Origin: Phoenix dactylifera
Taxonomy: Eukaryota; Streptophyta; Magnoliopsida; Arecales; Arecaceae
NCBI RefSeq assembly: GCF_009389715.1
Contig: NC_052395.1
Span: 18,883,528 to 18,947,527 of the forward strand
Length of the DNA stretch: 64,000 bases
Reading direction: 5' to 3'
Numbering within the stretch: position 1 is the stretch's first letter; each line of letters begins with the position of its first letter. A model generated the notes under the pieces. That model was not told where the DNA came from and did no database searches. It saw nothing but the letters and a program-made list of their open reading frames with translations. Positions 1 through 64,000 of the stretch are shown here, in pieces. A program made the translations under genes and the position numbers.

Positions 1-94
1 TTTTGTAGTGCATCGGCTCTTCCAACTCTTTCCGTTGTCATTGCTTCAAAAAACATAGATAGCTCGATTTTGATGGTTATTTGTTCTTATTATA

Positions 95-160
95 TATGCA
101 TGTATGTATGTATATATATGCATGTATATATACATGCATATATATATATATATATAGGGA
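95..160. repeat. TA/TG-rich microsatellite
   Basis: Alternating TATATG and TATATA units. Simple repeat without coding capacity; it marks the left edge of the LTR-like remnant that follows. Confidence 0.8.
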
Positions 161-1930
161 ACTGATAACCTACTCTCTGTTATGGTATGTTATCAATCTA
201 CCTATTTTTCATTAGACAAAAAACCCTTATACAAACCTAACTCGTTATTTTTTCGGGTTCACAATCAATCTAGTTGGTTTTCCAAAGGCTTACCAACCAA
301 AACCTATACCAATTGTTTTCCATGTTCACAATTAACCTAGTTGGTTTTCCAAAGGTTCACCAACCAAAATCTTTACAAAGTCCAATTAAGGTTTGGACCC
401 AACCTTTTCCCAAGTTTCAGCAGCTGAAACTTGTTACAAGATAAGTATAAAAAGAGTTAAAGTATAAAAACTACTGCCCAATAAATAAAAATATAACTGA
501 TCAAGGAGAACAATACAGCATTGTTGGTGATTTGAATGCTGTCGTGGATGCTTCACCAACTTCCAGAGCTATAGATTTGACGTTGAATACTTGCAATAGA
601 CACTCTTAAGCTTTTCACTTGGTTGCTTACTCCTATGCTCTGGTTTTTGGATCTCTTTTATGATTTGGACATTTGGATAGCATAGCTCTCTACTATCTGA
701 GGTAGTTCCCTTGTATTTATAGTCTTTGATGTGGCAGAAACTTGATTCTGGCCGTTGGAGACAAAATAGAGCCGTTGGGAGTAAAAAACTAGCAGTTATC
801 CCTTCCAACAGTTTTTGAGTCGACTCGAGCAGATCTTGAGTTGACTCGGCTGAAGCAGGAGTCGACTCGAGCTTGTCGGGAGTTGACTCAAGCTCGAGCT
901 CTTCAAAATTGAATTTCTGTCTTTTCCTGCGGGAGTCGGCTCACGCTTGAGTCGATTCAAGCTTGAGTCGGCTCGAGTACTGTTCATCTGAAAATGTGTT
1001 TCTGTCTTACTCTGCGGGAGTCAACTCACGAGCTGCTTGAGTCGACTCGAGAATTGCTTGAGTTAGTTCACGAACTACTTGAGTTAGCTCGAGCTCTGTG
1101 CATGGATTTGATGAAGCAGTTGTTCCATTTTGTTCATTAAGGTTTGGACCCAACCTTTTCCCAAGTTTCAGCAGCTGAAACTTGTTACAAGATAAGTATA
1201 AAAAGAGTTAAAGTATAAAAACTACTGCCCAATAAATAAAAATATAACTGATCAAGGAGAACCATACAGCATTGTTGGTGATTTGAATGCTGTCGTGGAT
1301 GCTTCACCAACTTCCAAAGCTATAGATTTGACGTTGAATACTTGCAATAGACACTCTTAAGCTTTTCACTTGGTTGCTTACTCCTATGCTCTGGTTTTTG
1401 GATCTCTTTTATGATTTGGACATTTGGATAGCAGAGCTCTCTTCTATCTGAGGTAGTTCCCTTGTATTTATAGTCTTTGATGTGGCAGAAACTTGATTCT
1501 GGCCGTTGGAGACAAAATAGAGCCGTTGGGAGTAAAAAACTAGCAGTTATGCCTTCCAACAGTTTTTAAGTCGACTCGAGCAGATCTTGAGTTGACTCGG
1601 CTGAAGCAGGAGTCGACTCGAGCTTGTCGGGAGTTGACTCAAGCTCGAGCTCTTCAAAATTGAATTTCTGTCTTTTCCTGCGGGAGTCGGCTCACGCTTG
1701 AGTCGATTCAAGCTTGAGTGGACTCAAGCTTGAGTTGGCTCGAGTACTGTTCATCTGAAAATGTGTTTCTGTCTTACTCTGCGGGAGTCAACTCACGAGC
1801 TGCTTGAGTCGACTCGAGAATTGCTTGAGTTAGTTCACGAACTACTTGAGTTAGCTCGAGCTCTGTGCCAAAGTTACCATTTATGCCAGAGTCGACTCGA
1901 GGTTTCCAGGAGTCGACTCAAAAACTATTT
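160..1930 (-). mobile_element. SIRE-like LTR remnant
   Basis: Read on the minus strand, this block has the same order of parts as the LTR of the Copia element at 48,858-50,420. First comes a dense array of GTCGAC-centred motifs (GAGTCGACTCGAG type). Then comes a sequence around TAACTGCTAG, then a TATA-like TATAAATAC near 710. Last, next to the end, are two copies of a unit of about 67 bp containing GTTGGT and AAAACCAAC (about 258-304 and 325-371). Nucleotide identity to that LTR is low, so this would be a diverged relative. No gag or pol is attached, and neither a clean TG/CA terminus nor a TSD was found. Short open frames here (569-808, 1320-1559) are identical by duplication and are not considered genes. 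Assignment rests on architecture, not alignment. Confidence 0.5.
386..1869. repeat. 751-bp tandem duplication
   Basis: The segment beginning GGTTTGGACCC at 390 recurs at 1,141. The offset stays at 751 bp over several hundred bases with only scattered substitutions. The second unit gains a short extra stretch of AAGCTTGAGT units near 1,715-1,740. Unit 1 ends near 1,101 and unit 2 near 1,869. High identity implies a recent duplication. Confidence 0.9.
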
Positions 1931-3640
1931 TTTGGAATTTTTCTTATAATTGCTCCTCTAACATGAATTCTTTGATCTTGAAACTTGGGCCAATGAAGTG
2001 TAGCTTTCTTCCAAATTTTCTTGAGAACTTTTGAGGCCTTCTTGTGTTCTTCCAACTTGCCATATTTCTTGCAAAAGAAATTATCTTTGTTCTTGCAACA
2101 CAAAGATTAGTAATTATACTTCAAGATTTTATGATCATCAAAATCAATCTTTGGATCAATACCATTGTTTTAGCAATTTCTCGGTGATTCGCCGGCTCCA
2201 ATTTTGGTAAATAAGGCCAGAAACAACAGAGAAGAAAGAGAATGAGAAGGAAGAGCCTTACCTTGGTTTGGTGAGGCGCTCCGGCGGCTCTCCGACGATG
2301 AATCGAGGAAGAAGGATCCAAAAGAGACCTCGGATTTTGTGGTGATTTCTTTTCTAGTCTTTGACGACTTTCAAAGGAGGAGAATGTGATCTTAAATAGG
2401 CGAGATCCGGTCTACAGATTACCTTGAAATTTTTGGTTTTCCGACTCGATTGCAATCGAGATCGGCAAGAAAGAAGACTCCCAATAGTAGTCTTCCTTTC
2501 TGTCCCTTCACGTGCTCTGCATATGAGGCCTTGTGGGCCTGACCACTCCGGGCCGGCCCACAAGCTAATGGGCTATCATAGAAGTAATAGGCATCTTTCT
2601 TCTTTTCCAAATTTTATAGATAACAGATATAATAGATTAAAAACTAATAAAATTTTTGCATATTAATAGTATATGATAATATTAGTATAAAAATTTTATT
2701 GTGAAAAATAATCAAGCTCATATATCTCTTATATTCTATTATATTTTAGTTATCAATTCTATTACATCCATTTTACATGACTTTTCTAGAGCAGTTGGAA
2801 AAGGAGAAAAAATTGTACCCATGTGAAAGGTGAAATTAGGGAAAGTATTAAAAGAAGATGAAAGCTAACAATTTAATAACTGCCCTGCTAGCTATAAATA
2901 CTATAAAAACTTTGTAATCCAGCATGTAACCCGCACGATGCACGTTGTAGCTTTTTTTTATAAATTTATACCTCCTCTATTATTATAATATCATAATAAT
3001 ATTAATGTTTTAATATTATAATAATTTAAGTTATAGTTAAATTCAATCTAATATTATAAATATTATATTATTATAATAATAAAGTTTCTGCCCGGTTAAA
3101 ATCTAATTTTATATTTTTCCCTTATATACATTGCACCCGTTTGGACTCAAAAATGTGCATGCTATATTTTATTTTTATATTATTATTATAAATTAGCAAG
3201 GTGGCTAATTTTAGCTTTAGGAGTGCTCCAAAGCTGCAATCCCGCAGGTCGCAGCTCCTCCCAGAGCCCCCAAGAGCTGGTTATATTACAGTATTATCTT
3301 ATTATATATTGTAGAGCGTTGTGCAATTTAGTTTTTAATATAGTTTTGCATAACATATATCCAAGGCTGCACTTCGCGTGACAAAGTTTGAAGCTCCAAC
3401 CCGTACATCGTACAGTATTTTAATATAAGCATTGAGGCCAGGGCTCCCCTCTGGCATCGTACCGGTGGTCTCCTTTTTTTTTTTTTATTCTTAACTGTTG
3501 ATGGATGCACGTCACGAGATTTCCTTGCGGAAACGCAAATTACATTTCGTACATGATAGACTTTGGTAATTGGTACCTAACTTGAGGTTGCACAGGGCCG
3601 GCTCCCTCCCAAGTCCCAAGCGTTCCGGTGCTTATCGGCA
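1931..3640. other. Intergenic, no gene recognised
   Basis: Mostly AT-rich. On the minus strand, 2,121-2,340 contains an open stretch ending in GTAAGG-type donor sequence at about 2,263; it could be a stray 5' exon, but I recognise no family. 2,490-2,580 is GC-rich with GGGCC units. 2,640-3,200 is AT-rich with many TATTAT runs. Nothing else supportable is seen. Confidence 0.5.
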
Positions 3641-3649
3641 GTTCACAAC

Positions 3650-3795
3650 ACATGATAGGTTTATTTAACAAGAACAAATCAATAAATCAGTGAGATCCGT
3701 TTGTCATTTATGGTTTCCAATGAAGAAAAATTCTCTTTAATAAATTTAAAATTAATCTCCTTTCTCAAAAATTTAAATAAATAAATAAATATAGT
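3650..3795 (+). repeat. Inverted-repeat arm A (TPS upstream DNA)
   Basis: From GGTTTATTTAACAAGAAC through a TTTAAATAAATAAA run, this stretch matches the reverse complement of about 11,775-11,925 with moderate divergence. It lies about 500 bp upstream of the first TPS exon at 4,263, so it is part of the TPS upstream region. Confidence 0.75.
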
Positions 3796-3864
3796 CCTAC
3801 AGTCCATCTTGCTCTAAAAAAAAAAATAGTATGAAAACCAGCTCAGCAAAATATAGAAATTTTC

Positions 3865-4015
3865 TACATTTAACATGGCAAATGATTATTACTCCATTAA
3901 AGTTGCTGGAAAAAAAAAGAAAATTTGTCATTTTCCCGCCTATTGCAGAAGCTGCCTACAGCTAGAGTTATAGAATATTTTGGGATGCACATGGGTGCTG
4001 AATTTTCTAACTTTT
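3865..4015 (+). repeat. Inverted-repeat arm B (TPS upstream DNA)
   Basis: The block containing TTTAACATGGCAAATG, GTTGCTGGAAAAAAAA and TGGGATGCACA recurs in reverse complement at 6,170-6,310. Together with arm A it shows that the TPS upstream region was copied in inverted orientation. Confidence 0.75.
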
Positions 4016-4170
4016 GCGAATGGCTCTCCTCAAACTTGCAGTGGTAGCTCTCTGGTTTCGAAAGGAACAATAAAGTCTTCCAATTTGTGGCGATCGACAT
4101 CTCCGGGAACAATTAATAGTCTTCCAATAGCTGTTGGATTGCCGCACGTACTGTCTCCCTCCCATCACAC

Positions 4171-4178
4171 TATAAATA
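4171..4178 (+). promoter_or_regulatory. TATA box of TPS copy A
   Basis: TATAAATA 92 bp before the ATG at 4,263, in a context (CACTATAAATACACC) shared with TPS copy B at 14,194. A GCACGTAC (ACGT core) lies about 25 bp upstream. The spacing fits a plant core promoter. Confidence 0.65.
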
Positions 4179-4262
4179 CACCCTCCAGGAATTCAGCCAA
4201 GACATCCAGACACATCTATCTTAATTTCCTTCTTCTTCTTCCCAGTTTGTGCTTCTGTAGAC

Positions 4263-4563
4263 ATGGAGGAGTCATTGGAGTGCCTCGTCGAGAGGGTTAA
4301 GGAAGAAGTTTTCTCTCCCTCTGCTGACGTACAAGCCTTCTTGCCATCGTCTGCCTACGAGACTGCATGGGTGGCCATGATACCCGATCCTGAACGCCGT
4401 AGTTGTCCTATGTTCCCAAATTGTTTGAGTTGGGTGCTCCACAACCAGAACTCTGGAGGGTCATGGGGAGAGCTTGATCTCACCATAGACCATTTCACTG
4501 CTACTCTGGCCAGTGTTATTGCGCTTAAGACCTGGAGCGTTGGCTCTATAAATATAGATGAAG
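4263..4563 (+). pseudogene. Terpene synthase (TPS-e/f) orphan exon 1, copy A
   Basis: Encodes about 100 residues starting [15 protein letters not shown] and containing [12 protein letters not shown], the conserved SAYDTAW-type motif of the N-terminal domain of plant diterpene synthases. VLHNQNSGGSWGE follows, typical of the geranyllinalool/linalool synthase subfamily (TPS-e/f). The family makes acyclic terpene alcohols such as geranyllinalool in plastids or cytosol. The exon is open to a GAAG/gtataac donor at 4,563/4,564 and has its own TATA box. No exon 2 follows nearby: homology to the complete copy stops in intron 1 at about 4,885. It is an isolated fragment, although splicing over some 24.7 kb to the exons at 29,231 cannot be excluded. 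This copy lacks the 10-bp deletion that breaks copy B. Confidence 0.85.
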
Positions 4564-4885
4564 GTATAACTAAGTCATCTTCATTGTTTCATTCTTCAAT
4601 GCTTCATAGTGACATCCATCAACAGAAAAAGCACAAAAGTTGACACCCCTCCTCCACGTAGGAGCTTCGGTTATAAAAAATAAATAAATAAAGGAGCTTC
4701 TGAGTTTGGATATATTATTGTTTTCTATTTACTCTATATAATTCCATTAGTTTAGGCTCCCATTTTTATTAGCACTTTTCCATTGACTGGGATTTTAGCA
4801 CTCAATCCAAGTTTCAAATTTTCTTTAGTCCTCGATCCCTAGCACTTTTGTATATTCTTATATCCTAATATGTGCGGAGTTACAC
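4564..4885 (+). other. Intron 1 remnant of TPS copy A
   Basis: Aligns with copy B intron 1 on both sides of the CACTA insertion (14,577-14,701 and 28,368-28,640). It contains GTAGGAGCTTCGG uninterrupted, which is the empty target site of that transposon. Homology ends near 4,885, next to a CACACACA run. Confidence 0.85.
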
Positions 4886-6169
4886 ACACACAGCTTCCCA
4901 AATTGCCCCTCTGCAGGCTAGGAAACTCTCCACCCCCCTTCCATCAAGGGGGGAAGACTCGTAGCCAGCTCCTGTTGGTCACGGTCAGGTACAGAAAACA
5001 GGACAAGGAACCTCCCTACCCCCCTCTCTCTTTCTCTCTCTCTCTCCTCTCCTCTCTTTATTTTATCGCAAGTCGGTGCCTTTTTACCTTCTTCCTTCCT
5101 TCTATGGTTATGGGCTGAGGCTCGGCTCGGGCCGGCCCTGTTAAGCAGCACAGTTGTTCAATTACAAGATAAATAAGGAGATGGACAGACTTGATGGAGA
5201 ACATAAAGGCGTCAGGATTGTCTACTTTACTTCAGTTCATGTATCCCGGTTAAGCTAAGGCCTGTTCCGTACCTTAAACTCAATCCCATCCAAACAAAAC
5301 CAATGACAAGAAACAGGTATCTAAACAGCGGCCTAGGCCGCACTTCGCCGCATCTAGCTAGCCTTTTAAAAAAAGTGATTGAAGAACCTATTTTTCTTGG
5401 AAGAACCTAATATTTTGTTTGCTTATTTGATTAAAAATTCACAAATTTGAAAATATCCATCAAAAAGTTTCATCTTTTCCTTCGGTTTTGCTTGCAGTCA
5501 AGCATAAATACAACTATTTGCTTTAGTAAAACAAAAAAAAAGGGCAAGCTAATTTTGACTATAAATAAAGTTGATGATTACATACTGATGGGAGGTAAAA
5601 TGGATCGTCCTACTCCAGCATGAAACCATCCAAACCCCGCCAAGCGAACCGACCTCAGCCAGAGACCAAGCCGACCTCGAACGAAGAAGGTGACCTTGGC
5701 CAGAAACTGAGGTGACCTCCACCAGAGACCGAGTTGACCTCGGCCGAATACTGGGGTCAACTCTTCAAGCACATGCCATAGCCTCCAAGCTTGTCTGACC
5801 TCGGCCCAAGGCCGAGCCGACCTCAGCCTTGTCCACCTCAGTCTCGCCGCCTCCAAATCCTCATCGAAGATCCCGTGGATCCTTAGGACAAGACTGCAGA
5901 AATATCTCCTAAATCCTCATCAAAGACCTTGCGGATCCTCGGGACAAGACTGGAATGATGTTTTCCGGATCCTCCGCGGGCGGGATCAGTCTCCAACAGG
6001 CGAGCAGCGATTGGCCTGGTCTACAGCTGAGCTCATACACATGGTCTAGAATATTATTGCTCAAATTTATGGCTCTCATTTTTTAGGACTTCAAATTTTT
6101 TCTTACTTTTGGGCTCCAACATTATGGCGGATCGATGAATCCGCCGGAGTCTGCAGTTCCCGCCTCAAA
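4886..6169. other. Intergenic with simple repeats
   Basis: A CT-rich microsatellite lies at about 5,020-5,060. About 5,600-5,990 is GC-rich with repeated GCCGACCTC / GACCTCGGCC units, resembling the repeated DNA in the LTR and 3' region of the Gypsy element in this window, and is probably an old retrotransposon scrap. No exon is recognised. Confidence 0.5.
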
Positions 6170-6310
6170 ACTTTTGGAAGAGTTTAGCTGTCCGCCACCA
6201 GTGTGCATCCCTAATATTCTATTACTGTAGGCAGTTTCTAAAGGAAATGACATTTTTTTTCCAGCAATTTTAGCCCAATCAAAAACATTTGCAATGTTAA
6301 ATATAGAAGA
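6170..6310 (-). repeat. Inverted copy of arm B
   Basis: Reverse complement of 3,865-4,015 (TPS upstream DNA), sharing AATTGCTGGAAAAAAAA, ACTGCCTACAG and GGGATGCACA. The CACTA element at 6,412 begins about 100 bp beyond it, so the transposon landed in the inverted promoter copy. Confidence 0.75.
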
Positions 6311-6439
6311 TTTATACAATTCGGTAGTTGTCGTTGTTGTTACTATTATAATATTCTAAGATTAAGAGATATCGTATCTTTGGATGATTGGCATCAACTG
6401 GAAACAAGCATCACTACAGGAAAAAGAGATTTTAACGAC

Positions 6440-6590
6440 ATGTTTTTGCCGACGCTTGCTACAAGCGTCGGCAATGTCCCGCAGAGCGCCAAAAATAGCC
6501 GACGCATTTTAAAAGCGTCAGCAATTTACGACGCTCGTTAGCGTCGTCGTAGAGTTGGCCTAAAACGACGCTTATTAGTGTCGTTGAAAA
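6440..6590. repeat. Left subterminal palindromes of CACTA 1
   Basis: Units such as GCCGACGCTTGCTACAAGCGTCGGC and GACGCTTATTAGTGTCG, in both orientations. They are the likely binding sites for a TNPA-like transposase. Confidence 0.85.
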
Positions 6591-6918
6591 CCAAATACCC
6601 ATCAAAACCCGCGTCCGCCTCCCTCCTCCATCCTCGATCGACATATCAAGCCCTCCTCTGCCTCCTCCTCCCTCCTCTGCCTCCTCCTTCTTCTGCCTCC
6701 TCCTCCCTCCTCTCCGGCGCCGACCAGTGTTGCAAGAAACCGGTTCTTCCTCTCCCTCCGCCCGCACCCATCCCGCCTCTTCTCTCTCTCTCTCTCTCGC
6801 TCGCTCTCTCGCCCTCTCTCGTTTCTTCTTCACCCTGATTCTTCTCCCTTCCCCCCTCCCGCCGCCTCGATTCTTCTTCATCCTCTCCCTCCGAACCCCA
6901 CATCGCCTCCCATAAAAA

Positions 6919-7891
6919 ATGACCGACGCCGAGCCCTCCTCCCCCTCCTCCGCCGCCTCCGCCAACTCTTCATGCGCCGCCGTCTGCTCCACCTCCGCCA
7001 CCGCGGCCGAGGCCAGCCCGCCGCTGTCGTCGATGTGCTCCGCCTGTGGCGGCCCCACCGCCTCCATCTCCTCTGCCGCCGGCCGCCACTTCCTTGGCTT
7101 CGTCGCCGATCTCTCCCACTCTGTCCGCGGCCGCAAGATCTCCGACCCCGTTCCCCCCCTCCCCCAAACCGTCACCTCCCTCCTCTCCCTCCTCCAAGCC
7201 CTAACCTCTTAAATCGATGAGATTCCCCCCCTCCCCCACTCCGCCCGCTACGGCAACCCCGCCTACCGCTCGTCTCCGCCGAGGCCCCCGCCCTCCTTCC
7301 CCCCCTTATTACCTCCGAGGAGCTCCTCCCCGCCGCTGACGAGCTTCTCCCCTACCTCCTCGACTCCTTCGGCAACGCCTCCCGCATCGACTACGGCACC
7401 GGCCACGAGACCAACTTCGCCGCCTTCCTCTACTGCCTCGCCCACCTCGGCCTCATCAGGGAGGAGAACTACCCGGCCCTCGTCACCCGGGTCTTCGTCG
7501 CCTACCTCGAACTCATGCGCAGGCTCCAGATCACCTACTGTCTCGAGCCCGCTGGGTCTCACGGTGTCTGGGGCCTCGAGGACTACCACTTTCTCCCCTC
7601 TATCTTTGGCTCAGCTCAGCTTATTGATCACAAGTATATGAAGCCCAAGTCGATTCACAACCAGGACATTCTTGATAACTTCTCCCACGAGTATATGTAC
7701 TTGGCCTGTGTGGCTTTTGTCAAGAAGGTGAAGAAGGGGGTGTTTGCTGAGCACTCCCCGATGCTTGATGATATCAGTGCGGTCCTGACATGGAGCAAGG
7801 TGAACAGTGGAATGCTGAAGATGTATAAGGCTGAGGTGCTTGAGAAGGTGCCCATCATGCAGCATTTTGTCTTTGGTTCGCTCATCAAATG
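6919..7891 (+). pseudogene. PP2A activator (PTPA) gene fragment captured in CACTA 1
   Basis: From the ATG at 6,919 the translation matches plant phosphotyrosyl phosphatase activator, the peptidyl-prolyl isomerase that activates PP2A. It has an N-terminal Ser/Ala-rich leader with an SxCxxCGGP segment, then SFGNASRIDYGTGHETNF, GVWGLEDYHFLP and FGSAQLIDH. It ends with MYKAEVLEKVPIMQHFVFGS and a split Trp codon at a gtacca donor (7,892). Nearly the full domain is present. It is broken: an in-frame TAA lies near 7,210, and a deletion near 7,265 shifts the frame between the N-terminal part and LVSAEAPAL. A CT-rich 5' UTR-like stretch precedes it (6,640-6,900), so the capture included the 5' end of the gene. 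The call is firm; function is lost. Confidence 0.88.
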
Positions 7892-7892
7892 G

Positions 7893-8520
7893 TACCATTT
7901 CCATCTTTCCGTTGGCATTTGATTAAGTAGAAACTTTATCTTCTTTCACATGTGAAATTGCTTCTACGCGCATGATAAAATTAGTTATTCTTTGCGATTA
8001 TGATATAATGTAGATTTGGGCTCATTAATATTCATTATGGCATTTATTTTGATTGTTTTTGTGTTCCTACCATTTTCATCTTTCCCTTGGCATTTTGATT
8101 AAATGGAAACTTTATGTTCTTTCACATGTGAAATTGCTTCTACCCGCATGATAAAATTGGTTATTCTTTGTGATTATGATATAACGTAGATTTGGGAATT
8201 GATCTCTTGAGTTGTTCAAACTATTTGAGAGGTATACCATAGTTGTACTTTTTATTGGTAATTCATGAGCTTGTGCTTGTCAAATAATGTAGTTGGTCAT
8301 GATTGCAATTACTTTTGGGGTTTATCCATGAACCAAAGACAGCCTTAGTATTTAATTGCTGTAATTGATCTCTTGGGTTGTTAAACCTTTTTGAGAGCTA
8401 TATCATGGTTGTGCTCTTGATTGGTAATTCATGAATTTGTCCTTGTCAAATGATGTAGTGGTCACAATTGTTGTTTCTGGTGCATAGTGTTTAAATTACT
8501 ATAACATGGTGGCAGCTATT
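7893..8520 (+). repeat. Two local tandem duplications in intron-like DNA
   Basis: About 7,893-8,030 recurs at about 8,078-8,195 (shared CTTTCACATGTGAAATTGCTTC), and about 8,197-8,310 recurs at about 8,366-8,475 (shared TTGGTAATTCATGA). This is probably intron DNA captured with the PTPA or syntaxin gene. Confidence 0.75.
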
Positions 8521-8658
8521 TTGAGACTTCCAGCTATATAGAGGTGACATATTGTATATATGCTTCATTCTAATAAGGCCTCTAAGACTATTGGTCTACA
8601 CATCATGCTGATTTTCTCCCTTAATTCCGTGATTCTTAGACATGAATTTCTAAATGCA

Positions 8659-9155
8659 GGCAAGCAAAAAGATAGCCGATGCAAAGCATGCAAAAGATTT
8701 CCAAGCAGTTCTGAAAGAGTTTCAGAAAGCTCAAAGGCTTACAGTTGAGAGGGAAACTGCTTATGCCCCTTTTGTTCCTCAAGCAGTTCTTCCTTCGAGG
8801 TACTGATTTACTCACTCAGCTCTTATTAGGTCTCAAGAAGTCGTGAATAATGATTGTCAGTCATGTGTGTTTGTTTTTGTTTTTTTTGGTTGTGCAAAGC
8901 TATTTAACATAAATTTGATGTATTCTAATGAATTTTCACTAGTAAATAGTAGTTTTCATAGTAATTGGTGTATTTTCAATACTGCATTTCTGCATATTAC
9001 AGTATCAATACATGATACATTGCGATCTTTGTGCCCTGCTGATCATCTGATTGCTGTAGCCTGGTTATTTTTGTGCAGCTATACTGCTAGAGAGAGAGAG
9101 ATGTTAGTGCTGATAAAACATCTGAACAGCGTGCTCTGCTTGTGGAATCTAGAAG
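8659..9155 (+). pseudogene. SYP2-type syntaxin (Qa-SNARE) exons captured in CACTA 1
   Basis: Exon 8,659-8,798 lies between a TGCAG acceptor and a gtactg donor. It encodes [17 protein letters not shown], then [17 protein letters not shown], the Habc-to-linker region of plant SYP21/22 (VAM3-like) vacuolar t-SNAREs. Exon 9,079-9,155 (acceptor TTGTGCAG, donor gtgaga) continues with SYTA and, after a frame change in a GAGAGAGAGA run, SADKTSEQRALLVESRR. Intron borders are preserved, so genomic DNA rather than cDNA was captured. The N-terminal Habc start and the C-terminal SNARE helix and membrane anchor are absent. The GA-run frameshift makes it non-functional. Confidence 0.85.
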
Positions 9156-9719
9156 GTGAGAGGTCTTTCTATTTTAATCCTTTGATGCATAATGATTATA
9201 TAGTTGAGTCCGTTTGTGAAATTGCCATGCTTGGCACAAAAGACTGTAGTACTGATATTTAAACACTTCTAGATGCTGTGCCAGGTATTATCTTTTTGAC
9301 AAGATTCTCTTTAAGTTAATTATTCATATCAATCATTATATAATTCATTTTACTACATTTAGCTTCTACTTAGATGAAGAGTTAGGTCTCTCAACTACAT
9401 TTAATATTTATTAAATGGATTTTAATTCTTTGATCCTGAAAAGTTGGGTTAGGTCTTGTATGGCTATGAATGCTCCATCTTTTTGACCCCTGTTCCTACT
9501 CCCCTTTTCATTTCCATTATTTCTTTGTGCCACTGAGTTATATTTCTGGTTTCATAAAAATATACTAATTGGACCTGGCTAGTATCATATTTTTTAATGG
9601 TAATCAAACCCATGAAATCATCAATATAGTCCATATACTACATCTTAGCTGGAATGGCCATGAGATCCGTGTTCTTGGAGTATAGTTTTTATTTCAGTTC
9701 TGTTTGTTTGCTTAGAATA

Positions 9720-9721
<2 letters not shown>

Positions 9722-9793
<72 letters not shown>
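9722..9793. repeat. (TA)n microsatellite
   Basis: About 36 uninterrupted TA dinucleotides inside CACTA 1. Confidence 0.95.
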
Positions 9794-9795
<2 letters not shown>

Positions 9796-10116
9796 GGGAA
9801 TTGGTGTTTGTTCCTGGTTAGTAATCGTCACTTCATCTATTCCAACCACAAAATGATCAAGATTTTCTCTCCACGAGGGTGGATATTATGTATAAATGAA
9901 CATCAGCAACCTTTCCTGCAGTGTTAAAATAAGGGCTTCTGTCTGCATCAAACTTTTGATATTTTGTACGATCTCTTTCCTCGTGGGAATATCTGCTTTC
10001 AAGACATTAGAAAGTCATCATGCATCATTTATTATTTGGTCTTTCTCTTCTTTTCTGTTTTGTTTGGGGATTGGGAAACCTGATGCAAAAGTTTTGTTAT
10101 TTGTTATTGATTGCAG

Positions 10117-10474
10117 CAAAGTCAAATGGTGGATGACATGGATGAGGATCTTGATGAAGATGATTTTGGTGCAAAGGGTTCTGCTTCTGTAGAGCATGAA
10201 TCTGATGATGAGATCGTTGAATCTGACATTGAACTTGAAGGAGAAACTGTAGCACCTGATGATGATCTGCCACAAAAGGTGATTTGCAATGTATATCATA
10301 TTTACTGCTTATGAATGACTCAAGAAGTTGTGAGTGTATTTTCAGTATTTTCAACTGCGGCTTATTATTACTACTTTTTTCTGTCCAGATGGGAGACCCA
10401 TGTATTGAGGTAACAGAGGAAAGTCGTGATGCCTCTCAAGAGGCTAAAGGGAAAGCTGGAAGCAATTTCAGAAG
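10117..10474 (+). pseudogene. Hsp70-interacting protein (HIP/FAM10) exons captured in CACTA 1
   Basis: Exon 10,117-10,278 (acceptor TTGCAG, donor gtgatt) encodes an acidic linker and then DDEIVESDIELEGETV. Exon 10,389-10,474 encodes MGDPCIEVTEESRDASQEAK. These are the acidic segment and the start of the TPR domain of plant HIP/FAM10 co-chaperones, which bind Hsp70 in the cytosol. A short deletion after GGGAAAGCT shifts the frame out of the expected MEAISEG continuation. Only two exons were taken; the TPR body, Sti1-type C-terminus and N-terminal domain are missing. Confidence 0.85.
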
Positions 10475-10609
10475 GTATTTCAGTATCTGTTGCATTGTAT
10501 CTAAGCCATACTTGCTCTGAAACATTTGGTATTGGCTAATTGTCAGGGGTTTATATAATGCTGTGTTTTTATAATTTACATTCGTATTTTTATTTTTTTA
10601 AAAAATAGT

Positions 10610-11030
10610 AATCCCGACGCTTTAAAGCGTCGGTAAATAAAAGTTGTGGCACGCCTAGGCCGACGCTAGAAAAGCGACGGCAAAAATACATTTACCGACG
10701 CTTTAAAGCGTCGGCAAAAACAAAGCTTTTCCGACGCAAATGAAAGCGTGGGCAAAAATGACATTTACCGACGCTTTAAAGCGTCGGCGAAAACACAGAC
10801 TTGGCTATCCTTTACGTTTTCCGGATGCTTTAAAGCGTCGGCGAATGTCATTTTTGCCGACGCTTTCCTTAGCGTCGGGAAAGCCTTGTTTTTGCCGACG
10901 CTTTATCTTAGCGTCGGCAAAAACTTTTGCCACTCCAGTATCGCCAACGCTTTTGCGACGCTTCTGTTTGCGTTGCGGGAACTTTAGCCGACGCTTATAA
11001 GCGTCGGTAAAGATTATAAAAAGCGCCGGA
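10610..11030. repeat. Right subterminal palindromes of CACTA 1
   Basis: At least nine CCGACGCTT / AAGCGTCGG motifs, often paired as perfect palindromes such as CCGACGCTTTAAAGCGTCGG, over about 420 bp up to the right terminus. Confidence 0.9.
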
Positions 11031-11055
11031 AAAGATGAGTTTTCTTTTAGTGCAT

Positions 11056-12032
11056 ATATCTTATTGCTCAAGTGGAAGGGATGATATGATCGAAGCAAGT
11101 GCTTGATAATTTTTTTTGAGAAAATGATGATTATTCATCACCACTCAAGTTTGAACATGAGACTTCTCGCTTAGAAAGAGAGATACCAATGAGCTAAGCT
11201 AACATATGTTGGTAGCAAGCACTTGATAGTTAATTAGGTGGCAACCTTTAATTCTCTTTCTAGTTTTTGCCATATAAATTTCAATGCCAAAGGTGATTTT
11301 TAAGCATAAAGAGAATCTTGCAAGGAAATAAAATTTTTTTTGACAATTCAAAGATCCATATTTGCCAAAAACTTTTTATAGGTTAGGTTACACCAATATT
11401 GTAATCTATTTCCATTTGAGATCATAAAGTAAGTTGGTTTTGGTTAGGATCTAGTTTGAAGCAGAGCCATAGAGACACCCAATTAAATTGGTTTTGGGTC
11501 TAAGATTTATGCTGGCTTGGATCCAATATCACTTGGTTTGGATTCGGACTAGGTTGTATCTAAATTGGATTTGAGATTTAATGCTACACTTGAATTTTTG
11601 AATAGATTGTACGTGGATCATATCAAATTCATTTAGGTTTGATCCAATTAATTCTATAATATCCATACATGATCTGCTAGGTCAGGTCTTAACTTGGAAT
11701 CGAGTCTATGTTGGGTTTGGAACGGCGCTTGAAAAATACACTTGCCCCTCACCCTCTTCTGACTCATCAAGAAGATTATTTATTTATTTAATAAATTTTT
11801 GAGAAGAGAGATTAATGTTAAGCTTTTTAAAGTGAATTTTACTTCATTAGAAAATGTAAATAACAAAAGGATCTCACTGTTTTATTTATTTGTTCTTGTT
11901 AAATAAATCTATCACGGAACAAAATGACATGAAAATTTAATAACTTGAGGTGCATGAAAACGTGACGGCAAGTGTGGTTTCAGCTTTTAGGATTTCCCTC
12001 GCGACCTGTGTTGTTGGTTTGCCTGACAATCC
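11056..12032. other. Intergenic with inverted TPS upstream arm
   Basis: No exon seen. About 11,775-11,925 is the reverse complement of 3,650-3,795 (arm A). Nearby AACTTGAGGT and GATTTCCCTCGCG resemble sequences at 3,510-3,590, suggesting the inverted match extends weakly to about 12,010. Confidence 0.6.
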
Positions 12033-14125
12033 TTTTTTTTTTTTTTTGTGGTAAAAGCGGCTACTCATTTCATATAACTCTAACGTGAGTACAACCTGCT
12101 AAATCGCGGGAAAGTAAAAGATGCAAATAAGGATGAACGTCATCATCAGACGTCCAAGTAAAATCTTCGGAATGCCGGGCAGCATGAGAGGCGACCCAGT
12201 CTGCAGCCCTGTTCGCCTCTCTGAACACATGTTCTATCTGAACATCGCCCATCAACCATACCATCCTACGGACCTCTCTAATGAGGGGATGACCATCCCC
12301 AAACCGATCCGCCCCTCGGAGCCACTCGACAACCACAGATGAATCTCCCTCAAGGCAGACCCACTCCACACCAAGTACCTGCCACACATAGGATATACCC
12401 TCCCAAGCCGCCCGCAGCTCTGCTCCGACCACAGAGAGTCCAGGCGTGCGCCGCCCTCCTGCCGCTATCATCCTGCCATGGTGGTCCCTAACCACAAATC
12501 CAACCCCTCCAACCACACCATCCACTGACCGACTGCCATCGAAATTTACTTTGAGATAGCCAAGGGGTGGGGGTACCCAAGAAACAAGGGCAAAACGGGG
12601 CGCTGAAGCAGCGTGGAGAGTACCCCAGATGTCCTTGGCTATCCTAGAAGAAAATCATATGGTAGCCGCAAGAACCTCCCTCGCAGATAGCGTCGCTCTA
12701 TCCACCACCCTCCTCGGGGGCGACCTCCTCCCCTCAAACAGACCGGCATTCCTATCCAACCAGATGTGATAGGACAAGTATGCCACCAGAATCCCTACCT
12801 CCACAGATCGGGGGCTCAGCGTGAAGGCTCTCAACATCTGAATCATATCCTGCGCAGAGACTATCGAATCGGGTAGTAGGACCGGTGATCTCCTCCATAT
12901 CTCTCTGGCTCTGGGACACTGCAGAAGGACATGCTCGATCGTCTCCTCACTATCTGCACACTCCTCACAGCACTGAGAGACCGCCATGCCACGCCGGGCT
13001 AACAAGCTCCTCGTAGGAAGGCAACCCCAGGCCACCTTCCAGATGAATAAAGCCACTCGCGGATGAATCCGCAACCTCCATATCCAGCCACCCTCAATCT
13101 GACGAGCTGGCTCCCTACCAGTCAATGCATGGAGATCTCTGACCCGTACCCGCGTCCGTCCCGTCGGAACCCATACTAGCCTGTCGCCCCCCCACCAATG
13201 GGAATCGGAATAGACAGAACCGACTCCGCCAATCGCTCTCCAAAGACCTCCCGGACCATCTCCTCCCTCCATCGAGCCCCCTCTAATGTCAGCAGCTCGC
13301 TAACCCTGCAGCCAGCTAATCTCGTCGCATCAACCATGGTCGGCATACGGCAGATCGGTATCTCGGTCACCCAACTATCCTCCAGCACATCAATAGACCG
13401 GCCATCGCCTATGATCCATCTAATCTCTGGAAGCACCACCCCAGCTCTAGTGCAAATCTCCCTCCAAATCGGAGAATGGTGACGGCCAGCTCGCGCCCCA
13501 GGAACCAAGGCACCATATTTGGCCCTCATCAGTGAAGACCACATACCCTCGGGCTCAAGCATAAATCTAACTGCATGTCTAGCAACTAGTGCCTCCCGCG
13601 TGGCCACCAAAGACTGCACCCCCAATCCTCCATAGCTAGCCGGCTGGCACACAACATCCCAAGCCACCAAATGGACTCCCCCTCTGCCACTGCACCTCCC
13701 CCAAATAAAGTCCCTGAACAGCTGCTCAAGGGACCTCAGGACTGTAACTGGAATGATAGTATTGGAAAGTAGATAGATGGGGACCGAGGTAAGAACTGAG
13801 CGAACCAAAGTGATCCTACCCATCATCGAAAGTGTATGCATCTGCCACCTCTCTAGTCACCGTCTGATACTGAGCTCCAGAGCTGCACAATCCCTCCGCT
13901 GCAACCGCTGACCGGAGAGTGGGACCCCTAGATATGTCATCATGCCCTCCTGCTCTCCCACCCCCAGGATCTCCACTATCGAACGCCTCACAGCTACTTT
14001 GGTCTTTGGGCTGAAAATAATAGATGACTTGGACTGATTGACCCGCTGTCCTGATGCTGCACAATAGTCCCGAATAATCTCGCAAATGATCCGGGAAGGA
14101 AGGCTGGGGAAGAAATTATACCTTG
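12033..14125 (-). mobile_element. 5'-truncated LINE (RT C-terminus, zf-RVT, RNase H)
   Basis: Minus-strand translations give the C-terminal part of a plant L1-type reverse transcriptase: DYCAASGQRVNQSKS, TYLGVPLSG, then SMMGRITLVRSVLTSVPIYL. A zf-RVT domain follows (IHPRVALFIWKVAWGCLPT, CPRAREIWR), then an RNase H domain (GGVGFVVRDHHGRM, EGDSSVVVEWLRG, FREANRAADWVASHAARH). The reading frame is split into at least three pieces by stops and frameshifts. The 3' tail is the T-run at 12,033-12,047. The catalytic Asp-Asp region of the RT and the endonuclease lie upstream and are absent, as expected for 5' truncation. The 5' junction is close to the TPS promoter near 14,125-14,160; no convincing TSD was found. 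Confidence 0.85.
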
Positions 14126-14169
14126 GCGGTGCATCATGCCAATCACGTGTCTCGCTCGTTTCGGATTGC

Positions 14170-14200
14170 CACATGTGCTGTCTCCCATCACTCTATAAAT
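14170..14200 (+). promoter_or_regulatory. Core promoter of TPS copy B
   Basis: CACATGTG palindrome (E-box, MYC-type site) at 14,170-14,177 and TATAAAT at 14,194, with the ATG at 14,286. The TATA context is shared with copy A. The MYC-type box fits jasmonate control known for this enzyme class, but that link is inference. Confidence 0.55.
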
Positions 14201-14285
14201 ACACCCTCAAGGTATTCAGCCAAGACATCCCAGATACATCTACTCCTAATTTTCTTCTTCTTCCCAGTTTGTGCTTCTGTAAGAC

Positions 14286-14576
14286 ATGGAGGAGTCTTTG
14301 GAGTGCCTCGTCAAGAGGGTTAAGGAAGAGGTTTTCTCTCCTTCCGCTGACATGTACTCCTTCTTGCCATCGTCTGCCTACGAGACTGCATGGGTAGCCA
14401 TGATACCTAATCCTGAACGCCGTAGTCGTCCTACGTTCCCAAACTGTTTGGTTTGGGTGCTCCACAACCAAAACTATGGAGGGTCATGGGGAGAGCTTGA
14501 TCTCACCGTAGACCAACTCTGGCCTCTGTTATTGCGCTTAAGACCTGGAGCGTTGGCTCCATAAATATAGATGAAG
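14286..14576 (+). pseudogene. TPS copy B, exon 1
   Basis: Same exon as 4,263-4,563 but exactly 10 bp shorter (291 against 301). The TTTCACTGCT present in copy A after GACCA is missing, so the frame shifts after LTVDQ and terminates soon after. Start codon, [12 protein letters not shown] and the GAAG/gtataac donor are retained. Confidence 0.9.
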
Positions 14577-14724
14577 GTATAACTAAGTCGTCTTACGTTG
14601 TTTTCATTCTTCAATGGTTCATAGTGAAATCCATCAACAGACAAAGTATAAAAGTTGAAAAAGGACTATAGTCCAATTCCCACCCCTCCTCCACGTAGGA
14701 GCACTACAAAAGAAGTAATTTTTC

Positions 14725-15035
14725 CCGGCGCTTTGCAGAGCTTTTACCGACGCTTATACGCGTCGGAAATTTTCCTCCCCACGCGTCCAAAAGCGTGACG
14801 AAATCGTCGGGCAGGTGGGCGTGGAGGATTTTCGTTCCGACGCGTTTCGTCAGCGTCGGCAGATAACCCGACGCTTTTAAACGCGTCGGCAAAAGCAATT
14901 TTTCCGACGCTTTTATGCGTCGGTCTATTACCGACGCTTTTAAGCGTCGGTAGTTCTTGTATTACCGATGCTTTTGTGCTTTGGTATACCTGTGCCGGGA
15001 GAGTTATTGCCGACGCTTTTAAGCGTCGGCAATAG
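14725..15035. repeat. Left subterminal palindromes of CACTA 2
   Basis: Repeated CCGACGCTTTTAAGCGTCGG-type palindromes with variants (CCGACGCGTTTCGTCAGCGTCGG), at least eight motifs in 310 bp. Confidence 0.88.
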
Positions 15036-15194
15036 CATTTTTTTTTTTTAAACAAATTCGTAGAAACAAATGTTAAACCTGTATACAAAATACTTTGAGC
15101 CCTTCTTTGGCTTCTTTTTCAGAAGCTTCTGAGTCAAGCACTTTCCTGGCAACCATTCAATTTCAGTCCAAATGAAATTTTATGTATAATACAT

Positions 15195-15367
15195 ATGTTT
15201 CAATTGTCATATTGTAGTTTCAACGTAAAACAAACTCAACAAAAAAAAAATCATTCACATGGCTAACAATGGAAGGGGCTGGAGTATAACTTCCATAAAA
15301 AGTTCCTACAACTTAATGATGTTCTTGGAATGGCAGAGTAATACATGCAGAGTAATACATATGTTTC
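15195..15367. repeat. Tandem duplication of about 165 bp, second copy split by Gypsy
   Basis: ATACATATGTTTCAATTGTC at about 15,190, followed by GGCTAACAATGGAAGG and CCTACAACTTAATGATG, recurs after the Gypsy element at 25,046-25,190. The ATACATATGTTTC start of the second copy lies just left of the LTR (15,355-15,367). The duplication therefore existed before the Gypsy insertion, which landed in the second copy. Confidence 0.85.
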
Positions 15368-16242
15368 TGTTGCTGGGGGTCCAAACCGAGAACGATTGGC
15401 ACAGCGGTGTGAACGGGGTTCCCTTTGAGTTGCTTTGGTTGCGCTCCGCCCTCCGCCGTGAAACCTGCAAGCAAGCCTCGCACCACCACCAGGGTAGTGG
15501 GGGCCCTCCGACGATCAAGTCAGGGGAGATCGAAGGAGAAGGAGAAGGAGAGGTAGCAGGTAAGATGATACTCTGGAAAATCTTTCTTACCCTCCCCCTT
15601 CCCCCCCCAGCCCCATATATATCAGGCTGGGGGGTTTTTCTGCGGATTGGTCATCGTGTGGCACGATGGGGTTGCCACTGACGTGGCCGTTACAGGGCGT
15701 CGTGGGGCAGCGCTGGGTACGGCCATGGCAGGGCGTAGTGGAGCTCCGCTTTGTACGGCTGTTACAGGGGATCGTGGGGCAGCGCCGGATTCGGCCGTTG
15801 CAGGGAGTAGTGGAGCAGGGGGCCGCGGCGTGCCTCAGGAGAACAGTCTGTTGTTGTCAAGAGATTGCCGACCCGAGGTCGGGTTGCTGGATCAAGGGGC
15901 AACCGACTCGGGGTCGGACTGCGGAGCCGAAGATATCCGACCCGAGGTCGGATTGCTGGATCAAGGGGCAGCCGACTCGGGGTCGGGCTGCGGAGCCGAA
16001 GATATCCGACCCGAGGTCGGATTGCTGGATCAAGGGGCAGCCGACTCGGGGTCGGGCTGCGGAGCCGAAGATATCCGACCCGAGGTCGGATTGCTGGATC
16101 AAGGGGTAGCCGACTCGGGGTCGGGCTGCAGAGCCGAAGATATCCGACCCGAGGTCGGATTGCTGGATCAATGGGCAGCCGTAGTCTTCCTGGGCACGCG
16201 TGCCGGTCACGTGGGGCATGGTGGCTAAGTTCCCCCGTAACA
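15368..16242 (-). repeat. Gypsy 3' LTR (875 bp, five 69-bp units)
   Basis: Contains five occurrences of GACCCGAGGTCGG spaced exactly 69 bp (15,870; 15,939; 16,008; 16,077; 16,146). The other LTR has four, which accounts for the whole 69-bp length difference. Open frames across this array on both strands are by-products of the repeat. Confidence 0.95.
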
Positions 16243-16260
16243 GTAGCCCCCCACTTCCGA
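16243..16260 (-). other. Polypurine tract of the Gypsy element
   Basis: On the minus strand GGAAGTGGGGGGCTAC directly abuts the 3' LTR start; purine-rich as needed to prime plus-strand synthesis. Confidence 0.6.
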
Positions 16261-16655
16261 GCCTGGAACCAGAAGGGGAACGGGTGAAGGGAGTGACGCT
16301 TCGAGATTGCCGCCATCCCTCGGAAAGGCGCGCGCGCTCCGAGCTCCCCGCCTTCTTTATGGCGTATGGCGGTTGTCGCTGACCTGGCAGTCTGCGGATT
16401 TCGGCGGACATCCTTCCTTAATGGCGTCGATTCGCCTTTGGGGCGCGAACGATCCTTCGGCAGCCAGGCATCCTCTGGCGTCACCGAGGCGTCACCCGCC
16501 TTTCCGCCTATTTAACCGGGGGCCCTCCCCGTCCGCCTTTCTTTCCACAGGCATCCTCGAGTTTCTCCCTTGTGCTGCTGCCGTTGTTGTCGGACTGTTC
16601 GTTCGCTCCTCTTTTGATGCTCTTGGTAGCGTCTCGCCGACTCCTGACTCTTGAA

Positions 16656-17165
16656 GTTCCTCCGGCACTAGGCCAGGCATCCGAGGATTAGGCCTCAGGA
16701 AATTCTTCCGGCGCTAGGCCAGGCATCCGAGGGTTAGACCTCAGGAAATTCTTCCGGCGCTAGGCCAGGAATCCGAGGGTTAGGCCTCAGGAAATTCTTC
16801 CGGCGCTAGGCCAGGCATCCGGGGGTTAGGCCTCAGGAAATTCTTCCGGCGCTAGGCCAGGCATCCGAGGGTTAGGCCTCAGGAAATTTTTCCGGCGCTA
16901 GGCCAGGCATCCGAGGGTCAGGCCTCAGGAAATTCTTCCGGCGCTAGGCCAGGCATCCGAGGGTTAGGCCTCAGAAAATTCTTCCGGCGCTAGGCCAGGC
17001 ATCCGAGGGTCAGGCCTCAGGAAATTCTTCCGGCGCTAGGCCAGGCATCCGAGGGTCAGGCCTCAGGAAATTCTTCCGGCGCTAGGCCAGGCATCTAAGG
17101 GTTAGGCCTCAGGAAATTCTTCCGGCGCTAGGCCAGGCATCCGAGGGTTAGGCCTCAGGAAATTC
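16656..17165 (-). repeat. 46-bp tandem repeats in the Gypsy 3' region
   Basis: About eleven copies of a 46-bp unit containing CTTCCGGCGCTAGGCC and GGCCTCAGGAAAT; starts at 16,705, 16,751 and 16,797 confirm the period. It lies between the integrase end and the 3' LTR. Confidence 0.92.
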
Positions 17166-17660
17166 CGCTCATTGGTCGGCCAAGGCTGGCGCAAGCCGAG
17201 GCGACCGGTCGGGGCTTCAGGCTAGTCTGCTCCCGGGATGATCATCGGGTTAGCCTGGCATCCGAGGACTGAGCCTCGGGGAATTCCGCTCGTTGGTCGG
17301 CCAAGGCTGGCGCAAGCCAAGGCGACCGGTCGGGGCTTCAGGCTAGTCTGCTCCCGGGATGATCATCGGGTTAGCCTGGCATCCGAGGGCCGAGCCTCGG
17401 GGAATTCCGCTCGTTGGTCGGCCAAGGCTGGCGCAAGCCGAGGCGACCGGTCGGGGCTTCAGGCTAGTCTGCTCCCGGGATGATCATCGGGTTAGCCTGG
17501 CATCCGAGGGCCGAGCCTCGGGGAATTCCGCTCGTTGGTCGGCCAAGGCTGGCGCAAGCCGAGGCGACCGGTCGGGGCTTCAGGCTAGTCTGCTCCCGGG
17601 ATGATCATCGGGTTAGCCTGGCATCCGAGGGCCGAGCCTCGGGGAATTCCGCTCGTTGGT
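17157..17660 (-). repeat. 121-bp tandem repeats in the Gypsy 3' region
   Basis: Four near-identical 121-bp units (GGAATTCCGCTCGTTGG ... GCATCCGAGGGCC). They share CAGGCATCCGAGG-like sequence with the 46-bp array, so the longer unit probably grew out of the shorter one. Confidence 0.92.
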
Positions 17661-18732
17661 CGCGCGCCTATCACTTGCCGCTCGACGGGGTTTCTCCGTG
17701 GCCAGCTGCGATCGTATTTCTCCTCCTCTCGAAGCGTCGCCTGGGGAACACCAGAAGGCTATTAAATGCTAATTGAGGCGTTACCTGGAAAATCGGATCG
17801 GCCAGTTGCTGCTTGCGAGGAGTGCCAGTTAAGCGGCCGCGATACGCGCGTTCTTCGAGGCGGATGCGGCCTGGGCGCGTGCGGAGATACGTGGGCCGTG
17901 GGATACACGCTGCCCGGAGTGTCCTGCATGAAGAATGCAATTAAGGAGAACGACGCTTAGGAGGTCGTGGGAGGATACGCCTCGAGAGCCGGAACGGCTC
18001 CGGATTCGATGCGCCCGCATTTATTGGAGCCACCCGCATAGGAACGACCGGGGGGCCACAGTTTGGCTATAAATATAAGTGCAGGTGCGGTGGAGCCTGC
18101 CAAGCCGGAGCTGTTCAGGTTGCCATGAATCGTGGACCTCCTCTCCGGTGCGTGGCTGGGAAACCCCTGCCGGAGGAACGGGAGGCGCGCCCCTCGCGAC
18201 TTCCGCCAACTAGCCGTTTCATCTGGGATCAACAAGGAGATTCTCTCCGGCGGAACTCCGCTCTAGGCGTTTCATCCGGGATCACATCCCCCCTCTTTTC
18301 AGTCCCACCTCCCGATTGAGCTCTGCGCTAGACGCTTCATCCGGGATCGCGCCTCCTCGCGCTATTCTCCCTTGTATTCCTTTCCTCCCCTTCTCCTGGG
18401 GAGGACCGGAATATCCCTTGGAGGTGGCGTTCCTCTAGAAGCAGTGCGAACTTCTTCTTCGTCCGCGCCGGCTCTTCGTCTTTTGCGTGAGGCGTCGATG
18501 GCGCCTCCGGGGGGAAGCACCCACGCCCGGTGGGATTGCAGCTGCTTCGGATGGAGGGCTCGGGATCCCAGATCCTCAGCTTAACGGAGTCCCCACCTCT
18601 TCCTTACTTTCTTTACTCCCCAATTCTCCTCTGGGAATTCTTTGTAATCACACGAACACGCCATTGTAACCAGGAATTATTGAGATGAAAAGGACTATAC
18701 ATTTTTTGAACTGTCTTTCTGGCTTTGTCTTT
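17661..18732 (-). other. Gypsy noncoding 3' region
   Basis: GC-rich DNA between integrase end and the tandem repeats. TATAAATATAAG lies at about 18,069 on the plus strand. Repeats of TTTCATCCGGGATC occur near 18,215, 18,270 and 18,340. No conserved protein is recognised. Confidence 0.5.
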
Positions 18733-19695
18733 CTACTGGTAATACACCCGTAGGTTAGCGGAATTCCAGCTCCTTGGAATTTCTCGACCATCTAGGGCCT
18801 CCAACTGGTAGGAGCCAGGTCGGTTTACCCAGCGAACCCTATACGGGCCTTCCCAATTTGGCGCCAGCTTCCCACCTTCCGTGGGTTGAGATGCTTTGGC
18901 TCGCCTTAGCACCAGATCTCCGATTCTGCAAAGTTTTGGTCGGACCTTGGAGTTATAATATCGGGCCACCCTCCGCTGATACATCGCCATCCGAACCTGC
19001 GCCATTTCCCTCGCTTCTTCCAAGAGGTCCAAGTTTCCTCGGAGTTGCTCCGAATTGGCCTCGGGTCGGTGCGTAGCCACCCGGGGCGAGGGGAGTCCGA
19101 GCTCCACGGGGACAACCGCTTCCGTGCCATAGGTTAGGCTGAAAGGCGTCTCCCCGGTAGGGGTCCGATGCGTGGTCCGATACGCCCAAAGGACGTTCTC
19201 GAGTTCTTCGACCCAAGCTTGCCCCGTCCGACCGATTCGCGCCTTAATTCCTTGGAGGATTGTCCGGTTTGTCACCTCGGCCTCACCGTTGGTTTGGGGA
19301 TGCGACACAGATGTGAACCGATGCTCGATCCCGAATTCCTCGCAGAAGTCACGGAAATGCTTGTTGTCGAACTGTCGACCATTATCCGAGATGAGGACCC
19401 GGGGTACCCCAAATCGGACAATGATGTTTTTCTTCACGAACTTCCGGACTTGCGCCTCCGTGATAGTGGCCAGCGGCTCTGCCTCCACCCACTTGGTGAA
19501 GTAGTCGATTGCAACAATCAAGAATTTCCGCTGGGCGGAAGCGACGGGGAATGGTCCGAGGATATCCATTCCCCACTGTGCGAAGGGCCAGGGTGCGGTG
19601 ATTGGTGCCAAGGGGACAGAAGGGGCTCTCTGGACGTTGGCGTGGCGCTGGCAGGCGTCGCATTTCCGTACGTGATCCTTTGAGTCCTCCAACAA
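18733..19695 (-). CDS. Gypsy integrase region of gag-pol
   Basis: Continues the polyprotein frame after a TAA at 19,714-19,716. It begins in the HHCC zinc-binding part (CDACQRH), then the catalytic core (FAQWGMDILGPFP, DYFTKWVEAEPL, LISDNGRQFDNKHF, HPQTNGEAEVTNRTI: D, D and E all present). It ends with a C-terminal GPYRVRWVNRPGSYQLEALDG-like segment. It inserts the cDNA into the host genome. Length and motifs are normal for the family. Without readthrough of the TAA it would not be translated with pol. Confidence 0.92.
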   Translation of the reverse strand: MLEDSKDHVRKCDACQRHANVQRAPSVPLAPITAPWPFAQWGMDILGPFPVASAQRKFLIVAIDYFTKWVEAEPLATITEAQVRKFVKKNIIVRFGVPRVLISDNGRQFDNKHFRDFCEEFGIEHRFTSVSHPQTNGEAEVTNRTILQGIKARIGRTGQAWVEELENVLWAYRTTHRTPTGETPFSLTYGTEAVVPVELGLPSPRVATHRPEANSEQLRGNLDLLEEAREMAQVRMAMYQRRVARYYNSKVRPKLCRIGDLVLRRAKASQPTEGGKLAPNWEGPYRVRWVNRPGSYQLEALDGREIPRSWNSANLRVYYQ

Positions 19696-19713
19696 GGTAG
19701 GCCAATAATAGCC

Positions 19714-22700
19714 TTACCTCATGATCTTGTGCGCCAAGGACCTAGCCCCCGAGTGCGATCCGCAGACGCCCTCATGGACTTCGCCGAGGACGTAGGCCGC
19801 CTCCGAGGGGCGGAGGCACCTTAAGAGGGGGGCGGTAAACGAGGTCCGATACAGCCTCCCTTTATAGAGTACGTAGTGGGCGGACTTCCTGACAAGTCGC
19901 CGAGCTTGATCTTCGTCTTCAGGGAGGATCCCTTCGGCGAGGTAGGCGACGAGCGGGTCCATCCAAGACGGCTCCGGATCAATCGCCATCACCGCTCCAG
20001 CCTCGCCGATGCTCGGGGCATCCAGGGTCTCCAGGTAGATTGCCCTCGACAAGTTGTGCGCCTCTGCGCCCACCAAGCGGGACAACCTGTCGGCCCTGGC
20101 ATTTTCGCTTCTGGGGACCTGCTGGATGTCGACACTGCCGAGGTCGGGAATGAGTGCTTGCACCTTCCGGACGTAGTTCTGCATGGTCGGGCTCCGGGCC
20201 TCGAACTCCCCATGGACCTGCCCGACCACCAGCTGGGAGTCGGTGAAGACCTTCAAACGCCGGATGCCGAGCTCCCCGGTGAGTTTGAGTCCTGCGACTA
20301 GGGCCTCGTATTCCGCCTCGTTGTTGGTAACTGGAAATCCAATCCTCAAGGCATACTCGGCTATCACTCCATCAGGACTGGTAAGGACCAGCCCGGCCCC
20401 TCCACCCTCGGGGTTCGACGACCCATCGATGTGAAGCGTCCAGGTCGGGAGGTCGAGGCTGGGCGTTTCCGGCGGTCTAGGTTCCGCCTCCTGCACCGTG
20501 CACTCAGAGAGGAAGTCCGCGAGCACCTGGGCCTTGATGGCGGGTCGAGGCTGGTAGCGGATGTCAAATTCTCCGAGTTCTACTACCCACTTCACCAGCC
20601 GTCCCGCATTCTCGGGGTTGCTGAGGATCTGTCGTAACGGTTGATCAGTTAAGAGGGTGACAGAATGGGCCTGGAAATAGGGACGGAGCCTCCTGGTCGC
20701 GGTCAGCAGCGCGAAGGCGATCTTTTCAGCCTTCGTATACCGCATCTCGGCGTCCCGTAGGACCCGGCTGATGTAGTACACAGGCTTCTGGAGCTTTGCC
20801 TCTTCCCGAACCAGCACCGCACTGACCGCGGTTGGGGAGACCGCCAGATAGAGGTAGCGCATCTCCCCTTCTTGCGGCTTGGACAGTAGGGGAGGAGACG
20901 CTAGGTATTCCTTGAGCTGGTTGAATGCTGCTTGATATTCGGCCGTCCAGAGGAAGTCTTTTGGGCGTTTTAACACCTTGAAGAATGGTTGACAGCGTTC
21001 GGCCGATTTTGCCACAAATCGTCCGAGCGCGGCGACCCTTCCAGCGAGCTCCTGAACTTCCTTTACTTTGGTCGGAGGGGACATACCTTGGATGGCCTTG
21101 ATTTTGTCCGGGTTGGCTTCGATACCCCGCTGGTTGACAATGAAACCAAGGAACCTCCCGGCCGAAGCGCCAAAGGCGCACTTCGCTGGGTTCAGCTTCG
21201 TGCGAAACTTCCGTAAGGTGGTGAAAGTCTCCTCCAGATCCACGATGTGCTGGTCTGCCTGGCGGCTCTTCACCAGCATATCGTCCACGTACACCTCCAT
21301 GTTCCGGCCGATTTGCTCTTTGAAGATTTTGTTGACGAGGCGCTGGTAAGTGGCGCCAGCGTTCTTCAGACCGAAGGGCATTACCTTGTAGCAGTACAGC
21401 CCCCGGTCCGTTATAAAGGCAGTTTTCTCCTCGTCCTGTGGGGCCATCATTATCTGGTTGTAACCGGAGAAGGCGTCCATGAAAGACAGCAGCTGATATC
21501 TGGAAGTCGCGTCGACCAGTTGGTCTATCCGCGGAAGCGGGAAGCTATCCTTAGGGCACGCCTTGTTCAGGTCGGTATAGTCGACGCACATCCTCCACTT
21601 CCCGCTCGCCTTCCGGACAAGTACAATATTTGCCAGCCACTCGGGGTAACTCACCTCCCTTATGAATCCTGCCTCCAAGAGTTTGTCTACCTCCTGGTCG
21701 ACCACCCGGATCCGATCCGGGGCACAGTGTCTCTTCTTCTGCTTCACTGGCCGGTGGGTCGGGTCGACGTTGAGGGCGTGAGAAATGACCTCCGGGTCGA
21801 TCCCAGGTACATCGGCCGCCGACCAGGCAAATACATCGGCATTGGCTCGGAGGAATTCCACCAACCGGGCCCGAGCTCCCGGGTCGAGATTGGCGCCGAC
21901 CCGGACCACCCGGTCCCGGCGGCCTTCCTCGAGGGGAACTTCGACCACACCCTCGGCCGGCTCCCCCTGCCGCAAAGCCACCTCGTCTCTGGCATCAAGG
22001 GACTCGACGCTTAGGGCTTCTGCGGGCTTCTTCCCTTTGAGGGTCGCTAGTAAACATTGCCGTGCGGTCGGTTGGTCGCCTCGGACCTTCCCGATCCCGA
22101 CCGCCGTGGGGAACCGCATGAGCAAGTGGTACGTAGAGACCACCGCGCGAAGGGCGTTCAGTCCGGGTCGTCCGAGGATAGCGTTGTAGGCCGAGGGAAC
22201 ACGGACGACCAAGAACCCGAGTCGCACCGTGGCTTCTGCGGGTGCGACGCCCGCAGTCACAGGCAGCTCAACGACACCTTCCGCCGGGACAGCGTCACCG
22301 GTAAATCCTATGAGGGGGGTGGATATTTTGTGCAACAATTGTCTGGACAAGCCCATCTTTTGGAAGGCCTCGTAAAACAAGATATCAGCTGAGCTTCCAC
22401 TATCCACAAGAACACGCCTTACATCATAGTTTGCCATAGTGAGGGAGATCACCATGGCGTCATCGTGGGGGGTCTGAACCCCCTTTACATCCTCATCACA
22501 AAAGGTGATTACATTGCCGACCCTCTGTCTCTTTGCGACGGCCGCCCCTGACGCTTCCGTCGGGCCCCCTGCGTTCCTCACGGGCCGGGGGTAGCCCCCA
22601 GTGATAGTGTGGATCACGCCCGCAACGGGTCGATTCTGCTCCCGAGGCTCCGGAGGGGCCGGGTCGGCCGGACGCGGGTCTGCGGGGGGACGTCGGTCGC

Positions 22701-24198
22701 TCACATATCGACCGAGACGCCCCCGGCGGATGAGAGCCTCGATCTCGTCCCGAAGCTGGAAGCAGTCCTCCGTGTCGTGGCCGTGGTCTCGGTGGTACTC
22801 ACAGTATGCCCGGGAGGGCCTCTTCCCAGAGATCCTCCGCATCTGTCTCGGGGCCGGGAGGTCCTCCCGCCCCTTGATCTCCATAAGGATCTGGGCCCGG
22901 GGAGTCAGGAGAGGGGTGTACCGGTGAAAACGTCGGGGCGGAGAACGAGGGCGTGGGGCGCCGTGGTTTTTCGCCGGCGACGGGCTTCTGCGCCGACGCT
23001 GAGGCGTCGGGCTCCTCCTCTGGCGTGCCTCTTTCCGCCTTTTCTTCCCAAGCTTTTGAGGGATCTCGGCGGCCTCCTTGCTCCGGTGGGCGGCCGCCTC
23101 CTCGGCGTCCGCATACTGGTTCGCCCGGGACAACAGCTCTGGGAAGCTCTGCGGCAGGCGTTTGTCCAGGGAGAAGGTGAGTCTGCCCTTCCGGAAGCCA
23201 CGCTTCAGGGCTGAAAGAGCTACCTCCTGACTCAGGTTCCGGACCTCCAGCGTAGCCCTGTTGAAGCGGGTAAGATAATCCCGCAGGCTTTCTCCCTCGT
23301 TTTGCCGGACATCAAAGAGGGAGTCGGAGACCAGTCGCCGCCGGCTACTGACGGCGAAATGAGTGATGAAGAGGCGAGTGAACTGGTCGAAGGACCGGAT
23401 TGAGTCAGCCTCCAGCCCGGCGAACCATGCCCTCGCCGGGCCACGGAGGGTTGCCGGGAAAGCCTTGCAGAGAAGGGGATCTGATGCTCCGTGGAGGAGC
23501 ATAAGGGTCCTGAAACTCTCGACGTGATCTCGCGGGTCCGCCGCCCCGTCATATGGCTCGATCGCCGGCATTTTGAACCCCGGCGGATTCGGGGTCCGCA
23601 GGATCCTCGAGGCGAGCGCCGGCTGGGAGGAGATCTCTAAGTCGGCGAAGGGATCTTTGGAATGGCCCTTCAGGACCTGGAGTTGTCGGTGGAGATCGTC
23701 CACCCGCCGGTCCAGGGAGCGCGACCGGTGGGTGGGAGACAAGGAGCGGCGAGAGGGGGACCGACTGGAGCGCGGGTTCCTCGAGGACTGGGGGGTCTGG
23801 GAACGCGCCCGGGCCCGCCTCTCGTACCCCGAGCAGCTCCGGTGGGAAGGTCCCGACAGAATGGAGCGTGCTCGAGAATCCTCCTCGCGCCGGCGCTCCT
23901 CCCCATGGGAGAGGAAGGAGCGCGGGTTGAGGACGGGCGAACGCTCAGGCAGCAGCGGCTCCTGAGCCCGCTGCGGCGCCCGGGACATCGCACCCTGCAG
24001 ATTCTGCACCGCCTCCGCGAGGGTGCGAACCTGCTGGGCTAGCCGGTCGAACTGGGCGGCTTCAACCGTCTGAATGGGCGGTGGGGCGGTGGAGTGTTGC
24101 TGAGAGTGTGTTGGAGATGCAGCGGCCTCCCGGCCAGAGGCGCGAGAGGCCCCGCGACCGGAAGCATTGGAAGCTCCACGACCACCTCGCCGTGCCAT
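19714..24198 (-). CDS. Gypsy gag-protease-RT-RNase H polyprotein
   Basis: 1,494 residues from the ATG just inside the 5' LTR. A basic, Arg/Ser-rich leader is followed by a retrotransposon gag domain (ATLRGPARAWFAGL, FDQFTRLFITHF) near residues 220-330. A Cys/His segment CEYHRDHGHDTEDC lies near 470 and the protease LVDSGSSADILF near 600. Reverse transcriptase has FSGYNQIMMAPQD and MPFGLKNAGATYQRL, with the YVDD active site near 970. A first RNase H (TDQPLRQIL) is followed by a second RNase H starting HIDGSSNPEGG near 1,254. It ends at a TAA inside the integrase HHCC motif (AHKIMR), next to GYYWPT. Catalytic residues look intact. Confidence 0.93.
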   Translation of the reverse strand: MARRGGRGASNASGRGASRASGREAAASPTHSQQHSTAPPPIQTVEAAQFDRLAQQVRTLAEAVQNLQGAMSRAPQRAQEPLLPERSPVLNPRSFLSHGEERRREEDSRARSILSGPSHRSCSGYERRARARSQTPQSSRNPRSSRSPSRRSLSPTHRSRSLDRRVDDLHRQLQVLKGHSKDPFADLEISSQPALASRILRTPNPPGFKMPAIEPYDGAADPRDHVESFRTLMLLHGASDPLLCKAFPATLRGPARAWFAGLEADSIRSFDQFTRLFITHFAVSSRRRLVSDSLFDVRQNEGESLRDYLTRFNRATLEVRNLSQEVALSALKRGFRKGRLTFSLDKRLPQSFPELLSRANQYADAEEAAAHRSKEAAEIPQKLGKKRRKEARQRRSPTPQRRRRSPSPAKNHGAPRPRSPPRRFHRYTPLLTPRAQILMEIKGREDLPAPRQMRRISGKRPSRAYCEYHRDHGHDTEDCFQLRDEIEALIRRGRLGRYVSDRRPPADPRPADPAPPEPREQNRPVAGVIHTITGGYPRPVRNAGGPTEASGAAVAKRQRVGNVITFCDEDVKGVQTPHDDAMVISLTMANYDVRRVLVDSGSSADILFYEAFQKMGLSRQLLHKISTPLIGFTGDAVPAEGVVELPVTAGVAPAEATVRLGFLVVRVPSAYNAILGRPGLNALRAVVSTYHLLMRFPTAVGIGKVRGDQPTARQCLLATLKGKKPAEALSVESLDARDEVALRQGEPAEGVVEVPLEEGRRDRVVRVGANLDPGARARLVEFLRANADVFAWSAADVPGIDPEVISHALNVDPTHRPVKQKKRHCAPDRIRVVDQEVDKLLEAGFIREVSYPEWLANIVLVRKASGKWRMCVDYTDLNKACPKDSFPLPRIDQLVDATSRYQLLSFMDAFSGYNQIMMAPQDEEKTAFITDRGLYCYKVMPFGLKNAGATYQRLVNKIFKEQIGRNMEVYVDDMLVKSRQADQHIVDLEETFTTLRKFRTKLNPAKCAFGASAGRFLGFIVNQRGIEANPDKIKAIQGMSPPTKVKEVQELAGRVAALGRFVAKSAERCQPFFKVLKRPKDFLWTAEYQAAFNQLKEYLASPPLLSKPQEGEMRYLYLAVSPTAVSAVLVREEAKLQKPVYYISRVLRDAEMRYTKAEKIAFALLTATRRLRPYFQAHSVTLLTDQPLRQILSNPENAGRLVKWVVELGEFDIRYQPRPAIKAQVLADFLSECTVQEAEPRPPETPSLDLPTWTLHIDGSSNPEGGGAGLVLTSPDGVIAEYALRIGFPVTNNEAEYEALVAGLKLTGELGIRRLKVFTDSQLVVGQVHGEFEARSPTMQNYVRKVQALIPDLGSVDIQQVPRSENARADRLSRLVGAEAHNLSRAIYLETLDAPSIGEAGAVMAIDPEPSWMDPLVAYLAEGILPEDEDQARRLVRKSAHYVLYKGRLYRTSFTAPLLRCLRPSEAAYVLGEVHEGVCGSHSGARSLAHKIMR

Positions 24199-24217
24199 TA
24201 CGATCGCTCTGAGATCC

Positions 24218-24239
24218 GGGCCCTCCTTCTAGCGCCAAC
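24218..24239 (-). other. Primer-binding site of the Gypsy element
   Basis: On the minus strand, TTGGCGCTAGAAGGAGGG starts within 2 nt of the 5' LTR end. It has the TGG start expected of a site complementary to a tRNA 3' end. Which tRNA cannot be named from here. Confidence 0.65.
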
Positions 24240-25045
24240 TGTTGCTGGGGGTCCAAACCGAGAACGATTGGCACAGCGGTGTGAACGGGGTTCCCTTTGA
24301 GTTGCTTTGGTTGCGCTCCGCCCTCCGCCGTGAAACCTGCAAGCAAGCCTTGCACCACCACCAGGGTAGTGGGGGCCCTCCGACGATCAAGTCAGGGGAG
24401 ATCGAAGGAGAAGGAGAAGGAGAGGTAGCAGGTAAGATGATACTCTGGAAAATCTTTCTTACCCTCCCCCTTCCCCCCCCAGCCCCATATATATCAGGCT
24501 GGGGGGTTTTTCTGGGGATTGGTCATCGTGTGGCACGATGGGGTTGCCACTGACGTGGCCGTTACAGGGCGTCGTGGGGCAGCGCTGGGTACGGCCATGG
24601 CAGGGCGTAGTGGAGCTCCGCTTTGTACGGCTGTTACAGGGGATCGTGGGGCAGCGCCGGATTCGGCCGTTGCAGGGAGTAGTGGAGCAGGGGGCCGCGG
24701 CGTGCCTCAGGGGAACAGTCTGTTGTTGTCAAGAGATTGCCGACCCGAGGTCGGGTTGCTGGATCAAGGGGCAACCGACTCGGGGTCGGACTGCGGAGCC
24801 GAAGATATCCGACCCGAGGTCGGATTGCTGGATCAAGGGGCAGCCGACTCGGGGTCGGGCTGCGGAGCCGAAGATATCCGACCCGAGGTCGGATTGCTGG
24901 ATCAAGGGGCAGCCGACTCGGGGTCGGGCTGCGGAGCCGAAGATATCCGACCCGAGGTCGGATTGCTGGATCAAGGGGCAGCCGTAGTCTTCCTGGGCGC
25001 GCGTGCCGGTCACGTGGGGCATGGTGGCTAAGTTTCCCCGTAACA
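24240..25045 (-). repeat. Gypsy 5' LTR (806 bp, four 69-bp units)
   Basis: Direct copy of 15,368-16,242 with one fewer 69-bp unit and a handful of substitutions. As the 5' LTR it should hold the element's promoter on the minus strand. Confidence 0.95.
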
Positions 25046-25477
25046 GTTTCAATTGTCATATTGTAGTTTCAATGTAAAACAAACTCAACAAAAAAAAAGT
25101 GTTCACATGGCTAACAATGGAAGGGGCTGGAGTATAACTTCCATAAAAAGTTCCTACAACTTAATGATGTTCTCTTGGAATGGCAGTTATTTCACATGCA
25201 AGATTCTATTCATTAAATTCACAAATTTGCTCAACATAAAAATTCACTCTTATAGCTCTACGGAGCAGAAGTCATAACTGGCTTGGTTAAAATAACAAGC
25301 AGAAGGTATAAGCATTTCAAAAAAATGATGCAAGATACATTCAGCTTATTAAACGAAACCGTAGCCTTGATTTGGTCAACTCTCATACCAATGTCATCTT
25401 TATAATATTTGTTGAAAGTCTTTTTTCAACAGTCCTCTGACACCCATGCCAGAGTTGAAAGGCAAAAGGGTTGGGTC

Positions 25478-26600
25478 TCAAGAATGTCCCAAAAACCTCG
25501 ACCTGCATTTTGTATTTCCATCCCTGACTTTGTAGAGATTGGCTGAATATTTCCATCCTCTGAATATTTGCTCCAGAGATCGGGGTATAAGCCCTTTCTG
25601 CTCAGGCGGTTCTGGCGTGCCCATCATTGTATAAGTTTTACCAGAACCTGTTTGCCCATAAGCAAATATGCATACCTGCAACAACAGACAATTCATTTTC
25701 TTAAATTCAGCATGCCATCACCAGAAAAAATCAAATAAAGGTGGCACTTGTTAAACAAATAATAAAATGGCATGAAGTAGATGCTGCATATTAGAGATGT
25801 AATACAAGAATGGCATCAGAGCCACCATTAGGGGTCAAAAGGATAAGAGAATCGGTAGAACTGGCCAGGCAACAAAATGATCAGAGTGGAAAACCTAGGT
25901 TAAGTCACCGCAAGAACATTAGAGAATATGAAAGTCCAGACTAATACCAAAAAACAACTGACCCCTCTGTAGGATGTAGGATAAGAAACAGGGCGTACTC
26001 TACAAAACAGGGCGTACCAAGAGATTCAAGTGATGTAGGATAAGAAACAACTGACCCCTCTGTGCCACCACAATCACTGCCAGGTAAAACAGGGCGTACT
26101 CTACAAAACACTCGGATATTTCCTTTCAGTTCCTACAGAACGAAGAAGATTTAGCACCAAAATTATTGGCAAAAATAATCAGCCACAATAAGTAACATAA
26201 GTACCAGTATGGTGTTGTGCAGCTTTTTGCGCAATTTCTTTGCTTCCAAGATTTGAGGCTCTGCATCTGCAAGACGATCTTGCAAATCTTTTACAGTCTT
26301 CTTCTGTCCTTCATATTCTGTCATTGTCTCGATGGCAGTCAAATCAGCCATCTAGAAAAATAAACAGAGTTGTTAAAACTGACTGAAATAGCTAAATAAC
26401 ATTGAAAAGATGTTTCTTGCTTTACTGCTGCCAAAACAAGTTCCTTTCCCTAAGGCATGGAACAAGAATATCAAATATTGCTACAAAGTCAGATATTACA
26501 ATTCTCGAAACTCAGCTGTCACAAACCTTCAACTTTTTATTTGCTGCAGCAAGCTGATGCTGCAATACCTGTATCTGCTCTCTTTGGGAAGAGAATGCGC
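25478..26600 (-). pseudogene. Kinesin-14 (ATK-type) exons captured in CACTA 2
   Basis: Three pieces on the minus strand. About 26,528-26,600 encodes EQIQVLQHQLAAANKKLK (coiled coil). 26,215-26,351 encodes [20 protein letters not shown] and ends [12 protein letters not shown], the neck just before the motor. 25,478-25,675 encodes [17 protein letters not shown], the ATP-binding P-loop, then [14 protein letters not shown]. This is the order of C-terminal, minus-end-directed plant kinesins. Splice signals are present (acceptors TTTCTAG and TGTTGCAG). Right after LEQIF, a 15-nt type insertion shifts the frame away from [15 protein letters not shown]. Exons between the neck and P-loop and most of the motor are missing. 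Not functional. Confidence 0.87.
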
Positions 26601-26639
26601 ATATTTCAGAATTTAACTAGTTTCCCTTTTGTATATTGC

Positions 26640-28170
26640 TTGAGTTAACGATAGAACTGTTCTGTTGTCATATTCTGGTGATCAAAGTGATAAACCACAC
26701 ATAAACCTGTAACATTATACGGACATATTACATGCATTTATAAATATTAAATCATCTTAATTATTATGATTATCTTATAGGTGTATACCCTTCTGTGCAA
26801 TCTAGATTGGCAGGGTCTGCCAAACATATCCATGTAACAATAAGATATTACTGTCTAAATTGACTATATCATAGACTAAGAAGGTTCTTGGAGCCAGCAA
26901 CAGTAGAAGAAAAAGCATTATACAGGAGTGACGCCAAACAAACTTTAAGGTACATAGAGCAACTCAAAGCTGTCAATATGTTTCATCCATGATACAAAAT
27001 AGACTTAAATGATATCTTCACATTAATGCAAGTCATAACAAGGGACAAAAGCTCATGCTGAAATTGCCAATTAATAAGCTAGCAATCATTTTTGTCCTAC
27101 ATAGTTCGCTCTTGACCAAAACAATACATAAATGCAAACATTCATACCTAAAATAGTCTGTGCAAATAATATGAACACTTAAATAAGTCCATGTATACAT
27201 GTACATGCGCACATATGTTACAAATATTATACATCTCACTGAACATATGCATGAATCTATGCATGTGCATATGCATTTACATAAACTATTAATACATGCA
27301 TATCAATGAATATACATCATATGCATGAATATATACACACATATAAGTATCTATGTATGAACAATGTAAGTATGTATATATATTTATATGTATACACTGT
27401 ATCATATACACATTTTTTTTTAAGAAATTTGAATTAATGGAGGCTCTAAATTTCTGAAAGTGCATTTTAATAACATATTTTAAGTCAGGCATAATTCCAC
27501 AAGATTAACTAAATATGAGAATTACTTCTTCAAAATGCACCAAATTATGTAGCCCAGAAATTTGAGTATGCAAAAATTACTGCAAAAATCTATTAGTAAC
27601 CCAGAAGTGCTGAAAAGAGTCTAGACAGTAGGCACGATCTTGTCGATCCTAATCCATCTTCTCCGCAGAGAAAAAATTTAGTAGGTGGCTTATCGTTTAC
27701 AGCACATATTGATGTCTCTAATATCAAATGTTGCTCATCTCCATTACAAAGGAGGCACTAACCTAGTTTGAGCTGCTCCGATCCCCTTAAAACATATTTT
27801 TGCCATAGTTGGTGTGATTCTCGAGGACGAAGCTCGATCAAGGCTTATACAAAAGAAGAGGAGAAGGAGCGTGTTGAGGAAGGAGGAGAAGGAGGAGAAC
27901 AAGCGAGACGGAGGGAGAGAATGGAGTAGGAGAAACTACCTCGGGCGGAGCGCACGATGGGGTCGGTCGGTCGACGCCGGAGAGGAGGTAGGCCTTCTGG
28001 AACGTGGCCGTTGGCGTCAAGGAAGTCCGATTCGTGGCTTTCAGCCGCCGGAGAGGAGGGAGATGGGGGCAGCGCCGGAGACTAAGGCAAGGGCAGCGCC
28101 GGAGAGAAAAATAAGGGGTATCGGGAGTAGCTAGGGCAAGAATGCGGGCTTGGGGTCGGGCGCTGTGTTT
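26640..28170. other. Interior of CACTA 2, no gene recognised
   Basis: 26,640-27,600 is AT-rich intron-like DNA with ATACATATG-rich simple repeats around 27,190-27,410. 27,810-28,135 is GC/purine-rich. On its minus strand it reads like a 5' exon (TATFQKAYLLSGVDRP) ending in a GAG/gtagtt donor near 27,943, possibly another captured fragment. I cannot name its source. Confidence 0.45.
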
Positions 28171-28179
28171 TAAGGGGGC

Positions 28180-28345
28180 CTTGGCGACGCTTATAAGCGT
28201 CGTTTTAGTCTCAAGTCTACGACGACGCGTTTAAGCGTCGTCCAATGCTTCAAATTTTCCACGCTCACCAAGAGCGTCGGGAAAGATTGGCGCGGGAGCA
28301 GGAAATGCCGACGCTTTCCCTTAGCGTCGGCATTTAAGCGTCGGC
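28180..28345. repeat. Right subterminal palindromes of CACTA 2
   Basis: GACGCTTATAAGCGTC, GACGCGTTTAAGCGTC, CCGACGCTTTCCCTTAGCGTCGG and related motifs up to the right terminus. Confidence 0.88.
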
Positions 28346-28382
28346 TTTTCACACTTTTACTGTAGTGGAGCTTCGCTTATAG

Positions 28383-28385
<3 letters not shown>

Positions 28386-28417
<32 letters not shown>

Positions 28418-28420
28418 AGG
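28386..28420. repeat. (TAAA)n microsatellite in TPS intron 1
   Basis: Eight or more AAAT units. Copy A has a much shorter run at the same place (4,678-4,692). Confidence 0.9.
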
Positions 28421-28652
28421 AGCTTTTGAGTTTTGATTTTATGTTATTGTTTTCTATTTATTCTATATAATTCAATTAGTTCAGGCTCCCATTTTTATTA
28501 TTCTAATGTAATGGAAAATACTGTCACATCATTTCACTTTCCTTTGACGGGGATTTAAGCACTCAATCCAAGTTTCAAATTTTCTTTCTTTAATCCTCGA
28601 TCCCTAGCACTTGTATATACTTACATCTTAATATGTTTGCGGCCACAAATAA

Positions 28653-28653
28653 C

Positions 28654-28684
<31 letters not shown>

Positions 28685-28779
28685 ATATATATGTATATAT
28701 ATATATATGTATGTATGTATGTGTATATATATATATATGTATGTATATATATATATGTATGTGTATATATATATATATG

Positions 28780-28826
<47 letters not shown>

Positions 28827-28843
28827 ATATATATATATATATG

Positions 28844-28898
<55 letters not shown>
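28653..28898. repeat. (TA)n/(TATG)n microsatellite in TPS intron 1
   Basis: About 245 bp of TATATA and TATGTATG. Repetitive open frames on both strands come only from the repeat. Homology with copy A ends here. Confidence 0.95.
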
Positions 28899-28900
<2 letters not shown>

Positions 28901-29230
28901 ATACTAGTAAAAGTGGATGCAATACATGTATGTATAAATCTCATACGAATATGTGCAGGACTAAAAATTAAATTCTGATGGTCAAATGATTGTATATTAA
29001 AGTCCAATCAAAGAAAGTACGAGGTGTTAAAGTTCCTTCATAAATTAAGGTTCCAAATTAGAACATATAATTACTCTACTACTAAGTTTCCCCAAGAGAA
29101 CTTTAGTACTGTTCTTTGATGTGATCATAGAAATGTATTTCATTTATTTCTAAGATGTGCACATCTTGAACTAGAGCCTTGACATTTGTCTCCCAACTTT
29201 TCCAAAAACTTTTTTTTAAAAAAAAAACAG

Positions 29231-29748
29231 GATGGAAATTTCTTCATGCAAACACGGAGAAAGTCCTTATGAAACACCGTGGTGGCATCCCCCGATGGTT
29301 TGCCATTGTATTCCCGGGCATGCTTGAGCTGGCGATGGCTAAAGGCTTGAAGGTCTTTCCTCAAGGCTACACAAGAGCCGTGGAAGATGTCTTCAATGAA
29401 AGGGACAAAATTTTCAAAACGTAGATCTTTCTTCCAATATTTTTCTTTCATATTTATGCAGCTTCCTTCAAATTTACTGGCTAAAATGGGTATTCTTCAT
29501 TCCTGATACCTGTCTACTTCATCTGCAGGCAAGAAGCATCCTGCGGTGGTCACCATCTTCCACTTCTACTGTACCTCGAGGCCTTGCCAGGAATCTACCG
29601 AGGGAAGCATGAAGATATTCTTAAGCATAAGAGAGAAGATGGGTCCTTGTTCCATTCTCCGTCTGCAACTGCTTGTTCCTTCATGATCACTGGAGATAGA
29701 GATTGCAAGGACTATTTGGAAGCCATGGTCCAAAGATGCGGTCATGGA
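29231..29748 (+). pseudogene. TPS copy B, exons 2 and 3
   Basis: Exon 2 (29,231-29,420; acceptor AACAG, donor gtagat) continues exon 1 in frame (DEG-WKFLHAN) with HRGGIPRWFAIVFPGMLE and FPQGYTRAVEDVF. Exon 3 (29,529-29,748; acceptor CTGCAG) encodes ASCGGHHLPLLLYLEALPGI, DGSLFHSPSATACSFM and YLEAMVQRCGHG. These belong to the N-terminal alpha-barrel domain. Both exons are open. The expected continuation (VPPTYPVDQDL) is found at 32,924, beyond CACTA 3. Confidence 0.88.
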
Positions 29749-29834
29749 GTGAGTTCTAAAATAGCGATAGATCCGAAAGATGGTATTTACTTTGTCTCTA
29801 CATCACTACAACAATAAAGGGTTTTGGCGACTCT

Positions 29835-29995
29835 ATATTGCCGACGCTACAAAAAAGCGTCGGCAAATTTTTTTTTGCAACGGTAACTGCCGACGCTTGT
29901 GGAAAGCGTGGGTAAAAAACGTTCCGCCGACGCTTTTAAGCGTCGGCGTAGGAAAAAAATACGACGACGCTTATAAGCGTCGTCGGACTTCACTC
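29835..29995. repeat. Left subterminal palindromes of CACTA 3
   Basis: GCCGACGCTACAAAAAAGCGTCGGC, CCGACGCTTTTAAGCGTCGG and GACGACGCTTATAAGCGTCGTC within 160 bp. Confidence 0.88.
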
Positions 29996-30019
29996 CTCCC
30001 CTCCACAAAACCCCGTCGG

Positions 30020-30399
30020 ATGGAGGTGGGCTGCCTTCTTCTCTTTCGAACCCTCTCCTCTCCTCTCATTCGCCCTCCTCTCCGTCGCCATTCCTGGCCA
30101 GTCCCGTCCTCGCCTCTCCTTAGAGCCTCCTCTTCCCCTCCGCCTATTCCCTCTCCTCCCTCGGCTTATCCTCAGGTACGCAGCCGTACCCTCCTCTCTT
30201 CTCCTCTCTCCTCTCTCTTCTTCTATAACTTGGTTTCTTTGGTGCGAAGGGGGCTTACAGAGGCCCGAAACCCCGGCGGGATTTGGTAGGCGACTGGGTC
30301 TCCAACAACGATGGGTTCGTCCGGAGCTTGCCCATCTTCGTGGGCGGCCTCTCCTTGCTCGCTGTCCTCCTTAACCGCGCCTTCTCCGGCATCGCCCCC
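30020..30399 (+). pseudogene. CCB4-like chloroplast protein fragment captured in CACTA 3
   Basis: The ATG at 30,020 opens a Ser/Pro/Arg-rich, plastid-transit-like peptide (MEVGCLLLFRTLSSPLIRP) running to a CAG/gtacgc donor near 30,175. A second exon from about 30,250 encodes AYRGPKPRRDLVGDWVSNND, then RSLPIFVGGLSLLAVLLNR and SGIAP. This matches my recollection of plant CCB4, a thylakoid membrane factor needed to attach heme c to cytochrome b6. The match stops after SGIAP at about 30,399, where unrelated sequence begins. Only the N-terminal third is present. Identification is from remembered family sequence, hence moderate confidence. Confidence 0.62.
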
Positions 30400-30738
30400 G
30401 AGTTCTTGAACGACGACGGCGACGAGACGAGGGTTCTGAGCTCCACCGCCCCATCCTCCACTCCCTTCCTTCATCGCCGTCTTTTTTCTAGAATCGAATC
30501 GAAGCTGCACACGGTCTCTCTTGGCCTCTCTTTCCCCATCTGTTCTTGTTGTAAGTACTCCAGCTCTAATTTCCCTTCCCCTAGTCGCCACGCTTGATTT
30601 TTCTCTCGATCTGTTTGCAATGGAAAGAAAACCTGATGCTCGTTTCCTTCTAATCTCAGGGTTTCTCTCTCTCCTTCGGAGGGAAATTACATGTGCCGAA
30701 TTGTGGTTTTCGTTCGTTCGGGAGTGATTTCTCTGGAG

Positions 30739-32275
30739 ATGGTTCCGTCTATCATCCGGAAAGGTATATCTCAGCAGCCCCCTCCTCCTTACTTCCAGCC
30801 ATTGCAGGAAGGGATGTGCTCTGTGCTCACAGGCCATGAGATGTATCAACCACCACTGGAAGAGGAACAAATGGGAGGTGGTGGGATTCCGGGATTGAAG
30901 AACTGGGTCACCAGGAGCTTCGGCGCTGGCAACAACGGGCTGGGTGAGGAAGGGGGTGTGGGATCTGGTGGTCCTCTTGGTGCAATGGGGTATGGGGACT
31001 TGCAGAGATCCATCGATACATTTGGCCAGAGAACATCTCAGTATAGAGGTGTCACAAGGTCAGTATGTAGGAGCTCTTAGTTTCTTCTACAGCTGATGGC
31101 TTGTTTTCTTATTGGATCTTGTTCTTTCTTCTATATATTGTTTATTGCTCTAGTACAGTCCTACTTCCTTTGTTCATCTCTCTTCATATTTTTAATGCTC
31201 TGTTTATATATAAAAACTCTTGCGTAGCTGTTGTTTATTTCCTATATATGTTTGTAAGTTTTTTGTGCTTATGTGTGATGTGGGATGGCTCTAACCATTT
31301 TGTTTTCTTTTAGAAAATTTTTCTATGATCATATAAAGACTCTGGTTTTGTGCATCAGGCATAGGTGGACTGGTAGGTATGAAGCCCATCTGTGGGACAA
31401 TAGTTGCAAGAAGGAAGGCCAAACAAGGAAAGGAAGACAAGGTTTTTTTTTCAAACAAACTATATCCACTACCATCTTATGATTTCAACTATCATATTCA
31501 GTCTATGGTACAAACTGACTATTTAATCATATTTGGTTTGCCATGTTCTTTCCTGGGAATGTCATGAATGAAATCTATGTTTCTTGTGCAGTTTACTTGG
31601 GTGAGCCCCCGCTCTCTTTATCTACCTCTTTTATCTATTTTAATCTTCTTCTTCTTCTTTAGGATATTCTTGTTGTCTCCAAGACATGAAAAATTTTACT
31701 CAGCTCTCTCTTCTCTGGATTCCAGGGGGGTATGACATGGAAGAGAAAGCTGCAAGAGCCTATGACTTGGCTGCCCTCAAATACTGGGGACCTTCCACAC
31801 ATATCAACTTCCCGGTATGATTGAATCAGTACAGGCTTTTAGTTACTGAAATTTAAACTCCTTTTTGCTGGAAACACGTCTGAAATCGTTTTCATTCAGT
31901 TGGAAGATTATCAACAAGAACTCGAGGAAATGAAGAACATGAGTCGACAAGAATATGTTGCTCATTTGAGAAGGTAAATGTTCTTTCCTTATGTTGTAGG
32001 CCACTTCCAATGCTTGGTGCTTGTAATATTTTATTTCATGTTCATCTCTGTTGCAGAAAAAGTAGTGGGTTCTCACGAGGAGCTTCTATGTACCGAGGCG
32101 TGACGAGGTTAGTCTCGCCGCTATTCATGATTAAACGACATCATTTTCTTATTTGTTCAAGAATTTTTTATACACTTGCTGCTTCTATTCATCTCCAGGC
32201 ACCACCAGCATGGAAGATGGCAAGCTCGAATTGGGAGGGTTTCAGGAAACAAAGATCTTTATCTTGGAACCTTCA
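30739..32275 (+). pseudogene. AINTEGUMENTA-like (AP2/ERF, AIL/PLT) exons captured in CACTA 3
   Basis: Exons 30,739-31,058; 31,359-31,441; 31,592-31,600; 31,726-31,814; 31,900-31,973; 32,057-32,107; 32,199-32,275, all with GT/AG borders and matching phases. Together they encode [68 protein letters not shown], the linker LEDYQQELEEMKNMSRQEYV, and the start of AP2 domain 2 ([28 protein letters not shown]). The third exon is only 9 nt (VYLG), a hallmark of the euANT lineage. The gene is a transcription factor of meristem and embryo growth. The second AP2 domain is cut short and the C-terminus is missing. No stop or frameshift is seen inside, so the capture looks recent. Confidence 0.92.
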
Positions 32276-32370
32276 GTAAGTTTTTGAGGTTAGAAGTCCA
32301 ACCGCTATGCTGCACCCAATCTAAGATGCTGAAATTTCAGAGGTCCTGTCGAAGAATGTGGTTACTGGCA

Positions 32371-32447
32371 ATGACTCTGGTTTTGTGCATCAGGCATAGG
32401 TGGATTGGTAGGTATGAAGCCCATCTGTTCGGGAGTGATTTCTCTGA
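32371..32447 (+). repeat. Scrambled internal copy of AIL pieces
   Basis: ACTCTGGTTTTGTGCATCAGG through GAAGCCCATCTGT repeats 31,339-31,392 (intron end plus start of the second AIL exon). It then switches directly to TTCGGGAGTGATTTCTCTG, which repeats 30,717-30,735. Two distant internal segments are joined in a new order. Confidence 0.85.
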
Positions 32448-32465
32448 AAATTTTTTTTAAAAAAA

Positions 32466-32870
32466 AATAATATTCTAACGACGCTTTAAAGCGTCGTTAA
32501 AATCACGAAATTTTTTTAAAAAAAAATAATATTCTAACGACGCTTTAAAGCGTCGTTAAAATCACGAATTTTTTTTAAAAAAATAATATTCTAACGACGC
32601 TTTAAAGCGTCGTTAAAATCACGAAATTTTTTTAAAAAAAATATTATTCTAACGACGCTTTAAAGCGTCGTTAAAATCACATTTAACGACGCTTTAAAGC
32701 GTCGCTAAAAAGCGTCGCTAATTTCCGACGCTTTTAAAAGCGTCGGAAAATATTTTCCCCACTGTAGCATAGGCGACGCCTTACCGACGCTTAGGAAAGC
32801 GTCGGGATGGTTTTTACCGACGCTTAAAAGCGTCGCTAAAGGCCAAAAAAAAGCGTCGCTAATGCCCAAT
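32466..32870. repeat. Right subterminal repeats of CACTA 3
   Basis: Four tandem units of 57-59 bp (starts 32,473; 32,532; 32,589; 32,647), each holding the palindrome AACGACGCTTTAAAGCGTCGTT. Looser CCGACGCTT/AAGCGTCG motifs then run to the terminus. Confidence 0.92.
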
Positions 32871-32924
32871 TTTCTTGTAGTGCATGGAAGAGGATGACCG
32901 GGTACAATTTGGTATATGACACAG

Positions 32925-33943
32925 TTCCTCCCACGTATCCTGTGGACCAAGACCTCATAAAGCTGTGTCTGTTGGACCATTTGATGCGACTAGGATGTGG
33001 TGACCATTTCACTAAGGAAATGGCAGATGCCATGGATCACATTTATCGGTTAGCTTACAATTTTAGCCTCTCTTCCTGCTTGAATATTTTTTAATTTTTT
33101 GGTCATGTTATATCATCTTCATTTTTATTTTTTTTGAATTTCATCAACTTATCGCAATCTTCTGCAGGAGAGGGAAAATGCCAGCTCGTTTATAGTTTCC
33201 ATACTGTTTTCCTCAAATGTTATATCATGTTTTGAGGTCTCTCATACACGATTTTTTTTTCTAGTTATCATCACCAATGATCACTTAGCTGAAGCACGGT
33301 TCCGTGCAAACAAGGGCGATTAGTTGACAATTCACCAGCTATTAATTTGAACTTTAATTTTTTAAATAGTTTATTTTTTTAAAAAAATAAAAATTGAAAA
33401 TTAGAAGCTTCGCCAAAGATTATGTGTCTAGTGGTTACTTAATAACTCTACAATATTATCCATCTAGCTCACAATGCATTCTATTACCTACAATATCTTT
33501 CTGATAAAAAATAATCTTCAAATCTTATTGTTGTTATTATCATTGTTTTTGTTGTTGCTGTTATTATTACTATTATTACTATTGTAGCGCTTATATGAAG
33601 AATGATATGTAGATAAATTTTATAAAAGGACATATCAACCATCATCAAATGTTTGCATGGTATTATTTCTCATCCGAACTTTTGTTTTTGAGCGAGAGAT
33701 GGAAGTTCGATTTTGGATGGTATAAGCCCTTGCTCCAACTTGCCTGATCATAGCCGACTAGTCTAAGGCGTTGGAATATAACATAGCCATGCTATTCATG
33801 AGCCCATAATTGGTACTCCTCGTGTAGGAATTGGGGTACGGAGGAGCTACAACTGTCTAAAATGCACAATTTGCCGCTCCAAATATTCAGGGATTCTTTA
33901 GCTTTTCAACTCCTGAGGAGGCACGGCCATCGAATATCTCCAG
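32925..33943 (+). pseudogene. TPS copy B, exons 4 and 5
   Basis: Exon 4 (to 33,048; donor gttagc) encodes VPPTYPVDQDLIKLCLLDHL and RLGCGDHFTKEMADAMDHIY. Exon 5 (33,828-33,943; acceptor GTGTAG, donor gtaagg) encodes NWGTEELQLSKMHNLPLQIF and RDSLAFQLLRRHGHRISP and joins exon 4 in phase through a shared Arg codon. The upstream border of exon 4 is uncertain. Splicing GTGAGT (29,749) to GACACAG (32,924) removes 94 nt outside the transposon and shifts the frame. Reading straight through, transposon apart, stays open and adds 31 codons. Confidence 0.82.
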
Positions 33944-33963
33944 GTAAGGATTCTACATATGTA

Positions 33964-33983
33964 TCTATATAATATATATATAC

Positions 33984-34070
<87 letters not shown>

Positions 34071-34075
34071 CACAG
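33964..34075. repeat. (TA)n microsatellite in TPS intron 5
   Basis: TATACATATATA and TATA runs over about 110 bp. Confidence 0.95.
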
Positions 34076-34147
34076 ACATCTAGATAAATATATACATCAT
34101 TGCTCTTACATGGAAAGGAAAGTGGTTGATTGCTTTTTATGTCATAG

Positions 34148-34377
34148 AGAGGTTTTGCTGGTTTATGCGTGATCCGCAAATACTCTTGCACATAGAAGAG
34201 AACTACCAAGACTTCTTGGGAGCCATGTATACCGTCTACAGAGCCACGCATTTGATGTTTATAGAGGAATTGGAACTTGAAAATGCCAAAACTTTTTCCA
34301 AGAAAATATTGCAACAGGGATTGCCAAGCGAAGATTTGAAAGACAGCCTTTGGGCTCTTTCTGATCTCCAGAAAGAG
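34148..34377 (+). pseudogene. TPS copy B, exon 6
   Basis: Acceptor GTCATAG, donor gtaact. Joins exon 5 in phase (SPERFCWFM) and encodes HIEENYQDFLGAMYTVYRAT, then EELELENAKTFSKKILQQGL. This is the helical segment leading to the class I catalytic domain. Open throughout. Confidence 0.9.
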
Positions 34378-34803
34378 GTAACTAAAACGACTTCTTTTTT
34401 TCAAAAATTGAGGTAGCTAGATAGCTTGCACTACTAGTTCTCTTTCAGCCCCACCAAAGTTTCTCGCACCAATGAGTTACTTGGCGTTACATGGCTCAAG
34501 TGAGCATCCCCTCGTGAATCATGCATGCCACATCAACATCAAGAAACTTTTTTTATCAGTGGTTGAAGAGTGACGTTACTCTTTCAACAAATTTTCTCTT
34601 TCACATGGTCAATCTAGAGTTGAAAAAGGCAAGAAGTGCTAAATATCATAAGATGTCAAAGAATGTGCTTGGCCCACAATCTAGTTCAATTCGTGTAAAT
34701 TGCTGAAGTAAATATTTATCATCTAGACATCATGTTGTACATTAGTGGTTTCAACAACTAGTATTTTAATTTGGTAATTTTTAATGTCTGTATGCTAAAT
34801 CAG

Positions 34804-35092
34804 ATTGAGCATGAGTTGAAGAATCTGTGGTTAGCACGAATGGATCATCTAGAGCACCGGATGTACATAGAAAGAAGTAAAGACTATAATCTATGGATTG
34901 GAAAGTCCTCCTCTTGCAGGTAGCACACATAGCAATTAAGTACACATTATATGTGCTTATTATGGTTGGTGACATCAAATGCTTTATGTAAAATTGCAGG
35001 CTGACATGCCTTGACGACATTATCCAACTTGCCACAAAAAATTTCATGACTCGCCAATCAGTCTACAGGACTGAACTTGAGGAACTAAAGAG
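34804..35092 (+). pseudogene. TPS copy B, exons 7 and 8
   Basis: Exon 7 (34,804-34,919) encodes EHELKNLWLARMDHLEHRMY and the tail DYNLWIGKSSSC. Exon 8 (35,000-35,092) encodes LTCLDDIIQLATKNFMTRQS and YRTELEELKR. Both have proper borders, join in phase and are open. Confidence 0.88.
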
Positions 35093-35292
35093 GTAGGCCT
35101 CAAGATTAAAGCAAATTAAATGGTTCTCCTCTTTCTTAAGCAAAGTAATAAATGCTCTTTTTCCTTTCTTTTTTTTTTTGAGAAGAAAAGTATTCGATCT
35201 TATGGACAGAATGCTATCACATTTTTTCCTCTTTTCCTTTGTTTGGTTATTTAATTGATTCTCTACTATATGATATCAATACATCATACTAG

Positions 35293-35717
35293 GTGGTCCA
35301 AAGATATAGGCCTTGCCAACATGGGCTTTGGACGAGAGAACAACAAACTGCTACTTCCTTGCTTCCACTCCCATTTCCTTTCCTTTAGATTCTGAGGCGC
35401 GAAAAATTGTGGCAAAGTGTGCAATCTTAGTTACAGTTGCAGATGCTTTTTTTGATGAGCATGGTTCATTGGATGAACTACAATGCCTCACTGAAGCAGT
35501 CCAAAGGTATTGTTAGTTGCTATATGAAGGTTGAGGAATTTGTACATTGTTACTATTTAATATTGATACTTAGTTTGATGGTAATAGGTGGGAAGGTGAA
35601 GGCTTATCTGGGCATAGTAAAGTTATTTTTGATGCTCTTGATGACCTTGTATGTGATATTACATTGAAGATTTTCAACCAACAAGGTTATGATATAAAAA
35701 CACATCTTCAAGATATC
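35293..35717 (+). pseudogene. TPS copy B, exons 9 and 10 with altered Asp-rich motif
   Basis: Exon 9 (35,293-35,506) starts RWSKDIGLANMGFGRE. After a one-base frame change near 35,335-35,345 it continues in another frame as CYFLASTPISFPLDSEARK and VTVADAFFDEHGSLDEL. The catalytic DDxxD, which holds the Mg ions for the diphosphate, reads DAFFD: its second Asp is Ala. Exon 10 (35,588-35,717) encodes WEGEGLSGHSKVIFDALDDL and GYDIKTHLQDI. The frameshift removes the active site from any translation, so the gene cannot make this enzyme. Confidence 0.87.
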
Positions 35718-35782
35718 GTAAGTTTCTCATGTCCATCTTTTCAAAATAGATGTGTACACTACTTTCATATGAGTAACTGCAG

Positions 35783-36560
35783 TTTGAGCCAGTTCGAATA
35801 TGTTGTTGCATATGAAGTGGCGAGACATGTTCAATGCGTGGTTGAAGGAGTCCGAGTGGAGTGGAAGCAGACATGCACCATCAATTGATGAATACCTTCA
35901 AGTTGGCTTGATCTCTGTAGCTGTACAAGCAATGTTTCTCCCCCCATGTTATCTTGCAAGTCCAAAGCACCCACAGGACACTCCAGGAACCCGTTATAGC
36001 AAAACTACCAAATTGTTAATGCTCTCGACTCGCTTATTGAATGACATTGAAAGCTATGAGGTTATACTACTCCACCATAATTTTCATGCCTATTTGTCTC
36101 ATTATTGTTGTTTTCAAACTAATGCAAAATCATTTCAAAAGAGATGAAACACGGAAAATTGAACATGGTTCCACTGTACTTGAAAGAGAATCTAGAGGCA
36201 AATATTGAAGATTCAATTGCATATATACATAACAAGCTGGATAGACTGAAGAAGCAGCTGCTTGAAATTATTATGACTAATAGCAATACCGAAATACCGA
36301 AAGAATGGAAACAAGTCCATCTATGTGCTTTGAAGGGGTTTCAGATGTTGTATAACCCCTATAATTTATTTGACTCTCCTACTGCGCTACTCCAGGACAT
36401 TACCATGGCTATCTATGAGCCATTAGTTATGGATGCCCAGAGAATGCTTCTGCCACCATTTGTGCTTAATGCTCATGAGTCAATTAAGAAGAATAAAAGA
36501 CAGTCTATGGATGATACTTCTGAGAAAGAACTATCAGTGAAGGCTCAAGGACGGTTTTAA
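35783..36560 (+). pseudogene. TPS copy B, exons 11 and 12 (C-terminus)
   Basis: Exon 11 (from about 35,783 to 36,060) encodes WRDMFNAWLKESEWSGSRHA, PSIDEYLQVGLISVAVQAM and LSTRLLNDIESYE, the NSE/DTE second metal-binding site (Asn and Ser present). Its start does not join exon 10 in phase, and a TGA lies near the likely acceptor. Exon 12 (36,142-36,560) encodes MKHGKLNMVPLYLKEN, IEDSIAYIHNKLDRLKKQL and ALKGFQMLYNPYNLFDSP, ending at TAA 36,558-36,560. The exon 11/12 junction is also out of phase by the obvious borders. Confidence 0.85.
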
Positions 36561-37510
36561 GGAGTTAATTGTAAAATAGTTTATAATTCAATAGCAATGC
36601 CTTCCAAAATCAAGCAGTCACTTACTATGGGAGGCCCAAAAGATTTCTTACATTACGGTGCCCATCTTCTTACATGTTTTTAGCTGTGCCTCCCATTTCT
36701 CCAAGTCCTTTGTTGAAGATGTAGGTGGTAGTATTCAGGTGTGCGTGTTCAAGAAATATTTATATCTATACTATTGTATCTTCTGTGTTGTTACCGAAAG
36801 AGTGCATATTATAGTCTTTTGTGCACAACATATTGATGATAATAAAGGAAATGTAAGTGCAATAAGAATTTATGGTTGTTTTCTCTGTACCCTTATTCAT
36901 GTTTATACATACATGAATTTATGGTTCTTTCAGAGGGCCCAAGTTGCATCATCCTCTAGTCATATATTGGCTATTGGCCAAGTCCGTTTTGGTACCATTT
37001 GTAACATCTTGTGACCTTACCCAAAAAAGCTACCTATAAGTTATTTAGATCTTTTGACCTTGTATAAAAATTCAAGATGTTTTGGCGCATAACTCAAAAT
37101 GCACATCCACATGGATCCTCATACATTTCATTTAGATTACTTTTATATCCAATATAATTATATCCTTAGCCTCATTAAAGCATGTATAAGTATGTTATTG
37201 AAACTAATGAACAATTGAGGCCTCAATGCAAGAACTATTGGTCTAACAAAGCATCTCAATTATTATTCCTATCTTAAATTTCTTAATCAACCTGATCTAA
37301 TCCAATTAATGTGTCTCAATCCAACCTAACTCGACTAGCCCAACTCTAATCAAGCTTAAGCTAAGGTAGTATATGGTTGGGTTGAGTTAGAGAAATCCCG
37401 ATGCAAGACTAGGTTGAATTGGATTAGGTTAAGAAGTAAAAAGATAGAAAGGATAGGAGTGCTTGAAATAAATATAACCACTGGACACAGTAAATTGCCA
37501 AAAGATCTTT
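36561..37510. other. TPS 3' flank, no gene recognised
   Basis: Begins with 3' UTR-like sequence (TAATTCAATAGCAATGCCTT at about 36,586) that recurs at about 37,786. The remainder is AT-rich with no supportable exon. Confidence 0.55.
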
Positions 37511-37519
37511 TTGTCATGT

Positions 37520-37850
37520 TTGACGGGACTTCGGATGTTATATAACAACTCGAATATTGCATTTGACTCGCCTATGGCATTACTAGAGAACATTAGCATG
37601 ATGATTTATGCACCTTTGGTGGTACGTTCAGAGAACATCTGTGCCATATTTTCTGCCACATGGTTGCAAATCATAGAAGGAGAGCAGTGGACAGATTCGG
37701 ATAATGCCCATGAGAAAGAATTGTTGGTGAAAAATGGAGGTGGGTTTCAAGGACCGAACAGCAACATAGCTTTTAATTCAAAAGCAACACCTTCTACAAT
37801 CAAATGCCTCACAAAAAGAAGCCTTCTGAAATCAAACACCTATGTGAGGC
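37520..37850 (+). pseudogene. Third TPS fragment: terminal exon and 3' UTR
   Basis: LRMLYNNSNIAFDSPMALLE and NISMMIYAPLVV match the C-terminal exon residues QMLYNPYNLFDSPTALLQ and DITMAIYEPLVM of copy B. After a diverged stretch come HEKELLVKN (exon 12: SEKELSVKA) and then 3' UTR sequence (AATTCAAAAGCAACACCTTC). No other exon accompanies it. It is a decayed partial duplicate from the same locus. Confidence 0.8.
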
Positions 37851-37939
37851 TCAAAAGTTTGAATCAATTAGGGTGCCTCTGTCCTACACGGTTCTTTCTC
37901 GGCGTTCCTTTATTCTAGTACCTTTCTATTCATTCAGGC

Positions 37940-38133
37940 ATGGGTGTTGAAGCAGCTGTGAGGCGAACAGGGCTGTAGACTGGGTCGTCTTATATGCAGC
38001 CCACCACTCTGGATTTGTATTTTGAGATCCTTCTGATGATGTGCCGCAGGTATTAGATCGTGTTTTACTTTGCGATAGTTCTGGGCTCTCTTATCGTCAT
38101 ATATAGGAAGAAGCTCGTTCGAAAAAAAAAAAA
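37940..38133 (+). mobile_element. LINE 3'-end remnant with A-run
   Basis: The plus strand gives EANRAVDWVVLYAAHHSG, then, after an in-frame stop, SDDVPQVLDRVLLCDSSGL. These match the RNase H C-terminus of the two LINEs in this window (EANRAADWVASHAARHSE ... SDDDVHPYLHLLLSRDLAG). An A-run at about 38,121-38,133 ends it. A short, old 5'-truncated insertion. Confidence 0.68.
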
Positions 38134-38774
38134 ATTACTGTTTCTATATATGTGCTGTTTTCTCTTCGTTGGGTGCGATACTGTCCACGGTGTAGTGGAT
38201 CTTGCAAGTACTATACGAGTGACTAATATCCGCATAAGCCCGGATGGGTGCCTCGAGAAAATAAGCAGTGTTCAGCGACAGAAAACGGAATGATTGGAAT
38301 CAGCGAGGCACAGATATTTTTAAGAAGCAACTGAACGTCCGCTAGATTGTGGCCCTTGACGTAGAGAACATTCTCTTCGGGAGGTTTAATTGTGTATCAA
38401 GGGGACATGGGTGGTCGTGGCCCCTCTAATGGCTGGAAAAGATCCCACTCGAGTGGCACAGAGGGCAAGCAAACCCGCAGCCGGCCCATAGCTTGGCTCC
38501 CCGGGTGCCAACGTAATCTGCTTTGCTACCGAACATGTTGCTTTCGTTATTATTGTCATTGTTATCGTTATTGTTGTCAGATCATGTTGTTAAGAAATTG
38601 CTTTTAAATCACTAGCATAATGCTTCCATCTCCTACTCTTGAGTTTGGACATTGGAAGGTTTTGTATAAACCCATCTAACACTTACGAATGTTTACAGAT
38701 CTATACAAATAAATTTGCATGGCATAAGGTACTTGCCTGATATGTAGTAATATTTGAACCTGCTGTACATTAGC
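38134..38774. other. Intergenic, nothing recognised
   Basis: Mixed-composition DNA; no exon, repeat or element end that I can support. Confidence 0.5.
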
Positions 38775-38942
38775 ATTCTGTATTTATATGTACATGTATA
38801 TGTATATATGTATATGTATATATATGTATTTGTATATGTATATATATATGTATATATGTGTATGTATATGTATATATATATGTATTTGTATATGTATATG
38901 TATGTGTATATATGTGTGTGTGTGTGTGTGTGTTTGTTTGTT
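38775..38942. repeat. TATATG / TG microsatellite
   Basis: TATATGTATATG units followed by (TG)n and TTTG units. Confidence 0.95.
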
Positions 38943-38944
38943 TA

Positions 38945-39090
38945 TATTTGCATCCTACACCAGGTATGCCACACCAGCTGTAGGCCAGGCCAATAAGCGA
39001 GGGATCATCGTTCTCATCATCCCCAGGGAGATCGAAGGGTTTCGCAGTGGCCATCTCTGTCGTGACAACTGGGAGCAGTGTCGAAGGGGT
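38945..39090 (-). pseudogene. RGGA-like RNA-binding protein N-terminus scrap
   Basis: The minus strand gives MATAKPFDLPGDDENDDPSL, resembling the MAT-NPFDLLGDDxxDDPS start of plant RGG-box hyaluronan/mRNA-binding family proteins. The reading ends soon in the neighbouring microsatellite. Only the first exon-like part is present, with no promoter identified. The assignment rests on about 20 residues. Confidence 0.4.
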
Positions 39091-39909
39091 TGGAGGAGAG
39101 GAGGCGGCGTAAAACATAAAGGGTTTGGAAAGGCGGTCTCTCGCTTCTTCCCAGCTTCGAGAGGCCTTTCAGGAAAGGAGAAACCCCACAATTGTTGGGG
39201 TTTTCTGGTGCAAGTTGTGGGATCCATGCGAGAAGTGGAATCATGCCACGTTCGTCCTTGCCCTTCAATGCAGTTGCCGTTTACCCAGCAAGACGGCCTA
39301 CCAGAAGAGCAGGTCCATCGCAAGCGCCACTGCCTGGGCCAGCAACAGCCCACGTCTCCACCGCTGCACGCCGCCTCTCTGCAGCAGGGTTGGTCTAACT
39401 CTTAGGTGACGGAAGCGATCGCCTAAGGCTCCAGTCCAAAAAAGGCCCACCGCAGAAAAGGCCTCAAAGACAAAATGAAAAAGAAAAAGATCCCCCGGTG
39501 AGTTCGCCTTAGGCCGGTCCACTACAGAAAAAACCTCAAAGACAAAATGTCCTTAGGCCTCCAAATACATTGGGCCGCTCCTATGAACACACCACGTCCA
39601 TCTAAATACATTGCTTCTTTGCGCAGCAATCCAACAAACTGATTGTAAACGATTAGTTTGGGGCACCTCAAGTTCACTAGGAAGTCCTGGGGAAATTTCT
39701 AGTTTTTATTATAATTTTCTTGCCGATCTGATGATAATTATAAGCTTTTTTATAATCGTATTGGTTTATTGGAATTTTAACTTGTCATCTGGCATTTTAA
39801 TCAGGTAATCTTTTAGCTGGCTTTTTGATCAGCCATAAGAGATTACAGCAAGCAGTTAGAATCCTTTAATTTGTGGCGGATCAGGAGTCCTATTTATATT
39901 GGCATCTGA
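39091..39909. other. Low-information stretch with a short tandem repeat
   Basis: 39,091-39,420 is GC-balanced with open frames on both strands but no recognised family. About 39,440-39,560 holds two diverged units with CAGAAAA and CCTCAAAGACAAAATG. The rest is AT-rich. Confidence 0.45.
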
Positions 39910-40850
39910 AGATGTCTGCAACAACCCAGGACCTCACCCAAAATGGCTAGCCGGAAGGTATTATTTGAGTTCCTTGATTCTGTATAAGTACCCAAGATCT
40001 ACCCAGTAAATAATCGATGTGGGACTAAACACACGTCTGCACGGGTCCTCACATACCCCTCCGTTCAAGCTCCGACGTCCTCGCCAGGCTAAGAGTTCAA
40101 ATCTATTCAAATCTAATCACAAACACCATGATTGGCCCGTGGTCAACCCCAATGGATCCGTACTGCAATATCCTCTAGTCTACATAGGTTATGGGCCGGA
40201 TCTGCTCTGATATCATTTGTAACCCAGGACCTCACATGCTCCGCGCAGGCGGGGGCGTGACATTTGGTATCAGAGACGAGGACGGCTCTTGTCCGATGGT
40301 GGGAAGGGTGTGAGGCCCAATAGTCCGACATCGGAAAGACTCGTTCCAGAGCCTGGGCATATGAGGCGGGTGTCTCCTAATCCTGCAGACGCATTTTGGG
40401 AGGAAAATAAAACCGGAGAGGGGTGAAGGACGCTTGCGTGAAGCTCCGAAACCGGACAATATCTAGCAGGGGAGCCCTACGGTCCCCCCTCATATGGCCC
40501 CCACATGGGCACTGGGTGCCTCACGTGCCCCGCAAAGGCGGAGGGGTGACATTTGGTATCAGAGCCGAGGACGGCTCTTGTCCGATGGTGGGAAGGGTGT
40601 GAGGCCCAATAGTCCCTCATCGGAAAGACTCGTTCCGGAGCCTGGGCATATGAGGCAGGTGTCTCCTAATCCTGCAGACGCATTTTGGGAGGAAAACAAA
40701 ACCGTGAAGAGGTGAAGGACACTTGCGTGAAGCTCCGGAGCCGGACAATATCTAGCAAGGGAGTCCCACGGTCCCTCCTCATGTAGCCCCCACGTGGGCA
40801 CTGGGTGCCTCACGTGCTCCGTGCAGGCGGGGGCGTGATAATGTCATAAT
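39910..40850. mobile_element. TRIM-like LTR remnant with two primer-site units
   Basis: TGGTATCAGAG, the complement of the initiator Met tRNA 3' end, occurs at 40,265 and 40,554 (the second extended to GAGC). Each is directly preceded by a GGGGGCGTGACA / GGAGGGGTGACA end. A unit of about 289 bp is tandemly repeated between and after them, and a third partial end lies at about 40,810-40,845. CCCAGGACCTCAC occurs at about 39,922 and 40,225. No protein is encoded. Size and structure suggest a terminal-repeat-in-miniature or similar non-coding retroelement; exact LTR borders are not settled. Confidence 0.55.
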
Positions 40851-41420
40851 TTAATATAATGATAAATCGGAAAATTTCTAGTTTCATCAGGATTGGGGTC
40901 TTGATATGGTTCTAACTTCTTAACATGCACTTCTAATGGGAGCAGCACTGAATAGAAATATCAATAAAATTTTACAACACTTTCTCCCCTTCCCTCAAAG
41001 GTTTAACTCATGAAGTAACAGCATCTCCAAATCTAGGTGCAAATTCATGCGTTCTTTCAGTTAATGGTGATATGCCCATCTAGTTATCATTTCATATTCT
41101 AATTAAAATTCGTATCAAACTTACAGAATTTCTTGAATCTGTTCCGCATCCATTCTAAAACAATCTAATCCTAGATTCTTAATGATCAGAACAAGAGCCA
41201 TCTTCTGCAGTAGAAAGACCCTTGAACCAAAACTGCTCTATAGAATCTCTCTCAAACCTCAACTAAGTCCACAAAATTCCAGTAAACCATATATAATCAT
41301 TTAGCTAGAGAAAACAATTGGCTATTATTGAATCATGAAAACGTTGGTTATATTTGGTCTGGCATTACGATGTGAACCAATAGAAAATAAATGGATAATA
41401 TGACTGACAGCTACGAAAAC
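40851..41420. other. Intergenic, nothing recognised
   Basis: AT-rich DNA left of the Copia element; no exon seen. Confidence 0.5.
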
Positions 41421-42167
41421 TGTTGAATTAAATCAAATATTTTAAAATTTTGAAAACCAAATTGGTCAACGGCTAAGTGGTAAGCATCCGCGCACAAGCA
41501 AGGGAGCAAACATGGAAAAATTTCCAAAGGAAGTAGGCCATGACAACTGTCATGCATCTAGCGCAAGAACAAGCATGGAAAGGCCCCCAAAGAAGGAAGG
41601 AAATATGGTCGACCAAAATGCAATAAGCCGAAGGATCAAAGGAGCACAAGAAGACACGTCATCAATCTGCGAGAGGAAAATCTGCTTCTTTTGACGTGCC
41701 TGAACCTATATAAAAGGCTCTAGGGATCATTTCAAACTTCAATCAAAATTTTCTCTTTTTCCTATTCCAAGAGTCTAGATAAAAAGGACTCTAGGGATCA
41801 TTGGGGAGAAAAGAAATAAAGAAAATTTTTTTCTCCTCATAATTTTTCTAAGTTTCTTTTGAGCTATCTGCAAGCGTGAATGTGCTCTTCTTTCTTCCCT
41901 GGAGGCGCACTGACGGAAAAAATGTGGTTTTATATTGGGTCGTTGTATCTCTAAACGATCTGTGCCAGCAGATCCATTCGTGGGAGGTATAAACTTTTCT
42001 GGGATAACGCATCAGCGTGCTTCGATCCATAGGCCATCATCTCTCTCTTTCTTCATTTTATTATTATATTGTCAAGTTAATTATTTGCTAGTTTATTCTT
42101 CTTATTTACTGTTTTTGAATATTAGAAATATTTAATTATCAATTATATTTGTGCATCTAGGCTAACA
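41421..42167 (+). repeat. Copia 1 5' LTR
   Basis: 747 bp, TG...CA. A likely TATA sequence, CCTATATAAAAGG, lies at about 41,705 and marks the promoter. Confidence 0.93.
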
Positions 42168-42706
42168 ATCCAGGAAAGTTTATATACTGTTAGCACTAGA
42201 TTTTAGATTGGAACATTTATTATATATTTTGTTGCATAATTGTAAATTGTTATATTTTAGCTGTTACACATTTATGCTAGCTTTACTTTAGTACTCAATT
42301 TTCCAAGTAAAATATTAGCTTGCCTAACCTCCAAGAGGTTTATTAATACCTCCATTTGGACTCCTTATGGAATAATTTCTAGATTTCATTCAAATAGAAA
42401 TTTAGAAATTGGTTAATTCATAGGAGCTAGCTTAATATTGCACTTAGGATAAAATTGAACAATATCTAGTGAAATTATCTATTGAATAACGGTGTCTAAG
42501 AAAAGCTTGTCAAAAAGGCATACGTGCCTAAGAAAAGCTGGTACTTAAGTGAGCCAAGTGCTCCAACACCAATCTGGAGCTGATCTGGCTGTTACTCTTT
42601 GGATTTTTCAACTAGACAACTAAAGTTCAAATTAGATATCAGTGCAATAATTTGGCATAAACCTTCTCATTTTTACAGGTGTCAAAACTGTGTTAAGCTA
42701 CAAATA

Positions 42707-43700
42707 ATGGCTTCCTACACATATGAAAATCTTAGTGCTAGACCTGAAAAGTTTGATGGTCAAAACTTTAGAAGGTGGCAGAATCAAATGCGATTTTGTC
42801 TCACCACCCTAAGCTTGATCTCCGCCATTGGTGGGTCTAACCCATCTGCTTCACGACCTGCTACTCGCAACAACCCAAACCCTGCTCCTTCCTCTTCTCA
42901 AACTACTGTTGCCTCCTCCATTAGGACTTCAGAAGAAACCAACTACCGCTGTTTTCATAGAATCCTAGGAGCCCTTTCTGATAAGCTTTATGATATTTAT
43001 TATATAGGTAAGAGTGCCAAGGATCTTTGGTATAGCCTAAAAAATAAATATGGACTTGATGATGCCGGGGTAAAGAGATTCAAAGCCTCTGACTTTAGCA
43101 AGTTTAAATTTGTTGATTCCAAACCAATGAATAATCAAATCCATGAATATGAAACCTTGATTCTTCAACTCCAGGCAAATGGAATCCACCTAGGTGAGTT
43201 TTTCCGAGTTGCCTGTATTATAGATAAACTTTTCTCTACCTGGTCAGACTTTGCCAAGACTTTGAGCCACATCCAAGGTGATCGCCTTAGAGAAAAATCC
43301 CATTCCTCCAATCCTTTGCCCAAAGTCAACAATGTTGAATCCAAGCCCAAATCCAAAATTAGAATCGTTCTTTCCGTCCCAACCACAACAAGTCCTTCAA
43401 GAAGAAATCATTCAACTATAGAATCTCCTTTCAACCCAACAACAAAAGACCCAACTTCTCTTAGAACCAGAAGAAAGAGAAAGAAGGAGAATCTGTTCAT
43501 TACTGTTTTGTCTGTGGTCGGACCAACCATATGGCCAACCAATGCTTTTACAAGATCACTACTCCTTGTCAGCCTAGAAGTAAGGGTCCTGCCACTTCTG
43601 GCGCTCAGGCCAACATGGTGATCTATGGGGTTGACTCCTCTGAGACTGCTATCAGGTTTGTTTCCTTCATACCTGAAGTTAATATAACGCAATTAGCACT
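42707..43700 (+). pseudogene. Copia 1 gag (frameshifted)
   Basis: From ATG 42,707: YENLSARPEKFDGQNFRRWQ, then GALSDKLYDIYYIGKSAKDL and WYSLKNKYG, a Copia gag. The zinc knuckle CFVCGRTNHMANQC (CX2CX4HX4C) at about 43,504-43,545 lies in a different frame, so a frameshift separates it from the capsid part. The protease follows with a stop replacing a Trp before IDTGASIHVCSD (about 43,710). Confidence 0.85.
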
Positions 43701-43799
43701 TAACTGGTAGATTGATACCGGAGCTAGTATACATGTTTGTTCTGATCGCTCCTAGTTTTCATCTTATCAGATCTCATGTAGAGGAACTGTGACAATGCT

Positions 43800-46719
43800 G
43801 TGGCGCGCGTGCTTGGAGTGGGACAAGTGGATCTGACACTTACCTCTGGAAAGATTCCTACTCTGCAAGGTATGCACCACGTTTCAGACATCCGTAGAAA
43901 TCTAGTTAGTGGATCCTTGCTTGTCCAGCAAGGATACCGAATTGTTTTTGAATTAAATAAAGTTGTAGTAACCCATGGTGTCTCTTTCATCGGAAAAGGT
44001 TTTTTTTGTGATGGGTTGTTTAAACTCAATGTAATTATTCCATCTATGAATGAGAATTCGATTGTTCTTCATATTGACTCTCCTGTTGTCTGGTATGGTA
44101 GGCTGGGATATGTAAACTATAGTTCAATTAAAACATTAATGCACTTAAATTTAATCCCAAATCAGAACTTAAGAATAATGATAAATGTAAGATATGTGTA
44201 GAGGCCAAATTACCTATAAGACCCTTTCACACTGTAAGTAGAGATTCTGATCTCCTTGAACTCATACATAGTGATGTATGTGACTCAGGAAGAACCTCAA
44301 GGGATGGAAACAAATATTTTGTAACTTTCATAGATGACCTTTCTAGATACTGTCACCTTTATCTTATCAAAGCTAAAAATGAAGTCTTAAATAAATTCAA
44401 AATCTATAAAGCAGATGCTGAAAATCAACTAGATAAAAAGATTAAAATCTTAAGGTCTGATAGAGGAGGTGAATATTCCTCATTTGAGCTGACCCAATTC
44501 TGTAAAGAAAATGGAATAATTCATGAAGTGACAGCTCCTTATTCACCCCAATCTAATGGAGTAGCTGAGAGAAATAATAGAACCTTGATGGATATGGTTA
44601 ACTCTATGTTAATTAGTTCAAGTGCACTAGAAAATCTTTGGAGAAAAGCACTGGTAACTGCATCTTATATCTTGAATAGAATTTCATTCAAACATAATGA
44701 TACAACTTCATATGAAATCTGGAAATATAAAAAACCTAACTTAAAATATTTAAAAGTGTGGGGGTCCTTAGCTAAAGTAAAAATTTCAGAAAATAAAAGA
44801 AAGAAAATTAGACCCAAAATAGTAGATGCAATATTTATAGGATATGCAATTGAGAGTAATGCTAATAGATTTTTAGTATTTAACTCTCAAATAAATGAAA
44901 TTAATAACAACACCATAATGGAAGCAAGAGATGCAATCTACTTTGAAAGTATATTTTCCTTTAAAATAAGGATAAATGAACAAATAAATACCAATAATAA
45001 TTTGAGGACCAGTTCTAGCAGAACCAGATTTAGAGAAGAAGGAGAAGAAGAAGAAACTGAACTTAGAAGAAGTAAAAGAACTAGAGTTGAAAAGAACTTT
45101 GGAGAAGACTACTACACATTTTTAATAGAAGACTCCTATTTCTTTAGAGGATGTCTTGAAATCTCTAGATGCCCCCTTCTGAAAAGAAGCAATAGATAAT
45201 GAAATGCAATCCATAATTCAAAACTACACTTGAGAATTGGCAGACCTACTCCCAGGAAATAAACCCATAGGGTGTAAATGGATTTTTAAGAAGAAACTTA
45301 GGCCAGATAGAACTGTAGACAAATATAAGGCTAGGTTAGTAGCCAAAGGTTTTACTCAAAAATCTGGGATTGACTTTTTTGATGTTTATGCCTCTGCAGC
45401 TAGAATCACTACCATTAGGATCCTTGTTGCCTTGGCTTCCATTCATAAACTGGTTATACATCAAATGGATGTTAAAACCGCTTTCTTGAATGGGGACCTA
45501 GATGAAGAGAGCTACATGGACCAACCTGAAGATTTTATTATCCCAGGTCAAGAGAAAAAGGTATATAGGTTGATTAGATCTCTTTATGGTTTAAAACAAG
45601 CCCCCAAACAATGGCACCTTAAATTTGATGAAATAATCCTAACTAATAGATTTAAAATTAATAACACAGATGAATGTGTATATTATAAAAAGAAGAATAA
45701 CAAAATTATAAGCTTATGTCTATATGTAGATGATATCCTAATTTTTGGAACATACTTAGAAATTATTAATGAAGTAAAATAATTTTTATCTCTAAAATTT
45801 GACATGAAAGATTTAGGAGAAGCAGACCTAATCCTTAATACTAAAATCATGAGGAATGAAGATGGAATAACTTTGTCCCAAAGCCACTATGTGAAGAAGA
45901 TTCTTAAAAGTTTCACTACTCTGATTATCATCCTGTATCTACTTCCTATAATCCATCTCTTCATCTAAAGAAGAACTTAGGTGATCCAGTCAATCAAAGC
46001 TTGTATGCCCAGATCGTTGGTTCTTTAGAATTTCTTGCAAATTATACCAGACCTGATATTGCATACTCTGTAAACCGATTGAGTAGATATACTCACAATC
46101 CTAATAATGATCATTGGACTGCTCTAGAAAGAATTCTCAGGTACCTTAAGGATATTATATCTCTGGGATTACACTATTGTGGTTATCTTGTTGTTCTGGA
46201 AGGCTATATGAAACCAACTGGATCAGTGATATAGTTGACACCAAATCCACCATTGGTTTTGTCTTCCTTTTAGGAGGTGCAACTGTATCATGGAAGTCTA
46301 CCAAACAAACTATAGTAGCTAGGAGCACCATGCAATCTGAAATGATTGCCCTATATACCACTAGCATTGAGGCCGAGTGGCTTAGAGATCTACTGATAGA
46401 TTTGCCTCTTGAGACTTCACCATTACCTTCTATATCTATTCATTGTGACTGCAGATCTGTTATAGATAAATGCAATCAAGAAAATGCAACTATGAAAATG
46501 AATAGGCACTTGAAAGTGCGCCATAAATCATTGAGATACAAATTAAAGAATAATTTGATTGCACTAAATTTTGTAAGATTCGAAAGGAATCTAGCTGATC
46601 AGCTTACCAAAGAATTTTCTAGAATAGTGGTTCTAGAGTTGTCGAGGGGGATAGGGATAAGTAAAGTCACCATGGTGGTAACCCAACCTGAAAAGGTTCA
46701 ATGGGTAGAAACAAGCTAG
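43800..46719 (+). pseudogene. Copia 1 pol (integrase, RT, RNase H; several breaks)
   Basis: Integrase: WYGRLGYVNYSS, then across frames LIHSDVCDSGRTS, SDRGGEYSSFE and NGVAERNNRTLMDMV, with D, D and E present. RT: VYASAARITTIRILVALASI, HQMDVKTAFLNGDL, YGLKQAPKQWH and active-site YVDDI at about 45,724. Stops occur near 44,201, 45,199 and 45,782. RNase [34 protein letters not shown] and [13 protein letters not shown], ending at 46,719. Cannot act on its own. Confidence 0.88.
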
Positions 46720-47199
46720 ATAGGTGACTAATGAAGAGCACTATTTGTTTTTCCCATCCCTAGGGCAATAGTGCTCATAAAAAGCAAGGGTTAGGTTGAG
46801 TTTTTACTCTTAATGAATCCGAGACCCATAAGGCAGGGTACCTACTTGCTCGTACCCTATTTAGGATTCACCTATATGCGTGTATTCGTGAGGCTGCGAC
46901 TATGGAAAGTGGGCTGTTCCCTAATAACACACATGAAGAGATACCTGTGCATGGCCGTAAAGTGCAAACCTGCTTCGAGCATGTTCACGTTATATTATGT
47001 GTGCTGTTGATGAAATCTGAGCCATGGACCAAGGTTCAAGGCATAGTCCACCTTGGCTCCACAAAGATAATCAATTGTCACTAAGTGAAGGTTCAAACCG
47101 AAAGGTGCCTACACGTATTACATAATATAAGATACTCAACATTTTATTTTAATTTTATTTTGATTTTAAATTTTTAAATATTTAATTTACATGGGAGAT

Positions 47200-47946
47200 T
47201 GTTGAATTAAATCAAATATTTAAAATTTTGAAAACCAAATTGGTCAACAGCTAAGTGGCAAGCATCCGCGAACAAGCAAGGGAGTAAATATGGAAAAATT
47301 TCCAAAGAAAGTAGGCCATGACAAGTGTCATGCATCCAGCGCAAGAGCAAGTATGGAAAGGCCCCTCGAAGAAGGAAGAAAACATGGACGGCCAAGATGC
47401 AATAAGCCGAAGGATCAAAGAAGCACAAGAAGACACGTCATCAATCCGCGGAAGGGGAATCTGCTTTTTTGACGTGCCTGAGCCTATATAAAGGGCTCTA
47501 AGGATCATTTCAAACTACAATCAAAATTTTTTCTTCTCCCTATTCCAAAAGTCTAGATAAAAAGGACTCTAGGGATCATTGGAGAGAAAAGAAATAAAGA
47601 AAATTTTTCTTCTCCTCATAATTTTTCTAAGTTTCTTTTGAGCTATCTGCAAGCGTGAACGTGCTCTCTTTCTTTCCTAGAGGCGCACTGACGGGGAAGA
47701 CATGGTTCTGTATTGGGTCATCGTATCTCTAGGAGATCTGTGCCAGCAGATTCGTACGTGGGGGGCATAAACTTTCCTGCGACAACGCAGTAGCGTGCTT
47801 CGATCCATAGGCCATCATCTCTCTCTTTTTTCATTTTATTATTATATTGTCAAGTTAATTATTTGCTAGTTTATTATTCTTATTTACTGTTTTTGAATAT
47901 TAGAAATATTTAATTTATCAATTATATTTGTGCATCTAGGCTAACA
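47200..47946 (+). repeat. Copia 1 3' LTR
   Basis: Same length as the 5' LTR with scattered substitutions (for example AACAAGCATGG against AGCAAGTATGG). Confidence 0.93.
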
Positions 47947-47951
47947 AAAAC

Positions 47952-48662
47952 ATAGGGTGAGTTAGTGACACCAAGCTGTTGGACCAAATTTGGCCTTTTG
48001 AATGCTTCATAGAGAACTAAAATGTGAGGTGCACACTTTCCAATTTAACAGAAAATTGAAGGGAAGTGCAGCAGTGTAGCTAACATCAGTCCTATCTGCA
48101 TTCACATTACATGGAGCCACGCTCCAATTTTGGCATGATGTGTTACTGGATTCAGTTCGGTTTCAGCTTTCTGACATTTTTTTTAGGTCGAGAGGAATTT
48201 TGTTTATCTAAATATTCTATTTTTCACCAATCGTATGAGGCGTATCCACATCCGCTTAAGTTGTACGTGCCTATTGCGTAACGATTAAGTGATGCGACAC
48301 ATTGAAAAGAATCAGGATAAGTGATCTTCATGTCATGATCAGATACACAAATGCATGGACACGTAAGAGGGAATCTAGGGTTTGCTAAGCCACAGCTTCA
48401 AAGGGGTTAATGTGGTAAATCTCCATTCGGCTCCACTCTTTGCTCTCCTCCTTGGCTTGTAAACCTCTTTAGTACCCTCCCTTTCACATCCCATTCTCCA
48501 TCCCCACCCACCCTTTCTTCTCTCTCTCTCTCTCTCATCTCTCCAGCTGTCATCCCTTTCTTTTTCTCTCTCATTCATGACGAGCCTCCTTTTCTTCATT
48601 TCTTTTTGCTTCAAGGAACCACAACTTTATAAAACAGATTGCAAAGTTTGGCATACTATTAC
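47952..48662. other. Intergenic with CT microsatellite
   Basis: No recognised exon. (TC)n at about 48,516-48,536. Confidence 0.5.
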
Positions 48663-49029
48663 TTAGACCCTGTTTGGAGGAGCTGTTGGCAGTAGAGCTG
48701 TTGGAAGTAGAGCTGTCTGAAGTAGAGCTATTATAAAAAGCTGTTTGCTGTTTGGTAACTACATTCGTAAAGTGCTGTGGTACTTTGTTTTGTGTTTGGT
48801 AAACAAACTGAGAAAGTACTTTTACATGATAAAATTACCATAAAGGACATTGCATAGTGAGGATGATAGTGTTATTTTGATGATTAACAAGCAATTATCT
48901 AGAGCATGCTATAAGTTAAATTGATACTTCAATTATAAGTTCATTACTCTCAGTATATTTGTTTAATTGAAAATGGATAAATGGCCTTGTTCATTTGGAT
49001 GAATCTAACCTTGAGAATGCAGCAAAGTG

Positions 49030-49520
49030 TGGTTTGAGTCGACCCATAGGTTGATTGGGTCGACCCCGGCACATCAAGAAGTCATCTGGCACACTCCTGC
49101 AAAATGGCACAAATGAACAGTGAGTTGGGTCGACCCAAGGTAAGCATGAGTCGACCCAACCTCCAAAGAACCTCAAAACACAACAGAAGAATGCTCTCTG
49201 GATTTACTGAGAGGGTCGACCCACACAGTGGTTGAGTCGACCCAAGCTTGAGTCGACCCAAACCCTGAGAGGGTCGACCCAAAGGCAAGACAGAAAGACA
49301 GACAGAAAATGGTTCTCTGGAATTACTGAGAGGGTCGACCCAAGAAGAAGTTGAGTCGACCCAAGTGAACTTTGAGTCGACCCAAAGAATGGTTGGGTCG
49401 ACCCATGGGAAGGAAGGCTGAAATTGAGGTTTCTGTGGTTTCTGAGAGGGTCGACCCAAGGAATGTTTGAGTCGACCCAAGGCAAAGTTGGGTCGACCCA
49501 AGGACAGGTTGAGCCGACCC
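49030..49520. repeat. GTCGAC motif array in the LTR
   Basis: GGGTCGACCCAA and GAGTCGACCCAA recur irregularly at about 15-40-bp spacing. The same array is in the 3' LTR (58,000-58,490). Four more motifs lie just before ORF3 (55,455-55,525). Confidence 0.93.
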
Positions 49521-49949
49521 AAACACGGGCTGAACAGTAACGGCTAGTTCTGCAGATGTACTTTTTGTCCTTTCCAAGGTGAGTAACGGCTAGTTTTTCA
49601 AATCTGACCATTGGGGCTTGTCCAAGGAAGGTTGGAAACTATTTAAAGGGGCACTATTCATCAGAGAGAAGAACTTTTGAGTGGGATATCAAAGAATACA
49701 CAAGAAAACAAAAGAGCCCTAATCTCCTTCATCAAGAGCTTCATTCAAGAATCAAGGAAAGGGATTGAGCAGATTCAAAGAGGCATCAAGAGCTCCATCC
49801 TCCCTTGAAGAGTGAAGCATCCTTGACAAAGAAGAGCAAAGCGACTTCAAAGCGATAAATACTTTCTAACTCTTCTTTGTAGTTCATATTGTTTTATATG
49901 CTCATTTAGGAGTTTGAATCTTTTCTTTTTATTTGTTAAACACTTTGTA

Positions 49950-50125
49950 AAGGTTCGTTGGTGAGCCCGCAAAACCAACAAAGGTTTTTGGTGAACCCGG
50001 AAAACCAAGTGTATAGGTTCGTTGGTGAGCCCGCAAAACCAACAAAGGTTTTTGGTGAACCCGGAAAACCAAGTGTATAGGTTCGTTGGTGAGCCCGCAA
50101 AACCAACAAAGGTTTTTGGATTGTG
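49950..50125 (+). repeat. 64-bp tandem repeats in LTR U5
   Basis: GGTTCGTTGGTGAGCCC ... AAAACCAAGTGTATA repeated with exact 64-bp period, nearly three copies; mirrored in the 3' LTR at 58,920-59,095. Confidence 0.93.
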
Positions 50126-50420
50126 ACCCCGAAAAACAATCCAACTGTAATCCGCGAGATTATAGTGAATTCCCAAGGGGACGCTTGGGGAGTGGACGTA
50201 GGTGCTAAGGAGAGCACCGAACCACTATATATTGTTGTGTTTGCGTTGTGTTTGTGCTTTTATTTTCTCTTGCATTATCTTCTATTCTTGCATTAGTTTA
50301 ACTCACTCAAATAATCTAAGTAAGCATCCACCGCACTTAATTACGAAAGTTTTTAAAAGCACCAAAATTAGAAGAAACCAATTCACCCCCCCCCCTCTTG
50401 GATTGTCACCTTGGGCAACA

Positions 50421-50438
50421 AGTGGTATCAGAGCTAGG
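50421..50438 (+). other. Primer-binding site (initiator Met tRNA)
   Basis: AGTGGTATCAGAGCTAGG directly after the LTR end; TGGTATCAGAGC is the classic plant initiator-Met complement. Confidence 0.9.
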
Positions 50439-50483
50439 TGCTCTAATAGTGCTCATTGATCTAACAATCAAGAGTTAAAGACC

Positions 50484-52154
50484 ATGACAACCCAAGTAGG
50501 ATGCTCTATGAGTGAGGGGCAATCCACAAATAGACCACCTCTATTTAATGGCACAAACTACACATATTGGAAAGCTAGGATGAGGATATTCATTCAAGCT
50601 TCGGACTATGAACTTTGGCAAATCATAACTAGAGGACCTCACACACCCACACTCAATATAGAGGGCACTATCATACCCAAACCAGAAATGGATTGGAATG
50701 AAAATGATAGAAGACTAGCACAGTTAAATGCAAAAGCTATAAATATACTTTATTGCTCTTTAGATGTAAATGAATTTAATAGAATATCCACTTGCACCAC
50801 TGCCAAAGAAATTTGGGATAGACTTGAGGTCACACATGAAGGGACCAATCAAGTTAAGGAGTCAAAGATAAACATATTAGTACATAAGTATGAATTGTTT
50901 AAAATGGATTCTACCGAGTCCATAACTGATATGTTTACTCGTTTTACTGATATTATAAATGGGCTTAAAAGTTTAGGAAAATCTTATTCTAATTCTGATT
51001 TAGTGCGAAAAATTCTCAGGTCTCTACCAAGGAATTGGGAGGCCAAGGTAACCGCCATACAAGAAGCGAAGGACCTCAACACACTGCAGTTAGAGGAGCT
51101 TCTAGGATCACTCATGACCCATGAGTTGACAATGAGGCAAAATTCAGAAGATGAGGTCAAGAGAAGAAAGCCTATTGCCCTAAAGACTACCACCCCTAGA
51201 CAACAAACTGAATCGGAAGATTCAGATGATGATGAAGATATTGATGAGGAAGGGATGGCAGTGCTTGGGAGGAAATTCAGAAAATTCATGAGAGGTAAGA
51301 ATAGATTCCATAAAAAGAAGCCCTTCCCTAAAGGTAACTCAAGCAAAGAAAAGGGTAAGGACAAAGAAAAGGAGAAAGAAACTCCTATTTGCTATGAGTG
51401 TAACAAACCCGGGCATTATAAGATAGATTGCCCAGATTTGAAGTGGATGGCAAGAAAGTTGAAAAAGAAGAATTTTATGGCCGATTGGAGTGAGAGTGAG
51501 GAATCAAGTTCGGAGGACGAAGATCATCAAGACACGGCCCAAATATGTCATATGGCCAATGACGATGAGGTAGATTCTGAACTTGACTGTGATTTTACTA
51601 TTGATGAATTACATGATGCATTTTTAGAACTCATAGAAGAACATAAGAAAGTAATTAATAAAAATAAAGCTCTAAAAGAAGAAAATCAATCTCTCATTAA
51701 AGATAAGATAAAACTGTCTCATAACTATGAAGCATTAAGTAGGAAACTTGAAAATGAAACCAAGAATCTAATTGCTGAAAATATTAAGTTAAAAGAAGAT
51801 GCTGAAAAATATAAATCCTTGGTAGATAAATTTACTCTTAGTTCTACCAAATTAAATATGATTCTTGATAGTCAAAGAGCAGTATATGATAAGGCTGGTT
51901 TAGGTTATAGAACAAATAGGAAACAAAAATTCTTAAAGAATATTTTTGTAAAAGCTAAAAATGAAAATGTTACTTGTTATTGTTGCAATAAGATAGGACA
52001 TAGAGCATATGAATGTAACTTTAGAAAGTCTAGTCAAAACAAATCAAGTAATAATCAAAAGATAAAATTCAAAAAAGTTTGGGTTCCAAAAGGAACATGG
52101 AGTACTAACCCTAAAGGACCCAACTTAGTTTGGGTACCTAAAGTTTCTTCTTGA
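50484..52154 (+). CDS. SIRE-type gag
   Basis: 556 residues. N-terminal FNGTNYTYWKARMRIFIQAS and the UBN2-type gag core (IWDRLEVTHEGTNQVKESKI) are followed by an acidic Ser/Asp stretch. Zinc knuckles are CYECNKPGHYKIDC (about residue 303) and CYCCNKIGHRAYEC (about residue 497), with a coiled-coil-like Lys/Glu region between. It ends at a TGA. pol follows in the same frame after a second TGA five nucleotides later and no other stop, so pol expression would need readthrough, as described for SIRE-family elements. Uninterrupted and probably intact. Confidence 0.92.
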   Translation: MTTQVGCSMSEGQSTNRPPLFNGTNYTYWKARMRIFIQASDYELWQIITRGPHTPTLNIEGTIIPKPEMDWNENDRRLAQLNAKAINILYCSLDVNEFNRISTCTTAKEIWDRLEVTHEGTNQVKESKINILVHKYELFKMDSTESITDMFTRFTDIINGLKSLGKSYSNSDLVRKILRSLPRNWEAKVTAIQEAKDLNTLQLEELLGSLMTHELTMRQNSEDEVKRRKPIALKTTTPRQQTESEDSDDDEDIDEEGMAVLGRKFRKFMRGKNRFHKKKPFPKGNSSKEKGKDKEKEKETPICYECNKPGHYKIDCPDLKWMARKLKKKNFMADWSESEESSSEDEDHQDTAQICHMANDDEVDSELDCDFTIDELHDAFLELIEEHKKVINKNKALKEENQSLIKDKIKLSHNYEALSRKLENETKNLIAENIKLKEDAEKYKSLVDKFTLSSTKLNMILDSQRAVYDKAGLGYRTNRKQKFLKNIFVKAKNENVTCYCCNKIGHRAYECNFRKSSQNKSSNNQKIKFKKVWVPKGTWSTNPKGPNLVWVPKVSS

Positions 52155-52160
52155 TTTTGA

Positions 52161-55100
52161 TTGCAGGTGTGTCTTGCAGCTGATAAAGTTGAAAAACGTT
52201 GGTATCTAGATAGCGGCTGTTCAAGACACATGACCGGTGACGAAGATCAATTTGTCACCTTGGAACCAAAGAAAGGTGGAGTAGTAACCTATGGAGACAA
52301 TGATAAAGGGTATATCATTGGAAAGGGTAAAATTTTCATTGCTCCATCTGTTTTTATAGAAAATGTCTTATTAGTTAAAGGTTTGAAACATAATCTTCTT
52401 AGCATAAGTCAATTTTGTGATAAAGGATTTAAAGTTACATTTGAAGCATCTGTATGTATAATCACAAATCCTAAAGACAATAGTATTGTACTTGTAGGAC
52501 AAAGGCAAAGAAATATTTATTTAGTAGATCTTCATGAGTTAGGCAAGAAGAATGGTTTATGCTTAATTACTAATGAAGATAAGAAGAATGAAACTAGTTG
52601 GCTTTGGCATCGAAGACTAGGACATGCTAGTATGGAATTAATATCAAAACTAGTTAAGAAGGAGTTAATAAAGGATGTGCCAAAATTGATTTTTGAAAAG
52701 GACAAAATATGTGGACCATGTTCATTAGGAAAACAAACTAGATCATCTTTCAAATCGAAAAATGTAGTATCAACAACTAGACCATTTGAACTCATACATA
52801 TGGATTTATTTGGACCTACTAGAACTACAAGTCTAGGAGGAAAGAAATATGGACTAGTCATTGTTGATGATTTTTCAAGGTATACATGGGTTTCATTTTT
52901 GGCACATAAGAATGAAGCATTTTCAGAATTTTTGAAACTATATAATAAAATCATAAATGAAAAGAAACTCACCTTAGTAGCCATTCGAAGTGATCATGGT
53001 ACTGAATTTGAAAATCAACACTTCGAGGAATTTTGCACTAAAAATGGAATATCACATCAATTTTCAGCACCTAGAACGCCTCAACAAAATGGGGTTGTTG
53101 AAAGGAAAAATAGGACATTGGCAGAAATGGCACGCACAATGTTGTGCGAGTCAAATCTTCCAAAGTACTTTTGGGCTGAAGCTATAAACACTTCTTGCCA
53201 TATTCTAAATCGAGTTTTAATACGACCTATAACTAAGAAAACTCCTTATGAACTTTGAAAGAATAAGAAACCAACTGCAAAATATTTTAAAGTGTTTGGA
53301 TGTAGATGTTTTATCTTAAATAATGGCAAGGAGGACTTAAGTAAATTTGATGCCAAGTCAGATGAAGGTATCTTTTTAGGATACTCCACATCTAGCAAGG
53401 CATACAGAGTATTCAACAAAAGAACCTTAGTAGTGGAAGAGTCAGTCAATATTATATTTGATGAGTCTGATAGTGAGTATGCTAGGAAAGAAAATACTAT
53501 TGATGATGATACAGAAATTATCGACTTTGAAAAGTTGAAAATTGATGACGTGCCAAATCAAGATAAGGGAGATGATTGCATGCCACCACAACTCCAAGAC
53601 GTGCCAAAAGAATGGAGGTATCCACATGGACATCCTAAAGACTTAATTATTGGTGATCCATCTCAAGGGGTAAGAACTCGATCATCTCTTAGAAATTTAA
53701 ATGATTATCTTGCTTTCGTTTCACAATTAGAACCTAAGACTTATGAAGAGGCTGAAAAAGATACTAACTAGATAAATGCCATGCAAGAGGAATTAAATCA
53801 ATTCAAAAGAAGTAATGTATGGACATTAACTGAAAGACCAAAGCATAATTCAGTAATTGGAACAAAATGGGTATTTAGAAATAAATTAGATGAAAATGGA
53901 GTAGTTATAAGAAATAAGGCCAGACTTGTAGCTAAGGGATACAATCAAGAAGAAGGAATAGATTATGATGAGACATTTGCTCCTGTAGCTAGATTAGAGG
54001 CTATTAGATTACTTCTAGCATTTGCATGTTTTATGGACTTCAAATTATATCAAATGGATGTGAAGAGTGCTTTCTTAAACGGTATTATTGAGGAAGAAGT
54101 ATATGTAGAACAACCTCCGGGATTTGAAAATCATGAATTGCCAAATCATGTGTTTAAAACTGCATAAGGCATTATATGGATTAAAGCAAGCACCTAGGGC
54201 TTGGTATGATCGACTAAGTAAATTTCTGCTTGAAAATGATTTTTGTAGAGGAAATGTAGATAAAACGTTATTTCTCAAAAGAAAGGACAAAAATCTATTA
54301 GTGGTACAAATATATGTAGATGACATAATCTTTGGTGCCACCAATAATACTCTATGCAAAGATTTCGCTGATTTAATGCATGGAGAATTTGAGATGAGTT
54401 TGATGGGAGAACTAAGCTTCTTTTTAGGATTACAAATCAAACAAACCAAAGAAGGCATTTTCATTCATCAAACTAAGTATACAAAGGAAATACTGAAGAA
54501 GTTTGGGAATGAAAATCATAAGGGAATTGGCACTCCAATGAATCCTACTAGTAAGCTAGACAAAGATGAAAAAGGGAAGAGTGTTAATATTAAGCTCTAT
54601 AGAGGACTAATTGGATCCTTGCTCTATCTTACTGCTAGTAGACCCGACATTGTATTTAGTGTAGGGATATGTGCTAGATACCAATCGGATCCTAAGGAGT
54701 CACATTTAAGTGCTGTTAAGAGAATCCTTAGATATTTAAGAGGAACTACCACCATTGGATTATGGTACTCGAGAGACTTCTGTCTAGATTTGCTTGCATA
54801 CTCAGATGCAGATTTTGCCGGATGCAAATTAGATAGAAAGAGCACAAGTGGCACATGTCAATTCTTAGGAAATAACTTAGTATCATGGTTTAGTAAAAAG
54901 CAGAACTCAGTGGCACTGTCCACAGCTGAAGCTGAATACATAGCTGCTGGTAGTTGTTGTGCTCAAGTATTATGGCTCAAGCAACAACTAGAGGACTATG
55001 GAGTTAAACTAGATAATATTCCTATTAAGTGTGATAATACCAGTGCTATTAATCTTACTAAAAATCCAGTTCAGCACTCCAAAGCCAAACACATAGAAAT

Positions 55101-55263
55101 AAGGTACCATTTTATTAGGGATCATGTGCAAAATGGAAATGTATGTATTGAGCATATATGCACGGAAAAACAATTAGCCGACATATTTACAAAACCATTG
55201 AGTGAAGATAGATTCTGCATGCTAAGGAGGGAATTAGGCATATGTGATCCTTTTATTGAATAA
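52161..55263 (+). pseudogene. SIRE-type pol (protease, integrase, RT, RNase H)
   Basis: Protease YLDSGCSRHMTG (about 52,205). Integrase WHRRLGHASMELI and CGPCSLGKQ (HHCC), IHMDLFGP, SDHGTEFENQHF and [48 protein letters not shown] and the YVDD active site at about 54,315. RNase H YSDADFAGCKLDRKSTSG, ALSTAEAEYIAA and HIEIRYHFIRDHV. Three breaks: TGA at 53,256-53,258 and TAG at 53,769-53,771, both where a Trp is expected, and a one-base frameshift near 54,160 before [16 protein letters not shown]. Otherwise full length. Two Trp-to-stop changes fit G-to-A mutation of TGG. Confidence 0.9.
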
Positions 55264-55670
55264 ATATAAAAAGGGAGCTAGTAGTCTCATGATACATTCC
55301 TCTAACTTCAAAAATCCCATGAAACATGAGTCAAATTTGTTATCTATAGATTTCTTACTCATATATCAATGTCCCATAAAGAGTTTATAAGGATTGAAAG
55401 TAAGGAAAACTTTTTAGAAGCAACAAGGAAGAGAAAACAAAATTTCTGCACTTGGGTCGACCCAACCCAGAACATGGGTCGACCCAACGTTGAGTCGACC
55501 CAAGAAAATCCTTGAGTCGACCCAATGTCGGGACCCCACTGTTAAAAGGGGGCCCGAGAGCACATCTAGGGCACTGTTTGCCCTTTGTCTTCTTCCGAAA
55601 AGCCTAGTCCCCACTCTCCAATCTCCACTAAACTCCTCCAAACAGTAGATTTCCTCAAAATCTTGGAGAA

Positions 55671-56948
55671 ATGGGACCCAAACGAGCCGTAGCCAAGAGA
55701 TCCGGAAGAGTGACCCGTGTCCAACAAGAGGAAAGGCACCCTACCGAGCCTTCTCCCGTGTCTCCACGACGTGAGGCACGTGCGGAGGTCCCTCCTCCTC
55801 CTTCCCCCTCAGTGATTCTTGCAAGATTTGCGGGGAGGCCGGTTACTACGGGGAGAAGGATCCATTCCGAGTTTTTCAATCAAGAAGGGTTTCGGATTTG
55901 GGAATAGATCCAAAGGCAAGGTTGGGAGTATCTTTGCTCCCTAGATGTGGTCATCTATCCCGGGTTGGTACAAGAGTTTTATGCCTTCCTCAAGACTGGT
56001 ATGGGAGGGCTTGTGTCGGAAGTTCGAGGGGTTCGGATCCGTGTATCCGAGGAGAGCTTGAGTGAGCTACTACACCTACCCTGCATAGGAGCCACTCCGG
56101 AGAGGCCAGAAGACAAAATGAGAGCTCTACAATTGATCATGGAAAATGAGAACTTCGATTTTTCTCAGAAGGTAATAGCTAGTTCTCTTTCCGCTGAGAT
56201 GAGGTTATTGCTCAATATGATAAATAGGATTTTATTTCCGAAGACCGGGAGATTTGATCTCATCTCAGAGCGAGATCTAGCAGTTATGGAGTGTATGATT
56301 CGGGGGACTCCTCTAAATCTTCCGGCTATGATAGTGAGGCAGATGAGGAAGGTGATGTGCAGCAACAGGGTATCACTACCTTATGGTATGATACTTACAT
56401 TGATCTTCCGTCAGCATGGTTTACCTCTCTAGGAGGAGGCATCCAAGAGTCTGCATCACACGGACACGTACACTGCACGGACACTCATACGCATGGGATA
56501 TACGAAAGTGAACGGGCAGTGGATTCACACCGGTGCAGGCATTCAGGGTGAGGCACCAGAGGGAGAGGCACCAGAGGATGAGGATGAGGAGCCTATGGAT
56601 CATCCTACTGCACCCTCAGAGGCTGGACCATCGTCATCCGCTCCTCCGACAGATACGGATGACTTCTGGAGCAGGATGACAGAGCTCATGTCAGCTCAGG
56701 CGAGGACTATTACTGACGGGCTCACGAGCCGATTGGACGCCCGGTTGGATGTCATGTCTGCTGATATCAGTGATCTGAGGCAGCAGATTGGAGCACTCCG
56801 GAGAGAGAGAGAGAGACACATGGACCATCTGTGCCACAGGCTGCTGAGTCAGAGATATCGGCACAGAGTCATCCAGCTCGTCGTGCTCCACGCCAGACAC
56901 AGTCTCACCAGGCTCGACCTCCCCTCGCCACGTATGCTAGGAGGATGA
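55671..56948 (+). pseudogene. SIRE-type third ORF (plant transposon protein domain)
   Basis: After pol and a GTCGAC cluster, ATG 55,671 starts MGPKRAVAKRSGRVTRVQQ with a Pro-rich linker, then SEFFNQEGFRIWE and a stop near 55,905. The frame resumes with YPGLVQEFYAFLKTGMGGLV, RGVRIRVSEESLSELLHLPC and RDLAVMECMIRGTPLNLPAM. This matches the putative plant transposon protein domain carried downstream of pol in SIRE-like and some Gypsy elements. A second break lies near 56,432. The tail is acidic and ends in a heptad-like helix (RLDARLDVMSADISDLRQQI). In this lineage the ORF has been called envelope-like, but no signal peptide or clear membrane segment is visible here. Confidence 0.78.
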
Positions 56949-57825
56949 GGACTAGATCCCAGCCATTAGATTCCCCCTAGGCTGATCTTAGCATCTATGT
57001 TTAGAGCCTAGGCTAAATATCTAGTTCTCATATGTATTTTGCTTTTATGATATGTATCTTTAAATCTTGATTAAGGAACATTGTATCTGCTTTTGTTTTT
57101 GACATTCATGTATGAAAATGTTCCTATTTTGATCAATGAAATTTGAAGTTTGTTATTTATTGCATTCTTCCCCATATATATATATATTTTTTGATGATAA
57201 CAAAAAGGGGGAGAAGAAAAGAAAGAGTATATCAATTTAAGAAAAGAAAGAGTATTTTATTTGAGAAGTAAAGAAAGAGTATTAATTTTGGGAGAAGTAA
57301 AGATATGTACAACAAAAAGGGGAGAAGTAAAGATAGTGTTTAGAGTATGTAAAGAAAGTGAATAAAGAAAGAGTATTAATTTTGGGAGAAAAAGTGAATA
57401 AAGAAGTTATGTAAAGAAAAGAGAAATGAATGGGCAAACAAATTGAAAATCATATAAGAAAGTTTATACATCTAAGGGGGAGCAATTTGTAACAATGAAA
57501 TTGATCAAATCAAAAATTTATATCACAATTCAGAATTTGTCACATATAAATTCAGAATTTGGCACGCACATCTCGCACCCCGATACATAGCCTGAAACTC
57601 ATATTATCTCAAATTTTTGAAGTTTCATCGCTAATGAATTATAAATGAAAGGGGGAGCAATTCAAAGAGTCAAATTGGCAACATTTAAATGATATAGGGG
57701 GAGATTTCACAAGTATATATGAAAAGCTGAAATTCAGCAGTTTAATCCCTTTTATAAACTGATTTTAAAGACAAGTATCAATAGGCTTATACTCTTTATT
57801 TTGTAATCATCAAAAAGGGGGAGAT
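56949..57825 (+). other. SIRE-type 3' noncoding region and polypurine tracts
   Basis: AG-rich DNA with AGAAAGAGTAT repeats (57,225-57,420) and several copies of the polypurine motif AAAGGGGGAG (57,206; 57,475; 57,650; 57,700; 57,815). The last abuts the LTR and is the functional tract; multiple tracts are typical of SIRE elements. Confidence 0.7.
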
Positions 57826-59387
57826 TGAGGATGATAGTGTTATTTTGATGATTAACAAGCAATTATCTAGAGCATGCTATAAGTTAAATTGATACTTCAT
57901 TTATAAGTTCATTACTCTCAGTATATTTGTTTAATTGAAAATGGATAAATGGCCTTGTTCATTTGGATGAATCTAACCTTGAGAATGCAGCAAAGTGTGG
58001 TTTGAGTCGACCCATAGGTTGATTGGGTCGACCCCGGCACATCAAGAAGTCATCTGGCACACTCCTGCAAAAATGGCACAAATGAACAGTGAGTTGGGTC
58101 GACCCAAGGTAAGCATGAGTCGACCCAACCTCCAAAGAACCTCAAAACACAACAGAAGAATGCTCTCTGGATTTACTGAGAGGGTCGACCCACACAGTGG
58201 TTGAGTCGACCCAAGCTTGAGTCGACCCAAACCCTGAGAGGGTCGACCCAAAGGCAAGACAGAAAGACAGACAGAAAATGGTTCTCTGGAATTACTGAGA
58301 GGGTCGACCCAAGAAGAAGTTGAGTCGACCCAAGTGAACTTTGAGTCGACCCAAAGAATGGTTGGGTCGACCCATGGGAAGGAAGGCTGAAATTGAGGTT
58401 TCTGTGGTTTCTGAGAGGGTCGACCCAAGGAATGTTTGAGTCGACCCAAGGCAAAGTTGGGTCGACCCAAGGACAGGTTGAGCCGACCCAAACACGGGCT
58501 GAACAGTAACGGCTAGTTCTGCAGATGTACTTTTTGTCCTTTCCAAGGTGAGTAACGGCTAGTTTTTCAAATCTGACCATTGGGGCTTGTCCAAGGAAGG
58601 TTGGAAACTATTTAAAGGGGCACTATTCATCAGAGAGAAGAACTTTTGAGTGGGATATCAAAGAATACACAAGAAAACAAAAGAGCCCTAATCTCCTTCA
58701 TCAAGAGCTTCATTCAAGAATCAAGGAAAGGGATTGAGCAGATTCAAAGAGGCATCAAGAGCTCCATCCTCCCTTGAAGAGTGAAGCATCCTTGACAAAG
58801 AAGAGCAAAGCGACTTCAAAGCGATAAATACTTTCTAACTCTTCTTTGTAGTTCATATTGTTTTATATGCTCATTTAGGAGTTTGAATCTTTTCTTTTTA
58901 TTTGTTAAACACTTTGTAAAGGTTTGTTGGTGAGCCCGCAAAACCAACAAAGGTTTTTGGTGAACCCGGAAAACCAAGTGTATAGGTTCGTTGGTGAGCC
59001 CGCAAAACCAACAAAGGTTTTTGGTGAACCCGGAAAATCAAGTGTATAGGTTCGTTGGTGAGCCCGCAAAACCAACAAAGGTTTTTGGATTGTGACCCCG
59101 GAAAACAATCCAACTGTAATCCGCGAGATTATAGTGAATTCCCAAGGGGACGCTTGGGGAGTGGACGTAGGTGCTAAGGAGAGCACCGAACCACTATATA
59201 TTGTTGTGTTTGCGTTGTGTTTGTCCTTTTATTTTCTCTTGCATTATCTTCTATTCTTGCATTAGTTTAACTCACTCAAATAATCTAAGTAAGCATCCAC
59301 CGCACTTAATTACGAAAGTTTTTAAAAGCACCAAAATTAGAAGAAACCAATTCACCCCCCCCTCTTGGATTGTCACCTTGGGCAACA
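57826..59387 (+). repeat. SIRE-type 3' LTR
   Basis: Near-identical copy of 48,858-50,420. Differences noticed include CAATTATAAG/CATTTATAAG, GGTTCGTTGG/GGTTTGTTGG, GTGCTTTT/GTCCTTTT and a C-run length change. Confidence 0.95.
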
Positions 59388-59519
59388 CATAGTATTATAC
59401 AACAGAACATAATAAAACATAACATAAATTAATACATAAATATACGATATAGTATAATATTATTGTAATATAAAATAATATTATGTTAATATAGCATAAT
59501 AGTAATATAATTATTAGAG

Positions 59520-60245
59520 TAAATTAATATTTCGTAATATAACATAATATTAAATTATTTAACATAACATATTAATGTATTATGATATAATGTAATATAT
59601 ATTATATTTATAGTATAATACAATAATAAAAGTATAAAATATTATAACTATTAGTATAAATTAATTTCTCATAATATAACATAATATTAAATTATTTAAA
59701 ATAACATATTAATGTATTATAATGTAATGTAATATAATACAATATTTATAGTATAATACAATAATAAAGGTATAAATATTATAATTATTATTATAAATTA
59801 ATTTTCCATAATATAACATAATATTAAATTATTTAAAATAACATATTAATGTATTATAATGTAATGTAATATATTATAATATTTATAGTATAATACAATA
59901 ATAAAGGTATAAAATATTATAATTATTAGTATAAATTAATTTTTCATAATATAACATAATATTAAATTATTTAACATAACATATTAATGTATTATGATAT
60001 AATATAATATGATATTATATTTATAGTATAATACAAAATAAAGGTATAAAATATTATAATTATTAGTATAAATTAATTTTTCGTAATATAACATAATATT
60101 AAATTATTTAACATAACATATTAATGTATTATGATATAATATAATATGATATTATATTTATAGTATAATACAAAATAAAGGTATAAAATATTATAATTAT
60201 TAGTATAAAATAATTTTCCATAATAATTTCCCATAATTTTTTATA
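59520..60245. repeat. 137-bp AT-rich satellite, about five units
   Basis: TTAATTTYYCATAATATAACATAATATTAAATTATTTAA recurs at 59,524, 59,661, 59,798, 59,936, 60,073 and, truncated, 60,210, a period of 137-138 bp. It lies inside the Harbinger-like element. Confidence 0.92.
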
Positions 60246-60742
60246 AAATAATTTCTTGCGGTCCAGAGGCTCTTCTTCGTGGTCCACGCTCGAGGAGGAC
60301 CTCAGCGTGGGCTGCGAGGTTGATGATAAAAAAAAAACAATAGATTGATTTTGGAAAGTATGGAAAAGGATTAAAATTTTTTTCTTTTAAAATGTGGTTC
60401 AAGAGATGTATACAAAAATTGAAAAGAAAAATATCTTTTCTTACGGAAGGGAGTCTAACGGCTTGGGTTCTTGGCTCCAGCAGATTTTTAGGTTTATAAA
60501 AAGATAAACTATGTAATTATGTTATTTTAATATAGGCATTTTTGTCAAAAATACAGTTTTCCGAAAAAGCTGAAACAGCTTCCTCCCAAAAGCTCCAAAT
60601 TGGAACTTTCTCGCAAAAGCTGTTTTCAGCTTCCCGCAAAAGCTGAAACAGCTTTTTGAAAAATTTACCAAATACAGTTTTTCATCTAAAAGTACTTTTG
60701 AAGGAGCAGAAAGTACTTAAAGCTCCCCCAAACAGGGCCTTA

Positions 60743-61010
60743 GACATCTTGTACTGCTGGTCCTCTTTAGCCACACACGGAAGTTTCTTTCGCCAATGAG
60801 GCACTGATATGTCATTACATAGCTTAATGACCATTCCCCGCATGAATTATGCATGCCTAAGTCCGTCACGCCACATCACATCAAATTTTTTTTTTCCTAT
60901 TAGAGGTCGATGGAGCATGACGTTACTCTTTCAATAAATTTACATGAGTTGAAAGAAAAAAACAAAATGGCAAGAAGGGCATCCCCCTCCCGCCAGTACA
61001 CTGGTCGGTT
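60743..61010 (+). repeat. Detached copy of TPS intron 6
   Basis: ATGAGGCACTGATATGTCATTACATAG, ATTATGCATGCC, GAGCATGACGTTACTCTTTCAA and ATGGCAAGAAGGG match 34,432-34,640 in order and orientation (GTGACGTTACTCTTTCAACAA and AAGGCAAGAAGTG there). No TPS exon is attached. Confidence 0.7.
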
Positions 61011-62313
61011 ACAATATTTAGTATGTTACAATGACGTCCACAATTTTAAAACTATGATAATAATTGTAATTTTAATTGCAAATATAAAATCACATGGCAC
61101 ATAATGACTGCTAAAATCATAAAGTTTTTGTAGGGGGTCATTTGTGATTAAATAACACAGCTATCAAATCGCTGACGTACAGCAGGATGTTGCGTTGATT
61201 TCCAGTCCCTTCTGCCATCTGCGGCCTGGCAGCCGGTACGGAGCAAATGAGAATTTTTTTCTTTTGGCAAACTGGATATATATATTACACCATGTATAGA
61301 TACATCTATACAGTATTTAAAAATTCGGGAGGGTCATGCAGTTTTATAATAAACTTTTAGAGTAAATAAAGCTCATCGATTCTGAACTTACATTTCCAAA
61401 TAAATATTTAATAATGAGCAAAGTAGGCTTTTACCATTCTGTCTATTTCTCGATACAACTCTAGATTCTATCAAATCTGCGAAGATTGGATGTTTCCATG
61501 CGTGCAAATCATGATGCAGGTGAATGGCATTATATCGTAATTCTCATGACGTAGGCACTTGGAGTGGTTAGCAATTGATATGAGATGTCTGGGCTCTTGC
61601 ACCTCAATTCCCTTTGGGTCCATGGTAAGGTGCAGCGATACATCCTGGTAGGTATGGATGTCTATCATCAGCCCAAACAAGTCAGCCAGGCTAAGAACCC
61701 TGAGGCACCGATAGTGAAATAATTTACTCTACAATAGGTGAGCGCCGAAAATGATAGGGATAAGTAAAATTTTAGACATCATGTAACAGTTTGTTAGCGT
61801 AATTATATATTATCACTATTATTTTTTATATTAGCACGATATTGTTAGAATAATTTTAGAAATCACGTAACAATTTATATTAGCGAGTATTATTTTTTAT
61901 TAATATAATCCTATATTAGCTAATATTTTTTTGTATAAAGTCTATATACAAGTATATATAATTCTTGAGATGTATTAAATACACAGAAATATCAAAATAA
62001 AATCACTTTTTTTTCACTTATCTTTTTTTTTAATAAATATTTCAACAGCCGATAGAATCTATATTTCAATACCTAAAAGGAAGGTATACTATTATCTTCA
62101 ATCTTAAGATAACTTGAAACATGCTGAATAGGGGTAAGAGAAACAGAAGAAAGCCAATAATCAGAAAGAATAAAGATATTTGGAGCAAGCCTAATAGACC
62201 TTCTTCTGCTTTCCCTTGACGGCCTATTAACCTTGGTGGCTTAGGTCTGCTCTCGTGATTGGAGTGCTGCTGGTGTTTTTGGGGTCCCCTCTGGCATGGG
62301 AAACGTGCTGAGC
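61011..62313. other. Intergenic, possible leucine-rich-repeat scrap
   Basis: On the minus strand 61,471-61,715 reads YRCLRVLSLADLFG followed by an open but unfamiliar stretch. CLRVLSL resembles the first leucine-rich repeat of NLR proteins, but nothing else supports it. The rest is AT-rich (61,800-62,060) without a gene. Confidence 0.3.
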
Positions 62314-64000
62314 TTTTTTTTTTTTTTGGTTAAAACGGCAATTCATGTAACTCTAACGTGAGTACATCCTGCCAAATCAGAAGAAAGTAAAAGATACAAA
62401 TGTGGCGGTAGCTCCACTGTGGATGTCCAGTGGAGCTCCCCGGAATGTCGTGCGACATGGGAGGCGACCCAGTCAGCAGCCCTGTTCGCCTCCCGGAAAA
62501 CGTGCATAGCCTGAAACTCGTCCATCTCCATCGCCAATATGCGAGTCTCCCGAATAAGCGGATGTCCATCTCCATACCTATCAGCACCCCGGATCCAGTC
62601 TATGACAATGGAAGAATCCCCCTCAAGGTACACCCGGCCAGCCCCGAGCACCCGTCTCGCATAGGAAATGCCCGCCCAAGCTGCCCACAGCTCTGCCCCA
62701 ACAACCGTGAGCCCCGTCGTGCCCCTGCCTCCTGCTGCCACCAACCTCCCAAAATGGTCCCGGATAACAAATCCAGCCCCTCCCGACCTCCTGTCCGTCG
62801 CTACACTACCATCAAAATTCACTTTAAGATAACCAAGAGGTGGGGGTACCCAAGCCACAATGGCAAACCTGGGCGCTAAAACAGCACTGTGGGTGCCCCA
62901 GATGTCCCTAGTCATCCCAAGTGAAGGCTCGCCAGAACAAGAGAAGACCTCCCCAGCCTGAAGCACAGCTCTCTCTACCACCATCCTCGCCGAGAGCCTC
63001 CTGCCCTCGAACAAACGAGCATTCCGGTCCAACCAGATATGGTAGGCCAGGTATGCCCTAATGATTCCCTCCTCCACCAGCCTAGGGCTCCGAACCGTGG
63101 CCCGCAGTAACTGAATGAAATCCTGTGTCGTCCCTACGGAGTGGGGAATAGTCACAGGAGACGACCTCCATATCTCTCTAGCCCTAGGACACTGCAGAAG
63201 CACATGCCGAATGGTCTCCTCGGTATCCGGGCACACCTCACACTCCTGAGGGACCCTCATGCCCCGCCTGACTAGCACACTCCTGGTAGGAAGGCATCCC
63301 CAAGCCACCTTCCAGATGAAGAGCGCCACCCGTGGATGAATCCGCATCCTCCAAATCCAGCCTCCCTCCATCCGTCTAGCCGACTCCCTACTGAAAAGGG
63401 CATATAGATCTCTCGCTCGCACCTGTGATCGGCCCGACGGCACCCATACCAACCTGTCAGACTCCCCCTGGAACGGCACCGGAAGACCCAAAATCATCTC
63501 AGCCAGCTGCGCCCCAAACACCTCTCGTACCAGCCCCTCCCTCCATCCACCCTCGCCTGGATCCAACAAGTCACTGACCCTCTGGCCCTCAAGTCTCACC
63601 GAGTCCACCAGGGTCGGCATACGGCTGATCGGCACAGCAGTCAACCAACAATCCTCCAAGACATCGATGGAACGACCGTCACCAATAGCCCATCTGATCT
63701 CCGATAGAACCCTCCCTGCTCTGGCACACATCTTCCGCCACACCAGAGAATGGCGACGACCAGCTCTCACACCAGCAACCAAAACCCCATACTTGGCCCT
63801 CATCAGAGAGGACCACATACTGTCCGGCTCCATGACATACCTAGCGGCATGACGAGCCACTAAAGCCTCCCTCTGGACCAACAGAGACTGCATCCCCAGA
63901 CCTCCGGATCTAGTAGGCTGGCACACCACCTCCCAAGCCAACAAATGAATGCCACCCCTACCGCCTTGTCTCCCCCAGATGAAATTCCTGACTAGCTGCT
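62314..64000 (-). mobile_element. LINE 2 (RT C-terminus, zf-RVT, RNase H), runs off the window
   Basis: The 3' tail is the T-run at 62,314-62,327. The minus strand encodes 533 uninterrupted residues (63,944-62,343). They cover the RT tail (WEVVCQPTRSGGLGMQSLL), a zf-RVT domain (IHPRVALFIWKVAWGCLPT, CPRAREIWRSS) and a terminal RNase H (GSVATDRRSGGAGFVIRDHF, EGDSSIVIDWIRG, FREANRAADWVASHVARHSG). The frame stays open upstream into WGRQGGRGGIH at the window edge. It is closely related to LINE 1 (same 3' sequence AACTCTAACGTGAGTAC) but far better preserved, so a younger copy. The catalytic RT and endonuclease parts would lie beyond 64,000. Confidence 0.9.

Follow-up and report, generated by a model that had tools for sequence, protein, structure and literature searches.

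The window, a stretch of 64,000 nucleotides of date palm DNA, contains at positions 6412-11052 a non-autonomous CACTA transposon (Pack-CACTA) of 4641 bp, and comparison with its relatives in the same genome suggests that the lineage to which it belongs collected pieces of host genes one after another. The element has no transposase of its own, and all of its length is accounted for by two arms and four captured pieces, namely PTPA, SYP2, a 106-bp scrap and HIP/FAM10, arranged as follows:

6409..6411, no strand: left target-site duplication (TSD), CAT
6412..6721, + strand: 5' arm with subterminal GCGTCG palindromes, its inner part CT-rich; the arm is common to relatives without PTPA
6722..8194, + strand: PTPA fragment with 5'UTR, exon 1 and part of intron 1; donor L038, PF03095
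8195..9291, + strand: piece of a SYP2 syntaxin gene, two exons (8660-8799 and 9079-9155) bounded by AG/GT; donor L019, PF14523
9292..9397, + strand: scrap X1, 106 bp; match at C9:16147671, 95%
9398..10548, + strand: HIP/FAM10 fragment, exons 10117-10278 and 10389-10474, then intron and acceptor AG; donor L021
10549..11052, + strand: 3' arm, its subterminal palindromes in tandem and its end TAGTG
11053..11055, no strand: right TSD, CAT

The left end reads CACTACAGGAAAAAGAG at 6412 and the right end TTTTCTTTTAGTG at 11052. The terminal repeats are those of the CACTA superfamily, with CACTACAGGAAAAA... at the left end of the window copy and ...TTTTCTTGTAGTG at the right end of the relatives whose ends were read, the window copy having one change there (TTTTAGTG). 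The motif GCGTCG/CGACGC occurs six times in 6412-6620, 16 times in 10600-11052 and once in the 3.8-kb interior. For the first two of these regions, first-order Markov simulations (n=1000) gave 0.35 and 0.66 occurrences on average, the highest count being 4 for both. The reading of the ends and the motif simulation thus bear out the CACTA ends, the CAT duplication and the subterminal palindromes of the original prediction, which had also proposed exons of three host gene families with splice sites kept and in one orientation. This second part stands as well: AG and GT are retained at all four internal exons and GT at the first exon of PTPA, and the captured exons all lie on the plus strand, an arrangement that is not remarkable for three genes because chance alone would give it in one case out of four. 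The fourth piece, at 9292-9397, and the damage to the PTPA exon had been missed. Near the element, at 4263, there is a first exon resembling that of a diterpene synthase; insertion into an intron of a host gene is not claimed, because a home-made and weak motif scan found no middle exons of such a gene around the element.

The PTPA piece, identified by Pfam (PF03095, E 1.5e-94), begins, as predicted, in the 5'UTR, ahead of an ATG at 6919; exon 1 ends at 7891 and is followed by GT at 7892. It is 92.8% identical to donor L038 (C15) over 6722-7084 (363 columns) and 96.8% over 7055-8196, and at the overlap of the two stretches, 7055-7084, the exon carries a 207-bp in-frame deletion, in addition to a further deletion of 13 bp. 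In the window copy the frame is broken by a stop 97 codons past the ATG. The paralogue L027 was rejected as the donor (85% identity versus 97% for L038), and so was the origin of the piece as a retrocopy, the same long exon being present in the donor and in L027 and the piece extending into the intron. The SYP2 piece is 97.1% identical to donor L019 (C2:28.90 Mb), its second exon having a 2-bp insertion relative to the donor, and its peptide, with one frameshift read through, matches PF14523 (Syntaxin_2, E 1.3e-9). The HIP piece, in which a tandem repeat (AT)35 lies at 9723-9792, is identical to donor L021 (C2:15.70 Mb) at 98.0% and 98.7% over two stretches; its name rests on this DNA identity, since the window peptide gave in Pfam only an irrelevant family, below the cut-off, and the exons of the donor match Hsc70-interacting protein (PDB 4j8d, E 3.1e-57). 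No gene was recognised in X1 (9292-9397), which is the left-hand remainder of X, a longer captured stretch retained in relatives preceding the HIP capture (L033, L035/L062, L043 and L045).

As is characteristic of Pack-CACTA elements, the captured host coding DNA thus has identifiable donors, L038, L019 and L021, which read in open frames across the stretches examined and which, among the matches listed in the search of the palm's own genome, are unlinked. Identity to the donors is about 97-99%, except for the 363-column PTPA stretch at 93%. The evidence supports the view that a CACTA element captured pieces of three host genes unrelated to one another.

Among the matches listed, the four-piece element occurs at one further site, on three contigs whose copies have common flanks, so that four independent copies are ruled out. 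This site is bordered by TTT, and the cargo was therefore mobilised as a unit, being present at two unrelated sites with different TSDs (CAT and TTT); the second copy with matching ends foreseen in the original prediction is thus found. Perfect 3-bp duplications were present in all eight relatives with a 3' end defined by homology (seven sites, L029 and L030 representing one), and the element on C95 shows TGG at both ends. L042 (TGT) was left out of this count because its end was sought through the duplication itself. For seven of the 17 5' ends examined (L031, L033, L036, L037, L039, L043 and L045) no 3' end was located, L043 having a 3' arm of which the tip was not found; the 3' end of L034, absent in a first round that left eight of 17 without one, was located later.

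These relatives can be arranged in stages, from elements with SYP2 but no PTPA, through those with PTPA and SYP2 but no HIP, to those with all three and, finally, those with added gene pieces. The stage before PTPA is represented by L042, in which more of the same SYP2 gene is present, and the stage before HIP by the C95 element (L034 with L035/L062), which has both ends and is interrupted by a 22-kb insertion. A tree built on the 5' arm and the start of PTPA, in which the presence of cargo was not coded as a character, places L042, represented by its arm only and with a chosen root, outside all PTPA carriers (100), the HIP carriers in one clade (100), and the C95, C35 and C6 elements in between (75, 63 and 29). 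The 3'-arm tree gives the same order, weakly (94, 75 and 39); several nodes of the trees are weak (29, 39 and 63). In the window copy the distance to the donor is 0.7% for HIP, 2.1% for PTPA and 2.5% for SYP2. The order of capture is not given by distances alone, because the C1662 copy has values of 1.2%, 1.3% and 2.2%, respectively, and in L036 the distance of SYP2 is 1.2%. For a single capture of SYP2 there are four polarised sites, some of them in a poorly aligned intron, which donor alleles could explain. The likely succession would be SYP2 first, then PTPA and X, then the 207-bp deletion in PTPA and, last in the window lineage, HIP, which would have replaced most of X; relatives would afterwards have taken on further pieces.

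Elements that have captured several genes are already known; it is unusual, though, to be able to read the half-way stages as a series. Among the literature matches listed, no stepwise capture by CACTA elements was recognised and comparable work on Helitrons was found; for date palm and CACTA no title on gene capture was among the matches listed. Helitrons have neither TIRs nor TSDs, and the window element, unlike them, is a TIR element. The successive acquisition with nested stages seen in the window family resembles that described, in the part of the source available, for Helitrons, in which it has been explained by filler DNA (PMC6544945). The Pack-CACTA/Pack-TYPE elements of Arabidopsis, rice and maize are reported to be likewise non-autonomous, with CACTA ends and captured coding DNA; in the window family the relatives within a single genome show the order of capture, and the available part of that source contains no such series (PMC8903248). 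Chenopodium CACTA elements are described with captured host gene fragments, as in the window element, including an AP2 fragment of 80 bp, again with no stepwise series in the part available (PMC8978399). The soybean element Tgm-Express1, in intron 2 of F3H, is reported to carry five fragments and to yield chimeric cDNAs (PMC1947982); it resembles the window element in that several host genes, unrelated to one another, have contributed both exons and introns, with the exon/intron structure kept. The window element carries pieces of three genes and a scrap; unlike for Tgm-Express1, as described in that text, its donors and half-way stages are identified.

The window element is a good example of a Pack-CACTA, and we infer how the capture happens. 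It is very probable that the ends stayed together as the interior was overwritten by successive captures from unlinked genes, with transposase acting in trans, repair-based capture and passive cargo. No PF02992 transposase domain was found at the window element among the best 150 of 534 matches listed. At no fewer than five of 40 arm places (C284, C1:6.60 Mb, C601, C45 and C573, the best 150 of 534 candidates having been scored and the lists compared by eye) such a domain follows downstream at a distance of 2.7-5.6 kb and on the strand of the arm, and the arms near these domains are 82-83% alike to those of the window element. A TNP2-type transposase from elements with related ends may have moved the element. 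Capture would most likely proceed by ectopic DNA copying with template switching, repairing a break inside the element, as suggested by junctions that share 0-2 bp and by the co-inheritance of the arms, whose two trees have the same order; microhomology of this size is not decisive as proof of mechanism. We advance with some reserve, at slightly less than an even chance, the broader proposal that the lineage works by interior rewriting, break repair swapping the middle between co-inherited ends and each capture cutting into the previous one; if so, the family would record the mechanism of capture step by step, with at least SYP2, UDP-glucose 4-epimerase, PTPA, X, HIP and pyruvate decarboxylase, as well as others, among its captures.

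The strongest competitor, which we regard as rather unlikely, is a composite model, credited to Catoni et al. 2019 in PMC8903248 and PMC13317346. In this model a gene piece lies between two CACTA copies close to each other; once their inner ends are lost, the whole moves as a single composite. It too would be expected to leave the left part of an element, host DNA and the right part of an element, and Pack-TYPE elements are reported to insert locally, near related copies (PMC8903248). Against it, the arm trees agree in order and no step needs two different parents, an objection limited by the weak 3' tree and by the fact that neighbours closely related to each other would look alike. Furthermore, no CACTA arm was found in the donor stretches (L019, L021, L038 and others, up to 4 kb each), in which there was only a 21-bp CCT-rich match in the PTPA exon; this absence is compatible with the composite model, since excised copies would leave none. 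According to a 2026 review, gene capture by inverted-repeat DNA transposons may involve an undiscovered mechanism (PMC13317346), and a family whose donors, junctions and half-way stages all lie within a single genome makes the competing models testable from sequence.

As for the cargo, the passive reading has to be weighed against action through RNA, in which antisense or small RNAs made from the element would either control the donor genes of PTPA, SYP2 and HIP or protect the element itself against silencing. The 93-99% identity to the donors over stretches of 0.3-1.1 kb, and subterminal palindromes that could fold, speak for it; every piece is in the sense orientation relative to the left arm, which speaks against it, and we consider it improbable.

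Far less probable still is a functional chimeric gene from which either a PTPA-SYP2-HIP product or a selectively maintained PTPA-like protein would be expressed. Splice sites and a single orientation are retained, the PTPA frame is open to the exon end in four of nine copies (L031, L033, L034 and L043), and single copies lean towards changes at third positions (2:4:8 in L029 and 3:4:10 in L031, both small numbers). Opposed to this are the broken PTPA frame in the window copy and four others, the distribution of distinct PTPA changes over codon positions (36:31:36, nine copies together) and the phase mismatch at both gene-gene junctions, PTPA to SYP2 passing from phase 2 into phase 0, with a stop five codons later, and SYP2 to HIP likewise from phase 2 into phase 0. 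No open frame under coding selection crosses the captured exons, as these mismatches, the stops and the even distribution indicate. A fusion protein is unlikely because the PTPA frame is broken and both junctions are out of frame, and splice phase together with the indels in the window frames led to its rejection. With no sign of coding constraint across copies and no in-frame fusion, the cargo would be passive. A spliced chimeric RNA, predicted here from the sequence with splices that would join 7891 to 8660 and 9155 to 10117, is possible, and Tgm-Express1 offers a precedent as reported (PMC1947982).

Capture of the fragments as genomic neighbours from a single locus, named beforehand as the finding that would overturn the prediction, can be dismissed with near certainty, because the donors are unlinked (C15, C2:28.9 Mb and C2:15.7 Mb), and relatives carry subsets of the pieces. 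For gene annotation it should be borne in mind that the long open PTPA exons found here belong to transposons.

The element under study lies in the window as follows:

6412-11052, CACTA element, starting CACTACAGGAAAAAGAG and finishing TTTTCTTTTAGTG

CAT stands on either flank, and GCGTCG-type motifs crowd both extremities, with 6 in 6412-6620 and 16 in 10600-11052 (simulated-sequence means, 0.35 and 0.66, respectively) and just 1 in the interior. Since the lengths of the parts, 310 (5′ arm), 1473 (PTPA), 1097 (SYP2), 106 (X1, the left remnant of a longer captured piece, X), 1151 (HIP) and 504 (3′ arm), sum to 4641, the arms and the captured pieces fill the whole element. The features tested class it both as CACTA and as Pack-CACTA; the original prediction of a CACTA element with host gene pieces is borne out by the CACTA ends, the CAT duplication, the GCGTCG palindromes and the PTPA, SYP2 and HIP pieces matched to donors. 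A second CACTA element (29804-32882; CAT at 29801-29803 and 32883-32885, GCGTCG palindromes) has the same orientation, its cargo including several AP2 transcription factor exons (joined by eye; PF00847, E 5.3e-15), and further clusters of CACTA-type subterminal repeats at 14702-15042 and 28185-28332 are probably remnants of other elements.

Donors were searched in the genome (G000, 773 Mb, 2391 contigs; window, C4:18883528-18947527) with the element interior as query, the best 40 of 237 candidates being scored, which makes the counts lower bounds. The three source genes, which the claim of a chimera requires not to be neighbours, were found at C15:6.39 Mb (PTPA), C2:28.90 Mb (SYP2) and C2:15.70 Mb (HIP). 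At the PTPA donor (L038), exon 1 is open from the ATG to the splice donor site, later PTPA exons were not seen in the 4.5 kb examined, and the element's piece matches it at 96.8% over 7055-8196 and, in the gap-rich stretch 6722-7084, at 92.8%; a truncated paralogue on C6 (L027) is 85-87% alike. Directly upstream of this paralogue, L027:1-920 holds AT-rich repeats similar by eye to the AT-rich 137-bp tandem repeat at window 59506-60225. The SYP2 donor (97.1% identity to the window piece) continues downstream with later syntaxin exons, the joined exons matching syntaxin in PDB, and the HIP donor (98.0% and 98.7%) with TPR and later exons that match Hsc70-interacting protein (E 3.1e-57). X1 matches C9:16147671 at 95%, a locus that may not be its direct donor, and in the pre-HIP relatives a second X piece is ~98% like C11/C589.

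The four-piece element is additionally present on C1662, C2226 and C310, the C310 copy being split by an insertion and showing no 3′ tip in the sequence examined. Across 6.87 kb that takes in both flanks, C1662 and C2226 agree at 99.6%, and the C310 5′ flank is ~98% like theirs; because of these flanks the three are counted as one site, represented by haplotigs or duplicates. The expected second copy with a different duplication thus exists, with TTT rather than CAT and flanks that do not match those of the window element. The two copies (window and C1662) differ by 1.7% in PTPA, 1.4% in SYP2, 0.75% in HIP, 2.7% in the 5′ arm and 4.3% in the 3′ arm. More widely, the 3′ end is present in the examined sequence of 9 of the 17 loci having a 5′ CACTA end (no 3′ tip for L031, L033, L036, L037, L039, L043 and L045 in the sequence examined), and all eight relatives whose 3′ end was set by homology, at seven distinct sites, show a matching 3-bp duplication, a count that leaves out L042, its 3′ end having been located via its duplication. 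The C95 element (L034 with L035/L062) has a located 3′ end and a matching TGG duplication.

The relatives also hold half-way stages. L042 lacks PTPA and carries UDP-glucose 4-epimerase exons (PDB E 6.9e-29; two exons joined by eye) and a 1.6-kb piece from the same SYP2 donor, spanning the piece in the window; the epimerase cargo lies within L042:1004-2394 in element orientation. Nine SYP2 sites group L042 with most other element copies against the donor; polarised by a C5 paralogue (80.6% alike), four are element-derived, four are donor changes and one is ambiguous, and at site 2406 every other copy for which there are data differs from L042 and the donor. These shared derived sites, few as they are, make a single SYP2 capture likelier than two. 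L043 and L045 have SYP2, X and a PTPA piece retaining 207 bp of exon already lost in L033, L034/35 and L036; no HIP was found in the examined sequence of these five, and the C95 element lacks it although both its ends are present. HIP sequence is seen in L037, L039, L040, L041, L044 and L046, and is reduced to a ~27-bp remnant ahead of the 3′ arm in L047 and L048.

In a tree of the shared 5′ arm and PTPA start (cargo presence uncoded; root, L053), the PTPA carriers form a clade (100) with L042 outside; within it L043+L045 branch first, then L036, L033 and L034 (75, 63, 29), and the innermost clade (100) holds the window element, L029, L031, L037, L039, L040, L041, L044, L046, L047, L048 and L052. 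The 3′-arm tree agrees with this branching order but is less well supported (94, 75, 39); the long branch of L040, whose row is untrimmed, is an artefact. Distances from window to donor (HIP 0.7%, PTPA 2.1%, SYP2 2.5%) fit this capture order, which distances alone leave unsettled because the C1662 copy gives 1.2%, 1.3% and 2.2%. A non-autonomous CACTA, its interior overwritten by successive captures from unlinked host genes, is proposed as a highly probable explanation, made marginally less so by the C1662 distances. Multi-gene CACTA elements and chimeric transcripts were already known (PMC1947982); the present case contributes donors, a second site and half-way stages. Stepwise acquisition is published for Helitrons (PMC6544945), and no report of it for CACTA was recognised among the open-access papers listed.

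The junctions, read by eye, share GG (PTPA/SYP2), G (HIP/3′ arm), ~1 base (5′ arm/PTPA), an imperfect TATNAT (SYP2/X1) and zero bases, with one extra A (X1/HIP). Given that in animals 67.6% of Pack-TIRs show microhomology at such junctions, with a median of 2 bp (PMC8277862), those seen here are compatible with gap filling, short of proof. Fusion of two neighbouring CACTA copies around a gene piece, moving as one composite, is a rather doubtful alternative mechanism, made slightly less probable by the search of donor stretches, which found no CACTA arm in 4.5 kb at L038.

Beyond these pieces, L040, L046 and L047 carry pyruvate decarboxylase exons (PF00205, PF02775, PDB), and in L039, L041 and L044 the final one of these is at least partly present (by eye). 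A gene-like stretch is common to L039, L041, L044 and L048, two peptides of which had no match in a Pfam search. In L052, known over 607 bp, a 47-bp stretch of PTPA leader gives way to a putative start of ATP-citrate lyase. With epimerase in L042 and pyruvate decarboxylase in three relatives, gathering gene pieces is a trait of the entire family.

Arms at C284, C1:6.60 Mb, C601, C45 and C573, 82-83% like the window arm (289-base query), have Transposase_21 downstream of them on their own strand, at a distance of 2.7-5.6 kb; among the 40 listed arm places these make up at least 5, compared by eye with the best 150 of 534 transposase candidates, and they are the likely transposase source. Where relatives lack PTPA, their 5′ arm runs on into a stretch with TTGAAG/GTAT (slash, putative splice point) at 9 of 10 loci; its resemblance to a leader exon with a splice donor suggests that a promoter may lie in the arm. 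Splice sites are retained in the captured exons of the window element; PTPA to SYP2 splicing joins phase 2 to 0 with a stop five codons on, SYP2 to HIP has the same mismatch (phase 2 to 0), and the PTPA frame runs for 97 codons before a stop. Because distinct changes from the donor in nine PTPA copies fall 36, 31 and 36 on codon positions 1, 2 and 3 (7 are common to all copies and may belong to the donor), the PTPA copies taken together show no coding constraint. However, the changes in L029 and in L031, each on its own, are weighted towards third positions (2:4:8 and 3:4:10), and 4 of 9 copies keep the PTPA frame open as far as the end of the exon, for which short divergence may account.

Elsewhere in the window, a first exon of diterpene-synthase type stands at 4263-4565 (best PDB E 2e-16), and far downstream 36123-36560 presumably resembles the last exon of such an enzyme, a PDB search of it giving no match; middle exons did not turn up in a motif scan of low power, which makes a broken or split gene the apparent reading. 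A long GC-rich retroelement (15229-25066) contains, on the minus strand, a gag-pol-like open frame of 1504 codons, and its two ends bear similar tandem arrays; in L043 and L045 the X piece is followed by sequence 84-90% like the right part of this retroelement.
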